From the NCBI GenBank assembly GCA_905147135.1, contig LR990050.1, positions 20,334,001 to 20,398,000 of the forward strand: a DNA stretch of 64,000 bases. Reading direction: 5' to 3'. Below the pieces are notes generated by a model. The model searched no databases, was not told the origin of the DNA, and was given only the letters and a program-made list of their open reading frames with translations. Positions 1 to 64,000 of the stretch are shown in pieces. The stretch comes from Blastobasis lacticolella (Eukaryota; Arthropoda; Insecta; Lepidoptera; Blastobasidae). A program made the position numbers and the translations under genes. Within the stretch, counting starts at the first letter, position 1; each line of letters starts with the position of its first letter.

Positions 1-2202
1 TCATCAACAAAATCATGTCATCTCGTAGCAGTTCTGTCTCACCACACGCAATCAAAGCCTGTTATTGGTGGGTATGTAGACTGAGTATCTACATACCCAC
101 CGGCGAGTTACGGGTGAGTTGCTGATAACAATGGCGTCACCGTCATAAACTAATATTATGTAAGTACCTATGTATCATGAACATTATATATAGCATGTTT
201 GTTTACAACTGTGATACCTACGCACAGTTGGAAAGACGACGCGTTAGAAGAATATGTCACAGATCCACGATGACTTGGGTTTTATTTCTATAATTAGAAG
301 AATACATAGCTATACTTAAAGACTGTTTTCCATAGGACGTGAGAGAAACCGTAACATGACAATGTTAAATATTATTTTTACATTCATGTCAGTAAAATTT
401 ACTAGGTTCGTAAGAACAATTTTACGGTCAGATTGTAGAGATATCTATCAAATAATGTGATGGAAGTGTCATCATCTAGCTGCCCTTATCCCACTACGTG
501 GCGTCGGCACGTCTCTTTCTTCCATTCAACTCGTCACCTCGGTACTCACTCCTTGCGTTGTCGTTAAAATATATCGTTTCAAAGTTACACGGGATTAAAG
601 TTTCCATGCAAATTTTGGAATCTGTACACAAGGACAAGCATAGATATTGGTTTCTGGATCACGTCTACAAAATTTCATTGGCTTTGATAGCGTAGTTAAT
701 GTTGAGAATATGACTAAACTACGTTTGTATGGGGCGCGCTTTGCAAACACTAGCCTTAATTCTGAATAATCTAATATGAGGACCCTACTCACTTGAAATA
801 CGAGTAATAATGTACTGTAAAGTCGGTCGCGGAGGCTGCGCAGGCGGCGGTGGCTGCGTCCGGCGCGGGCGGCCTCGCCGCGAGGCCAGACGACACCCAG
901 TATAGTATTGTGATAGCATTTAAGTTGATTTCAATATTTATTTATTTATTTGCCAACAGATTTACACTTTTTGTTACATTAAATAGTACATGAAAAATCG
1001 TAAACACTTAAATGTAAATCCAATAACATGCAAACTTACGTTCACAGTAGAATCGATCGCTCTTAATTAAAAATAAATCTATATCTACCACCACTCAATA
1101 TAACTCAATAAAATCCGATCTGAGGCAGTATGAACATATACTCCTACACTGAACATACCAGTAAAACGTGGGATAAACTTGGAAATTAATTGGCAACACG
1201 TTGCGTAGGCGACGCAATTTCTTGCTACAAACCATCGAATATAGTACAACTTCCTCCAATAAATAAAAATTAACAATAAACAATACCAGCTTTGGGCAAT
1301 CTCGGCTTCTATCACGTTCTCATTCATTCGATTCGGTCTTCGGCATCCTCGCGTCGCAACTCGCAAGCCGTTGGTAGTTGCATTTGACTCAGAGCGATGT
1401 CAATCCATTGTTCCTTAGGCCTCCCGCGAGACCTCTTTCCTGATTGTTTAAGCTGCGCGTGACGTGATCGAACCAGCGCAAGCGAGATGATTTAAGAGAC
1501 TAAACCGATATACCTAACCTCCTTATTCCGCACGCCAATGCTCCCACGGATGTAACCATGTGCAAGTGCTAGGTCTAGTCGTGCAAGTCCGCACATCCAC
1601 CGTAGCATTTTCATTTTATGAGTTCACGGACGAGCTATCTACGTGCTCGCATACGTTGCGCATCACAGGCCTAATTATGCTCTTGTACAAGTACTAGGTA
1701 GCCCCTTGAGCTTGACAGTCGTCGTACATCATCCTACCCGTCAGGAATGAACCTAATGACCAATCCAGTAATGGTCGGTTAATCCGCTGCTGATGATTGT
1801 GTAGTTTATTCTCGCAGAGTCATAGATTCCGACTTCAGAAACTCGGTGGCTATTTGAGGCCGCAGGTGAACGTTCTGGCTGATTGATTGAGAGTCAGCCG
1901 GTTACCCGACTCATGCTGCCGACCGACGGCGCAGTAGCTGGAATCGGCGAATCTAATAGTGTTAACACAGTTTCAGCGAATGACGATAAAAATAAACTAA
2001 ATCGCACTTAACTTTAATGGGCAGCGGCGGCGCGGCCGCCCCGGTAGACTCTTTAGTGCAAACACTTTAATTGGGATTCTTTGTTTTATTTGTTTTAACA
2101 AAGAAATTCTTAGGTTTTATTTTCTTTCTGTGAAACACAATTTTCTTTTTGTGATCGTCTGACATGCACTCGAAATGTAAACTGTAAGATTACTCATCAT
2201 AA
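1..2202. other. Left-edge intergenic DNA
   Basis: No gene seen. A perfect 14-bp stem (GGTGGGTATGTAGA / TCTACATACCCACC, 7-nt loop) lies at 67-101, a GC-rich patch at 825-890 and a retroposon tail at 931-975. The rest is unassigned. Confidence 0.5.
931..975 (-). mobile_element. Retroposon 3' tail, inverted copy
   Basis: TTTATTTATTTATTTGCCAA followed by CAGATTTACACTTTTTGT is the complement of the tail at 8000-8052. Confidence 0.55.
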
Positions 2203-2300
2203 TAGACTGTGAGGGCGCCGTAGGTTATCCTATGTCATACAAAGTGGAATTTTTCTTGTACACCATGACATAGGATTACCTACGTCACCCTCGCAGTCTA
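2203..2300. repeat. 98-bp fold-back element
   Basis: The left arm (TAGACTGTGAGGGC.. ..ATCCTATGTCAT) is the inverted complement of the right arm (ATGACATAGGAT.. ..CGCAGTCTA) with a few mismatches. It looks like a short MITE or imperfect hairpin. Confidence 0.8.
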
Positions 2301-3097
2301 CATGTTGAAGTGTTCGCCGGTTGCAGTAGCGAGTGACGCCACCACTGTATTATGCATGCGGCGATATCACTAATAGCTCGCTCTGATGTGCGAGATAATG
2401 CGATTGCCTCATTTAATCGCATCTTTGCTCATTTAAATTAATACGTCTTCTAAAAATAACTCTGCGTAATTCCTAGGATTATGAGTACTGCGGTGTGATT
2501 AGTATACAGGAAGCGGTATTAGGCTTACCTGTGTTTCTTAGGCAATCCACATTGCTTAGATAAGTACTAGAGATAAATTAATGTGGACGTTAATTCATTT
2601 TTCGACTAAATCTTCCCGTAGGCGTCAGGTACACTATTGTGGAAGTATGCCTTCCTCGGGGACTCCTCTCCGCCTGTAAGTACTTTATCCATTTGTGAAA
2701 ACCCACAAAGTGTGTAGTGAAAAAAGTAGCTAGTGTACCTATCATAGTGCTCATAATATGTAAACAAACAGCCATAAATTCGTAATATGGCGCCCTAAAT
2801 TCGCCATGAATAATGTTTCCAGTGAATAAAACGACATATAGATTGTAAAAATCGGTAAATCCGTTTAGTAGTTACGAAGAAACAAAGAAACAGACATACA
2901 AACATACATCCACAAAGGTCAAACACATAACCCTTCCTTTTAGTCTACGCTGAAGTCGGGTAAAAAGTTATTTTAGAAAGAATGCCTGATTGTGCTTTTA
3001 TTGCACAATTCTACAACACCTAGGTACGTAAAGTATTCCATAATATACTATCTGCGTTCCTGCACGCTATCCGGCGGCGTGTCGGCAAATGTTAACA

Positions 3098-3438
3098 GAG
3101 GTAGGCATAGCGGGGTATCCCGTTCGAATTGGAGCCGCCCGACTGGGGAAGTACCTCCACCTTACAGAATACCGCAGCTAAACAATACTCTTTTAAATAG
3201 GATTGTGTTTCTGCCGATGAGTAAGGTTTCCAGAACTCCATAGGGTGGGAATTTGGGGAACCGTGGCTTTGGAAGTGGAGGGATATTTGCCTTTTTGCTG
3301 CCAGAGTAACGTGTTATAGAGGTGGGCAACGCATTGGCGATGGTCTCGGTGTTGCTTATGTCTATAGGCAGTGGTGACCACTTTCCATCAGGTGGCCCGC
3401 TTGCCTGTTTGCCTATCGTTTAACACAAAAAAAAAACA
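3098..3438 (+). mobile_element. LINE-derived short retroposon
   Basis: Same family as 37185-37523: GAGGTAGGCATAGCGGGGTA start, GGGCAACGCATTGGCGATGG, TTTCCATCAGGTGGCCCGCT, and a terminal AAAAAAAAAC. No intact frame. Confidence 0.7.
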
Positions 3439-5323
3439 TGTGAGATAAATATGATCGAGACGAAAATAGTATCGCAACTTCGCGGGGAATGGCGTAGTAA
3501 TGCGTTGATTGGAGTGTCCTTTCGCGTCCGCACGCGACATTGGCGATGCGTCGACCCGCGAACAGTCACCCGCCGGTCACCCGGGACCGGGATAGCCCGC
3601 TATAGTACGCTGATTGAGTAATAGTACATTATGACAACATTGTTGTATATGTTGTGTGCGGTAGGTCTTACTTCGCACGACGCGCAGTTGCAGTTAGAGT
3701 TGAGGGCGTAGGTACCTAATGCCCCCGAGTGCGTATTCAATCACGAAAACACACGAGTGTCTTACGATATAAGAAATAACAATTCAATATCATCACAAAA
3801 TACAACCACATTTACATATTCTATTTTAATTGATGGATTATCAAACAAATTCCTTGAATGATTGTACCATTCTTCGTACGTTCCCCAGCTTCGCATAGCT
3901 ACAAAATATACTGTTAGAATGACAACACATACAAACCATTTGATATTTGTTTTATTATCTAGTACACAAGTTCTTACAATATAATAACAATTATGGCACA
4001 AAGTTATATAAAAACCACATAATTACTATATAATTAATATTCTGCCTTCCATAATCACAACCGTCGTTCACCCCAGGCTAACGTTCGAATGCCTTTTTTC
4101 TATAAAAACACGGCCGGCGTATTGGCTGAACTGAAGGGTTCGCCGTGCCAGCGTCATCTATGGCGTTAAGCCTAAACTATCATAGTAGTATCCAATAGTG
4201 TTGCTAACAATACGTATAAACCTTCTTCGTGAATTACACAACACGCGAAAACGCTTCCTGTAGTGTACACGTTGCGTGCGTCAGACCGGGACTTGGCCGG
4301 GCGAACTGCCGTGTGCTTAGATCAACCCATAGTATACTCACTGATTAAATTCATATAAAAATAGGGTGCGCAGTTTGGAAGCGACATTGGCGAGGCGATG
4401 ACCCGCACGCGACATTGAGAAGACTGGGAGAGCTGGGCCTTTTACTTGAGGCAAGCTGCGTACATTTCTAAATAAGATGGCTAATATTCTTGATTCGTGC
4501 AGAGAGTGGGTACCTAATGTGTTTGGGTTTCACACTCGTTAGTAAAACTCCAGCTTCGAACAGTTATTAACTTCCATAAATTGTACCCGTTGGAGTAAAT
4601 ACTTTCAGAAATGGTAAAATTTCGAGAAATAATTTACAGTTGAATCAATTCTGAAACTCCTAAGTTGGTTCAATTTACGACGGTTGTTAAAATACAATAA
4701 GTGCCTAGCTATGCCGAATACCAGCCTCTCTTGACCTTCAGGCAAATTACAATAAAAATGTGTAACAAGTGTTTTGCTCAGTCATTTTCCCAAATAACGC
4801 GGCCTTCAATTACAAACTTTTAAAGATTGAGTATAATTTGATTATTTGATTTTTGTTTATTCAGTCGACTCTGTTCGCGGCTTTGTCCGCGTAATATTCG
4901 GAAGAATAGCTGCCCCGTGAGAACTATGATGAAACTCAAATTATATTACCTATAGCATATGTGGTAGGTATTCTTGATATATGTATGTCTGGTGGCATGA
5001 AATGCTCCAATTATTCTTTATAGTATCTAATTTAATCTTCTTCGACACGATGTCTTTGTTACAATGGCAAACAGTACTGACGACGTGGGCATTACCGGCC
5101 CGGAACTTAGCCAGGTTGACAACGCGTCGCATTGGCGGTGCTTGCATCGCCTGCAGGAAACGTATAAAAAATAAATACAACGCCACAATAGCCAACCAAC
5201 ATTATTGCGTATAGCCTAAAAGCACGATGGTAAACAAAAGTTCGCTCATGTCTCCCCTCGGGCACGACTCCGCCCGCGCCCACACCAAGGCAATAAAAAA
5301 CGGACTAATTATTTAATTAAGCA

Positions 5324-5329
5324 TTTATT
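5324..5329 (-). terminator. Candidate F-spondin polyadenylation signal
   Basis: AATAAA on the minus strand about 1.2 kb past the F-spondin stop. Other AT-rich matches exist farther on, so the choice is weak. Confidence 0.25.
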
Positions 5330-6204
5330 CAATTTAACAACTAACCTTTGGAGTATCACTTATTACGTAGACAAAGTAAAAAATAAATTCATCGCGTTAC
5401 TACATTACGTCCTTAGGGCTAACGATTGAAAGCGTTATCTGCTACATGCTTACACCTGTATGAAAATAGTAAAGAGTAGAAAATGTAAATATAATAGCGT
5501 TGTAAACGCCGCGTGGTAGTGCCGCTGCCTTGACTCGTGTGTGGCCCGAAATAGCCGTCAGCAGTGATGGACAGCCGGACGGAGCCTGTCGATACACATA
5601 GTGGGTTGTAATATGGTAGCAATAGCACGGGTGAAGGGTAGACGAGCTTCACTAGAGACAGCTGACAGGTTCACGATAGGCCCAAGGTCATGGTGGATGC
5701 GTGTTTTGGAAGATAGTTAGCATTATTGATTGACTGACATGATTCATTGGAACTTTTTATGAGTTTTTACTTTCTCCTCAGTCAATACACAACTGCACAA
5801 CCTGTAAACCTCGAGGTTACCGGTGCGGGCGCGCGGGGCCGAAAGCTGAAATTCATAATAAAGATCCAATTAATTATGGAGTCCTGAGAGATACCTAACG
5901 CCTGATACAATCAAGATACTATGATCTATAGACTATGGAATGATATTGTTTTGATATATTAGACGCATCGATGCTTAATATTATCCATACTCTATCCATA
6001 TCCATATTGTTGAATGTTCACCTCCTTCCATGAGGATTCCGAGTCTTCCATGAATGAAGATTTGGCAAAGTAAAACACTCGGGATGAAACAAAAATCACC
6101 ACGAACATTTGTTGTTACTGACGTCCTAGTTATCTCGTAGCGCCGGCGCCCGTTGGTCTAGCTAGTTAATGTAATTCTAATAAATCTAAATAAATTTAGA
6201 TTTC

Positions 6205-6290
6205 TGTCATCATCTTGGCGTTAATGTCCCGGTTATGTTCTCGCGCACGAGGGCCAGTGTCAGCCTTGACCATGATCCAAGATTGATAAA
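6205..6290 (-). mobile_element. SINE 3' fragment
   Basis: ATCATCTTGGCGTTAATGTC followed by CTCGCGCACGAGGGCC and ATGATCCAAGATTG, matching the end of the SINE at 34297. The head is absent. Confidence 0.6.
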
Positions 6291-6499
6291 TTTAGATTTG
6301 ACTGGCACTAAAGAATCGAAATTATCAGAAATATCAGTGATCTATCTGCTAATTTGCTCGAACGCAACCTTGACGTTGAAACTAATTAACATTAATAACT
6401 ATGATAATTAGCTTCATAGGTGTGAAATGTATAAGTTTTGTGAGTTACCTGTCGGTGTTGTTGTGTGGGGTGAGTGCTAGGTAGCTAGTCGCGGAGGCG

Positions 6500-6574
6500 C
6501 TAGCACGCGCGGAAGCAGCGGCGGCGGCGCGAGAGCCGCGCGGGGCACGGCGCGCCGCCCGGGCCCGCCGACCG
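6500..6574 (-). CDS. Spon1: F-spondin exon 15: end of TSP1 repeat 4 and stop
   Basis: Encodes RSAGPGGAPCPARLSRRRRC and FRAC, then TAG at 6502-6500. The three Cys complete the fourth thrombospondin repeat, which strongly supports the exon despite its 75-nt length. The acceptor is GTTGCAG, phase 0. The RRRR run is a possible heparin-binding or protease-sensitive patch (inference). Confidence 0.87.
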   Translation of the reverse strand, partial: RSAGPGGAPCPARLSRRRRCFRAC

Positions 6575-9500
6575 CTGCAACATCACAAGGAACATTATGC
6601 ATTTATTCAGCATTTATGCGTAAAGCAGCATTAAGCACCATCAGGTCAAGACAATCAAACCTTAGAATTAATTTCGATGAATTTATATACTAGGTGTATT
6701 TATCTATTCAGGCTGCTACGGATAAGGGACATCTGTTTAACACGGACAAACCTACACCTTAATCCTAAAAAACACATATTTGTTTAGATCTTCACGTCGT
6801 CGTCGTACGAAACACGTCTAGATTTCTACTCATTGATTATGCAACCATTGTTACAGTGGAGTACCTCAGCAACGCCATAACAACACCGCCAAAACCGCTA
6901 ATAGTTTCTGATTTGCTGAATGAAATTAATAGTATTTATTGACCGTGACCGCGCGGCTGAGATTCAATCAGCGGAGACCTGGTTATGTCACCTGCAGCTC
7001 GCGTGGGCCGCGATAAGACTTTAGTACGAACCGGCGGCCAATGAAATAAACCTTAATAAATACCGGCCACCCACACCTAGCGACATTAGGTACCTTTTAT
7101 CTTTCATAAACGAACTGTAGTTGACAATTATATATATCACCAAACTTTATATCTTTACATTGTATAAATCAAAGTCGCTCCCCGCCATCTATCTATGTAC
7201 GCTTAGATCTTTTAAACTACGCAACAGATTTCAACAATAGCTAGATTGATTCAAGAGGCAGGTTTACAAGTAAGAAAGAAAGTAGGTAGGTAGTGGTAAA
7301 GTTGGTGCATGCGAACGAAGTCGCGTCGGGTCCACTAGTTTACAATATCACCCGTATCTATGTACCGGTTATTTACGGAAATACTGTTATGTAAAGGTTA
7401 CGGCCACGTCAATGGAGACCGCAGTTTTAGGCAAAGCGCCCAGTGCGTACCCATTGCCCCGCGCGAGTAACGTAACGCTGCGCGGGCGCCGGGCGTCTTC
7501 CTTCCTACCACTCTACGTGTTATTATAAACTCGTTAATATAAGCGCGATTTCGTTAGCGTGGCGTCATACCACTACCCTACCCTACCCCTACCCCTACGT
7601 TGCGCAGTTTAAAATATCTAATCATAGATCGGGGTAAGGGACAGACGACGGAAAGCGACTTTGTTTTATACTATGTATAGTTGTTTATCCTACTATGTGA
7701 TTTCTGCACAGTTTTTCCGGGTTGGCGACACGTCAGTGATACTCCTGGACCTACCAACACCGACTCACAGACTGGACAAATATACCCGTTCGCCATATAT
7801 CATAGGTCCGCGGATCTATAATAGGCTACATACGAATATTCGTAAAATTCGTTCTGCAAGCTATTAAAATCGACATTAATAAAAAAAGCATAATACTCTA
7901 TAGATGAGTTTTAAATGAGCGAAGCCAATGCAATGAATAATATACTATCAAAGATTGTTTCTTTCATTGTACATTTTATTTGACATTTCGATTAATACCA
8001 AAAAGTGTAAATCTGTTGGCAAATAAATTAAAAAAAAAAAAAAAAAAAAAAACATAGGACATATAGTTTTCGAACATTGTATTTGACATTTCATATTATG
8101 ATTTAATTTTATATTTGACATAATTATTATTTGATATTATAATACTAATTTAATTCTTGACTATTTCGAATCATGATAATTGAATACTATTGAATTAATT
8201 GTGTTTTTAACATTGACATTAACTATTAGTAATTCTATTCATAAATCTATTTTAAATGACGATGTATGATTATTACTACGAATAAATAAATATAAATATG
8301 AATATTGCAAACGTCAGCCTACGGTAACTGCTTACCATAAGGCATCAAGGGTACCTTATTTGCAACCTTTAAATGGTATAATTTAATGTTTTAATTGCAT
8401 AAACTTGCAATTTATTCTACTAACTCAACAAGTGCATAAATCATCAGTTAGCCATGTTTATGCTGATTATAAACGTCATATTCGCGTAAACATCGCGTCG
8501 GACGGCGACATTCACCGAGGCAGCTATTTTTAGTGGTGCTCGGATTAGCTTCGTATTTTTGTACTTGTAACTACACTGATACGAATGTAGTGCATAGTGT
8601 TGCGTTGTCATCGTTATTTGTCATCAATTTTGTCGTCAACGCCTTGATAGTGTCTATAGAAATAGCTATACTATTTTCGCATTAGAAGCCCTGGACTGCA
8701 GAGCCTCTTCATCAGTGGAGGGTATTCCCACAATATCCAAGATTAGAGGGTTCCACCGCCATCTCAGGGGCCCGAGCCAACCTCACACGCTAGCGGTCTC
8801 TCTGCTGACGGATGGATACGGCGCTGGCGAATCGCTGTATCCTAACGGGTTGTGCAGGTCGGAGGCAGTCTCCGCACGTAAAAATTCTAGTAGGAAACAG
8901 ATTTCAGTAAATCTGAAAGCGCTATCCTATAGAAGGGCGGACCCTGCCTGGCAGGATTTCCACAATAACCACGCTTTGAAGTCAGGTTGGAAATCAGTAT
9001 TGAAAGCCTCAGCCTCAGCCTCAAAGGTCAGCCTCAAGGCATTAGTCGCTTTGACCGATATCGACGTAAGTCGATGCGGTAGGTTGGTGCTATATTCTAC
9101 TCAGCCGTATTCTGTATACTATAGCTTAACATACACTGTGTGATCATTATCAAGCCCGCGGCCTTGTCGCGGCGGCATTGATTCGCCGGAATGTGGGCTC
9201 AAGCGGTCGGCGTTGCGGTGCACCGCGTATCGACCATCGCCGCGTATCGACCAGCCGCCGATCGACCCGCCTGCATTGCCGATGTTTCGATTCTTACACT
9301 GAACGAGATTTTTTTTGCTACTTCGATTTGCTGGTCGCACGAACCGTTTTGCGGCGAGCTTTGTATTGCGTACGAGTGTTACAAGGGTTACCTTTTGTAA
9401 GGAGTTGTAAGAGGTGATATCTTGGTTGGTATTTTGAACCAAAGCCGTCCAAAACTCGCTCCGGCCGCAACTCCTATGTACCCAGGATCTATATAAACGA

Positions 9501-12500
9501 CCCGAAGAGCCACTAAGTTTTGACACTCAGGCAAGCCCGAGGACATGCTAATACTGTATTGGATCCCGCAACAAATTTAATTATGAAGTAAAAGGTAGAA
9601 TACTAGTACTAGTTGTATTTGCTACATTGGTTGGTATCCGAAGGCTAGTTAGAGATCGTGGTAACGTGTACACGGACTCTTTTGTTTCATTGTTTATTGT
9701 TAAGGCACTTAAGTACAATGCATTTTTCTATACATTAGTATTCGATTCCATGACACTTTTCGTGATGCTACGATATGAACGTAGGAATATTTGATGCATT
9801 TTTTAAACGTGACTTAACCATAGGTAAACAAAGCAACCACAGCTAATGACGCGCAGTTCCACACGACGGTATGAGTCCCAACGGGCATATTGTCCTAAGT
9901 ACTATTAAAATGGAACGGATCGTCCCATGGGGCATTTTTTAGGTATCACAGACAGTAGACAGGTGAGTTGCTTAGCGCCTAGAGCCTAGCTAGATGCCTA
10001 GTGGGCAGCGAGTAGTAAAGCTGCTAAGCGCGCAGTGCGGCTGGCTGCGAACATTCTGTAACGTTCGTTACGTTACGTGTAACGTTACTTCGACGTTAGG
10101 CGACTAGCTAGCCTATAGGCACTAAGAAAGCCATCTGTTAGTGCGTCTGTAGCCTAAGGGACGTAGACTTTCATCCAGTGCTACAGGAGCGAAGTCGTGG
10201 CAAAAAGCAGTGGTATAGTACTATAATAGGTGATAACGCGATAGACACTCTTCTCTATTGCCGACGAGAATACCGTGCGTGACATTACCAATCAGATGAG
10301 CCCCGCGACCGCGTTTAACTGGAGGTGTAAAATACATTCACAGGCATCCCAAAGAGGTAGACAGAGACTATGGAGTGGCATAACATGAGCTACAATACGC
10401 GAATTTACTTATACTAGTTTTTATTGACACCGACACCAGAGCTAATGTGGCCGGTGGCATTATTTTCCTGATCGCCTGAACATTGAGGCTGATTGGACGC
10501 CATTATTTATTTAATTTGGTTAGGATATTCTTTATAATCAGTTTTGGAAGTCAAGGTGGCGTGAAGTAAATGCCTATATTAGAAGAAAGAAGCACTCCAT
10601 TTCACGATGGTAACAGAAACGGCCTAGCGTAGCATCACCGACGACTATGGTAGGAATATGCAGCTCTTTCACGAAAGCTATTTCAGTACCGGCGGCACGC
10701 GGTGCCTCCCGACACGACACTAATAGCGCGAGATTAAAACGTTCCGTATCTAATTGTCGTTATATTTAATGTCGCCCGAAATAGTGGAGCTAATGTACGC
10801 CGAAGGACGGGCAATTACACCCGTTGAATGGGCAATGTCGCGCGGAGGTTACGTTGCACTCGATTGATAAATGAGTTTTACAATTGGGCTGGCTCTGTTG
10901 TTTGGATTAATAAATAACGCTTATGTTTTGTATTGAGTCGAATAAGAGCCTAATTTTATTTTTAATCTCCTTCCACAGTCATTTTTTTCTCCAGCTCATT
11001 GAAGTCATCTGACCGTACTAGGTCAGGGGAAATATTAAAATAGTATTGCCATGACATCTACTGTGATAACGGTGGTGATCTAATTAAATAAGTGCAGTGT
11101 CAGGCTGTTAATGGTGGTGGTAGCGTGTGCTGTCCGGCATGACAGATTTCAGCTTCGATCCCTACTTACGGGTGTCGTACAAATCGTCTAAGGGAAGGTA
11201 CGCCCATACTACGTGACCCGTTTAGGGAGAGGGGGGTGTTCAAAATACCATGCTTGGACACGTCGGTCGTACGTATAGGTACGTTCCTTAATGACTTAGA
11301 GATAGGCCAGGTCGATCGATAATTGATGCTAGCGAGCGAGATGGAGATCAAAAAGTTAGGCGTTCCCTTGGCTGGACCTCCTTCTTCTCTGCCAAGCCCG
11401 GAGATTAGGGAAAATCCGTCCACTCGTCACGTGGAGAATCCCCAACTCCAGCAGTGGCCACGGCCAGCACCAGCCTGTGTGTGGTGCGTGTTGAACGGCA
11501 GGCTATACTCACGATAAGTTCGCGGTCGCGCTGCTGGTAGCCGGAGCCGCAGGAGACGCTGCAGCGGCTCCAGCCGCCCCACGGGCCCACCACGCAGTCC
11601 GCGGGGTTCGACGCCGCCGGCCCTGTACCGTGAGACACAGCATGAGAGAGAGCTTCATAGCAACTCCACTGACGATCGGAGCCCAACGACTACGGTCGGC
11701 CGGCGCGAGGAAATCGGCGCAGTACTCTCGCTACTCAGCGCTCGTAGAAGCGGCCGAGCGTAGCCGACGGGTACCGTCAGTGGTCGTCAGTGGTAGTACA
11801 GTGGCTACGATGCGGTTTCGATAGACTCACAGGACATTTTAGATGCTTTTATTAAGTCACCTGTATGTACAACTACAACTATGTACACAACTATGGAAGT
11901 CGACTGTAATACAGCTCTATTTGAAACTTTGCATTAAAATGAGGATGACAATACTTTGTTGAAAATGGAAAATGTCACTTGATGTTAATTAAACATCTGT
12001 GAAAATGCATAACCACAGTTGTGTTGTCACTAGAAGTTGTTTATTATTAGTATTCTGTGCTACGAGGGACTGAGTTGGTATGCCTCATGGCTGTGTTTAC
12101 GCTGCCTACCTTATCCTTCAAACCGGAACAGAACAACGCGAACATTGTTAAAAGGCGTAAAGTATGTTATACAAAATTCTATGAGAAGACACACGCACGA
12201 GTGACACCATGATAAATATGAATAGCCAATCATTTACGCTCCGTTAGCGTCTACATGAACACTCGTAACAGTGAAATAATGCCTAAACGCAGGAATTGTT
12301 ATTCTAGCAAAGCAAATGTTACGTTTTGGAAGACAGCGTGAATCTACACAGTTGAAGAATTTACACTTGAATTAAGTTTCTCTATTTACTCTTGCACTAC
12401 TCATTTAGTTTACGTATACATCACCTCTTAACTTCTTTTTGTCATGTTCCCGTGGGAATATAGGTTTTAAGACTTTTGTGGTTATTCGCTACACTTTCAT

Positions 12501-15500
12501 CATACCACAACAACACAAACCGTGGTAAAAAACCCGATAATATGTGTGATGAAAGTATTCCCGTGGCAACTATGTTTTAAGATAAATTACAAACTGGGAT
12601 CATACAAATCTACAAACATGCACTTTCAAACTTTCGCATTTGTAATATTGTATATTTGGATCGTAGGCTAGGATATGATTAGTAGGACTACAAGATTTAC
12701 AAGCAGATAATAATGCTAATGAAACTTTTAAACTAGATGCCGAAGGCACAGGATCGGTCTTTCTGGAGATCCTTGGAGAAGGCCTTTGCCAAGCAGTGGG
12801 CCTCTTCCGACTGATATGACGATGACGATGATGAACTTTTAAACCTCAAAGACACACAAGTAATCAGTATCAATTTAGGCACCAGTCTCGCCCCAGAGCG
12901 AGCATACTGACCGTTGACGCTGTTGCTGATCGGCACGATGGAGCTGACGCTGAGGCCGGGGTAGTTGGTGCTCACCGCGGCCGCCGCCGCCGGGGCCCCA
13001 CCGCCTAAGCACAGGGTAACAATTAAGACAAAAAAAATTTATAACAGTCCAATAGTTCACTTCCCAAGACAAAATTCTTGAGAGGAGTTACGATTTTAAC
13101 TAGACATTTGTGGATGTCGTAGCGTGAGAATAGCACTCCTGTAGTATTTTTCACCACCTAACGGCAATCCTTAGGTATCTACAAGGCCAGCCATCTTTCT
13201 CTCTCAGTGTACCTGTACAGTAATATACACTTATACCGTAGGCAGTATTTGATTTTTTATAGCATAGTAATTGAGTACACAAGGCAGGTCAACGGCGTTA
13301 AAGTGGTACTTTAGTCGACACCTTTCGAGCGCCATCGACCTATTTCCGCGAGTGGCCGCCTGGAACCTGAGCCCGAAACCTGCGGATCTATCACAGATAA
13401 GAGTCTGGGCATGACAGTATTTTTAATTGGTATAAAGCAAACTCTTTAGTCGTACTATTTTATTGTCGAATTTGATGTGGTGTTCACTTGGATGAACTAT
13501 ACTGGTATAGTTGATCTAAGGGTACCTAACCGATAAAGTTCCACCATCACGAGGACCGTTTCGGTAAGTACGTTCGTTGTGACTATGCGAGGTTGGGTTG
13601 GGTCGCCAGCAAGGATCTATCACTATTTGTGTAGCAAGAAACTTGTAATCTATGAGATACAAGACATGCTGAAAATTATGCGGGGAACCGTGTATTTATA
13701 TAGTCGAGATGTAGAACGATCCGACATCACAAAGTTACGAGGAAAACTTTGTTTAGGTACATGCGAAATTCTGTAAAGTCTTGTGTTATTTTAATAACTA
13801 AATCTTGTTGGAATATACCTATATAGGATAAATATACAAACAGGAGCCCTGAAGCGCGAGCCAAGCAACAATAACTTCCTATTAACGAGCATGCGAAAAT
13901 GTTCGACTTTTATGAGATATAAATTCGTACTCGACGCGGAAGTGGCCGTAATCTATGAGCAAAAGCTATAAACCGGCTCAAGGGCGGCGAGGCAGCGTTT
14001 TTGCCCGCGACAGACAATCGTGGCTTTATCCGAGGCACAAAACGGGGCTGATGTCACAGAGTGACCTCACCGGCGACCGGCCAGCGTCGCGGGGCAGATC
14101 ATGTTGCGATCTATCGTCTTCCCCGAACCATTGAATTAACAAAACTAATATTACTATGTCAGTGCTAAAAATAACACTTACTCAGTGGATGGGTACGATA
14201 AAAAGGAAGTGGAGTATAAAAGTTCCGTTCTCCATTTATCGATTTTTAGGCCTTGCTCTAAAGCTTCTTTGGAAAGTTGTAGGTCATTTTCGTTTAGTAC
14301 CTCAAAAAGCGATCAATTAGTCAAATGAGCATCATAAATCAGCCTTAACTCTGACTCACGAACGCATTAGTAAGTAGGTGCACCTTCGCGCGTAAAGAAG
14401 TTATAGTTAGCCGTAACTCTTGCGGGTATCGTCTAGCCTGGAGTAGTAACTACGGCCGCGAAAAAGCTCGCTAATAAAAATCAATCAGAGCGGCCGTCAC
14501 GACACAGCGCATGGAAAAGGATCAGTGGAACGAGTTGGCAGTATTCTTGACCTATCTTTATATTCTTAATCATTCCGCAGGTATCGTCATTTAGTAACTA
14601 TTTAATAACGGAAGACACGTGAAATTATCGTTTTATCTTTAACTCGTTTTACTTTAGTTGTTTTGTCCTTCTAGGTTTATTGTATTGCAAATGATGTCAA
14701 TAATTATTAAAAAGTACAAAGACTTACAAAGTGGTAAACATCTTCTCACACAAATCAATAAAATGCGTGGGAGTGTAAATGATCAAAATCCAAGCGGCCG
14801 TACGTTTGCGGAGCATTTGCGACGCGAATGATGCATACCGATTACCAACGCCCACAGAATTCGAGGCGCGTACTTTTGTTTTGGTCGTTTGTACGAAGAC
14901 AGTACACTATTCCTTTTCTTTTGTACTATGTACTAGCTAAGAGCGTGGTAAATCATTGGCAGCGCACCTGCTGGCGTAATGGCGGCTACTACTACGGCTG
15001 CTCGCATTACTCATGCGCACCCGCGGCGAGTTCATTGCTCTACCTACCATTGGGTTGATACCAATGTCCGGGTGTCGGAGTACTTATTTATGAGTGTATC
15101 AGTTACTAAGTGATTGATTCTTTGTTACGCATTGAACCAATGAGTGTCTTCCAACGCGTATAAGGCTCGACTGCTGAGATCACGTGCTGCGGGTTCAGGA
15201 AAAAGGTCGCACTGGAGACCCAAGAAGCGAGCCAACGGCTTCTGAAGCTGTTTAGTTCGGCGCCAATGTTACTTTTCCGACAGCACAAACAAACAATGGG
15301 ATACCTCGAAGGCACCGCATGCGCTCCCCTTACGTTGCAGATGTCCTGGACGACGATGGCCCCGAACCATGACTGCTGTCTGACCATGTGCCTCTCTAGG
15401 CAATAAAATAAAAAAATATACGATCGTGCGAAGTACAAAGTGATGGAAGCCTTGTACTGGCTTGAACCAAGAGTGGCTACCATAACACCATAAAAAACAT

Positions 15501-18500
15501 AAGATGGGACACGTAAATATCGTTCTGGTGAGTCATTTTATCCATTGGTACATATCGAATTAAATTTCGTAGCGTCTTGGTAAGTATAATAACTCGTTGC
15601 GATAAGGACAAACTGAGCAGAAGGACAGATGTGAACAGTGCCTTTGTTATATCTAGTGACCACATTAAAAGTTTGTTTCAAGGTTTCTTATAAACTTGAT
15701 CTATTCTAAAACTGACATTGTTTATTATTTAAGCAGGTAGTGTTTATTTCGGTCACGATTGAAGCGCCGGCGACGCGGACGCGTCGGTGCACGCACACTC
15801 GCCGCCGCAACACCCATTTACATTCACTCCACTATTCGAATTCGAGGTTAAATCGTATCACGTTTTTTATTATTTATGTATGACCGTTACAATACTTTAC
15901 TTTATCAAAAATGCCTACGTCACTAGCGCTGCCCGATTCAGGTACTCGATTACCTGTAATGGGAGCCACGAGCAAGCGCGACCGATCCGCGCGCTATAAT
16001 TACGCCGGGCCGGCGTAGGGCCGCTCGTAAATTGCCCTCTTCCGTTGCTTTCACTATGCAAATAGAGATACCAACGAGTGATAGCCGACGTCATTGGAGC
16101 GGCGGCGACGCGGTGACGTCACGCGGGACACGCGCGGGGTCGATCGGGCGCAAATCACAAATCGACGGGACACCGAGCGTTATGTGCGGACGTTGTGATG
16201 TCATAAAACCCGCCGCACATCATCCCTAATAATCAGATATGTTATATTTTGATATATTTATGCCGCCTTATGTGTTTCTGCCGACAAGAACAATGCTTAC
16301 ATTGTTGTGTTCCGGCTTGAAGGATAAGGTAGCCAGCGAAATTGCAGGCATGAGGCATTTCATCTTGGTCCTCACAGTGACAACGAACCTGCGGTTACCT
16401 GCAACCGTAAAGTACAGGGGAGACCGGGGCGCAAACTTTCAGCAAGAGAAGTTTGCCAAATAAGTGCTTTACAAAATTTAAAGTTCAGAAGAGAAATTAG
16501 TTCCACCTTTTCCTATTACATATACATACATACACATTCACACGTCCCATAGAGGTAGACAGAGACTATCGAGTGCCACAAGTTCCACATTCACATATCT
16601 TTTCATGCATTTACGCCGGTTTAATACAAGCTATCACTAAAATATATGTCGTCGCGTGAAGGAAAGGGGTGTATCAGGATCATTTTCATCAGGGTGGTGA
16701 TATCAGTATTAGGTTGTATTCGTCCAGATAAATTAAAGAAAAGGTTCACATTTACTCCACTGTATTTATTCCATTTCATTTTTGCACATCACTTATAATT
16801 TCACTAGAATTCAGAGCGGTATTACAAATGTAGGCAGTTGAGGTAATTTACTTTCTTATTTCAAAGGTGATTTTAAAATTACTTTATTTTTAAACGTAAA
16901 TAACACTATCTATTAACGAACTTCAAACGTAAACAAACGAAATGTGGAGACAGTTTCAAGACGCGTCACTCCTCGGCGGCGGTCGCGCCAAGAATGGCCG
17001 CCACTCGGCCCGAGTCGTGCCGCCCCACCAGAGGGCGCACTCCCACTTCCGTTTTCATCGTCATGAGTCCGTACTATTGACCACATGAGTCCATACTATT
17101 GACCGTGATCCGTCACGGCCGTCCTGCTGTACACACGTCCTCGTGTGTAATCTGAAACATGAAAACCATAGCACAGTACTATATTCGCTCGGTCACTTCT
17201 GACCACAACACATCACCCAAATAAGTCTTATGAATCATGTGATTGGATCTATCACGACTGCATTAACCCACCAATTCTTCACATAAAACATACGTCCATT
17301 ATCATTTATCATACTAAACTTCTGTAGATTGAGAGATAACAACATCATCTTGTACATAAATTATTCTTTATAAGTTGCCGACATAAATTCAGCTACGACT
17401 TCAGTTCATTAGAGAGGCGTGACAAGGTATAACACCAGACTATGAACCGTATCACAATTACCACCAATGAAGAAGGTTTAATCATCGTCACCAGTGTTTT
17501 CCCCTTGATGCTCTTGTTGAGTGGGAAACAAGCCCCAATCACAGAGCTCGCGTATCGTCCCCGACGTCCATTACTGTAGGTACTTAGATTCACTACAAAT
17601 ATGTGACATACCTACATCAAATTTTCAGTACTCAGCAAAAGACCCAATGTTACTTCGAGTGGGATTGAAACACTCCTTCATTAAATGCCATATGATTTTT
17701 GGTCATCCGTCAGCGCCATCCTAATTTAAAAAGAATAAGTAATGTTACCATACAGGAGAAATGACACACAGGCGACGAACCACCACACGACGGACGCCAT
17801 CAGTCGGGCCGCCACGCAATCAGGCCGCCACGCAACCAGGCCGCCACGCAACTGGACCTGCACACAAGCGAAATACCACACAGACTAGATGCCACACAGG
17901 TTGGGTGTCACTCTGGTCAGTGCCACTCTAATCGTCAAACTATGAGTTTATTCATCATATATCCTGTATCACGTCTACCAAAGCACGATACAGGTAAGAT
18001 GTCACACACGGGTAAATTTCACAGAGGCAAAATGCCACACATAAAAATGCCACACCGGCGAAATGCCATACAGGTAGAATGCCTCACAGGCTAAATACCA
18101 CACAGACTATGCCACACAGGCGAAATGCCAAACAGGCGGGATGCCACACAGGCGGGAGCCACACAGGCGGGAGCCACACAAGCGGGAGCCACACAGGCGG
18201 GAGCCACACAGGCGGGAGCCACACAGGCGGGAGCCACACAGGCGGGAGCCACACAGGCGGGAGCCACACAGACGGGAGCCACACAGGCGGGAGCCACACA
18301 GGCGGGAGCAACACAGGCGGGACAAATAAATAGAAGCTGTCTATAAATTCTCAGCTCGTGGTCAATCCTTCGACCAAATCTGTACTAAGTCAGTGATAGG
18401 TAACAGTCTATCTGCTATCATAACCCGGTCAATAACGGTCTACGAGTTACACAACAAGTAATCGTCACAGATCCGAACAACTGTTTACGGTGTCATCTCT

Positions 18501-21500
18501 ACAAAAACATCAAAATAAAATAAAATAAAAATAAACATTATTTCTACTGCCCAATATCAAAACTAAATCAGAAGTTTAATAATAAGAAGCTCTCACGTCT
18601 ATTTGATACGCCAGTTATAGGTAACAACAGTCCATTTGTTGCCACACCAAAACTAAACAAGCAATAATTATCGTCATCGATTTTAACTGTTCGAACGAGT
18701 ATACTCTATCTAGACTTTACGTTACGTTTAAGCTCCCATTTTGAAACCATTTAACAATGTTTGTAATAACGAAGGCATCCCATATCCAGCCGCCTTCTAA
18801 AAAAATTACAAAATAAAATTTGCTATCTACAGCCACAACATCCGAGACTTTCGGGGCTCTTAGCCCAATGAGTCACACACATGACTCCCGGGTCACTCCA
18901 AGTCAGCCAAATAAATCTGGATGTTTGACCTCAACAACAATTCAGGTACTTAAAAACTTGTACTGGCAGAAGGATATGAAATCTCACCATTGCTTACACT
19001 GTCTCATCTTACTGGCACAACAACAGAACTCAAAATAGTTACTTTATATCAGTAATGAAGGAAATTTCAGTACTCGAAGCTAAAAATAATTTATAAAACC
19101 GGCTATTGAACTATCACCAAAATATCTGGACTTTCTCATCATCGTTATCGTTCAACACTTTCTCACAAAGCTTAAAACAACTACCTGCTATTAGCCACGC
19201 TCCCATAGCCTCCACCAGGCCGGTAAGCAACTATAAAACTCTCCCATAGGCTCCATTAGCCCACCATCACTGATAAAACACGACCTTCATCCGATGATGC
19301 AACAAATTTTGAGAAATCAAAACGATCACATAAATCTCATAAAAACCTCGGCTCGATAGTCGTCACGTATTGGGCTAGCGTCTTAGATTGATCCGTCTAA
19401 CAAAGTCTTTATCCAGGTCAAACTAAGTCACATTGACTTAGTACACATGGTTTTCGGTCGAACTAAGTCACAGGTTTACCTTTAGTTACTCAAAACATAA
19501 TTCGAAATTACCTACCGTCAATCAGTTCACTTACTCGTGTTTACTTTTTTTTTTTTCGTTAAATAACTTGATACTAATATAAAATTACGTTACTAACCAA
19601 ACTACCTTTTTTTTTGTAGTATTAAAAGAAACGTATATCGGTGATCCCATTTTTACCGCGGATATCTTATCTCTCTATTCTACAACATTGGGAAACTACA
19701 ACCACAATAACAAACATTATACTGAAATATGGAAAATTTCGTTCGAATTTCTCCTGTTAAATGTAAACAAACACGCTAATAATTTTTCTCTTTTTTTTAT
19801 CTTGATACATGTTTGCACCCTCCCGCTCGCATAGAAATCGCGGAGATCGCGGGGTCGTTATTGAATTTGCACATTCGAAGCCTATGTAAAGCCTATCCTA
19901 TCTCTGAGACAACATCCTAAAGTACACCAGCTAATTGTTCCACAAACTCACTGCTACGGCATCCCTGCCACACTGTTATTATCAAATATTTACTTAATCA
20001 GCAATCTGGAACGACTTATGGTGACGGGAAAAGTCGAAGGCAAGAGACCCAGAGGCCGAAGTCCGAAGAGATGGGTGGACCAAATATCCGAACGATTCAT
20101 CGAAACCGATGGAGACATGCAGTTTACCGAAGATGTCAGGATCCTCAGCAGTGAGGCAACGATCAAGAAGAAGAAGTCAGTCAGCAGCAGCACCACCATA
20201 ACTATGCTTACGTACTCAATTTATAAAAATAATAGCACTATGCTTTCCAAGTATTTCTTATTCTTGTTTTCTGATAACTGACGTGATGTTGGTAATACGT
20301 AAAATCATAGCGCACCATGTTTCAAGATGGTAAAATAATCTTAGATTAAATAACACTTTTTAAACACTGACATTGGGACGGATTTAACATAATTCTTACT
20401 ATTTTTGTGCAGTGATTTTTTTTTCTTAGTAACTTTCTATCAGACAGCCTACATTAATTGACATAGGTACCCGCAAAAGCTAACATTTTTAAACTTAGCA
20501 GTAGTTTTTGACATTTTTACCAACAAATTGTAACACTGACGTAACTGACGTTGTTTATGTTTTGTTTACGTTCTTTCTATTTGTAGTTTCACTAAAGATA
20601 CAAATAAACCTGCCATTCTCTCTACTAAGGGTATCAATAGTGTTTCTGTCAGAATACTTTTCTTAATTGTCAAAGTAAATAACTCCTAAAATCCGCTAGG
20701 GAGCCTCTTCAGCACAGGTTTTTACTAAATAATAATTATGTATAGGACTCACCAGATAGACAGGAACTGTTAATATCACATTTCTCAGTCATGTACACTC
20801 GCAGATTGTCTACCATCGTCGTCCCATGTTGAAACAATCACGTTGAGGCTACCAGTCCAGCGTTGCATTCCAATGTTGTTCTCGTAGGTGAAGCGAACCG
20901 TTGTGCACCATTGTTATGCAATAGAAGAAAATAATTGTATTAGTAAAACAAAAATTAAAAAAATAATATACACCGTTTTTAATTGTTTGATTTTATTTAA
21001 TCTGCAGAAATCTAAGCAATTAATTTACTTGTGGTGTCAAACCACACTGCTAAATGAATCTAAATGTAAGCGTTTACTTTAAAGTCATTGAATAAACTTA
21101 AGCTGGCTAATTTAGAACTACGCAAATTATTTAACTAACACAATTTTATATTTAAAAAGGAAAATATTTTACATGAGTAATCTAAATTAAATTTAACAAA
21201 AACAAAGAAGCCATACCAAAGTGCCGTCCATAGTAAGTTTCACTCGATTTTTAATAATGTTGTCGATATCACAGTGGTGCTCTCGAAGGCCCGGGGTCTG
21301 CCCTGACCATGACCCATTTGGTACAGATGATCTGCTGTTTACTTTATGAATCCCCCAATCTTTCTGACGAAGTCTTTGTCTTATATCTCGGGGTGTTTGG
21401 ACTCTTGGCTGCGCTTTGAACATGTTAAATCATTTTACATTTTAATGTAGGCAACTCAACTGGATCGAGTAATCACCTTTCTTTTATTATTACGCTTTCA

Positions 21501-24500
21501 CGTAGCGTATCTGCATTTTCTTTGTTGCTTTTCATCATACCATCTCTTGGGCGTTGCGTTCGTCATCACCGCTTCTGATGTCGTCGCGTGAAGGAAAGGG
21601 GTGTATCAGGATCATTTTCATCAGGGTGGTGATATCAGTATTAGGTTGTATTCGTCCAGATAAATTAAAGAAAAGGTTCACATTTACTCCACTGTATTTA
21701 TTCCATTTCATTTTTGCACATCACTTATAATTTCACTAGAATTCAGAGCGGTATTACAAATGTAGGCAGTTGAGGTAATTTACTTTCTTATTTCAAAGGT
21801 GATTTTAAAATTACTTTATTTTTAAACGTAAATAACACTATCTATTAACGAACTTCAAACGTAAACAAACGAAATGTGGAGACAGTTTCAAGACGCGTCA
21901 CTCCTCGGCGGCGGTCGCGCCAAGAATGGCCGCCACTCGGCCCGAGTCGTGCCGTCGAGACTCTGTCAGCACGCCCCACCAGAGGGCGCACTCCCACTTC
22001 CGTTTTCATCGTCATGAGTCCGTACTATTGACCACATGAGTCCATACTATTGACCGTGATCCGTCATATATATTCCTCGGTCTACGGCATCGGCTCGCGG
22101 TGGCCTTGAACCGTCCGCGTCAAATAATCGCGCCACACTTTGATGTCTTATTCCGAAAATTGGATATCGGGTAAAAGCTTGCGGGCGGCGCAGCCAACGT
22201 ATTCGCGCCGGGGCAGAAAATAGACTTCTAATAAATAAAAAATATGTTGGCTCAATATTTGCGTAGCCTGTTTTCATCATATCAACTTGCCATAATCACA
22301 GACTAAGTAGATATACTATGTATGCTGTTATCTAATAGTCCACTATTGTACTCGAGCGTCCTGTACATTAGCATAGACATTAGGGAAGGGTTTGTTTGAG
22401 ATAATCTCCACGCTCTAGTGGTGATTGTTTCAACCTAAAGTACCTATGTACAAAATAGCTATCCTGTACATCGATACGCGGTTTTCTATCAATATTTGCT
22501 TCGTACACCGTCTACTACTCGGCCATCACATTGTTGAGACAAAAGAAAACGACTTCTCATATTATGCCCTTTGGAGGTCCGAACATAAATTGAAATAGTT
22601 TTCTGAACTCTTTGAAAAGGTAGGCCGTATAATTTAGACGCCATGTATTGTTTAAAAACATGGCAACGCGTTCATACTGAATCAGTAGTTTAAAACGGAA
22701 ACCTTTTGTACGACTGCGTTATATACTCGTAAGGCATGATAAACTTTGGATATTAAACCGCAATTCTGTGAGACCAGCACCACCACCAGAGTACCTAGTA
22801 GTTTATAAAGTATTTTGACAAGCTTTCAAACATGCTATTGTAAAGAAAATTCTATGGACATGAAAACCTATTTATTTGATTCAAATATGAAGGGTAATAC
22901 GAGCGATAATAACACAACTAAATTCTGTCGAGATAATAGGCTTGCGGATTTTCAGTGTGCGTGCGAAAAGACCGTGGACCATTGGACCGTTTGCGAATTG
23001 GACACAATACGCTCATCATTTACTTAATTTTAATTTCCTGACATGTACCTGTAGATATTCTGTGACATTAGTTATATTTTGAGTTTATTGATACTTTTAT
23101 TAAGCATAGTTAACGAGAAATTATATTGGTTTTTTTTTAGAATAATCCCACTGCTTCATTTTGTACGCCGAAAGGCAGGTCGCAGCGGAACCTTTTTATT
23201 GTATTGTACTCCAACAATTTTTACCTGTATACCACAAATAAATACATTCATTCTACATTCATTCATACGCTTAAACGACCAAATCTACTTGTTTCTTCGA
23301 CTTGATTTGTTTGGAAGGTGTATTCAGTCAATACGATCGTGATCACCACTGGCACCACATAGGTGCCAGCCTAACAATGTGTCATCATTATCATCATAAT
23401 TTGTCATCTGTAAAGTGTGTGGTGCCAGCAGCTCAGCAGACAGGGAGTTCATTGTATGCCTAACTAACGCATATGTATTAAGTCCTCCAGTGGTTAAGCA
23501 TACATAAAACCTTCATCTTGGCTTTTGGCACGTTAGTATTAATATTCTTTGCGTTTCGGCACTATTACGTACATGTAGGCTTCGGTAAAAGGTACCATTT
23601 GTGACTCTCTAGCCCACATTTTCATTAGAAACAAGGGCAAACCAGAGAAAACGACATTACAACAAAATCAGAGAATTGTAAGCAACAGAGTTACGTAATA
23701 AGCCTACTGTTGTTCTTAATCAACTATCCAAATCCCAATAGCATGAAACTATCTCAGCAATGGCGGGCATCCCAATCACGCCGCCGCCGCCGCCGCCGCC
23801 GCGACCTTGCCCCGGATTGCGGTCTCTGCACTTGCAGAGGAAGTTCAATCCGCGCTAATGGACATTGGATCTAACTATAACCTACAGTACAATATTCCTA
23901 ATCAACAATAGACACAGGCCTTTGATGGGGTAATTGCTTGGTAGTGTTTGGCATTGGTAAGGTGTGTGATTTCAATGGAGGTCCTAATAATTTCATTTGC
24001 GTTTGAGACGCTCGCTGATGCTCACTCCATGTATAGAGTTTTTACTACTGATATTGGCAATATATACAACAAAAAATTTAATTATATATTCCCTAAACCG
24101 ACTCACAAACAAATTGAGTAACACAAAACGAGTTACTTGTAGTTATAACGCAAAATGTGTTGTAAATACAATAATAGGCCATTAAATCGATTACCGCGTT
24201 ACGAAAATAGCGCATTAAAGGCTATGTTTTAATCTTCTTATCGCGTGCATTCGCAATAATAAACGGCCATAATTTGCAGCATGATATGCCAGTGATAGCT
24301 GGCGGGTGTTGTAATTATCTGTGGAAGAGTGCGCCGTTGAATGTCAAGACGATTGGGAAACGAGGCACTCACGGCCGAGGCAACACCCGCCTTGGAAACT
24401 AATATTTGCCGTCGAGCTGGCACTTTTAGTCCACCTTATGACAGAAATGTTAAGCAACACATCTCGATCCATTCAATGTCGGATTGCGAACGCAACTTCA

Positions 24501-27500
24501 AACCGTCCGTCTGAGATAAAAACATCCTGTTCAAATAAGAAACGTTTTAATTCGCACAGAGATAGAAATAGCTTTGTGTGTTTACCCGTTTATGTTATGA
24601 CGGTTCGGTGAATACTATCGCTATTTCACAATCTGACTGATACTATAGTAATTTATCTTCTGTATTATGACTTTCGTCGTTTTAGCGATATCTTTAAACT
24701 GAAAGAAACTGAAAGTGAAGTTCAATAGACTAACGTTACTCGTACTATGATTTGATTAATTATTGTTATTGTCATAAAATCTTCTTGAATGGAGTCAGGC
24801 GCGGATCCAGGATTTGGTTGAGGGGGGGGGGGGGGGCAAAATTAAAAATCATAATTGTAGGTATATCAATGAAAGAATGTGTGAGTGAGCGGAGCGAGCT
24901 CGAAATTTTTGTCAATTTTGGTCTTAAACGCAATGGGTGATCTTCACAATAGTAATTTAAGGAAATCAATTAACGAGTGACCGCAACGAGCTGGCGATTG
25001 GCAAGACGAGCGAAGCGACTCTGACATTTTTGACATTTTGGGTCGCAAAAGTAGGTGTGATCAATTATTGATTGACCGAGCGGAGCAAGCTTGAAATTCT
25101 CGACAATTTGGGTTATAAAAGCCTGAGCGAGCGAAGCGAGCTCGTAATCTTTAATATTTTGGGTCTTAAAAGCAGGGGTGATCAATGAATGCGACCAGAG
25201 CGAGCTTGAAATTTGTGACATTTTTGGTCTTAACAGCAGTTGGTGATCCTCCCAATAGTAATTTAAGGAAATCAATGAATGAGTAAACGCAACGAGCTAG
25301 GCGAATGACAATAAATGTATCAGAGATGTATGAATGAGCGAGCGAAGCGAGCTCGAAATCTTTGATATTTGGGTGACTAATGAATTAATGAACAAAAAAT
25401 TTTTTAAATTTTGGCTTAGGTAATAACAGTTATTTTAATTATTGAATGAGCAATCTAGCGCGCACGACACTTTTAGCATTACGGTTCTTAAAAGCTGGGG
25501 TGATTGTAAAAATGAATATTTGAACGAGCGCAGCGAGCTCGGAATTTTAAGTTCAAAAAGATTGGTGAATAGTAAAAAAAATCGAAAGCAAATAAATCAG
25601 AGACCAACGTGAGCTCGAAATTTTTGACATTTCTGCTCTAAAAAACTGGAGTGATTGATAAAATTAATATAATAATTGAGCGAGCGCTGCGAGCTTGGAC
25701 TTTTTGGTCTTTTGGCTCACAAAACCGTGGGCAAATACGACGTCAGAGCTCAAGGGGGAGCAATTGCACCCATTTCCCCCCCCGCCCCTAGATCCGCGCT
25801 TGAATGGAATGTGCATGTACGTTTTCTAACGTATACGTTCGTTTGCGTGCGTACACGTATCCGTGCGTGGGTGTACGTGCTCGTGTGTATTTTGCTAATA
25901 GAACGGCCTCTCAGGAAGTTCACTCCGAATAAGTGCTAGAGATAGGCGGTAATTAACGTCACGGTAGCATCGCTGCGACTTTTCTAGAAGCATCTATGCT
26001 ACAAAAACGCGTCATAACATATAGAACGATAACAAGCACCGGGAGGTGCTGTCAGTCTCTTTTCATCAATAGTTTCCCAATCGGCGGCATTTTAGGACAA
26101 CAATGAATGTTGCGTAAAAATATACTAACACGCCGCCGACACTAATGACGTTATTTATCGCCCATCTTTAGCATTTTATTCGAATGAAGTTCTTGAGAAG
26201 CAGTCCTATTATCAAACTAATCAGGGAATACGGGCATACGTGGCCGCGTGGTATCCGGCAGAGGAGAATAGCACTAACCCCTTACATTCGTGGGTTGTAC
26301 AAGACGACTAATGTTTTCGGGGCAAAAGATATAAGAGTGTCTGTAGATTGAAAAATGGGCAGCAACGTTTTCCAATGCTATATTAATAACACTGCAATCT
26401 CCAACCCGCGCCAAGGGTGGAGATTATGGCTACAACCTCCCCTTCCGTGAGAGAGGTCCTGAGTCCTGCAGTGGACTGTTACGGGCTGTGATATTGAACA
26501 GTCATACTCACCGATGACGACGCTGCAGGTGTCCATACACTCCTGCTGTGTGAGGAAGTTGTTCCGGTTCCCGCGGCAGCCGCCGTAGCTGAATGGCACG
26601 CACATGCCCTTGGGCGCCGCGAACGCCCAGCGCTGGTACAGCCCGCGGCATGGACCCACCTCCGGCTCCTCCATGCATATGCCTAAGGGTGGGGGATCTG
26701 CGTTACCGGCTGTATCTAAAACTGTGGCGTGAACCCTTATTTTAACTTAATGCGTAGATGTTCTGAAAGTTACTTCAAGAGGCTTTCGAGGGTGGAATCT
26801 CGAGGTGAAAACCTCTCGATTTTATCTAGACTCTGGATGAATGCCTTTACAATACTTATAATATTTACTTATTGTGTGTGGCTAATGTGACCGCATGGAG
26901 GTTAATAGCACCAACGAGATTCTTTCACTCACGAATGAGTCGTACAAGACGATTTTCTTAAGTTTTTTAAATACCACTAAGGTGGCAAACAAACGTACAA
27001 TTTGATTATTATAATCTATTGTGTTATCTTACAGTTTTCTGTCTTTGAACTTTACGAAGAGATCACCACGTCATTCATGAATGTAATGTCAGCTACTTTG
27101 AATTAGATTTATGCATTCGTATGCTCATATAAAACACGTGCCTATTCTACCTATCAATATGTGTAGGTGTACATACACGCACTCAAAACTTACTTCAGTA
27201 TTAGGTTCATAACGACCAACAGATGTTTCCATAAACGCTGATAATTTAGTAACAACAGAAACAAATTAGTTCTATATTTTAGCTGATGCCCCATCTTAAC
27301 ATTGACGCGACTCGTAAACTAAGCAATTAACTCCAGCGATTCGCCCGCCGCGGCGGCCGGCTCTCACAAAGCCGTTGACGCGAACGCATAAACCGAACAT
27401 ATTGGAGTTATTCAAGTCGTGTCGCGGCCATTCCCTGCAGATGTGGTCGTGAGAATAACAATTACTACTCATTTCGTACCGCGGCAGCATCGCTATTGTT

Positions 27501-30500
27501 TGTTTGTCCATCTGTATCTGTGTTCGGTGCGAGTCTATATTTGCACACTCCGCAGCTGTGACAAACGAGAAGACAGCCCACCTGATGGTCAGCGGTAACT
27601 GTCAGATTCAGATTCAGATACTTTATTGATAACAATAGTTACAGGTAATTTAGTTACATTATTATCGTGTCGTAGGTATACAATAAAGTCAGTACAATTT
27701 GGAATAAATAAAAATTACAGAAGTAATTTAAGATTCATGTCGTACCTACTGCATATTGTAGGCCAATAAAAATGACAATTACATTAATTAAATAATAAAT
27801 GTCATTACAATAAAATGTCTTAAAAATTATAACAATTTAAAATGTCAAGTGTTACCCAATTAAATAGTAGATAATTAAAATAATAAATGTATATTTATCA
27901 TAATAATCTATAGATTCACATAAATGTCAAATATATGCAACTTATTGATTTTAAAATTCTTCTAGAGTGTAGAAGCACAGTGTCGTCATAACATCTACGA
28001 TTCATGCATTTAGGTTTCTATAAATAGTATAAAACAAAGTCGCTTCCCACCGTCTGTTCCTATGTATCTATGTATGCTTAGATCTTTTAAACTGCGAAAC
28101 GGATTTTAATACGGTTTTCAACAATAGATAGAGTGATTCAAGAGAAAGGTTTATAAGCAAGAAAAGAAAGGTTAGGTAGGGGTAAAGTAGGTGTACGCAA
28201 ACAAATTCGCGGCGGGTCCACTAGTTGTTAATAAATGAATATTCTACACCACTACCACCACCACCACTTCAGTATCAAAGTTAAATAGTAATCTAACAAC
28301 TATGGAGTCACGCGAATTAACGCCTGATATGATCAATAAGTTTCATGTAACAAAAATGCAGAGCCGCAGGTGATTGCAATGACTACTTTATCCCTAAAAC
28401 CTGAATACCACAAAGCAAACATTGTTGTTTGTAGGCAGAAATAGATAAGGCGTGGTACCCACCCGGGCGGACTCCTCAGGCAAGCCAAATGGGTAAATAC
28501 TATATAGATATCTCTGGTTGGTTTTGGTTCTGTCTGAAAACGCTTACCTACCAGAGCATAAACTGGTATTTTGGCTTTTTATGTGTGGCGACTACCATCC
28601 GACCCGCACAACCCGTTAGGGAAAAGTCGGTTCGCCAGGAACTCGTCCGCCTCTCAGCAGGGGAACCATGAGCAGGTAAGGTTGTAGAGTCCATGGGATG
28701 GGGCACAACCCTCTCCTACCTTCTTTCTTTTACTAAGTACTAGCCGGCCCGCCGCGACTTCGTTCGCGTGTTGTCCTACCCGCGTGTGTACCTTCCCCAT
28801 GAATCTCTCTGTCTATTGGTGAAAACCGAATAGATAGACAGCCGCGGCGTGGGACTTTGTTTTATAATATGTAGTGATTCGTTTGCCACCCGAGTCGACT
28901 ATTGTCCTCGTACCTACCTATATCTTGCGAGCTCGCGAGTGCAGGGGAATAAACCTAAGTCCTAAAAGTAACCTACATCAGTGCAGTGGTTATTTTCAAT
29001 CAGAGTTGCTTTCGCATTCTTAATGGTAAATACTGTAGCAAGGTCTTATGCTGAATATAAAAAGATATTGAAAACACTGGTAATAAGAGAGAGGAATGAT
29101 ATATCCAACAAAGTGCGCAAATATAAGCACGTAGACAGCGGTCTGCTGATTAGCGCGTTTCTTGCGCGTTGTCTTATTACAGGGTTTGGGATCTAACTAG
29201 CTACTACGACAGTGAGCTGCTGTAAGTACCAACTCTAATAATAGTATTTTATTAAGATGACTTGTCATGTCGGAATGAATAGTTATTTTTAGAGACAACC
29301 TTACTATGGTTCATAAGTATATGACGCTGTAAGTTCAAAACATGGCATTATATTGACTTACTGTAAATGATAAGCACGTAAGTAAAGTGTGTTTCAAACA
29401 GTCGTATGTTTCACTTAAAAACTTTGAAAGGCAAGTTCAGTTATTCAAACTTTATTAGGCGTTCATGTATTTTTTATAACAAATGCTTGAGTTCTGCAGA
29501 CATATTTGCAGATAGTTTGATCAGTTATAAAAATAAAGTGAGTGAGCTGTTAAAGAATAATAAATAGAAGTTCTCAAACATTATTGTTAGTTTCTCCTAT
29601 TACTTAGCCGAGGTATATTTGTTTTGCATAAACTTAATTAAAGTGCTGCATTTGTGACTGTCACTTGTAATCGATTAAAATAAATAAATAAATAATAAAT
29701 AATCGTGGACAAATTCACACAGCGCCATCTAGCCCCAAAGTAAGCAAAGCTTGTGTTATGGGTGCTAGATAACTGATAACTACTTATAATCTGTTTTTTT
29801 AAATACATACTTATTATACATAAAACACCCAGACTCGCAACAGAAATTAAAATTCATCATTTTAATTTCTGCCCGGCCAGGAATCGAACCCGGGACCTCT
29901 TGCGTGGCAGATTTTGACCACTGAACCACTCAGGTCGTCATTAAGGTCAGGATTAAGTTTTCCAAACTTTGTTAGCATTTATGAAACTCTAGGTGAAATT
30001 AAAAGATTGTTTTTATTAATAATATTTAGTTAAAGACTGTATGTTTCCTGAATAAATAAATAAATAAATAAAGAGTTTGTATAGGTATCGGTAGAACCAT
30101 GATCAGTAAAGTGCGGTGTACTCACGCTTGGCGGTGGGCATGTCCACGGTGCAGTCGTTGCGGTCGGCGCACGGCCGCTGCTGCATCAGCTCCACCTGAT
30201 TCATACAATCATACACTGTTCATTTCATACCTTGTGCACTTCAACGGATAAAGGAAAATACGAGACAAGTAATTGTTATAAAGAGAATAGGTTCTGTCAC
30301 CTACTAGGATACTTCTACCCGAATTATGAGATTCAGACGGACTTGGTGTTAAAGGTTTTCCATCCTTTCCACAAAACATTCTAATTATTCTTTCCTTTAT
30401 TGAATATAACAATTTAACAAAATTGACAGGAATGGGGAAGTAGGAAGGAAATAAAGACTAACATATCGTTCGCCTTAGTGCCGGCGTACAGCCGGACCGT

Positions 30501-33500
30501 GCCAGAGTCGGACAACGTTCGACAAGGTCTACGTTCAGTCAGCTTTGAAATATTCACACTATCATCTTCTTCTTGATTAATGGCTATCCATCATATTCAC
30601 GATAGATAGCATATTACTCCTAGCATAATTAACAAATTCAGGCGACGCGGCATGATTCCTAGTTAAAACTAGCTAGTACATCTTACTTCTAAATCAAATG
30701 GAACACATTTGAATTCCTACCTAGTCAGGCCACCCGAGCTGATACCTACGTCCTACCTAAACCTCAAATACTGGCTGGCCTAATCCCAATCAAAGCTTAC
30801 ACCTAAAGACTCAGCTTAACCTACTAAAGCCAGCCAACCCATCCTTAAAGCCTACTTATCCTAGAGCTCGACTTCTAAGGTCTGCCACACTTTGGCGGTG
30901 AAAGGATAAGCCAGCCGCCAATGATGGCAAGCGAAGATGGAGAAGGTGGAAAAAGGTAATTACCCACCTGTCACCCGACTGTTATGACTAGGGGGCCAAG
31001 GGTCCGACATTTGACCGTCGGAAATTGTATATATGCCGCGGAGTTGCCACATTTCTCTAGCGCAGTCCGCCTGGAGGACGGTCAGTGCTATCTAATGTGC
31101 GGATGCTTGCCAACCTTGTGTTCGTGTACTCGTATCGTTTTTTTCCTATTGGAGCGATAGATGTTGTTACACAGACCACACATGCTACAATACTATAGCC
31201 CTAGACGTACTCATAGGCGTAGAAAGGGGGGGGGAGCCGGGGGGCTGTTTCCATCCCGGAATTTTCTGGTGTCCACCCCAGGATGGGGTGCTCACTGGCT
31301 GTACATTGGTGATTGACTCGGCTTCAGCAGCCACCTCAGAGGCCAGGTCCCCCCTGGAAATTAGCCCTAGATACGCTAATGGACGTACCTTCCTAGAGCA
31401 AGGCTCCTGCTGTTCCGGAGGCACCAGCAACAACCTGGTGCGGAACTTCACTCCTCGGCCGCAGGAAGCGGAACAGGGAGACCAGCCCGACCAGGGCGTG
31501 GCGGGGCACTGCGGGTCCGGGGACTCCGGGGCGTCGGCCTCGCCCTCCGGACACGCGGGCTCCATGCACTTGCGGCTCTCCTCTGGGGGGAGTGGTATAG
31601 GTGTTGGAAGTAATGCACCGATGGAGTTCGTGGGGAATGGATTTGGAATGGCGGTCGTTAGGGTCTCGGACGGAGCTCATTTTCGAATAAACACAGCGAT
31701 AGCAATACTGCATGCAATGAAAAAAAAATACATATATTCGTTAAAATAAGATGAACTGGAACAGTTATAAATTTTTCATGAAATAGTGCAAGTAATTGCC
31801 GGGCTCAAATCCTATTACCGCCATTTATCAACGACTCTTTTCTGAATTATGGACATTAGTTGAACACTAACCGATGCTCTTACGGTATGGAAAAACATCA
31901 TAGTGAAACCTGCACATTCAACTGACTGAATGTGTAACCATGATACAATCTGGTCAATTCCCCTATTAAGAGGGTCACGAAGGTCAGATGGTAGTCGCTC
32001 CACTGTAATCACCTGCCAAATTTTGCCAAATCTTGGATCATGCCAATTTGCCAAATCTTGGATCATGGTCATGCGCGACAGCCCAACCGAGACATTAACG
32101 CCACGATGATGATACAACTACAACCCGAACTATTTATCTCGCGTCTCACTATGCCCAGCATCATTTCGTACGAAAACTATTCTCTTCACATACAGCAATT
32201 TCACCTCGCATAGGTTATAGCCTTCACCCAAACTCACCGATATCCACCAATGGACACTTCTTCCGCCCCATCCTGTCGAGGAAGTACCGGCGTCTCGTGG
32301 CCGCGCCCACGCCGCACGACACCGAGCACTCGGACCAGGGGCCCCACTCGCTGGTCGCACACACCGCGGAGTCCTCCCCGGCGGTGGGGTCCACGCGGAG
32401 GAGCGTGGGGTCCTCGGCTTCGGAGGGACCCGCTGAGCCGCCTCTGGAGCGGGGAATAGTTTTTTTTTTTTTTTTTTTTATGTTATCCGGCAGACAAACA
32501 GGCATGCGGGCCACCTGATGGAAAGTGGTCACCGCCGCCTATGGACATCAGCAACACCTGGGGAGTCACCAATGCGTTGCCCGCCTCTGAAGAGATCTCT
32601 AATATACCTCTTGAACGATCCCATGTCATAGTCCAATGGAAACACTGTGGCTGGGAGCTCATTCCACATCCGACGCGTACGAGCGAGAAACGTTCTTTCA
32701 AACCTTCGCGTGGTGACCAACAGAGGGTCTACGTAGTGGGGATGAGTACCCAGCCCACGGCGGGTGGTGCGATGGCGGAATTGTGCTGTTGGCACCAGAT
32801 CGAAAAGTTCCTCGGAACACTCCCCATTGTAGTTACAATATATAATAGGCTGAGTGAATAGGCCGCTTCAAGGCGGGCATAGCTCATCGTCACTTACTAC
32901 TAGGAGAGATGGCGGTCTAATGCCTTTCTCGTCTAACATAAAAATATTAAATTATAATAGGATTTTTTGGAGATCTAATTTTCACTGAATTCGGAACTGC
33001 ACTTCTGTTGCACTATTCTTGAGCATAGATTCCTGCGACCATAACTTAGTTGACCGAGAAACGTTGGAAACTCCCGACTTGATGTCATTTTTTACACCCC
33101 TAATTTCATGTACGGAACCGATTTTAATGAGGCAAAGCTAAGAATTCGATTAAACTAGCTTCCAAATATAGGTCCCTCCGATGCTATAGACAGACACACA
33201 CCTCCATAAATACAGAGAGCTGATACAGAAGTCAAACTTATGACACACAAATAATTTTAACACAGTTTTTTTTTTATGTCATACGGTAGGCAAACGGGCA
33301 AGCAGGCCACCTGATGGAAAGTGGTCACTACTGCCTATAGACATTAGCAACACCGAGACCAAGAGATATAGGTAAGATTACTTCCATTTGTTCTATAAAT
33401 AAATTATATTAACTTTCAAACTTCCCGATTGTATAAAACGCTTATCATTAAAAAGGAAGTCGCAAGTCGGCAATCCACTCACTCGCACTCGGGCACGTCG

Positions 33501-36500
33501 GCGACGCACATCTCTTTCGAGACCAGTTGTCTCCCGCACTGGAACATCTGCGCTTTAGCAGGCATCCGATACTGCCGCGAGCGCATCCGCAGCCCCTTCC
33601 CGCACGACACGGAGCACGGGGACCACTCGCTCCACGGGGACACGGCGCACTCCGCTGGGGGAGGGTTTGGGTTTGTTTAGGTGAGAAACGGTCCTTTACG
33701 TAACTGTCTTGGATATATAATCAAGTTTTGACCTATAGTTATACAGGCTGTTACATAATATATGTATGAAGCCGTGAACTGGGTGGAGTGCTGAACGTAT
33801 TAAAACGATAGGTACAATTATTTCTTTCGTACGTGGAATAGTTGGACCTATCGTTTTAATACGTTCAGCACTCCTTCCAGTTCACGCCCTCATACATATA
33901 TTATGTAACACCCTGTATAACGTCGTCGTCGTCGTATGGAACGTCATTATCGTTGTCGTCGTATGTGACATCATCGTCGCCGTCGTAGTCGTCGCTTAGT
34001 ATAGCGTCATAAGAATAATAATTATAGTAAACTCGAGGCTTCTTGAGATTTTTTATATCATTCCGCTTTATTACAGTAATTCAACGTCGTTACTTCTAAT
34101 TTGTATTACAGTAATTCTAATTTGTTGTATGACTTTATGCATGAAGTTATCGATACATTTCGTCTTCTTACAATATGCCTGTTGATACATTATGATTATT
34201 ACAGACTTTATTTTCACCCTATCCTCTAAATGACTTCTCCAGACAGAGCTCGTTTCATAAACCTAAGCGTAGAAAGGGAAAATGGAATTCGAAAAAAAAT
34301 CATCTTGGCGTTAATGTCCCGGTTGTGCTCTCGAGAACGAGGGCCCGGGGTCCGGATTGATCCAGGATTGGGCGATCAGGTAGTTACATTGGAGCGATTA
34401 CCATCTGACCTCCGTGACCCTACTACCAGGGGAACTTGACCAGATTACAAATTCAGTTGCCTGAATTTGCAGGTTTCATCACGATGTTTTTCCCTCACCG
34501 TGAGAGCATCGGTTAGTATTCAACTAACACTAAGTACATAACAAAGAAAAGAGTCACTGGTACATGGCTGCAGCGGGATTCGAACCCGGTACCTCTCGTT
34601 TACGAGTTAGATACTCAATCGCCCGGCTACCGACGCTTCTAATGAGGAGTTTTCCAGTAGGTATCAGTTGGTTTCAAAAAGCATCAATAGATGGCGCTCC
34701 TACAATTTTGGTAATCTGTTTTTAATCTGTATGATAGTGGCAGTGATTTCATGCAGCCAACTAATACTAAACTGTTAAAGGTTGAACGAAATGTAAAAAG
34801 AAATATTTATAGAAGTTGGCACTATGTTCCATTATTATTACAACCTCTAAAATAGTTGAAAACTATTGTTAAATACAATATTAACTAATACTAAACTGTT
34901 AAAGGTTGAACGAAATGTAAAAAGAAATATTTATAGAAGTTGGCACTATGTTCCATTATTATTACAACCTCTAAAATAGTTGAAAACTATTGTTAAATAC
35001 AATATTATCCAATACAACGTACCCAGTGTATCCTGTTTGCTAAGAACCTATTTCAACCGATTATCAATTACCAAAATTGTCGGGGCGCCATCTAGTGAGT
35101 GGTTAGGAATGCTATAAATACCTATTGGAAAACTGCTCATTGGAAAAAAAATTAAAAATATTTCCCGGAAAAGGATTTCCCTAGAACGGCACAGTCGTAT
35201 GATATATTTACGTTCTAACATGTAAAACTATTAAGATAAACTGTATACGAATGCAATTTTATAGTATTTAAAAACAAAGTATCCGCCTCACGTCCACAAT
35301 ACATACGTTTATCAGCATTAGGCGACGACTCCTCCTCAGTGACCTGAGCCATCAGGACTTCCTGGTCGCACGGCCGCGCCACCACGGCCTCGCGAGTCAG
35401 GTGCAGCCGCGCCAGGGGCGGGATACTGCTGGCGCCGGGGTCGTAGAACGGCGATCGGGGGTCCTCGGGGAACATCGGCGTGATTCGGTACATCTTCTCG
35501 CGGGGATTCGTTTCGGAGTTCGGCGACTGGAAGGAGTGAGATTTTGGCGAGGATTCAGTACGGAAGTTTGCGAATACATTAATAAGCAAAATAACTTAGT
35601 GAACATACATAGACCACGGTAATTATGAAAATGAAAATAGCTCAATGGAGTCAAATGAACATTGAAGTGTATTTAATCAAAATAAAATTTGAATCTGTAT
35701 TTTCCTCTTCTTACCAGTTTATGAAATATTGTCGTTTATGAAAGTGACTACTTATTTTTGCTCGTCATTGTAATCAAAACGAAGTGGGATGTTTTTTTTA
35801 TATATTTATAAATTATTATTATTTTATTCTACGTAAATTATGTAAACATTTATCGATGATGGTTACAAGAAAATTATACAATAATAAAACGTACAATCGC
35901 ACAACGCAATAGCTGACCACTTAAAGCATATTCTTGTTTTATTATATGGTTAAGTAGTCAATTAATGTGTCTACATTTTCCTAACGCGACACCTGAACGT
36001 ATCGTAAATATATAACTACTAATTTAAACCAATTACCTCACGCCACGTTCTCCTGTAACACCCAATACCACACTATATTCCGACTGTAGCCATTTCAAGA
36101 CATTTTCATCCCAATTTCAACGACAACCATCTAAAATCCGACCATCTAAAGAACTTTCCCATAACAATAATAGCTGCCTACCATGTAGGTGACTCCATTG
36201 TCAGTGCCGGCGTCGTACGGAGTGAGGTCCACGACAAGAGACGGCTCCCAGCTGCAGTCCGCGCGGCAGAGCTCCAGCCCGTTCACACCCACCACCCAGT
36301 CCGGGGATGGACCTGGGTATACAATATACATTGGTTAATTATTATATTGTTTGGATGGAAGGAAAAGCGTATTGAACCATGTGTGTCCGTCAAAGTGTAG
36401 GAGGGTTGCTTGTGCTGATTTTAAGACCTGCCCAGAGATAAATGGGAAATAGGTGTTTGTAGGAGGTCCAAGAAACTATGCTTTGACATCGCTGAGTCGG

Positions 36501-39500
36501 ATGCGAGAGCCAATGTCTTACGGAAGTCTGCGCGAAGTGGAGAAGTAAGAGTAGAAAGCACAAAATCAAAATACTGTCGATCTACGTCTTGGCAACGTGG
36601 TCTGTTGGGGATTGGTCGGTGAAGTTTAGGTTGTGGTTAAACATGATTATATGACATTGTTGGTACTACACGTGCGTAGTAGTACGTGTGCTGTGTTAGT
36701 GATCATGTGGTGATGATTTTGTGTCTGTAAAGGTGCGTACGAATTAGAGCGGCTCAGCCCCAGGGCATGCTCGCCGCGCGCGGCGTGATGTTCACCGCGC
36801 GCGTCGAGGCTGCTCAGTTGCGCATTTGTTTGTGCGTTGAGGCAACGTGCTCGCGGCGAGCCACAAATGCGCCGCACAAACAAAATGGCGTCGGACGCGA
36901 CTGATGCTACTTTTATAATAAAATTGATCGGATTGTTAAAATAATTTTAGTTTTTTCGATCCCATAATACTTTTTTCTGCTCATATACCTAATAATAAAA
37001 TACATTTGTCCTTGATCCGCACCATGTTGTTTAGTATATAAGTTTTCCAAATTATTCATTTATTTATTTTATTTATTTACTTTTTTTATTTTTATTATTT
37101 TATTTATTTATTTTACTTATTTAATCTATTTATTTTATTTATTAGAAAGACCAACACTTTAATTGAACTTTCGTCATAGGAAGAGAGGTAGGGCATAGCG
37201 GGGTATCCCGTTCGAATTGGAGCCGCCTGACTGGGGAAGTACCTCCAACTTACAGAATACCGCAGCTAAACAATACTCTTTTAAATAGGATTGTGTTTCT
37301 GCCGGTGAGTAAGGTTTCCAGAGCTCCAAGGGGTGGGAATTTGGGGAACCGTGGCTTCGGCAATGGAGGGATATTTGCCTTTTTGCTGCCAGAGTAACGT
37401 GTTATAGAGGTGGGCAACGCATTGGCGATAGTCTCGGTGTTGCTTATATCTATAGGCAGTGGTGACCGCTTTCCATCAGGGGGCCCGCTTGCCTGTTTGC
37501 CTATCGTATAACATAAAAAAAAACACTGAAGTTTTAAACCCAAAAGAAAATATTAAATTTGTCAAGTGTCAATAAACAATACGCGCGCATTCGTAGTTTT
37601 ATTTCGAGGCTCCGATACACGTCCAAACTCGCGAGGCACGCACGCCGAGGCACCTTTGAGCATGGACAGAAAACCGACAATCGGCGGCTCGCGGCGCACA
37701 CGCTCCGCCGCTCGGTGCGCCGCGAGCTGCGCGTGAGCCACGTACGAATTTGAGCAAATGGGCGAGCCGTGCGTGCCTCAACCTGAGGCTGCCTCTAATT
37801 CGTACGCACCTTTATATGTTGTGTTGTGCATTTGAGCTGTATTGCGTGTCGTATTATTATTAGTTCACTGCTGGATTTGAGCCTCTTTCACATTAATGGG
37901 GGGTTTCACTATACTCTCTGCATTACCTATCTCTTTCACACCGGTACAGGACAAGTATTAAAAGGCGAGAGCACGCGTGGTTTCGAGCGGTTTCGAAAGT
38001 AGGGCCCCAGGCGGAGAATACACTGTGTGGGCAGAGAGAGCAGTGGATATTTTAGTGACATAGGATCGTTCAAAAGGTATATTAGAGTTCGCTTCAAAGG
38101 CGGGCAACGCATTGGTTACTCCCCTGGTGTGTTGATGTCCATACACGGCGGTGACTACTTTCCATCAGGTGCTTTCCATCGCTTGCCACTTGCCGCTTGC
38201 TTGCCTGCCGTATAACATAAAAAAGACTGCAGCCCATTTTCTGGTCCACGGAGCTCCAAGGTGATCCTGGCGGTAACTCATTCGCCGCGTAAAGTACCCG
38301 CCGTGTCACGACATCTCAACAAACATGCGAGGCCAACGAGAGGCGACGCCGGCGCCCCGCACCGGCCAAATGCATAATGAGGAAGTTTCCTAATATCGAT
38401 ATTGCCATATTTAATGACATAGTGTTAAAATATAGATCAAAACTAACAAGCCCATGAAAAAAATTTTGAAATTCGTCTATAAATGACTGAGTTATACAAT
38501 ATTTAAGTTTACATATTTTTTCGTGAAATTATTGCTGCCGCGATCTAGCTGTGACGTCACCATGCCGGCATCCCGCCCGCCACTATGGGGCTTCCCAAAC
38601 ACTGAAATTCTTAATGACTGTATCTTCGGAACCGTAATAGCTAGACACTTGAACTACTAGACACAAAATGTGTAGCCTCACCACGAATTCACGCCCCTAA
38701 TAAAATTATTCTTGCAATCGCAACTTTAAAGTTTTATAACTTTTTTGTTTCTTGAGATATTTTTAACATTGAAAAAAATGTTTTGTTTCAAAATTCTTGA
38801 CTAAAATTTTTATATTCAATTGAAAAAATAATTTTGGAAACTTCCTCATTCAAAAGATCCTATATGCCGCGGTAGTTACCCGCCGTGTCTCACCGAATAT
38901 ATCTATCCTCCTATCCTATTATCATATAACCTCTCCTTGGCATTTGCCAAGGAGAGGCGATGCCGCCACCGGTCGACGGAGAACTTGGCCGTGGTGTTGG
39001 CGTTGACGCGGGGGTGCCACAACCCGGGCGCGCACCACACCGGTCAATTGCTTGTCTAGTATAACCCTTTGATGTGATCTGAGAGTAAAACTAATAAAAA
39101 GTCCTATATGCCGCGGGAGTTACCCGCCGTGTCTCACCGAACATGGAGGCCAAGGAGAGGCGATGCCGCCGCCGGTCGACGGAGAACTTAGCAGTTGTGT
39201 TAGCGTTGACCCGGGGGTGCCAGAGGCCGGGCGCGCGCACGACCCCGCGGACGGCGCCGGCCGCGCCGCGCTGCCGCACCTCCCGCTCCAGGAGCCCCAC
39301 GGAGCCCCACTCGGCCAGCGTGCTGGGGGGTGACAATATTGTGGACATCGTTACTAGACGGATCGATATACAGTTAGGACTAGAGCACCGGTGGTCTAAT
39401 GGTTAAGGGGTTCAAAGCTCAGGATCGCCATGTATGAATGACTGTTTTCTGAATTATATACTAATGATTTTACAGTGAGGAAAAACATTGTGATAAAACC

Positions 39501-42500
39501 CGACTATTCACGCGAATGAGTGCGTAAACATGATCCAAACTAGTCAGGTTCCCCTGTTAACAGAGTCCCGGAAGTCAAATGGCTGGTGCTCCCCTGTAGT
39601 TACCTGATCTACAAATCATGGAACATGGTCAGGGCGGACTCCGGACCCTCGTGCGCGAGAGAACAATCGGGACATTAACGCCGATGATAACAGCAGAGTC
39701 GAGGAATCGGCACCACAATCTTAAATTAAACCCTCTTAAGTCCAATCACACCGGTATTCCCCCAGGAGTACGATCTCGATTCCTTCAAAACCTAAATGAA
39801 TAGGCTATTTCTAGTCAGACAAACTCCATATTCGGTCGCATCGTCGCTTCCCATAAGATTTAATGTAAGTTAAATGTAACTTACTATCTAGTAAGTAGTA
39901 AAAAACCCTGTAACCAAGCCTCGCACTCACCGGAACCCGTCGGTGGCGAGCTGCCCCTCCCCCCAGAAGGAGAAGTCCGGCGCGTGCGTGGCGCCGATGA
40001 GGTCGGAGAAGTGCGTCAGCCACAGCGCCTGCGTCGGGAAGTCCTTCGGGTGCGTCGCCGCGGACCACAGGCCCTCGAACACCAACTAGGCAGGGAGGGG
40101 TGGTGAGACTCGAGGCCAGCAGGGGGATGTTATGGACTGTTCATGTTGTCAAGGACGTAATAAACTACCGTTGTATTTAAATTGGTGAAATCTTGAATCT
40201 ACTTGATATTTGTGTCTGGTGTTGCCATTTATAAAGCACATTCTATTCTGTAGAAAATACTAAAGATACGCTTACAAACGCACGTGTAATATTGCATCTT
40301 GTCCCTTATTCTTCTGGTGATTAAAGAGTAAGCAACAGCTGTTCTGTATGTTATGTTTTTATTCAATGCACAAAGTGTAACAGTATATAGAAGTCTTGAT
40401 AACGCCATACTTCTGACTTTCATTCCTCTAACACTATATAAATATTTAAAGTAGGTACTAATGTACTAGGCGTTTCCAACTAAATGTGTTTTTTGTTATG
40501 TTCATGATGTAGGTATTTTACTGATGGCAGGTTCAATATTTATTTATTTAACACTTTATACACAAAATAGTACAAAGGTGGACTTAAAGGTGGATTTCTA
40601 TTCTTGGTTCATGAAACCTTAGAGTATGAATCATAAACGTTACGACGGTAACCATCGGTCTAAGTTATTCAACATGTTGTTTTTATCGCAACTCTGCTAA
40701 ACGAGAGCCCATGTTTTACCATTTAGCGACACACAACAGGACACACCACATAACAAGTAAGTAGGTATAATTGTAGGTATTCTGCGATCTGATCCGGCCG
40801 ACACCTTTCCACCTTTGGAGCGCAAGAAGCGGACGTACGTTCCACGGTTCCACCCTCATGTCGGGGACATACTAGCTTCGGCAATCCGAAGCACAACCGA
40901 TCTTGCTAATGCGTATGGCTAAGGAGTAGAACGCTTTGGCTGCCTGTGTGTTTCTTGAATACTATAATCTAGACTCCTTCAAGACACAAGAAAGAAGCAT
41001 GCCCCATCCTCGGCCGCATCGTCATAATGCGGTGACATAGTGGGCAAATGCTTGCCAAGTATTATGTAATAACTTAACCGATAGAAAAAGTCGCGATAAC
41101 CCCCCATCAAGTTAACCTAACCTATATTACCAAACCGATTTTAATGAAACAAAGCCGGTCCCATTAAACTGGCTTTTAAATAGAGAAAATCCGTCGATCC
41201 GTTCTGGAGCTACGGTGCCACAGACAGATACACACGTCAAACTTATAACACTACTCTTTTTTCGTCGGGAGATTAAAAAAGCCTACAGTCGGTGGTCTCA
41301 CCGAGTACTTGGCGTCGTCGCAGGCGCAGCAGTCCTGCCGCCGCGAGTTGTCCTCGCACACGCGCCGCGTCAGCTGCCCGTCCTCCGCGAACCAGGACTC
41401 TGGACTCTCCAGAACCATCGCCCTGAATACGAGAAATTGTTTTCGAATTTCAAAACAATCTTGTTCCATCCACAACCGCATCGTCGCTTACCATCAGGAG
41501 GTGCGGTGGCAGTCAAATGCCTGCCTAGTTTTTTTATTTACGCAAGTGACCAACGAGCAGACCGCCCATCTGATTATTATTTATTTATTTCACAGTTAAA
41601 CAGCAATCACATTTGATTATAATCAAATACAAATAAAAGTGGTACTGCCAATTACAAAACTGGCATTAATTATTATTTATTTATTTTATTTTACTGTATT
41701 CAGAACACCAACAGCAAGTTACAAGTAATACTTACAAACATTTATAACAGCGAGGCCTTTAACAGGTGCTCGCAAAGCAGTATAACTTAATAACTGTCAC
41801 AGTGTCTCCCGACTCCTTTCCAACTTACTTGAGCAGCACGCATCCCGAGCCGGCCGGCGGGGCTTTCCACATGACCTGGATCTCGGTCTTGGGCAGGTCA
41901 TCGGCCTCCACCACCGCGTTGGGGCAGAGTGGGTCGAAGCGGGAGAGCGTGTCCGCGAACAGCTGGAACTCCCCCGCGCCGCCCCCCGCGCCGCCCCCCG
42001 CGGCCGCCCGCTGCGGCGCCGCCACCAGCTGGAACCGCTGGAACTGCTGCACCACGGAGTGCGTGCGGGACCCCACCAGCGTCACTGGGGGACGGGGGTT
42101 GCGGCGTCATTTGTTGTCAATCGATAATGATAATTATATTTAATACATTTCTTGTAATAGGTACTTAATGTATTTCTTATGGGCAATACACCATTATAAA
42201 CTGAGTTGCATTTGTAAGTTGGCGGCTTTAGTTGTCTATAAAACACATTTTTAAGGGTCTAGTAAACTGATCTAATCTGAATCATGCAATACGAAATTGC
42301 AGTTCTGTTGCAGTTGATGCAACTGCGCAGTCACTTTGCATGAGTAGCAGGATTGCATCCAATTGTCACGTATTATTGGAAGGTTGTGCAAAAATATTTA
42401 GTCCAAGATTACCTATTTCTAGAAGATATCGTTTATAACTAAAATAGAGCAGTTTCGGTTCTCATAACAACACGACGCATGGAAGGGTCGGTCGGGGAAG

Positions 42501-44089
42501 GGGGATTGAGACCTCTCGGTCAACGATATCGTGTTATCAGGTACCTACCCAGCAATGTTTCTAAATATTTAGATGACGCTCTGTATGAAAACTATCGTGA
42601 AAGACACGCGTTGACAGCTTAACGGCATTAAAAATACTAAGAATATCAAAATTCACTAATAATTTTTCTGTTTAGGTACTGATATATCATCTACAAACAC
42701 TATATTTGTTTGTTGATCCATGTACCTACGACAATGTTGTTAAAACAAAATGAAGTCAAGTATTTTAAATATAAAACAAGCACAAAATCTTATCATTTCC
42801 AGTTAAATTGGAGCATGTAATTTGCACCGCGTTATCTGCGACGTTGTTTTCAAATGCCACACAGACACAATTGTTTTTAAATTGTGCTATACGAAACGAT
42901 ATCCTACATAATAAAATATTGAAACATAATTTTATTACCACATGTATTTACATTTAAGACGTTCACTAAGAACGTTAAGGATACATCACTATAGTATATG
43001 AATTCACAATGTGTCACTTCGTCTGTTATACTATTTACCAACGCCTACAACATCGCCAGGATCAGGGGGTGTCAGAGCAAGTTAACAAGGGAATGTTACA
43101 ACCTCGACCTCACCAAATTGAATAAAACTTGGCAGATATATAGAGTAGACCATTCTTAACACAACGTATTTTGGAAACTGGAAGGTGCCGACCTAGGTCG
43201 AGAGTTGGCATAAGATGAATATTGTTGTGTTCAGAATAGTCTATACATCCAGAAATTTAATTCATTTTGATGAGCTCGGGTTCGTAACGTTTTCTGTAAG
43301 ATCAGTTAAGTTGATAGGTGAAGGGCGCTAGGAATGATGCACGCATGTGTAATGAACGTTAATCATCGACCCTGGGCCTGATGTCAAGAGGCCGATATCA
43401 GTCGAGTATGAGCGTTAATGTGAACAATCGGCATCGCGATAATGTTGAAACGCGTATAGTTTGGCAAGAAAGTTGTGAATCATTAGAGAGCAGTAGTTAG
43501 CAGAAGTACGCAGTTTGACAGAAATTAATTGTTGCAAGGGCAGTAGTTCCTTTTCACGACTCTACTGCCAAACTGTACAGTTGAACTAAAAGATAGGCAT
43601 ATCACTATTTCCTTTTTTCTTGCTCTCTTGAGAAAGAAGGGACGCACTTTTTGGTGCTACGGTGCTACACGTAGGGTAGATTCCAGAGAGACAGGAACAT
43701 TAGCTAGCATACAGTCTGTTATTAACCCCAAGTACCTAGTAAAGATAGAACACAAAGAACAAGAATATGATTAGCGACCCATCATAGCAGGTACAGTGCC
43801 ACACCTCACCCGTTCAGTAGACTGCGGCAGCAGACGCAGTAAATGGCGTCCATAGTTCTGATTTTGTCTGAACAGATAAGTTGGTTGCACTGAACCTGTA
43901 GCTTGCAATCTGCGACTCACCTACGTATCTCTCGCCCGGCTTGTAGCGCTCCACATCCCCATTAATAAGGAGGCGGTAGAAGTTGTCTCCGGGGGACTTC
44001 GGGGAGGGCGAGCCCTCGCGGAGGCTGCCCCCGCACCCCGCGGCCGCCGCCCCCGCCGCCGCCAGCACGCACCACAGCGCCCAATGCAT
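6500..44089 (-). CDS. Spon1: F-spondin (spondin-1 / fat-spondin) gene, 15 coding exons
   Basis: The gene encodes a secreted extracellular-matrix protein of the F-spondin family, known for roles in cell adhesion and axon guidance. Joined exons: 43921-44089, 41829-42084, 41302-41422, 39931-40085, 39138-39322, 36182-36312, 35307-35526, 33483-33654, 32238-32443, 31389-31582, 30126-30195, 26512-26682, 12912-13004, 11513-11622, 6500-6574. They total 2328 nt, 775 residues plus stop, and every intron is GT..AG with matching phase. Approximate residues: signal peptide 1-18, reeler 19-150, spondin_N 178-345, TSP1 repeats at 414-469, 488-540 and 560-620, Kunitz 627-682, linker 684-714, TSP1 719-775. All four TSP1 repeats keep a W-x-x-W core (WSEW, WGPW, WSGW, WGGW). 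The ATG was chosen because it follows AAA and opens a hydrophobic leader; the upstream in-frame codons contain no ATG. Domain order fits insect fat-spondin. The splice model is inferred, not tested by transcripts. Confidence 0.95.
7130..7342 (+). repeat. Helitron-like short repeat ending in CTAGT
   Basis: Shares GCTTAGATCTTTTAAACT and TCGGGTCCACTAGT with 28030-28227. The terminal CTAG|T and absence of coding fit a Helitron end. Confidence 0.55.
8000..8052 (+). mobile_element. Retroposon 3' tail with poly-A
   Basis: AAAAGTGTAAATCTGTTGGC followed by AAATAAATTAAA and a run of about 20 A. The inverted sequence occurs at 931-975, so it is the end of a dispersed retroelement. Confidence 0.65.
8690..9540. 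other. Unexplained GC-richer block with open frames on both strands
   Basis: Frames of 142 residues (plus, 8715-9143) and 135 residues (minus, 9119-9526) are open but start at GTG or similar codons and match no family I know. CGCGTATCGACCA is repeated near 9225-9250, and a TATA-like CTATATAAACG lies at 9488-9498. It may be a transposon remnant. I do not call a gene. Confidence 0.3.
11513..11622 (-). CDS. Spon1: F-spondin exon 14: TSP1 repeat 4, first part
   Basis: Encodes PAASNPADCVVGPWGGWSRC and SVSCGSGYQQRDRELI, with the W-x-x-W and CSVSCG motifs. The acceptor is GTACAG (phase 1). The donor GTGAGT directly follows the Ile codon, phase 0. Confidence 0.95.
11623..12911 (-). other. F-spondin intron 13
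   Basis: AT-rich beyond a GC-rich patch at 11690-11820. No repeat end or exon is supported. Confidence 0.45.
12912..13004 (-). CDS. Spon1: F-spondin exon 13: Ala-rich linker
   Basis: Encodes GGAPAAAAAVSTNYPGLSVS and SIVPISNSVNG. It joins the Kunitz domain to the last TSP1 repeat. The acceptor is GCTTAG, the donor GTCAGT; both flanking introns are phase 1 and the length is a multiple of three. It was chosen because it is open, GC-rich, correctly phased on both sides and precedes the next repeat. It has no domain of its own, so it is less certain than its neighbours. Confidence 0.78.
15117..15410 (+). mobile_element. LINE 3' end fragment
   Basis: Ends GTGCCTCTCTAGGCAATAAA followed by A-rich sequence. 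The segment GATGTCCTGGACGACGATGG recurs at 44217-44240 with the same GTGCCTC..TAGGCAATA tail. The frame is broken and the assignment rests on the shared tail. Confidence 0.45.
16020..16220. promoter_or_regulatory. CpG-rich islet with CRE palindrome and octamer
   Basis: A GC-rich patch within an AT-rich intron with a perfect TGACGTCA (within GGTGACGTCACGCG near 16111) and an ATGCAAAT octamer near 16066. It could be an enhancer or alternative promoter. This is inference from motifs only. Confidence 0.25.
16646..17115 (+). repeat. 470-bp repeat, copy 1
   Basis: Direct repeat of 21578-22066 in the same orientation, 4.9 kb away. Sharp ends (ATGTCGTCG... / ...GATCCGTCA) against unrelated flanks suggest a mobile unit or recent segmental duplication. 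Near its end CATGAGTCCRTACTATTGACC occurs twice in tandem. Confidence 0.9.
17760..18142 (+). repeat. Degenerate lead-in to the 15-bp satellite
   Basis: Loose, non-uniform repeats such as GGCCGCCACGCAACCAGGCC, GATGCCACACAGG and AAATGCCACACAG precede the perfect array and look like its older units. Confidence 0.6.
18143..18322 (+). repeat. 15-bp satellite, 12 units
   Basis: The unit is GCCACACAGGCGGGA, repeated in register 12 times. Variants are AAGCGGGA (third), CAGACGGGA (ninth) and GCAACACA (last). Since 15 is a multiple of 3, several frames stay open on both strands, but these are not genes. Degenerate units (ATGCCACACAGGCGA type) extend back to about 17760. Confidence 0.95.
19985..20180 (+). 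mobile_element. RTE-like LINE fragment (reverse-transcriptase C-terminus)
   Basis: Reads ISNLERLMVTGKVEGKRPRG, RSPKRWVDQISERFIET, a motif typical of the end of RTE/BovB-type ORFs (VEGKR-x-RG-x-x-P-x-RW-x-DQI). It is truncated on both sides. Confidence 0.75.
21578..22066 (+). repeat. 489-bp repeat, copy 2
   Basis: Almost identical to 16646-17115, starting ATGTCGTCGCGTGAAGG and ending ACCGTGATCCGTCA. It differs mainly by 19 extra bp (TCGAGACTCTGTCAGCACG) after GTCGTGCCG. It has a GC-rich core (TCCTCGGCGGCGGTCGCGCC). No long frame, inverted ends or tail. Confidence 0.9.
24794..25799. mobile_element. 1-kb non-autonomous DNA transposon with 9-bp target duplication
   Basis: Flanked by a direct repeat TTGAATGGA (24785-24793 and 25800-25808). 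The ends carry inverted GCGCGGATCCAG / CTAGATCCGCGC followed inward by G-runs and C-runs. The interior repeats GAGCGAAGCGAGCTCGAAAT with drift about ten times. No transposase frame. A 9-bp duplication suggests a Mutator- or hAT-like mover, but the family is not established. Confidence 0.75.
26385..26497 (-). repeat. Dispersed repeat (GTAACAGTCCACTGCAGGAC family)
   Basis: Contains CAATCTCCAACCCGCGCCAA, GGTGGAGATTATGG and CCTGCAGTGGACTGTTACGG. The same words occur inverted at 45375-45485. It ends only 15 bp from the Kunitz exon. Non-coding. Confidence 0.65.
26512..26682 (-). CDS. Spon1: F-spondin exon 12: Kunitz/BPTI domain
   Basis: Encodes ICMEEPEVGPCRGLYQRWAF, AAPKGMCVPFSYGGCRGNRN and NFLTQQECMDTCSVVI. 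All six Kunitz Cys are present, and the residue after the second Cys (the P1 position) is Arg, suggesting a trypsin-like protease target. The exon is flanked by two phase-1 introns, so it could be skipped without a frameshift. The acceptor is CCTTAG, the donor GTGAGT. Confidence 0.96.
28030..28227 (+). repeat. Helitron-like short repeat ending in CTAGT
   Basis: Shares AAAGTCGCT, GCTTAGATCTTTTAAACT, GATTCAAGAG and GGCGGGTCCACTAGT with 7130-7342. A CTAG|T terminus and lack of coding sequence fit a Helitron-derived end. The family assignment is inferred. Confidence 0.6.
28738..28885 (-). repeat. Helitron-like short repeat, inverted copy
   Basis: On the minus strand it ends in GCTAGT and contains ATAAAACAAAGTCCC, matching the family at 28030-28227 and 7130-7342. 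Confidence 0.5.
29698..29940 (-). mobile_element. tRNA-headed SINE (second family)
   Basis: On the minus strand it has GAGTGGTTCAGTGGTCA (A-box-like) and GGTCCCGGGTTCGATTCC (B-box) followed by GCCGGGCAGAAATTAAAAT. It ends in GATGGCGCTGTGTGAATT and an AT tail. A shorter plus-strand copy lies at 47900-48010. Confidence 0.75.
30126..30195 (-). CDS. Spon1: F-spondin exon 11: TSP1 repeat 3, end
   Basis: A 70-nt exon encoding VELMQQRPCADRNDCTVDMP and TAK. It supplies the last two Cys of TSP1 repeat 3. The acceptor is GAATCAG, the donor GTGAGT, phases 0 and 1. Confidence 0.9.
30196..31388 (-). other. F-spondin intron 10
   Basis: Unique-looking sequence. A run of GCCTAC/CCTAAA-type words at 30700-30870 is mildly repetitive. 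No supported exon, repeat end or regulatory site. Confidence 0.45.
31389..31582 (-). CDS. Spon1: F-spondin exon 10: TSP1 repeat 3, first part
   Basis: Encodes ESRKCMEPACPEGEADAPES (the end of the preceding repeat plus a linker), then CPATPWSGWSPCSASCGRGV and KFRTRLLLVPPEQQEPCSRK. The acceptor is CCCCCAG, the donor GTACGT, phases 1 and 0. The repeat is completed by exon 11. Confidence 0.95.
31583..32237 (-). other. F-spondin intron 9
   Basis: Mostly occupied by the plus-oriented SINE at 31800-32115. The rest shows nothing assignable. Confidence 0.55.
31800..32115 (+). mobile_element. tRNA-derived SINE, body
   Basis: Shares its body with the SINEs at 34297 and 39375: CTTTTCTGAATTATGGACAT, CGGTATGGAAAAACATCATA, GAGACATTAACGCC. 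The tRNA head is largely lost. An internal CCAAATCTTGGATCATG is tandemly repeated near 32024-32066. Confidence 0.65.
32238..32443 (-). CDS. Spon1: F-spondin exon 9: TSP1 repeat 2
   Basis: Encodes GGSAGPSEAEDPTLLRVD, then CATSEWGPWSECSVSCGVGA, ATRRRYFLDRMGRKKCPLVD. It has the W-x-x-W and CSVSCG signatures. The acceptor CCGCTCCAG has only a 16-nt pyrimidine-rich lead because a LINE poly-A tail lies just upstream. The donor is GTGAGT, phases 2 and 1. Confidence 0.95.
32460..32860 (-). mobile_element. CR1/Jockey-like LINE 3' end with reverse-transcriptase C-terminus
   Basis: The minus-strand frame (32529-32795) reads RRFERTFLARTRRMWNELPA, VFPLDYDMGSFKRYIRDL, FRGGQRI, typical of the end of ORF2 in non-LTR retrotransposons. 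A T20 run at 32460-32479 on the plus strand is its poly-A tail, so it has the same orientation as F-spondin. It is 5'-truncated. Confidence 0.8.
33266..33362 (-). mobile_element. Short LINE-derived retroposon tail
   Basis: A T-run on the plus strand, then ATGTCATACGGTAGGCAAAC, GCCACCTGATGGAAAGTGGT and ATTAGCAACACCGAGACC. These match the tails at 56936 and 3360-3438 in inverse orientation. It is heavily 5'-truncated. Confidence 0.65.
33483..33654 (-). CDS. Spon1: F-spondin exon 8: TSP1 repeat 1
   Basis: Encodes ECAVSPWSEWSPCSVSCGKG, LRMRSRQYRMPAKAQMF, QLVSKEMCVADVPEC. It has six Cys, the W-x-x-W motif and the CSVSCG core of a thrombospondin type-1 repeat. The acceptor is CCCCCAG, the donor GTGAGT, phases 1 and 2. 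Confidence 0.97.
33740..33919. mobile_element. Fold-back MITE, 74-bp arms around a 32-bp loop
   Basis: The left arm (33740-33813) starts TATACAGGCTGTTACATAAT. The right arm (33846-33919) is its near-perfect inverted complement, ending CCTGTATA. The whole 180 bp would form one long hairpin. The ends TTATACAGG/CCTGTATAA suggest insertion at a TA-rich target. Confidence 0.85.
34297..34640 (-). mobile_element. tRNA-derived SINE, near full length
   Basis: On the minus strand it opens with a tRNA-like head: GTCGGTAGCCGGGCGATTGA, then CCGGGTTCGAATCCCGC (a B-box). It continues through a body with CTCACGGTGAGG and ends in CGGGACATTAACGCC. The same body occurs at 39375-39700 and 31800-32115. The 3' end of the MITE at 34641 adjoins its head. 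Confidence 0.8.
34641..35141. mobile_element. MITE with AATGAGGAGTTTTCC ends and internal 124-bp tandem duplication
   Basis: The left end AATGAGGAGTTTTCC is matched by the inverted right end GGAAAACTGCTCATT (one mismatch). The interior matches the element at 50200-50617. Here a segment starting near 34761 (CTAATACTAAACTG) is repeated 124 bp later at 34885, which accounts for the greater length (501 against 418 bp). No coding frame. Confidence 0.8.
35307..35526 (-). CDS. Spon1: F-spondin exon 7: linker between spondin_N and first TSP1
   Basis: Encodes the ITPMFPEDPRSPFYDPG segment, a family-conserved linker (..HPQSPFYDP.. in relatives), then LARLHLTREAVVARPCDQ and an acidic tail (VTEEESSPNADK). 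The acceptor is TTCCAG, the donor GTATGT, phases 0 and 1. Confidence 0.94.
35527..36181 (-). other. F-spondin intron 6
   Basis: AT-rich, with no exon, repeat end or structured element that I can support. Confidence 0.5.
36182..36312 (-). CDS. Spon1: F-spondin exon 6: spondin_N C-terminal part
   Basis: Encodes GPSPDWVVGVNGLELC, RADCSWEPSLVVDLTPYDAG, TDNGVTYM. GPSPDW-x-VG and DLTPYDAGTDNG-x-TY are diagnostic spondin_N motifs. The acceptor is ACCCAG, the donor GTAGGC, phases 1 and 0. Confidence 0.97.
36728..37814. mobile_element. 1.1-kb element with 22-bp terminal inverted repeats, nested retroposon inside
   Basis: The left end begins TAAAGGTGCGTACGAATTAG and the right end is its inverted complement, with at least 22 matching bases. 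The interior holds GC-rich patches close to each end, an AT-rich TTTATT tract (37040-37145) and a separate plus-strand retroposon (37185-37523). No transposase frame is seen, so it is a non-autonomous DNA transposon of unassigned superfamily. Confidence 0.65.
37185..37523 (+). mobile_element. LINE-derived short retroposon, nested
   Basis: Nearly the same as the copy at 3098-3438: GAGGTAGGGCATAGCGGGGT at the 5' end, TGGGCAACGCATTGGCGATA, TTTCCATCAGG, and an ATAACATAAAAAAAAAC tail. It is non-coding, and the A-tail gives the orientation. Confidence 0.7.
38000..38226 (+). mobile_element. CR1/Jockey-like LINE 3' end fragment
   Basis: Resembles the LINE tail at 32460-32860: GGATCGTTCAAAAGGTATAT, AAAGGCGGGCAACGCATTGG, TTTCCATCAGGTG, then GCCGTATAACATAAAAAAG. 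The orientation is plus, opposite to the host gene. It is 5'-truncated with no intact frame. Confidence 0.6.
38276..38368 (-). pseudogene. Older decayed duplicate of F-spondin exon 5 (copy B)
   Basis: Weaker similarity to the same segment (TACCCGCCGTGT, then ACATGCGAGGCCAACGAGAG and CGACGCCGGC against the exon's ACATGGAGGCCAAGGAGAGG). It is separated from copy A by a 475-bp MITE. The divergence suggests an earlier duplication than copy A. Confidence 0.6.
38376..38850. mobile_element. MITE with AATGAGGAAGTTTCC terminal inverted repeats
   Basis: A perfect 15-bp inverted repeat (AATGAGGAAGTTTCC at 38376, its complement at 38836-38850) bounds 475 bp of AT-rich non-coding DNA. The ends resemble those of the elements at 34641 and 50200 (AATGAGGAGTTTTCC), but the interior differs. 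It sits exactly between the two decayed copies of exon 5. No target duplication could be defined. Confidence 0.7.
38858..39040 (-). pseudogene. Decayed duplicate of F-spondin exon 5 (copy A)
   Basis: The sequence matches the 3' half of exon 5 and about 36 bp of the following intron, including the TCTATATGCCGC-like flank and the TCTCAC donor complement. It cannot substitute for exon 5. A run of about 45 bp containing a 12-bp inverted repeat (CTCTCCTTGGCA/TGCCAAGGAGAG) interrupts it. A 2-bp deletion in the APGLWHP region shifts the frame, and the 5' half is missing. It is a non-functional partial tandem duplicate. Confidence 0.85.
39138..39322 (-). CDS. Spon1: F-spondin exon 5: spondin_N, APGLWHPRVNANTTAKF segment
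   Basis: Encodes TLAEWGSVGLLEREVRQRG, VVRAPGLWHPRVNANTTAKF, SVDRRRHRLSLASMFG. It matches the spondin_N region running up to the GPSPDW motif of exon 6. The acceptor is CCCCCAG, the donor GTGAGA, phases 2 and 1. Two degraded copies of this exon and its downstream flank lie in the following intron. Confidence 0.96.
39323..39930 (-). other. F-spondin intron 4
   Basis: Filled mainly by the plus-oriented SINE listed at 39375-39700. The remaining sequence on either side shows no exon or other structure. Confidence 0.55.
39375..39700 (+). mobile_element. tRNA-derived SINE, full-length copy
   Basis: A tRNA-like head (GGTGGTCTAATGGTTAAGGG, GGTTCAAAGCTC), a body with CTGTTTTCTGAATTATATAC and AGTGAGGAAAAACATTGTGA, and the end CGGGACATTAACGCCGATGA. 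Opposite orientation to F-spondin; same family as 34297-34640. Confidence 0.8.
39931..40085 (-). CDS. Spon1: F-spondin exon 4: spondin_N core
   Basis: Encodes LVFEGLWSAATHPKDFP, LTHFSDLIGATHAPDFSFW and GEGQLATDGFR. It carries the spondin_N hallmarks F-x-G-x-WS-x-x-THPKDFP and G-x-TH-x-x-DF-x-x-W. The acceptor is GCCTAG, the donor GTGAGT, phases 0 and 2. Confidence 0.97.
40086..41301 (-). other. F-spondin intron 3
   Basis: Mostly AT-rich unique DNA. Fragments of the common LINE tail (GCCGCATCGTCATAATGCGG) lie near 41010-41055, and TTTATTTATTTAAC at 40540 resembles a retroposon tail. No further exon candidates are seen. Confidence 0.45.
41302..41422 (-). CDS. Spon1: F-spondin exon 3: reeler to spondin_N junction
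   Basis: Encodes MVLESPESWFAEDGQLTRR, VCEDNSRRQDCCACDDAKYS. The DCCAC..AKY block is the conserved lead-in to the spondin_N domain. The acceptor is ATTCAG, the donor GTGAGA, phases 2 and 0. Confidence 0.95.
41423..41828 (-). other. F-spondin intron 2
   Basis: Contains a LINE-type 3' tail fragment around 41480-41570 (TTACCATCAGGAGGTGCGGT, repeated with variations near 41010 and 57265) and AT-rich TTTATT tracts around 41580-41700. No coding potential is seen. Confidence 0.5.
41829..42084 (-). CDS. Spon1: F-spondin exon 2: main part of reeler domain
   Basis: The exon continues the reeler domain: FQRFQLVAAP, then a Gly/Ala-rich insert (AAAGGGAGGGAGEF), then CPNAVVEADDLPKTEIQVMW and APPAGSGCVLLK, the family's typical strand pattern ending in W-x-APP-x-GSGC. 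It is bounded by CCCCCAG and GTAAGT, phases 1 and 2. The Gly/Ala insert is probably a lineage-specific loop. Confidence 0.95.
42085..43920 (-). other. F-spondin intron 1
   Basis: An AT-rich intron with no exon-like reading frame. Around 43840-43885 a short segment (ATGGCGTCCATAGTTCTG and TGAACAGATAAGTTG) recurs at 54960-55000 in an intron of the neighbouring gene, so it is a dispersed repeat. I see nothing else assignable. Confidence 0.6.
43921..44089 (-). CDS. Spon1: F-spondin exon 1: signal peptide and start of reeler domain
   Basis: The exon encodes MHWALWCVLAAAGAAAAG, a typical secretion signal, followed by a Cys and the start of the reeler domain (DNFYRLLINGD, YKPGERY). The donor is GTGAGT, phase 1. 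The spliced reading continues as VVTLVG in exon 2, as expected for a reeler domain. Confidence 0.93.
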
Positions 44090-44129
44090 TTTAACACTGC
44101 GCAGCTGACCGACTCGTCGATACACTTCA
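44090..44129 (-). other. 5' leader portion of F-spondin exon 1
   Basis: This is the forty bases between a TTCTAG acceptor and the ATG at 44089. They have no upstream ATG and end in AAA immediately before the start codon, a good insect start context. The stretch is read as 5' UTR in the same exon as the signal peptide. Confidence 0.55.
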
Positions 44130-44869
44130 CTAGAACATTCTGGAACGTGATAAAGGAGTTGCAGCGGCGGAAACGAGTGTTTGGATCTAGATCGAAAAAA
44201 ATGCTAGAACATACAGATGTCCTGGACGACGACGGTGGCCACTTTCAATCAGGTGGACCGTCCGTCCGTGTGCCTCAGTAGGCAATAGCAGGCTTAGCAC
44301 ATGAAGTTGAGTATTTTGATGGTTTTAAAAATAAGAGAGGGAGATAAACGTGATGTAATTTGTCTGCCTTTACCGTAATCTTTGACAAATTAATTGCTTA
44401 TGTTTGCTTCGGGAAATCCCTAATCCCTGGTATAGTCATACGATATTTATATCCCTTATCAAATTAGCTCAGCATCTCAATGGTTAAAACCTACAAAAAC
44501 AAAGACCGTTTTTAGTAAAGCACGGTAAAAAAAACTATAGTAACTGTACCTTCCCTATAACCTATAAAGTAACATATTATCTATGTATTTATGTGGGAAA
44601 GTTCTAAGGTACAATTTTTATGGATTTAACACTTCTATGAAAACCTTCTACCTCGAAAACTTTCTCACACATCCTCGACATGCCATCCTGACGAACTTCT
44701 GAAAGATTCGCTGAAGTTCTTGCTCTCTACAACCCCCTTTTTCCCAACCGGAGAAGACACAAACTACAAAGTTTCGCTCATGCATATTCCAGCCAATACG
44801 TGCGCCTACTACACGTGTAAAACAGAAATAGATGAAGAGGCAAGTTACAATTTCTGGAAACGTACTCAC
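44130..44869 (-). other. Probable 5'-UTR intron of F-spondin
   Basis: Lies between the candidate leader exon and the ATG exon. Contains a LINE tail (44210-44290, ACAGATGTCCTGGACGACGA ... CAGTAGGCAATAG). Otherwise AT-rich with no features. Confidence 0.4.
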
Positions 44870-45000
44870 CAGAAGCAGCCACGGGCGGGCACTGCGCGAG
44901 CGCGGCGACTGCGAAACGCGCCGCGATAAAGGGTCAAGAGTCGCGGCGCCGCAGCTACAGAGTGGATAACGGCGGCGATACACATCGGAGTGTAAAAGAG
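44870..45000 (-). other. Candidate 5' non-coding first exon of F-spondin
   Basis: A strong splice donor (GTGAGTACG on the minus strand) lies at 44869-44861. Its upstream side is GC-rich up to about 45000, unlike the AT-rich surroundings. A matching acceptor (TTCTAG) sits at 44130, 40 nt before the F-spondin ATG, so the two ends can be joined as a 5' leader. The transcription start is unknown and the outer boundary is a guess. Confidence 0.5.
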
Positions 45001-45374
45001 TGTTGGCTAATAATATCTAACGAATTCACGAGTAATTAATACAGTTGTTATATCGTTTTAAAAGACGAAGATTGAATATTAAAACGAAAGCTTTGCAGCA
45101 TACATCTGTGCCCAAGGGTAGAGGGCTGATGAGGTATAAAAACTTTGTTATAATTTAAAATTTTTACCTTGGTAATTTTAGCTTTAGGTACTTTCATTCG
45201 AAAACAGCATGCAAAACATTAATGTTATTATAGGTAGGTAGAGACCTTTCAACCGCCTTGGTACCGAAGCTACTGTTGATTGCTACAATCCCTGACCTGA
45301 CACAAACTCTTTCGCTTCTTCCACATTAACGCCGCTGATTGAGACCGCTTGAAGTAGAAAATCAACAAGAAAAA

Positions 45375-45485
45375 ATCATCATCACAGCCCGTAACAGTCC
45401 ACTGCAGGACTTAGGGCCTCTCCCACGAAAGGGGAGGTTATTGCCATAATCTCCACGCTCGGCAGGCGGGTTGGAGATCGCAGTG
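45375..45485 (+). repeat. Dispersed repeat (GTAACAGTCCACTGCAGGAC family)
   Basis: The inverted counterpart of 26385-26497, with CCCGTAACAGTCCACTGCAG, GGGAGGTTATTGCCATAATC and GGGTTGGAGATCG. Non-coding. Confidence 0.6.
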
Positions 45486-47458
45486 TGCACAAGAAAAAAT
45501 TGCACGTAGATATTCCCAATTTGTGTTCTAGAAAAGAAAATGACAGATAATATCCGGACTACCGAGTCAATAGTACCTACTCACATTTTACTAATCAGAT
45601 GCAAGTGGCCAAGGACAAACTCGTAAAGTTAGCAAGAGGAGACCAGTGTTCGATGGCGAACAACAAATGCTGCAAGCTGTGCATGGTCGACACGTCCTGT
45701 AGGTATCGGCACACCGCGGCCGAAGTCGTAACGGGTCGCCGTAAGCCGTAAAGTGCGCGTGCGTTGGGCAACCGCGGAACGGGAGCAGCCTCGGAGTGAC
45801 CGGCCATCGCAAACATGGCACGTACAGTAGTTTTAAGCAGATACCTATTTATCCACTTATATCAGCAGATACCTATTTATCCACTCCCAAAATTTGTATG
45901 CCGATGGCAGGTCGCAGAGACTTCATTTTACTACAAATGTACCTAACAACTGTATAAACCTGTGTACCACAAATTAATAAATGATTATGATTATGATTAT
46001 GATTATATGTAGCAAGTTAAAATTGTCACTCTATGAGAATTTGCTTAAATACGTAGGTTTGCAGTGCCTTAAAGATGGTACGTAAGTAGTTCGTCTTTCA
46101 AATTACTTCCGACGATAACAAGCGAAACCAGGTTTTAACGTCAGGATGACAACAAACAACTAGAACAATTTGGTACGTCAACAGCTCATAACAGACTGCT
46201 GTTTGTTTGTCTCTACAATAGTGGATACATTATCTCCACAGTTGGCAGAGCGGGAATGCAATGATTACGAAAATGTATAAAGTTGAACCACCAAGTTGTT
46301 ACTGAACCTGTATTGTTTTAATTAGATGGATGTTCATTCAATTAACTTGCATCTTTATGGAGTACCTAGACCGTAGTTTCCGTACGAAGTCCTCGAAGAA
46401 TAAATGACGTCATAGTCACGATTCGGCCGAAAGAAAGTAGCACTGGCATGATGTAACGAATGCAGTGATTCGGCGAGTGTCGCAGCTTCCTGCGGCGACG
46501 GCATGACGTCAGCGGAGCGCTTTGAGGCCATGATTGACTAGCTAGGTAAAGGGCTCACTAAAGTGGCAGCAAAACCTAGTATGTAGATACATTCCCGGAA
46601 TAGTAAGGTGAAAATTTTTCTTTTTGATATGCCGTAGCGTTTAATATTGCGACTTTATTTAGGAAAATTAGACCCAACTTTTATAAGGTACCTAAGTGTT
46701 GCTCAATTGTCTGCGAAATTGTCCCTTTCTCATTTTTTCTCGTATGCTGTATTGTGACCAAATGTACTGTGTCATGTGTGAGAGAGATGTAATAAATGAT
46801 TTTTATTTATTTATTTATATTTAAGTAGTTTGCCTTCTCCAAACAAGTGTAACAATGCAGCCTTAACCTACTTCTATTAAGAACATATGTGAGTGAATCT
46901 TCACTGAAAATCATGTAGAATAGTAGCTTAAACAATTTAAGAACCACCATGGACCAACCACCTCGTCTCATGCGAGGCGTGTCCTAAAACTTGCACAATT
47001 GAGGACTTGTTCGAGGCCAGTCCAAATGCTGTATGCGTCGCCGAATACTGGGCGAATAAAGTGTAAGGGGGAGATAAGTTAATCGACTGGATAAGAAGAA
47101 GAATTTAAAATACTTCGAAATCAATCAATCCGCCCGTGAGACAATACGATGCCACATATAAACTGACAGTTAAATAAATATACACAACAACACAATTTTT
47201 TGGCATGTTTTTAAATTGAGGCAATAACAACAAAACTAAGTATGGATCCCCAATAATAATTACCCCATTCTTTTCTTGTCAACGACATAAATAATTAGCT
47301 CACTCTAATAAAATTACCGCACAATAGTTCAAACTAGAAAATCTTTAAACTAATAATTAAGCACAAGTAAATAATTAGGTAGTAAAGAAAAGTAAATAAT
47401 TACGTAGTAAAGAAAAGTAAATAATTAGGTAGAAAAGTAAAGAGCGATGCACACTCAC

Positions 47459-47575
47459 CGAGACGTAGACGTGCGGTGCGCGGCGCGTGCGCGGAATGGC
47501 GGCGGACGGCGCGGCAAGTGCCGCCTTCCGGGCCGCACCTGCCGCCCACGCGCCGCGCCTAGGGGTAGCCCTTGC
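47459..47575 (-). promoter_or_regulatory. CpG-rich islet with splice donor: possible alternative first exon or promoter
   Basis: A GC-rich block in AT-rich DNA bounded on its minus-strand 3' side by GTCTCG|GTGAGTGTG. It lies 3.4 kb upstream of the ATG exon of F-spondin, so it could be an alternative non-coding first exon. No transcript evidence and no TATA box. Confidence 0.3.
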
Positions 47576-47899
47576 TGCTAACGAATCGCTTTTAAGAATA
47601 TGACTAGTGACATACGTTAGGAAAGTTCTCTTAATTGACTGCTAGATTTTAAGTGTGCGCAAATGGAAATATAAAAAAATACCGTTACGAGGTCCAAAAC
47701 TGTTCCACCAGTCTTAAGGTCCCCAGACATTTTGTGCATAAAGCTTTGAAAAACTGTAAATTTAAGTTCTGCAACAACCACTAAGCTAGATTGGCTAGGT
47801 ATCCAACCAATTAGGCCTAGTAGTCCTAGTGATACCTGCCACGAATCTGAAAAGGTCGATCACGCGATGGAAAGCCGCGACGTTGGCATTTGACAACCT

Positions 47900-48010
47900 A
47901 AGTTGTTCAGTAGCTTAACATGCCTGCCACGCAGAGGTCCCGGGTTCGGTTCCAGGCCGGGCAGAAATTAAAAATAGATGGCGCTGTGTGAATTGTCCAA
48001 ACATATTTAT
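47900..48010 (+). mobile_element. tRNA-headed SINE fragment
   Basis: GTTCAGTAGCTTAACATGCC, GGTCCCGGGTTCGGTTCC, GCCGGGCAGAAATTAAAAAT and GATGGCGCTGTGTGAATTGT, the same family as 29698-29940 with an internal deletion. Confidence 0.7.
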
Positions 48011-48645
48011 TTATCCTCGTCATTTCAGCCGCAGGATAAACATAGGCTTTAGGTTCCCTATATGTAAAAATTTATTGGGAATATAATCATTGTGAATTCT
48101 AATATGAATTACAGAATAACCCCACCATCCTACAGCCATTTCCACATTCATATGCTCTTGCCGTCCCGGTGTAGAGATTCCATGCTCAAAAATACTCTTG
48201 TATAAATGAACTGCGCTGAGACAGCCCTGGCCGAGGCACGCGCCGCATGTTATTATCATTAATTCAACCGAAATTAAACATGTGTTACTCCTGTTGTTTC
48301 AGGTACAGTGTCCACAAGACTACGGTGTTGCTTACATAGTAATTAAGGGGTGAGTTTGTTATGCGAATCTGGAATCACTGGCCACTTATCTCTCTACTCT
48401 CTCTCCGTTACCTTTTAAATACTCAACTCAAGTCCTACACCAATTAGGTGCGGCAGGAAGTTTCCTGAATTAGTTAATTTAGTAGATCGTGCCTATCTAT
48501 TATATCCAAGACGAAGTCGACGACATTCATAATTACGAAGGTAAATTACGAAATGAATTAACTCTTCATTAGCCCAATAAAATAAAATTGATGATTTTGA
48601 GATTCCGATCACACTCGCGTATATTAACTGAGGTTGGTTTATTAA

Positions 48646-48853
48646 TCCTATCTACTATTGTAAAAAGTTCGGGGATGTAAGTTTTTCTTCAAAAATCTGA
48701 GGTGAGGTTACTCCTTGACTTGACTGAACGTTTTGTTACTCCTTGCAAAAAGTACTGGACAGATTTTGATGAAATTTGGCAATAATGTAGCACGAGGACT
48801 GAAACGTAATTATCGAAACTCAAGGGCACGAAGTCGCGGGCAAAAGCTAGTAC
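48646..48853 (+). repeat. Helitron-like element with TC start and CTAGT end
   Basis: Starts TCCTATCTACTATTGTAAAA and ends GAAGTCGCGGGCAAAAGCTA followed by GT. Carries the lepidopteran-type CTGGACAGATTTTGATGAAA word. Non-coding; the class assignment is inferred from the termini. Confidence 0.6.
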
Positions 48854-49544
48854 ACACTAGCCGTGTAGTTACTATATAAAAGTATTGTAGTAGTTTCCCC
48901 GCCGGCATGCTCAACAATGGACACGCGATAATAGGTTGCAAGAGCAGAGCCCGCGCGGGCCGCCTTGGCCGGAAACGGCGGCGCGAGTAATTGCCTAATT
49001 AATTACTCTAGGTTTCCGGCCCCTGCTTTACGATTGTACTCGCAGCATCCTGCGGTTTTACTCGCATTTTTATAATGCGGACCGACTCTGTTTCATGTAA
49101 GGATTATTTGTGATAAGGATAAATTGATGATGGTGTACAGTTCCTACGCTCAAATGGTCTACGCACTTAGACAAGCCGGCGCTGCCTCGTGTCAAAAGGC
49201 GGCAGCGGCTACTTCAAAGACTAGGCGCGCGCCGTACAAACGCATTGTATTTTGGACGCATTTTACATTGATCTCGCCTGATAAACGTTAATAATAAACA
49301 CACTAAGTGATTTGGAGGATTCTGATTAATAATATTCTTTGTGTTTTGTTACTAATCAGAAATAATAAAAACAATAATCTGCTAAATTAAATCATGTAAT
49401 TATATTCACATGTAGTTTCCAAAAACAGTGCGGGTGTACTGCAAACCATTTGCCCAAACTAACTGCATTTCCTGACTTTATGAAGCTAAGTTAGTCCATT
49501 GTTTAAAGCCAGTACAAATCCTACAAATTTTATATCTACTGGTA

Positions 49545-49772
49545 TAATTTTTGCCGACTCTTAAGTAAAATATTTGAAAAAGTTATACTGGACCAACTAA
49601 AAGTTCATTTTTACGGAAATAACTTATTGCACCATAAATAATTCGGTTTTTCGCGGGGTCGTTCGACGTTCAGATGTTGTGCTTCCAAACATATTTTCGA
49701 AGCCTGGGAGGAATCACGCGATGCTGTAGGGAAGAGAGATCTATAGGGGTCCCTCAGGGATCTATCATTTTG
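49545..49772 (+). mobile_element. CR1/Jockey-like reverse-transcriptase fragment
   Basis: Reads LLSKIFEKVILDQLKVHFYG, NNLLHHK(stop)FGFSRGRST, then in another frame GVPQGSIILG. These are RT motifs from two adjacent conserved blocks. Stops and frameshifts show it is dead. Confidence 0.7.
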
Positions 49773-50950
49773 GGTTGCGGTCCAAGTTGGTGCCCGAGGC
49801 CTATATTGACATAATCCGAGACATATATTGCGATTCTGAATCGATTGCTGTTGGTGACACCAATCCTTTCCCTATTGCCGTTGGAGTACACCAGGGCTCT
49901 GTGCTCAGCCTACTTCCGTTCAACGTGATATTAGATGTACCTACTGTCAGACAGCATCCGAGACTATCATGAGATGCCTCTGTGGCTGCCATGTATGCTG
50001 ACGTCAAGGGGCGACTAGTCCAACGTGAATATATACATCAGCCCAAATACCTGGGATCTGTACTTAACGCAACCGGGGACATCGTCAGCGACGTCAAAGC
50101 CCGAATGTCCGAGGCTTGGGTCAAATGGCGGGAGGTGACAGGTGTCATTTGTTACCATAAAATGCCGATAACGCTGAAGCGACAGGTCTACAAGACCATA
50201 ATGAGGAGTTTTCCAGTAGGTATTATTAGTTGGTTTCAAAAAGCATCAATAGATGGCGCTCCTACAATTTTGGTAATCTTTTTATACTCTGTATGATGGT
50301 AGCAGTGATTTCATGCAGCCAACTAATACTAAACTTAAAAATAAAATGTTTATTAATACAATCATAACTGTTAAAGGTTGAACGAAGTGTAAAAATAAAT
50401 ATTTATAGAAGTTGGCATTATGTTCCATTATTTTTACAACCTCTAAAATGGTTGAAAACGATTGATAAATACAATATTATCCAATACAACGTACCCAGTG
50501 TTTATATCTAGTTTGCTAAGAACCTATTTCAAGCGATTATCAATTACCAAAATTGTCGGGGCGCCATCTAGTGAGTGGTTAGGAATGCCTTAAATACCTA
50601 TTGGAAAACTCCTCATTAGACCTGCTCTCCTATAAGGCAGGGAGACTTAGCCCCTACTAGAGCGACACAAGCAGGAGCTGCACGTCACCGAAATAAAGAT
50701 GCTGCGGTGAATGTGTGGAGTTTCACGAAAGGATCGCGTTCGAAACGCCCACTTTCGAGGTAACCTTGGCATCCGTAACATCGCAGAAGCGATGGCTTGT
50801 CGTCTGAAGAATGATATGCGTGCTTACAAGCTAACCACCACGGATGTTGAAGACCGAGCGAAGTAGGCAAGGAAGAGTAGGAAGGCGAACCGGCCCTCAC
50901 GTACCGCGCGGGAGCGCAACCGAGACATAACGCCGAGATTATGATGATGT
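49773..50950 (+). mobile_element. RTE-like LINE fragment interrupted by a MITE
   Basis: The first part reads LVPEAYIDIIRDIYCDSES, VGVHQGSVLSLLPFNVILD and later KYLGSVLNATGDIVSDVKAR, MSEAWVKWREVTGVICYHKM. After the inserted MITE (50200-50617) it resumes as AGACCTGCTCTCCTAT and a C-terminal region (HVTEIKMLR-like). Frameshifts make it non-functional. Confidence 0.75.
50200..50617. mobile_element. MITE with AATGAGGAGTTTTCC ends, nested in RTE fragment
   Basis: The terminal inverted repeats AATGAGGAGTTTTCC / GGAAAACTCCTCATT are perfect. It lies between ACAAGACCATA and AGACCTGCT of the RTE sequence, which would otherwise be contiguous. The interior matches 34641-35141 without the tandem duplication. 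Confidence 0.85.
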
Positions 50951-51052
50951 ATGCTTTTGATATATAAAATAGCCGATAACTACGTACAAGGGACCAAGTT
51001 TGAGTTCAAGTGCGGAAAAAGGAGCCCATTAACCTTAACCTTTAGCCGAAGG

Positions 51053-51170
51053 ATTTGTACAAGAAGAACCAGCATAAGAACTCTACTTCTTATGCTGGTT
51101 CTTTTTGTACAAATCATGTGTGCATCTGTGCATGATGCTACAGAATTCTAATTCTGTAGCATCATGCACA
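51053..51170. repeat. Twin back-to-back hairpins
   Basis: Hairpin 1 (51053-51114) has 28-bp arms with one mismatch (ATTTGTACAAGAAGAACCAG...) and a 6-nt loop. Hairpin 2 (51127-51170) has perfect 21-bp arms (TGTGCATGATGCTACAGAAT...) and a 2-nt loop. Only 12 bp separate them. They could be fold-back mobile elements, cruciform sites or small-RNA precursors. Confidence 0.9.
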
Positions 51171-51850
51171 TAACATGGGGAATCTGCCGTTAAACGGCAC
51201 ACTCATGACGTGTTTTCGCCATAGAAATTGAACCATAGGGCCGTCCTCCTAACAGAGTAAGAAATTTCATTTGTCATTGAGGAAATTTGACTAATGGGAT
51301 AGTTTCTCAAAGTACCATAAACTTACAACTACTATAATCTATTACTACTACTACTTTTTTTTTGGAGTTTGGACTCTCCAAACTAATAAATACTAATGTC
51401 TCAATAACTGAGAAGCTATTTGAAAAGCTATGAAACTTCTCCCAAACAGAGACAGCGGCCGCGGGGGCGGTCTGTCCGTACGGGCACGTTTGTTTCACAC
51501 TACCGCGGCGGCGCTCAATGTCAAAGCGCAATGTCGCGACTCGCGAATTAGTGCCATCGCCACGTTTTTATCCGCTAATTTGCACATATGACAGCTGCCG
51601 CATGATCGCCGATGTGACCGCACGTCTCCACAGACAAAAACGGTGATAAAAGGGCGGAGCTTTCGGTCGTGGGCCTCGCCGGCAGGCGCTTTTAGGAAAT
51701 GTATCATAGACTGCCACTTATCACATCTGATAGCGACCGCACCTGCCCCCGTAGATCACCTCTGTTCGGGAGTCTTTATACTATTTTGATAAATATTAAT
51801 AGGTACATATCTGGTTGTAAATAAATAGATAAACACATTGCTTGCAATAT

Positions 51851-51856
51851 TTTATT
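51851..51856 (-). terminator. Candidate polyadenylation signal of the KIAA0930 homologue
   Basis: AATAAA on the minus strand about 1.0 kb past the stop at 52874, followed by a T/GT-rich stretch (TGTGTTTATCTATTTATTT). It is the first good match found downstream. Confidence 0.45.
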
Positions 51857-52824
51857 CAGTCAAATGATATAAATATTAAATATCGCTATACACACGTCGC
51901 GACACGTCCCGATAGCCACGGACACTGCGCGGAACCACCGCCGCCACAAGGGACAGACATCATACATTATCATTACAAATGAATCTTTTCTTAATTTACT
52001 CTGAAACGGTTACAGTAAACTGTATTTCCCTACTTTCGTTTTTACTATTATTCATTAATCAGTACGCAAGAGACACAATTTGCCTTTACATATAAAACTA
52101 TACTATGAACAAGATGTCTAAACCCTGTGGCGCCACTCCAGTGGTTCCCAATTCCATAATGGTATCCTAAAAATTAACAGTTTACGTATGTATAAAAATA
52201 AATTATTTCCGTTCACGAGAAACAACGAAACGGCCGGTTGGCACCAGCGGCTTAGGCCGCGTTGACTAGAAAACGATATGCCGCTGGTGGGTTACACAAT
52301 ACACAGCGAGTATATGGGATAAAAATACACGAGATATTTGAATTATGAGTAGGAACTTAACGTAATAATATCTCTCGTTGGAATGTTGCCATCCGGTCGC
52401 GGGATCGCGCCGGGTTGGCTTCGATTTGTACTTGTTACTGGAATGTGGAAGCTTCAGCGCCACTCACAAGGTAGCGCCATAAGCGGATTGAAAATAGATT
52501 TGCTAGCTTTGGCTTTTTGTAAAATTATACTTTCACGTACGCTTATTAGGAAGCGTCGCCACGCCGCGGTCACTCGGAGTCCACAGGAACGCCGTATACA
52601 ACATTTTATCTTTTGTACACACAATCGTAAGGCAATACAACGCTTACCGCCATCTCTCCCCGCTACTACTCCAATTTCGTATTTAGATACATTTGTGCGT
52701 ATTACTGAGGTATCTGTTATACCGTACTGTACTGTAAAGTAGACATAAGAAACTAACCGACTTTACACGGTCGACGAAATTTAAAGTAGTTCTTAAACTG
52801 ATTCCATAAGCCGTAGACATGGGT

Positions 52825-52870
52825 GGTGTAGGCGGGGCGGGCGGGGCGGGGCGGGGGCGGGGGCGGGGGG
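52825..52870 (+). repeat. G-rich tract just past the KIAA0930-homologue stop
   Basis: Consecutive GGGCGGGG-type runs (GGCGGGGCGGGCGGGGCGGG and onward) give many G3-G6 blocks on the plus strand, a potential G-quadruplex. On the transcribed RNA it is C-rich and lies in the first bases of the 3' UTR. Confidence 0.8.
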
Positions 52871-52873
52871 CGC

Positions 52874-52914
52874 TCAGAACGTCAGGATCGGCTCTTCGCG
52901 GTGATCCAGGATAT
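52874..52914 (-). CDS. KIAA0930-homologue terminal exon
   Basis: Completes DILDHREEPILTF and a TGA at 52876-52874. The acceptor is TGTTCCAG, phase 1. DIL..R..PIL matches the extreme C-terminus of the family, so this short exon is well supported. Confidence 0.9.
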
Positions 52915-55900
52915 CTGGAACAAGCGAGGCAATTAAATTGACAAAATGAACTTCCAGAATTCACCAGATGGCGCTACTGAGAAGTGAAGTCCGTTGTCAA
53001 AATTTTGACGTGGACAGAAATAACTGCTGTAAAATGACAAATCTAATCCAGCCAATAATCATCATTATCTTAGCGTCTATACGGCTTATGCTAGAGTCCG
53101 CTTTCTTACTTTTTTTGCTATACTTCGTTCGGCATCCTCAAGTAATAAACTCGAGCTTTTAACTGCGCGATATAAATATCATTCCTCCCAATCAATTCTA
53201 GCCACTGACAAGGAATTTTGAAATCAGACCTTACGTCTCAGTAGCGCCCTCTGGTGGATTTTGGAATCGCGAAATCTCTCATCGATATTTTAAAATCTCG
53301 AATATCTGTGGCCGATTTTCTCGGGCTACGGGCCTGCCGCTTGCCGTCCTTCCGGCGGTGGAAGGTCCTACCTTTGGCGATGCTCCACCAAGGCAGCGTG
53401 ACGTAGGTGAGGTAGGCGTTGAGCGGCGCGGAGGACTGCCGCTTGCCCTCCTTCCGGCGGTGGAAGGTCCTACCTTTGGCGATGCTCCACCAAGGCAGCG
53501 TGACGTAGGTGAGGTAGGCGTTGAGCGGCGCGGAGGACTGCCGCTTGCCCTCCTTCCGGCGGTGGAAGGTCCTACCTTTGGCGATGCTCCACCAAGGCAG
53601 CGTGACGTAGGTGAGGTAGGCGTTGAGCGGCGCGGAGGACTGCCGCTTGCCCTCCTTCCGGCGGTGGAAGGTCCTACCTTTGGCGATGCTCCACCAAGGC
53701 AGCGTGACGTAGGTGAGGTAGGCGTTGAGCGGCGCGGAGGACTGCCGCTTGCCCTCCTTCCGGCGGTGGAAGGTCCTACCTTTGGCGATGCTCCACCAAG
53801 GCAGCGTGACGTAGGTGAGGTAGGCGTTGAGCGGCGCGGAGGACTGCCGCTTGCCCTCCTTCCGGCGGTGGAAGGTCCTACCTTTGGCGATGCTCCACCA
53901 AGGCAGCGTGACGTAGGTGAGGTAGGCGTTGAGCGGCGCGGAGGACTGCCGCTTGCCCTCCTTCCGGCGGTGGAAGGTCCTACCTTTGGCGATGCTCCAC
54001 CAAGGCAGCGTGACGTAGGTGAGGTAGGCGTTGAGCGGCGCGGAGGACTGCCGCTTGCCCTCCTTCCGGCGGTGGAAGGTCCTACCTTTGGCGATGCTCC
54101 ACCAAGGCAGCGTGACGTAGGTGAGGTAGGCGTTGAGCGGCGCGGAGGACTGCCGCTTGCCCTCCTTCCGGCGGTGGAAGGTCCTACCTTTGGCGATGCT
54201 CCACCAAGGCAGCGTGACGTAGGTGAGGTAGGCGTTGAGCGGCGCGGAGGACTGCCGCTTGCCCTCCTTCCGGCGGTGGAAGGTCCTACCTTTGGCGATG
54301 CTCCACCAAGGCAGCGTGACGTAGGTGAGGTAGGCGTTGAGCGGCGCGGAGGACTGCCGCTTGCCCTCCTTCCGGCGGTGGAAGGTCCTACCTTTGGCGA
54401 TGCTCCACCAAGGCAGCGTGACGTAGGTGAGGTAGGCGTTGAGCGGCGCGGAGGACTGCCGCTTGCCCTCCTTCCGGCGGTGGAAGGTCCTACCTTTGGC
54501 GATGCTCCACCAAGGCAGCGTGACGTAGGTGAGGTAGGCGTTGAGCGGCGCGGAGGACTGCCGCTTGCCCTCCTTCCAGAGGTGGAAGGTCCTACCTTTG
54601 GCGATGCTCCACCAAGGCAGCGTGACGTAGGTGAGGTAGGCGTTGAGCGGCGCGGAGGACTGCCGCTTGCCCTCCTTCCAGAGGTGGAAGGTCTGCGTGA
54701 AGCCGCGCATCGCCCACAGCGGGTTGTACGCGCCGTCGTCCAGCTCTGCAACGCAACGGCGGGGCCGGGTCAGTGGGCAAGGGGGGCGGGTACTATCACA
54801 TTTATTCGCTGGATAACCAGCTATAGTCCAATAATTTATGCGTGTAAATGAAAGTATTGCGTACTGTGCGTCGCGTTTGGAGACACGCCACGAAGAGACA
54901 GTGCTACCGACTTCTCATTTTAGTAGACGGCGGTGCTAGTGAGGCTGGGGGAATGACATTCACTATATGGCGTCCATGGTACTGAACAGATAGGTTGTCT
55001 GTGGCAAACTGACATTTGGCGCTCGTTTGGAAATACACATATCGTAGTGACGCAATAACGTGCAATTTTGTCCACGTTTGGATACACATAGTTTTACCCT
55101 ATTACCAACGATAATTATCGATACCATTCCTTTTTTTATATACCACTAAGGTAGCAGAGAAACATACATATGTCCTGCCTGACGATGAGCAGTCTTCATC
55201 CAGGGGCATCACCCCCGTGATATGATCATATCGCATGCTCAACCCTACCAACACCGACGCCGATGCTGGCGACACCGGCGCAGTGCTACCTTACCGTGGT
55301 GGTCGCGGGGCAGGTCGCACCAGTAGTAGACGTCGGTGCCGTCGGGCGTGGTGCGGCGCGGCGGCGGCGGCGCGCGCCGGAACAGCAGCGACCCCGGCGC
55401 GCGGCCCCGCCAGCCGCGCGGCAGCGTGCAGTACGCCCGGGCGCCCGCCCACGGGCCCTCCGGCTCCGACGACCCCGCCGTCGCCCCCGCGTCGGGCGTC
55501 GTCGAGTACATCCGCTCGCTGGGGAGCTCCTCGGCGCCGCGGACGGTCTCGCCGTCGCCGTCGCCGTCGCGAGCGGACACGCTGGCGGCGTGCTGGAGCC
55601 CGTACTCGTCGAGCGCGGCGGCGTCGTGGCCGACCTCGCACTCGCCGGCGCCGGGCGAGTCGGCGGGGGCGGGGCGGGGTGCGGGGCGGGGCGCGGGGGC
55701 GGCGAGGGCCCTGGGCAGGGGCCTGAGCGGCGGCGGCGCGCGCACGGGCTGCGGGCTGCGGCGCGCGCGCGGCGCCAGCGTGCGCAGGCAAGCAGGCGAG
55801 TCCACGGGCGGCGGCCGCGGCCCGCACACGGCGCCCATGCAGGCCGCGCGCCCCGCCCGTCCCGCCCGCCCGCGCCCGGAGGAAGCCTGGCTCGCGCGAC

Positions 55901-58333
55901 GCCCTACGGGCAGACAGACGCCGTCACCATCGTGCCCGCGGGCCCTAGTCGAGGTGCCGCGCCTCGCGATGCCGGGGCGGCTGTCGATCGGATAGTTTCG
56001 ACTGGCGCTGGTAGGTCAGCACGGGACTGCTAAGCTGGCCGAACTTGGCCGACTTGTACCGATCGACAGACGCAGTAGAATCGCTCCGAGGCGATTCGCA
56101 TCTCGGCTAGGCCCGCTGCCCCGCCGCCGCCGCCTGACCCACCGAGTGGGTGGCGGCGGGACCGGTGCGGTTGGACTCCGGCCGCGGCTTGTATAGGCGT
56201 GCGAATTCAAACTGGCTTCCTCCGGGCGCACAAGCCGACTCACACGCACTCACGCACACGTAACGAGTATACGACACACCACCGAATGGGACGACAATGA
56301 TATGGCAAATTGATAAAAATAACGACCACAACCATGCAGTAACCAATTTCAAACCGATTTATTTCGAGATCACAGACCCTCGAATTAGTCAAACCAGTCG
56401 TACATAAAAAACTAATTCACCAGCTATTAGTATCGTAGAAATTTATAGCTGCCACAAGCATTAATGAGCCATCAACGTTTAGTGAAATCAAGCATGATAA
56501 GCGGACACAAATCGAAACTCGCTCCAGAAACACTTTCACAAACACCCAGAACCCAAATCACAAAAAAATACGTATAAAAAACGTCACACACAACAGATAA
56601 GCGAAAAGTGGTATAAAAATACTACTAGTACTGGTACACTCACCGTCCCTTACATCCCCCGCCTCCACCTCAGCGAGCGCTCCCCCCAGCGAGTCCAGCG
56701 AGTCGTTCTCGGAGCGGCTGCGCTCCCCCGCGCCCCCCGCACCCCCCGCGCCCGCCCCGCCCTCGCCCGACCCTCGCTCGCGGCAGCGCCACCCGCCGCG
56801 GGAGAACCACGCCACGTTGGACGAGGGGTCGCTCAGGCGGCGCTGGAAATCACCACGTTGGAAAATAAACTTAGTCCTTACATAGGTAGATACGTAGACA
56901 CTCCCGCCCGTCTCCTCACAGGACGCGTTGGAAACTTTTTTTTTTTATGTCATACGGTAGGCAAACAGGCAAGCGGGCCACCTGATGGAAAGTGGTCACC
57001 ACTACCTATAGACATTAGCAACACCAAGTGTATCGCCAATGCGTTGCCCACCTCTGTAGCACGTTGCTCTGGCAGCAAAACGGGCAAATGCCAATGCCCC
57101 TCCACTACGGTTCCCCAAATCCCCACCTCATGGAGCACTGGAGACCTTACTCACCGGCAGAAACATAATACTATTTAAAAGAGTATTGTTTAGCTGCGTT
57201 AGTATTGTAAACTATTCTATTAAACGTCGGTGCATAGATAAAATGCCACGGGTTACGAAGGAAATGGTGAGATGAAAGTCAAATGCCTGGCTAGTCTAAT
57301 AAAAAAATATACGTTTGCGAGTTCAATTCACCAGATGGCGCTCCTGAGACGTAAGGTCTGCTGTCGTAATACTGGCGCGCTATTGGACGTCTGTCAACAA
57401 CATCTGTAGCGCCGAACATCAGTAGCGCCATCTGATGGATTTTTGAATCGCAAACATCCTCATTACCGCGTCCCGGATATCTACTAAATAGCGATTTTGA
57501 GATCTAAGGAAATACACTCATCTCGTTGGGTTGCAAAGATATGTTGTGTGGTAATATGTTGTACGGATAGTGAATAGAATACGAATAACAAGATGTTCCA
57601 GTTGCAATCGGTAGCAAAAATAAAAAACAATAAATAGCAGTATCATCTATCGACGTCAAAACTTTCCATTGCCGTAATATTTCCACAGGAGTTGGCAACA
57701 TAAACGTTTCCAATACAAACAAATTAGCTGAAATGGCTAGTAAAGGACTGTTATGGGTCGTTGATGATGATAAGTAACTACATTATCGTTCCTTAACGAC
57801 CTGCTGAGTGACACAATGGTCACTGTGTCGATCGGCTACGCTGATGGTCTCGGTTTCATATTCTATTCACTATATTAGTGTGTAATGTATGTGTGCAGTT
57901 AGCCAAAATCAAATCTACCACTCCCAGGTTAGAGATTTGTTGAACGTCATAAGTTGCAATAACATTCTGGACTCCACCTTAGCGACATTTCCGTGTCACC
58001 GGAAGATTTGTCAAAACTGGCACACTCTCTTGACCAACCGTACCGACAGTGGACTCCCTTTGACCTTCCGGTACGCACCTGATGCTTATACACGAACATA
58101 TCCTCCGGGTCGTCTTCAAAGTCGGAATCCCAAAGGTCCGTGTTGGCGAGCCCGGGCTCCGACGCCGGCGTGTCCAGCCCCGAGCCGTGGGGCCTCGCCA
58201 CGCACATCTCGGCGTGGCCCTTCCCCGCGGGGCCCTTCATGCGCACGAACTCGTGCCGGGCCCCCCCGCGGGTCCCCCCGCCGAGGAGCCCGAACGACAT
58301 GCGCTGCGCCACCTTCGTTGATAACGATGATTG
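52874..58333 (-). CDS. KIAA0930 homologue (DUF2045 family), 3' portion, five exons
   Basis: The protein family is uncharacterised. Exons: 58079-58333, 56644-56842, 55295-55903, 54596-54745 (shortest form) and 52874-52914. Joined they give 1254 nt, 417 residues plus stop, phases 0, 1, 1, 1. Family signatures are KVAQRMSFG, HEFVRMKGPAGKGHAEM near the start and LNAYLTYVTLPWWSIAKDIL, DHREEPILTF at the C-terminus, which align with the corresponding parts of human KIAA0930. The middle is long, disordered-looking and rich in Gly, Ala, Pro and Arg. Exons for the N-terminal half were not found and probably lie beyond the right edge. The penultimate exon is embedded in a 13-unit tandem array, so longer forms (up to about 825 residues in this portion) are possible. 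Confidence 0.9.
52915..53371 (-). other. Last intron of the KIAA0930 homologue
   Basis: Runs from the most distal array donor to the terminal-exon acceptor (GTTCCAG) and is largely a MITE (52952-53270). If an earlier donor is used, the remaining array units become part of this intron. Confidence 0.7.
52952..53270. mobile_element. MITE filling the last intron of the KIAA0930 homologue
   Basis: The left end TTCCAGAATTCACCAGATGG is mirrored by the inverted right end (CCCTCTGGTGGATTTTGGAA) with few mismatches over about 31 bp. The shared core is CACCAGAKGGCGCTACTGAG. Interior non-coding. Confidence 0.75.
53334..54689 (-). repeat. 102-bp tandem array: exon 3' end plus splice donor, 13 units and a 30-bp partial
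   Basis: Each unit runs from TTCCAC through the coding segment KEGKRQSSAPLNAYLTYVTL, PWWSIAK and ends with eight intronic bases GTAGGACC. Unit 1 starts at 54689, unit 13 ends at 53364, and a diverging partial unit (HRRKDGKRQ) occupies 53334-53363. The first two units read HLWKEGK and the others HRRKEGK. 102 is a multiple of 3 and the unit is stop-free, so read-through gives GRTFHRRKEGK junctions. Units 3 to 13 look almost identical, pointing to recent expansion, homogenisation, or an assembly artefact. Confidence 0.97.
54596..54745 (-). CDS. KIAA0930-homologue penultimate exon (shortest form)
   Basis: Reads LDDGAYNPLWAMRGFTQTFH, LWKEGKRQSSAPLNAYLTYV and TLPWWSIAK. The acceptor is GTTGCAG (54746), the first donor AAAG|GTAGGA. 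It carries the conserved LTYVTLP motif. The same donor recurs every 102 bp down to 53372, so the exon could extend by 1 to 12 further units, all in frame. Confidence 0.9.
54746..55294 (-). other. KIAA0930-homologue intron
   Basis: Carries a short dispersed repeat (54955-55005, ATGGCGTCCATGGTACTG and GAACAGATAGGTTG) shared with 43840-43885. Otherwise nothing. Confidence 0.5.
55295..55903 (-). CDS. KIAA0930-homologue exon, 203-codon low-complexity cassette
   Basis: The frame that links correctly reads GAVCGPRPPPVDSPACLRTL, then Pro/Ala/Arg-rich sequence (PRPAPRPAPADSPG), an acidic ECEVGHDAAALDEYGLQ, MYSTTPDAGATAGSSEPEG and TDVYYWCDLPRDHH before donor GTAAGG. I placed the acceptor at CTGCCCGTAG because it leaves the required phase 1; other AG sites nearby give the wrong phase. 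Other frames over this GC-rich block are open by composition only. Phase 1 on both sides makes it a possible skippable cassette. Confidence 0.7.
55904..56643 (-). other. KIAA0930-homologue intron
   Basis: GC-rich at its 3' part, AT-rich toward 56300-56640. No repeat or exon assigned. Confidence 0.45.
56644..56842 (-). CDS. KIAA0930-homologue exon, Gly-rich and Ser/acidic
   Basis: Reads RRLSDPSSNVAWFSRGGWRC, a Gly/Ala run (GEGGAGAGGAGGAGE), then RSRSENDSLDSLGG and ALAEVEAGDVRDG. The acceptor is TTTCCAG (phase 0), the donor GTGAGT (phase 1). SENDSLDSL resembles the Ser/acidic SANDSEE region of vertebrate relatives (from memory, not aligned). Confidence 0.85.
56936..57205 (-). mobile_element. 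LINE-derived short retroposon
   Basis: A plus-strand T-run followed by ATGTCATACGGTAGGCAAAC, CACCTGATGGAAAGTGGTCA and GCCAATGCGTTGCCCACC. The inverted counterpart of 3098-3438, 5'-truncated. Confidence 0.7.
57322..57446. mobile_element. Short MITE with ACCAGATGGCGCT ends
   Basis: The left end TTCAATTCACCAGATGGCGC is mirrored by an inverted right end (GCGCCATCTGATGGATTTTT). Related to the element at 52952-53270. Confidence 0.65.
58079..58333 (-). CDS. KIAA0930-homologue exon with core DUF2045 motif
   Basis: 85 codons, phase 0 at both ends. Reads QSSLSTKVAQRMSFGLLGGG, HEFVRMKGPAGKGHAEMCVA, then an acidic LWDSDFEDDPEDMFVYKHQ. The acceptor is AATTCCAG, the donor GTGCGT. The FVRMKGP..GKGHAEM block is the best evidence for family membership. 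Confidence 0.93.
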
Positions 58334-59801
58334 CTGGAATTGAAACGGAACAGATCGTAAATAAAAACGAATAGCGAGGACTTTGTGGCTAGAAGGTGCT
58401 AGCTTAAGCTTAAGAATTATAAACACAGCACAGTTGAGATTGGGGAAGAACCTTCATTGTAAATATTAAACTTAAGGAAATACGGTATTTACTTGTGAAT
58501 ATCCTTGTGGCTACGGACGTACGGCTTAGGTACAGCGTCTGCTATCAACGGTCGAGATCCACGCCTAAACGTGCCTTCGATTACTTGGCGATCGTATGAT
58601 CTTTATCTTCACAAGAGTGATCGGAAAATACCTATTGATCCGCGCTGACTCGTCGGCTTGACAAACTGAGGCATACGCCACTCAACCGCGACGAGCCTCG
58701 TTAATTTGAATGGATGCCTGCTACCGGGCCAAACGGCCGTCACAGCTGGCATTGGAGCTACACGAAATTGTATGCAACGATGAGCAAAAAGCGGAAACTA
58801 AATCTACTTGTCAGCTTTGGCTTTTGTGCACTAAATCCCTGGCAACAGCGCAATCGAATAAACGCGACACGGGTGAACAGTGCAATGTCAGAACTATACA
58901 TTGTTATTGTTATTCATTGGTGTGAGAATCAAATAATAGCTATCGTTTGTTTTCCAACTTTCGTTCGTATGTTTTTAATAATTTTACTTCGTCATTGCGA
59001 AGAGATATATAATATAATAGAGAAAATTTATCAGCTGAAATAAGAAGGTCAAGTCACTAACGTAATAAAGCATTATTTCATGATAAAATAGTTTATGTCG
59101 ACCGGAAAGGATCAAGTTTTATCTGCAATATTATAACTTCACGGTGTCTGGCCGCAACCACCAGGCTAATAACAATAAGCCTTCACTGAACATCCGCACG
59201 ATGTATGCGTTTCGAGTTTAATAGATAAATTTGAATAACTACCCACTAAAATGGCTGGTAACGAAAACAAGGCCCAGGGAATGAACAGACAATGCTCATT
59301 GTCCAAATGACATAAATTCCGATGTCGCCATCGATTGTGTGTGCATCAATTCCGATATGCTCAGATTATTTTAGCTGTAAATGCACCCTGGTATGTAACA
59401 AATGCAAATTTACGACACGATCTGTACACAAGAACAAAACACAACTAAAAATAAAGTGCAAAATACAAACATAACAGAAACGGCAGCAATCTCACCCAAA
59501 TATTCTGGCGAAACATCTGATGGATGCCCAAACAAAGTCCATCAAGGCGTCTATTGAAAAGAACAGTAGGTACATACCCCAAGATCTACTACGATAAATG
59601 ATGTGGCCAAATAACGGATGTGGATCTAGCAAGCCTATTTTAAACACATTCAGAAAATTTTGCTAAATGTTTTACCAATAGGGAATTTCATCGTTTGAAT
59701 TCGCATTCTGTCATTACCTACAATAAGCAAATAAGTGCTAAATTCAACTCATTTATGTGACTATAGCATAAAGATAAAATAATGTGGTAAACCACAATAT
59801 A

Positions 59802-60890
59802 TTAGGTTGGGGAAAAAGTCTTTTCGCATATAGTATGTATGAACTTGTAATAAAACCTCTGGCTATACTATTTGTACCTGGCTGGTTTTGGTATAATTTA
59901 AAAGTTTAAATTTTAAAGAAGATAATTCCAAATTCAAATTGTGAAAATGCGTGATTTTTATTTGTTTTTCTTACCGTCAAGATGAGTGAATCTAATGAAG
60001 AAATTAGAATGCAGTGTCTGTGAGAGTAGCAAAAATTTGGTTTAAGCGTTGACAATCCGGAAATTTTGATGTTACGTACGGATAAAATGGATGCTATTTT
60101 TGAAAAAGTGGAGCAAGATCGGCATATCAGTAGTTACGACGTAGCTGAAGAACTGGAAATTGACACAAAAATGGGCACACAAAAAAGCTCGATATTTGGG
60201 TACCTCATGAGCTCTCTGAAAGAAACCTAATGAACCGTGTACTCATTTGTGATTTTTTTATTACGACGTAATGAAACCGAACCATTTTTGAAGAAATTGA
60301 TAACTGGTGATGAAAAGTGGATCACGTACGACATGAACGTGCGAAAAAGGTCATGGTCAAAGGCCGGTCAGGCTTCACAGACTGTGGCGAAACCCGGGTT
60401 AACTCGCAACAAGGTGATGCTGTGTGTGTGGTGGGATTGGAAGGGCATTATTCATTATGAGCTGTTACCATCAGGCAGGACCATCGATTCAGAACTCTAC
60501 TGCGAACAACTGATAAGATTAAAGCAAGAAGTTGAGATTAAGCGGCCGGAATTAATCAACAGAAGGGTTGTGGTTTTTCATGATGATAACGCTAGACCTC
60601 ACACATCTTTAACCACTCAGCAAAAATTAAGAGAGTTTTGCTGGGAGGTGTTAATGCATCCGCCGTATAGTCCTGACCTTGCACCTTCACATTTCCACCT
60701 GTTTCGGTCTCTTCAGAATTCTTTAGGCAGTGTCAGGTTAACATCACGAGAGGACTGCCAAAACGTCTTGACGCAGTTTTTTGATCAGAAGCCAAAAAAA
60801 TTCTATAGCAATGGGATATGTCCCTACCTATAAGATGGCAAAAAGTTATCGAACAAAATGGTACCTACATACTTTAGTTAAATGTAAATC
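59802..60890 (+). mobile_element. Degenerate mariner element
   Basis: The left terminus TTAGGTTGGGGAAAAAGTCT is typical of mariner ends and follows a TA. It encloses a broken transposase (59982-60833). The right inverted repeat is not recognisable, so the right limit is approximate. Confidence 0.8.
59982..60833 (+). pseudogene. Mariner transposase pseudogene
   Basis: The ATG at 59982 reads MSESNEEIRMQCL, then a TGA at 60021. The N-terminal half continues with frameshifts and a deletion. The C-terminal half (60237-60833) is open: LITGDEKWITYD, WWDWKGIIHYELLPSG, VVVFHDDNARPHTS and MHPPYSPDLAPSHFHLF. The first two catalytic Asp are at 60309 and 60585. The third position, 34 residues later, is His (CAT at 60690) instead of Asp, so even an intact copy would lack the D,D34D triad. 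Confidence 0.92.
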
Positions 60891-61080
60891 TATACTAATA
60901 TTATAAAGAGGAAAGGTTAAATTTTTTGTTTGTTTGTTTGTATTGAATAGGCTTCGAAACTAATGGACCGATTTCAAAAATTCTTTCACCGCTGGGAAGC
61001 TTAACTATCCCCGGGTGACATAGGCTATATACCCGTGTACCCGTAGTGGTACCCGTGCGAAGCCGTGGCGGCTGCTAGTA
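60888..61080 (+). repeat. Helitron-like short repeat
   Basis: Begins TCTATACTAATATTATAAAG, contains the TTTGTTTGTTTGT run and GGACCGATTTCAAAAATTCT, and ends GCCGTGGCGGCTGCTAGT. It adjoins the mariner remnant. The TC start and CTAGT end fit a Helitron-derived unit. Confidence 0.65.
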
Positions 61081-61712
61081 AACTATATTAAAAAATATTT
61101 GAATTTTCATATAAAATGCGAATTCGTTCATTCATACATTCGCAATGATTGCGTAACATATTTTATCTACACTCATATCGTAATGTTCCAATTACATATT
61201 CGAAAACAGTCGTTTAAGTATACACTTTTTTCACGCCTGCCTATAAAATTTTAAAAAATTACTTTATGATACAGCATTTCCCATATTATTTTCATTACAG
61301 CTGTAACGTAAAATAACTTTTTAATCATTATGCAACACTTATATTTTTTAAATTCTTGTCGGGCGCGCGGACCCGGCTGAATACCTAATGTAGGCTGAAT
61401 ACCGAAGATGTCTTTAACAAATTCAAAATTTAAATTTTCCTGTTTATATTTCTGTGTAATTATTTTCCCGCTAAACAGAATATTTAATCTAATAGTTGTA
61501 ATTTGTGTTTGTGAATGTTTTTCCTTATTTGAAGCAAATAAATAGATAAATGTAAAAGTAGATAAAAGATAAAAGTAAAGTGAATTTCGCGCCGCTTGAT
61601 ATCCTCGATGCGTAGATACAACAGAACTGACTCGCAGCTTACTTCCAGCAAAGTTGAAAAAATTATTGGTACGATATTTTAACATAAAAATATGAGTGTA
61701 GATAAAGTAGTG

Positions 61713-61812
61713 TATGCAACTGCATATAATTAGGTATTAAAACACTCGTGTCAAACTATGATATGAACAGACACTCATGTTTTAATACCCCCTTTTATAT
61801 GACAGTTGCATA
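61713..61812. repeat. 100-bp fold-back element
   Basis: The left arm TATGCAACTG...GGTATTAAAACACTCGTG is mirrored by ACACTCATGTTTTAATACC...CAGTTGCATA. Imperfect hairpin of the short MITE type. Confidence 0.75.
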
Positions 61813-63394
61813 AACTACTATTAGGACACGCTAAAGCTAATAAAACACTTGATACTTTATTATGATAACATATAACTGCATAATTTTGATAAAATAAATT
61901 GCCAATAACAGAATTTCGCAAACGATAGTCATACACCGAACATGCTCCGTTGTATTTAAAGTGTCGGCCAACAATCGTGATGGCAACAATTATGTTTCTG
62001 CGAGACGGCTCTCCGTGGAAAATACCCGACCTGTAGATGATGCAGCTTAATAGTAATCTTGTCGGTTTCCCCGAGGTAATAAAATAACCGCCAAGTCAAG
62101 ACGCGTCAGGCATCAGGGCGATACTTAGATAACTAATGAAAATATCAGTTTAGAACAGAAACCAACGTAGGTACACATGGACTCATAAATTAGCGACGGA
62201 TTACATCATTAACGTGCTTCAAATAGCTTGTTATTCTCAACGCATATCTATAATTAAAATGTTACCCATCAGGTCATTATTATGCGTAATAAATACAAAA
62301 CACCGGATTTATTTTAATTAATAAATATACTTATTTTGATTTTAATACATCAACTTGGAATTTTGCGTATTCCTTTAGAATTTTCCTCATACAAAATTTT
62401 GTAAATTAATAAATAGTTGTAGCTTGCCGAATGAAATATCGATACCGGTTTAGTAGTTCTAGAGTTTGTCCAATAAAAACAAACAAACATTTTCCTTCTT
62501 TAGAATATAAGCATTGATAATGTGTATCTTTTCCTTCACATAGTCACGTATAATGTGGCCATCGATAACTTCCTTTAATCGTCACCGGCACAAGATAAAT
62601 CAATACAATATATTCGTGAATGCCACGTCACGACAGTCACGCTACAATGAAGCCAAGCCGACAATGTTGCCGAGTACACAGACTGTGATTAGTGAGTACT
62701 TATAAATGCTTGTGGGTAGTGCGGGGCGTCTGCAGCCGCGGGGTCGGCACCCTGGCTATGAAGGGCAACGTCTAACAGCCAAGTGGGTTCACATCACACG
62801 ACACGTCACTAAGTTATTCAGCCAGGAGGTCTCATTACAACAACTTGGTTGACGCGAGGGGTCACTATACCCAGCATAAACTTCAGCTATCAATTTAAGC
62901 TAAGTACGTCATACGTCAAGTTTAATGGACACGGATATTGCAGTTTTTGAACGCCTCAGAAAAACAATAAATTGCATCGTTAAGTTTCATTGCTGTAATA
63001 GCTATGGTAGCACAATTCATTATGAAATTATAGCCATTAATTTTAACCAACCGTAACGCTATTTATGTGTATATAAGGAAAATCAATACCCCAATACCCA
63101 GGAAAACCAACTGGAATAAAATTTCAAGCGTTACCAAAACAAAATCATTAAATTAAAATCACAAAACCAATCGAATAGAAAAAAAATATAGAGCAATGAC
63201 GACACCCATTCAATTTCAATTACTTTAACTTTACCAATGCATGCGGGCCATCGCCGTTGGGGTCAAGATACATTATTAACGATCCCATAGCCGAGACGTC
63301 AACGTCTGGGCCGTTGCCGCGTTGGCGGGTACAATAGCCGCTTGCCCCAAAATCGCGCCCCTTCGGATCGAGCCCACAGCGATAAATCAAGCCG

Positions 63395-63440
63395 TGACGG
63401 CCGCGGCGTGACGTCACGAGCCGCCCTCCCGCCCGCGTCG
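63395..63440. promoter_or_regulatory. CpG-rich patch with CRE palindrome
   Basis: A perfect TGACGTCA within GCGTGACGTCACGAGCC in a GC-rich stretch (63230-63440) of AT-rich DNA. It could be a promoter or enhancer of the gene to the right. Motif evidence only. Confidence 0.25.
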
Positions 63441-64000
63441 CCAATCATGCACAAACTAAAGGGTAAACATCTCCTGTCGTCAAAAATACACCCACCGCTA
63501 CTGTTCAATCAGGCGAACAAAGAGACACTGAGTTTGATATACGGGTAACCCAAATAAGCGGAAAGAGGATAAGCTACTTATACGTGTATGAAGAGGGTAG
63601 ATAGAGAGAGACTATGGAAAAAAGCTGATACAATCCAGTCTCATATTACTCGGAACGTCATCTCCTAAACCACAAGCTCAACTTTGGAATGAAACTAGAC
63701 ACTTACAGCAGTATACAACAGAATATACGACGACATACAAAATAAGCAGCAGAGTCGCCGGCTCAATGAAGTCATCCGCCCCGACGTCCTCGACCCCAGC
63801 CATTACAGGGTTTCATTGGTTTCATGAGTAATGAAATTCTTTGTGTATTAGTCACTGAAGAAACGCTGACAAGGGACATTATAAAAATATCAGTTGTATG
63901 AAATTCAGACAGACATGCCATATTAACACGAAAACTACAACATTTGCTATTAAATGCAAGTTCAATACAAAGATATTTATTACTATAAGTGTAATAGCAT

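Follow-up and report, generated by a model that had tools for sequence, protein, structure and literature searches.

The window analysed here, a stretch of 64,000 nucleotides from Blastobasis lacticolella, holds part of a KIAA0930 (DUF2045) homologue on the minus strand. Spliced alignment with homologues gave nine coding exons for this gene, running from 92568 (in window numbering extended into the flank, as the window ends at 64000) to 52874, and the gene model with a single copy of the repeat described below is intact, with 455 aa and no stops. The Pfam profile PF09741 was found above the cut-off at one exon in the window, coding exon 6 (58079..58333, minus strand; Pfam and spliced alignment), which matches the end of the profile (positions 189-230) and places the gene in the KIAA0930/DUF2045 family. 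Coding exon 7 (56644..56842, minus strand) was placed by spliced alignment, and the exon that bears the array lies beyond the profile end. In the whole genome, PF09741 gave four exon matches above the cut-off, all within this homologue. Identity to the homologues P0008 and P0030 is 78.7% and 80.7% over 455 aa, and among the fetched proteins the top five full-length matches all come from Lepidoptera. A weak PF09741 match at C16:1969217-1969360 (E 0.05, below the cut-off) may be a diverged second copy or a chance hit.

The penultimate coding exon (54596..54745, minus strand, 150 nt) ends in ...WWSIAK, as conserved in homologues; it terminates in LTYVTLPWWSIAK, followed by the donor AAAG|GTAGGA. 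The last coding exon (52874..52914, minus strand, spliced alignment) consists of DILDHREEPILTF and the stop, behind the acceptor GTTCCAG|AT. Tandem Repeats Finder (TRF) reported a tandem array at 53334-54693, on the edge of the penultimate exon, with a period of 102, 13.3 copies, a 99% match and a score of 2685. Each full unit joins approximately the last 97 nt of the exon to GTAGG of the intron, 102 nt in all. On the minus strand, 13 occurrences of the motif GCCAAAGGTAGGA follow one another exactly 102 nt apart, and 13 donors on that strand read GCCAAAG|GTAGGA; by motif search, the last exonic bases of donors 1-13 are 54596, 54494, 54392, 54290, 54188, 54086, 53984, 53882, 53780, 53678, 53576, 53474 and 53372. 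AAAG|GTAGGA is thus present at the homologue-conserved junction in 13 of 13 units, all of them predicted donors. Units 2-13 and their donors occupy 53372..54595 (minus strand), which is intronic with donor 1 and would add 34 residues per unit with a later donor; beyond donor 13 follow a partial unit of 38 bases (53334..53371, minus strand) and then unique intron. Depending on the donor, the exon would measure from 150 nt (donor 1) to 1374 nt (donor 13), and the last intron 1681 nt with donor 1 (52915..54595, minus strand) or 457 nt with donor 13.

Unit 1 is the ordinary exon end, and unit 2 is the same except at the junction. Units 3-13 are mutually identical and two bases apart from units 1-2 (CTCTGG to CGCCGG, replacing Leu-Trp by Arg-Arg), and the partial unit carries this replacement plus one further change (Glu to Asp). 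Both changes that mark units 3-13 are nonsynonymous, although two events prove little, and the identity of these units left nothing to count in a selection test from between-unit substitutions. When searched against its own genome, the array region gave a single DNA match, C11:20387334-20388745. The feature is therefore present in the assembly with the anatomy first described for it: 13 units of 102 bp with the donor AAAG|GTAGGA, borne out by TRF and by the exact motif spacing, in the penultimate coding exon of a KIAA0930 (DUF2045) homologue, as homologues and spliced models agree.

The initial annotation also held that the unit length is a multiple of 3 and that no unit contains a stop, and it was right on both counts: the exon frame is open through all 13 units and in phase with the last exon. 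It had further given all donors the phase of a last-exon acceptor at 52915; the phase is right, but the last exon starts at 52914, and 52915 is the G of the acceptor AG. Spliced models built with 1, 2 and 13 units have no internal stop and range from 455 aa (1 unit) to 863 aa (13 units), and other unit numbers would also be open because they share the same open frame. As evidence of function, however, the open frame is weak, because a duplicated coding piece stays open by descent, a multiple of 3 is a 1-in-3 event, and two more frames, another on the minus strand and one on the plus strand, are open across the array.

We searched for homologues with the array-bearing frame, scoring 7997 candidates of about 275-877 aa, of which 239 passed and 120 were listed. 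All 120 matches listed (of 239) contain the LTYVTLP-type motif exactly once, and none contains an array junction. A second query, built to catch array junctions or later-donor splicing, yielded 63 candidates and 43 matches, among which neither an AKGRTFH junction nor an Arg-Arg copy before AKDILDH was found. Both protein searches covered database clusters, in which 90% clustering could hide a species' own fragments. Judging from these sequences, the array is derived, because the matches listed (120 of 239) are all single-copy, and a KIAA0930 exon-end array would so far appear to have been seen only in this genome. Two short proteins from metagenome sources, P0160 and P0162, carry, after LTYVTLPWY, a second copy that reads LTYVTEPWY or LTYVAEPWY, which may reflect a small duplication within this conserved segment.

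Among 37 protein tails compared, most of those that include the last exon have AK|DILDH or AK|DLLDH where donor 1 lies. Four proteins (P0003, P0007, P0013 and P0035) continue past the conserved donor, P0013 by nine residues before DILDH, and P0023 ends at the donor. P0003, P0007 and P0013 are lepidopteran protein models, and the conserved donor is not the sole annotated exon end. The residues W-K-E are present in 159 of 163 fetched proteins, the exceptions being two divergent and two short proteins, and W391 is invariant in 45 aligned proteins.

Long-unit arrays elsewhere in this genome were assessed in a background sample of 20 pieces of 10 kb, taken at position 5,000,001 of 20 contigs (200 kb) and fixed before inspection. 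TRF returned 66 rows for these pieces, five of them with a period of at least 50 and a match of at least 98%; their periods span 113-480. They comprise 113 bp x 10.0 (L014), 173 bp x 5.2 (L007), 480 bp x 3.8 (L024) and two AT-rich arrays of 175 bp x 3.0 (L013, GC 0.297) and 291 bp x 2.0 (L010, GC 0.375).

The first of these (L014:4391-5523, G000 C9 near 5.0 Mb) consists of ten near-identical 113-bp copies of an exon end plus donor in a lethal(2) giant larvae (lgl) homologue, with 10 donors of the form ATCAA|GTGAGTACG spaced 113 nt apart. Like the KIAA0930 array, it has a GC-rich unit of ~100 bp that joins exon end and donor in near-identical copies; unlike it, the unit of 113 bp is out of frame and a TGA stands directly after the first donor. 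As predicted from this frame, the nine extra donors would each truncate the protein. The identity of the gene was supported by a search of solved structures, in which four joined exons matched LLGL2 at E = 1.6e-33; with one exon alone LLGL1 ranked first, weakly (E 0.0038), with nothing at 0.001, and a Pfam search of the lgl exons yielded no lgl family. The second array (L007:7416-8316, G000 C2 near 5.0 Mb) has five copies of a 173-bp unit with 77% GC, which resembles a complete exon, flanked by acceptor and donor, plus a spacer under 40 nt. A diverged copy of the end of this unit lies ~0.5 kb downstream. Separately, the 480-bp repeats at L024:8181-10000, a multiple of 3 in length, seem by eye to be part of a repetitive coding region of silk type.

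In this sample, each of the two arrays with five or more copies lies against an exon edge, which was verified for one of them; two arrays are few, however, and this threshold was chosen after they were seen. Unit GC is 0.655 in L014, 0.775 in L007 and 0.657 in KIAA0930, and a GC of at least 0.62 is reached by 2.2% of 100-bp windows (4344/193968) with the three GC-rich arrays excluded. The simplest reading is that minisatellites here would arise in islands of high GC content, and in an AT-rich genome such islands are for the most part exons. A bolder proposal, that conserved genes of this genome (KIAA0930, lgl) repeatedly have GC-rich exon edges and their donors amplified to near-perfect minisatellites and that a position rule lets the spliceosome pass over the extra donors, is one we put forward tentatively and consider rather doubtful. 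Own-genome searches with PF00069 (137 matches from the best 125 of 524 candidates) and PF00005 (20 matches from the best 19 of 187 candidates) showed, by eye, no series of exons closer than 600 bases over the same part of the profile; this weak negative counts against arrays in exons being common. Six matches to the same kinase-domain segment, 14-19 kb apart on one strand at G000 C30:1665208-1748232, may belong to a kinase-like gene or exon repeated in tandem over a large stretch.

Given these observations, the most likely identity of the KIAA0930 array is that of a young minisatellite with surplus donors, situated mainly in the intron. It may have been seeded by a tandem duplication of approximately the last 97 nt of the exon and the first 5 nt of the intron, after which slippage or unequal exchange would have raised the number of copies to 13 in this recent GC-rich minisatellite. 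The ancestral donor at 54596 would still pair mostly with the acceptor at 52915, preferred because it keeps the exon at 150 nt (exon definition), and units 2-13 would be a 1.2-kb stretch of the intron in which the donor recurs in exact copies. If a later donor were used occasionally, this would add 34-residue segments in frame and therefore need not trigger nonsense-mediated decay. We think it probable, though by no means assured, that the first donor is mainly used and that units 2-13 are then mainly intronic. Use of donor 1 is favoured because the amplified copies replaced the conserved Leu-Trp by Arg-Arg and because the lgl array of the same genome stops at once past its first donor, an argument that assumes a functional, single-copy lgl gene.

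Several observations count against a preference for donor 1. Nothing local singles it out, as all 13 donors are equal in sequence and the 97 nt upstream of them hardly differ. Predicted accessibility from folding is low at all 13 donors and highest at 1 and 13. An intron-proximal preference would select donor 13; SF2/SRSF1 has been reported, to go by the title of the paper, to activate proximal sites (Krainer, 1990, cited in PMC8724738). The conserved donor is also passed in some lepidopteran models (P0003, P0007, P0013).

The initial annotation proposed a mature protein with 1 to 13 copies of the segment, depending on the donor, which would require that later donors be substantially used and would give a series of proteins whose maximum is set by allele length. 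The 13 donors are intact, in phase and free of intervening stops, which would permit every length between the one-unit and 13-unit models. Their strength is ordinary for the gene: the calculated pairing of the array donor with U1 is -9.2 kcal/mol, and the eight other donors of the gene range from -6.7 to -12.2. A human precedent exists in repeats at exon-intron boundaries, where 66% of the intron modifications also had a transcript keeping the repeat in the exon (PMC2812944). Against this, a unit length divisible by 3 arises in one case in three and other frames are open too; Arg-Arg replaces the conserved Leu-Trp in 11 of 13 units; no such protein was found in the 120 listed of 239 matches, from candidates whose size range (about 275-877 aa) admits 863 aa, or among the 43 matches of the short query; and the lgl array cannot function in this way. 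Such a protein series thus seems less likely than use of donor 1, because the amplified units lost a nearly invariant Trp, none of the homologues or fragments listed has the array junction, and the lgl array donors would truncate; substantial use of later donors strikes us as unlikely.

That the array, or its copy number, was created in assembly is less probable still. Eleven identical units invite the suspicion, and a systematic cause could be behind the finding of two more near-perfect arrays, also at GC-rich exon edges, among so few pieces sampled. The array is, however, 1.36 kb long with unique flanks and has an internal order of variants (units 1-2, units 3-13, partial unit), and it lies in a 20.66-Mb contig of a 45-contig assembly, which suggests long reads.

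Very improbable is a form of intronisation or step-wise splicing in which each AAAG|GTAGG serves as both acceptor and donor (the AG|GT model) and splicing takes out one unit at a time as a 102-nt intron. An AG|GT lies at either end of the unit, which is what the Rogers model requires, and fission yeast genes with arrays of 24-bp AGGT units are reported to have introns spanning several units (Zhu and Niu, 2013, as described in PMC4974935). AAAG nevertheless looks like a poor acceptor, with a pyrimidine fraction of 0.47 at -20 to -4 against 0.59-0.76 in eight inferred acceptors of the gene (which is no proof that it is not used as one), and another AG lies 11 nt upstream. Recursive or unit-by-unit splicing was set aside on account of this weak acceptor. 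Reading each unit as a separate exon, with the CAG in GGCAAGCGGCAG as acceptor, would by eye leave a 38-nt intron and shift the frame.

Minisatellites made of an exon end and its splice donor are already known, and the KIAA0930 array is a long, in-frame, 13-donor case in a conserved gene. Each repeat of the human CBS minisatellite has reportedly been described as a possible alternative splice site, and the survey of boundary repeats in human segmental duplications is reportedly the work of De Grassi and Ciccarelli. The CBS repeat, a 31-bp VNTR described as c.1444_1467+7(16_21) at exon 13-intron 13, has 24 exonic and 7 intronic bases (PMC2630376; PMC1395315). Its 16-21 copies, in these descriptions, each bring a donor region in a unit of exon end and intron start, as here; unlike the 102-nt unit, its 31 nt shift the frame. 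Its copy number varies among people, and an association of the repeat with reduced enzyme activity is given by a title cited in both sources (Lievers, 2001, in PMC2630376 and PMC1395315). The statement of the initial annotation that no splice-donor VNTR had been described in this gene is not contradicted in the literature searched, where no report of a KIAA0930 exon-end array was found, but CBS demonstrates that splice-donor VNTRs as such are known.

In human segmental duplications, variable internal tandem repeats at exon-intron boundaries are described as kept in or spliced out of the mRNA, with 27 intron modifications (PMC2812944). Like those, the KIAA0930 array is a minisatellite over an exon-intron boundary; unlike those, which on that account average 30-bp units x 4 and belong to recent paralogues, it has 102 bp x 13 and lies in a conserved gene that is the only match in its own genome above the Pfam cut-off. 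Intron gain by tandem duplication of AGGT or boundary segments, as outlined for potato RdRp and fission yeast (PMC4974935) and for Drosophila (PMC2891723), likewise multiplies splice signals through duplication over a splice boundary, whereas here there is no sign of a new intron and the AAAG site seems weak as an acceptor. Further off are the tandem repeated exons of schistosome mucins, where the repeats are described as whole exons with introns (PMC2576457).

Should these arrays indeed reflect amplification of exon edges, the two ladders, one in frame and the other out of frame, would amount to natural experiments on donor choice among at least 10 identical sites. Competition of identical 5' splice sites is usually studied in engineered constructs with two or three copies. 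Here, a natural gene offers 13 donors of the same sequence in nearly one upstream context, with exons of 150-1374 nt and introns of 1681-457 nt, and the donors used could tell whether the choice depends on the distance to the upstream acceptor or on that to the downstream one. The lgl array, being out of frame, could be set beside the in-frame KIAA0930 array as a matched control. Were later donors in use, the protein would contain a repeat whose length varied with that of the allele.

Structure prediction was of little help: AlphaFold models of the Nymphalis io homologue P0016 (from an alignment; mean pLDDT 33.6) and of the exon with five units (single sequence; pLDDT 56.4) were too poor for use. 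Pfam on the array protein gave three chance-looking matches, one barely above the cut-off (DUF2484, 26.6 vs 25 bits), and these were discarded. As DNA, the coding strand of the unit showed no excess of hairpin stability over 200 mononucleotide shuffles (-16.4 vs a mean of -16.3); the other strand, folded without shuffles, gave -19.5. Elsewhere in the window, open frames at 26378-44203 (minus strand) with Kunitz-like and thrombospondin-like segments perhaps belong, by eye, to a papilin-type gene. A 199-aa open frame at 60234-60833 (plus strand) resembles, again by eye, a mariner-type transposase.
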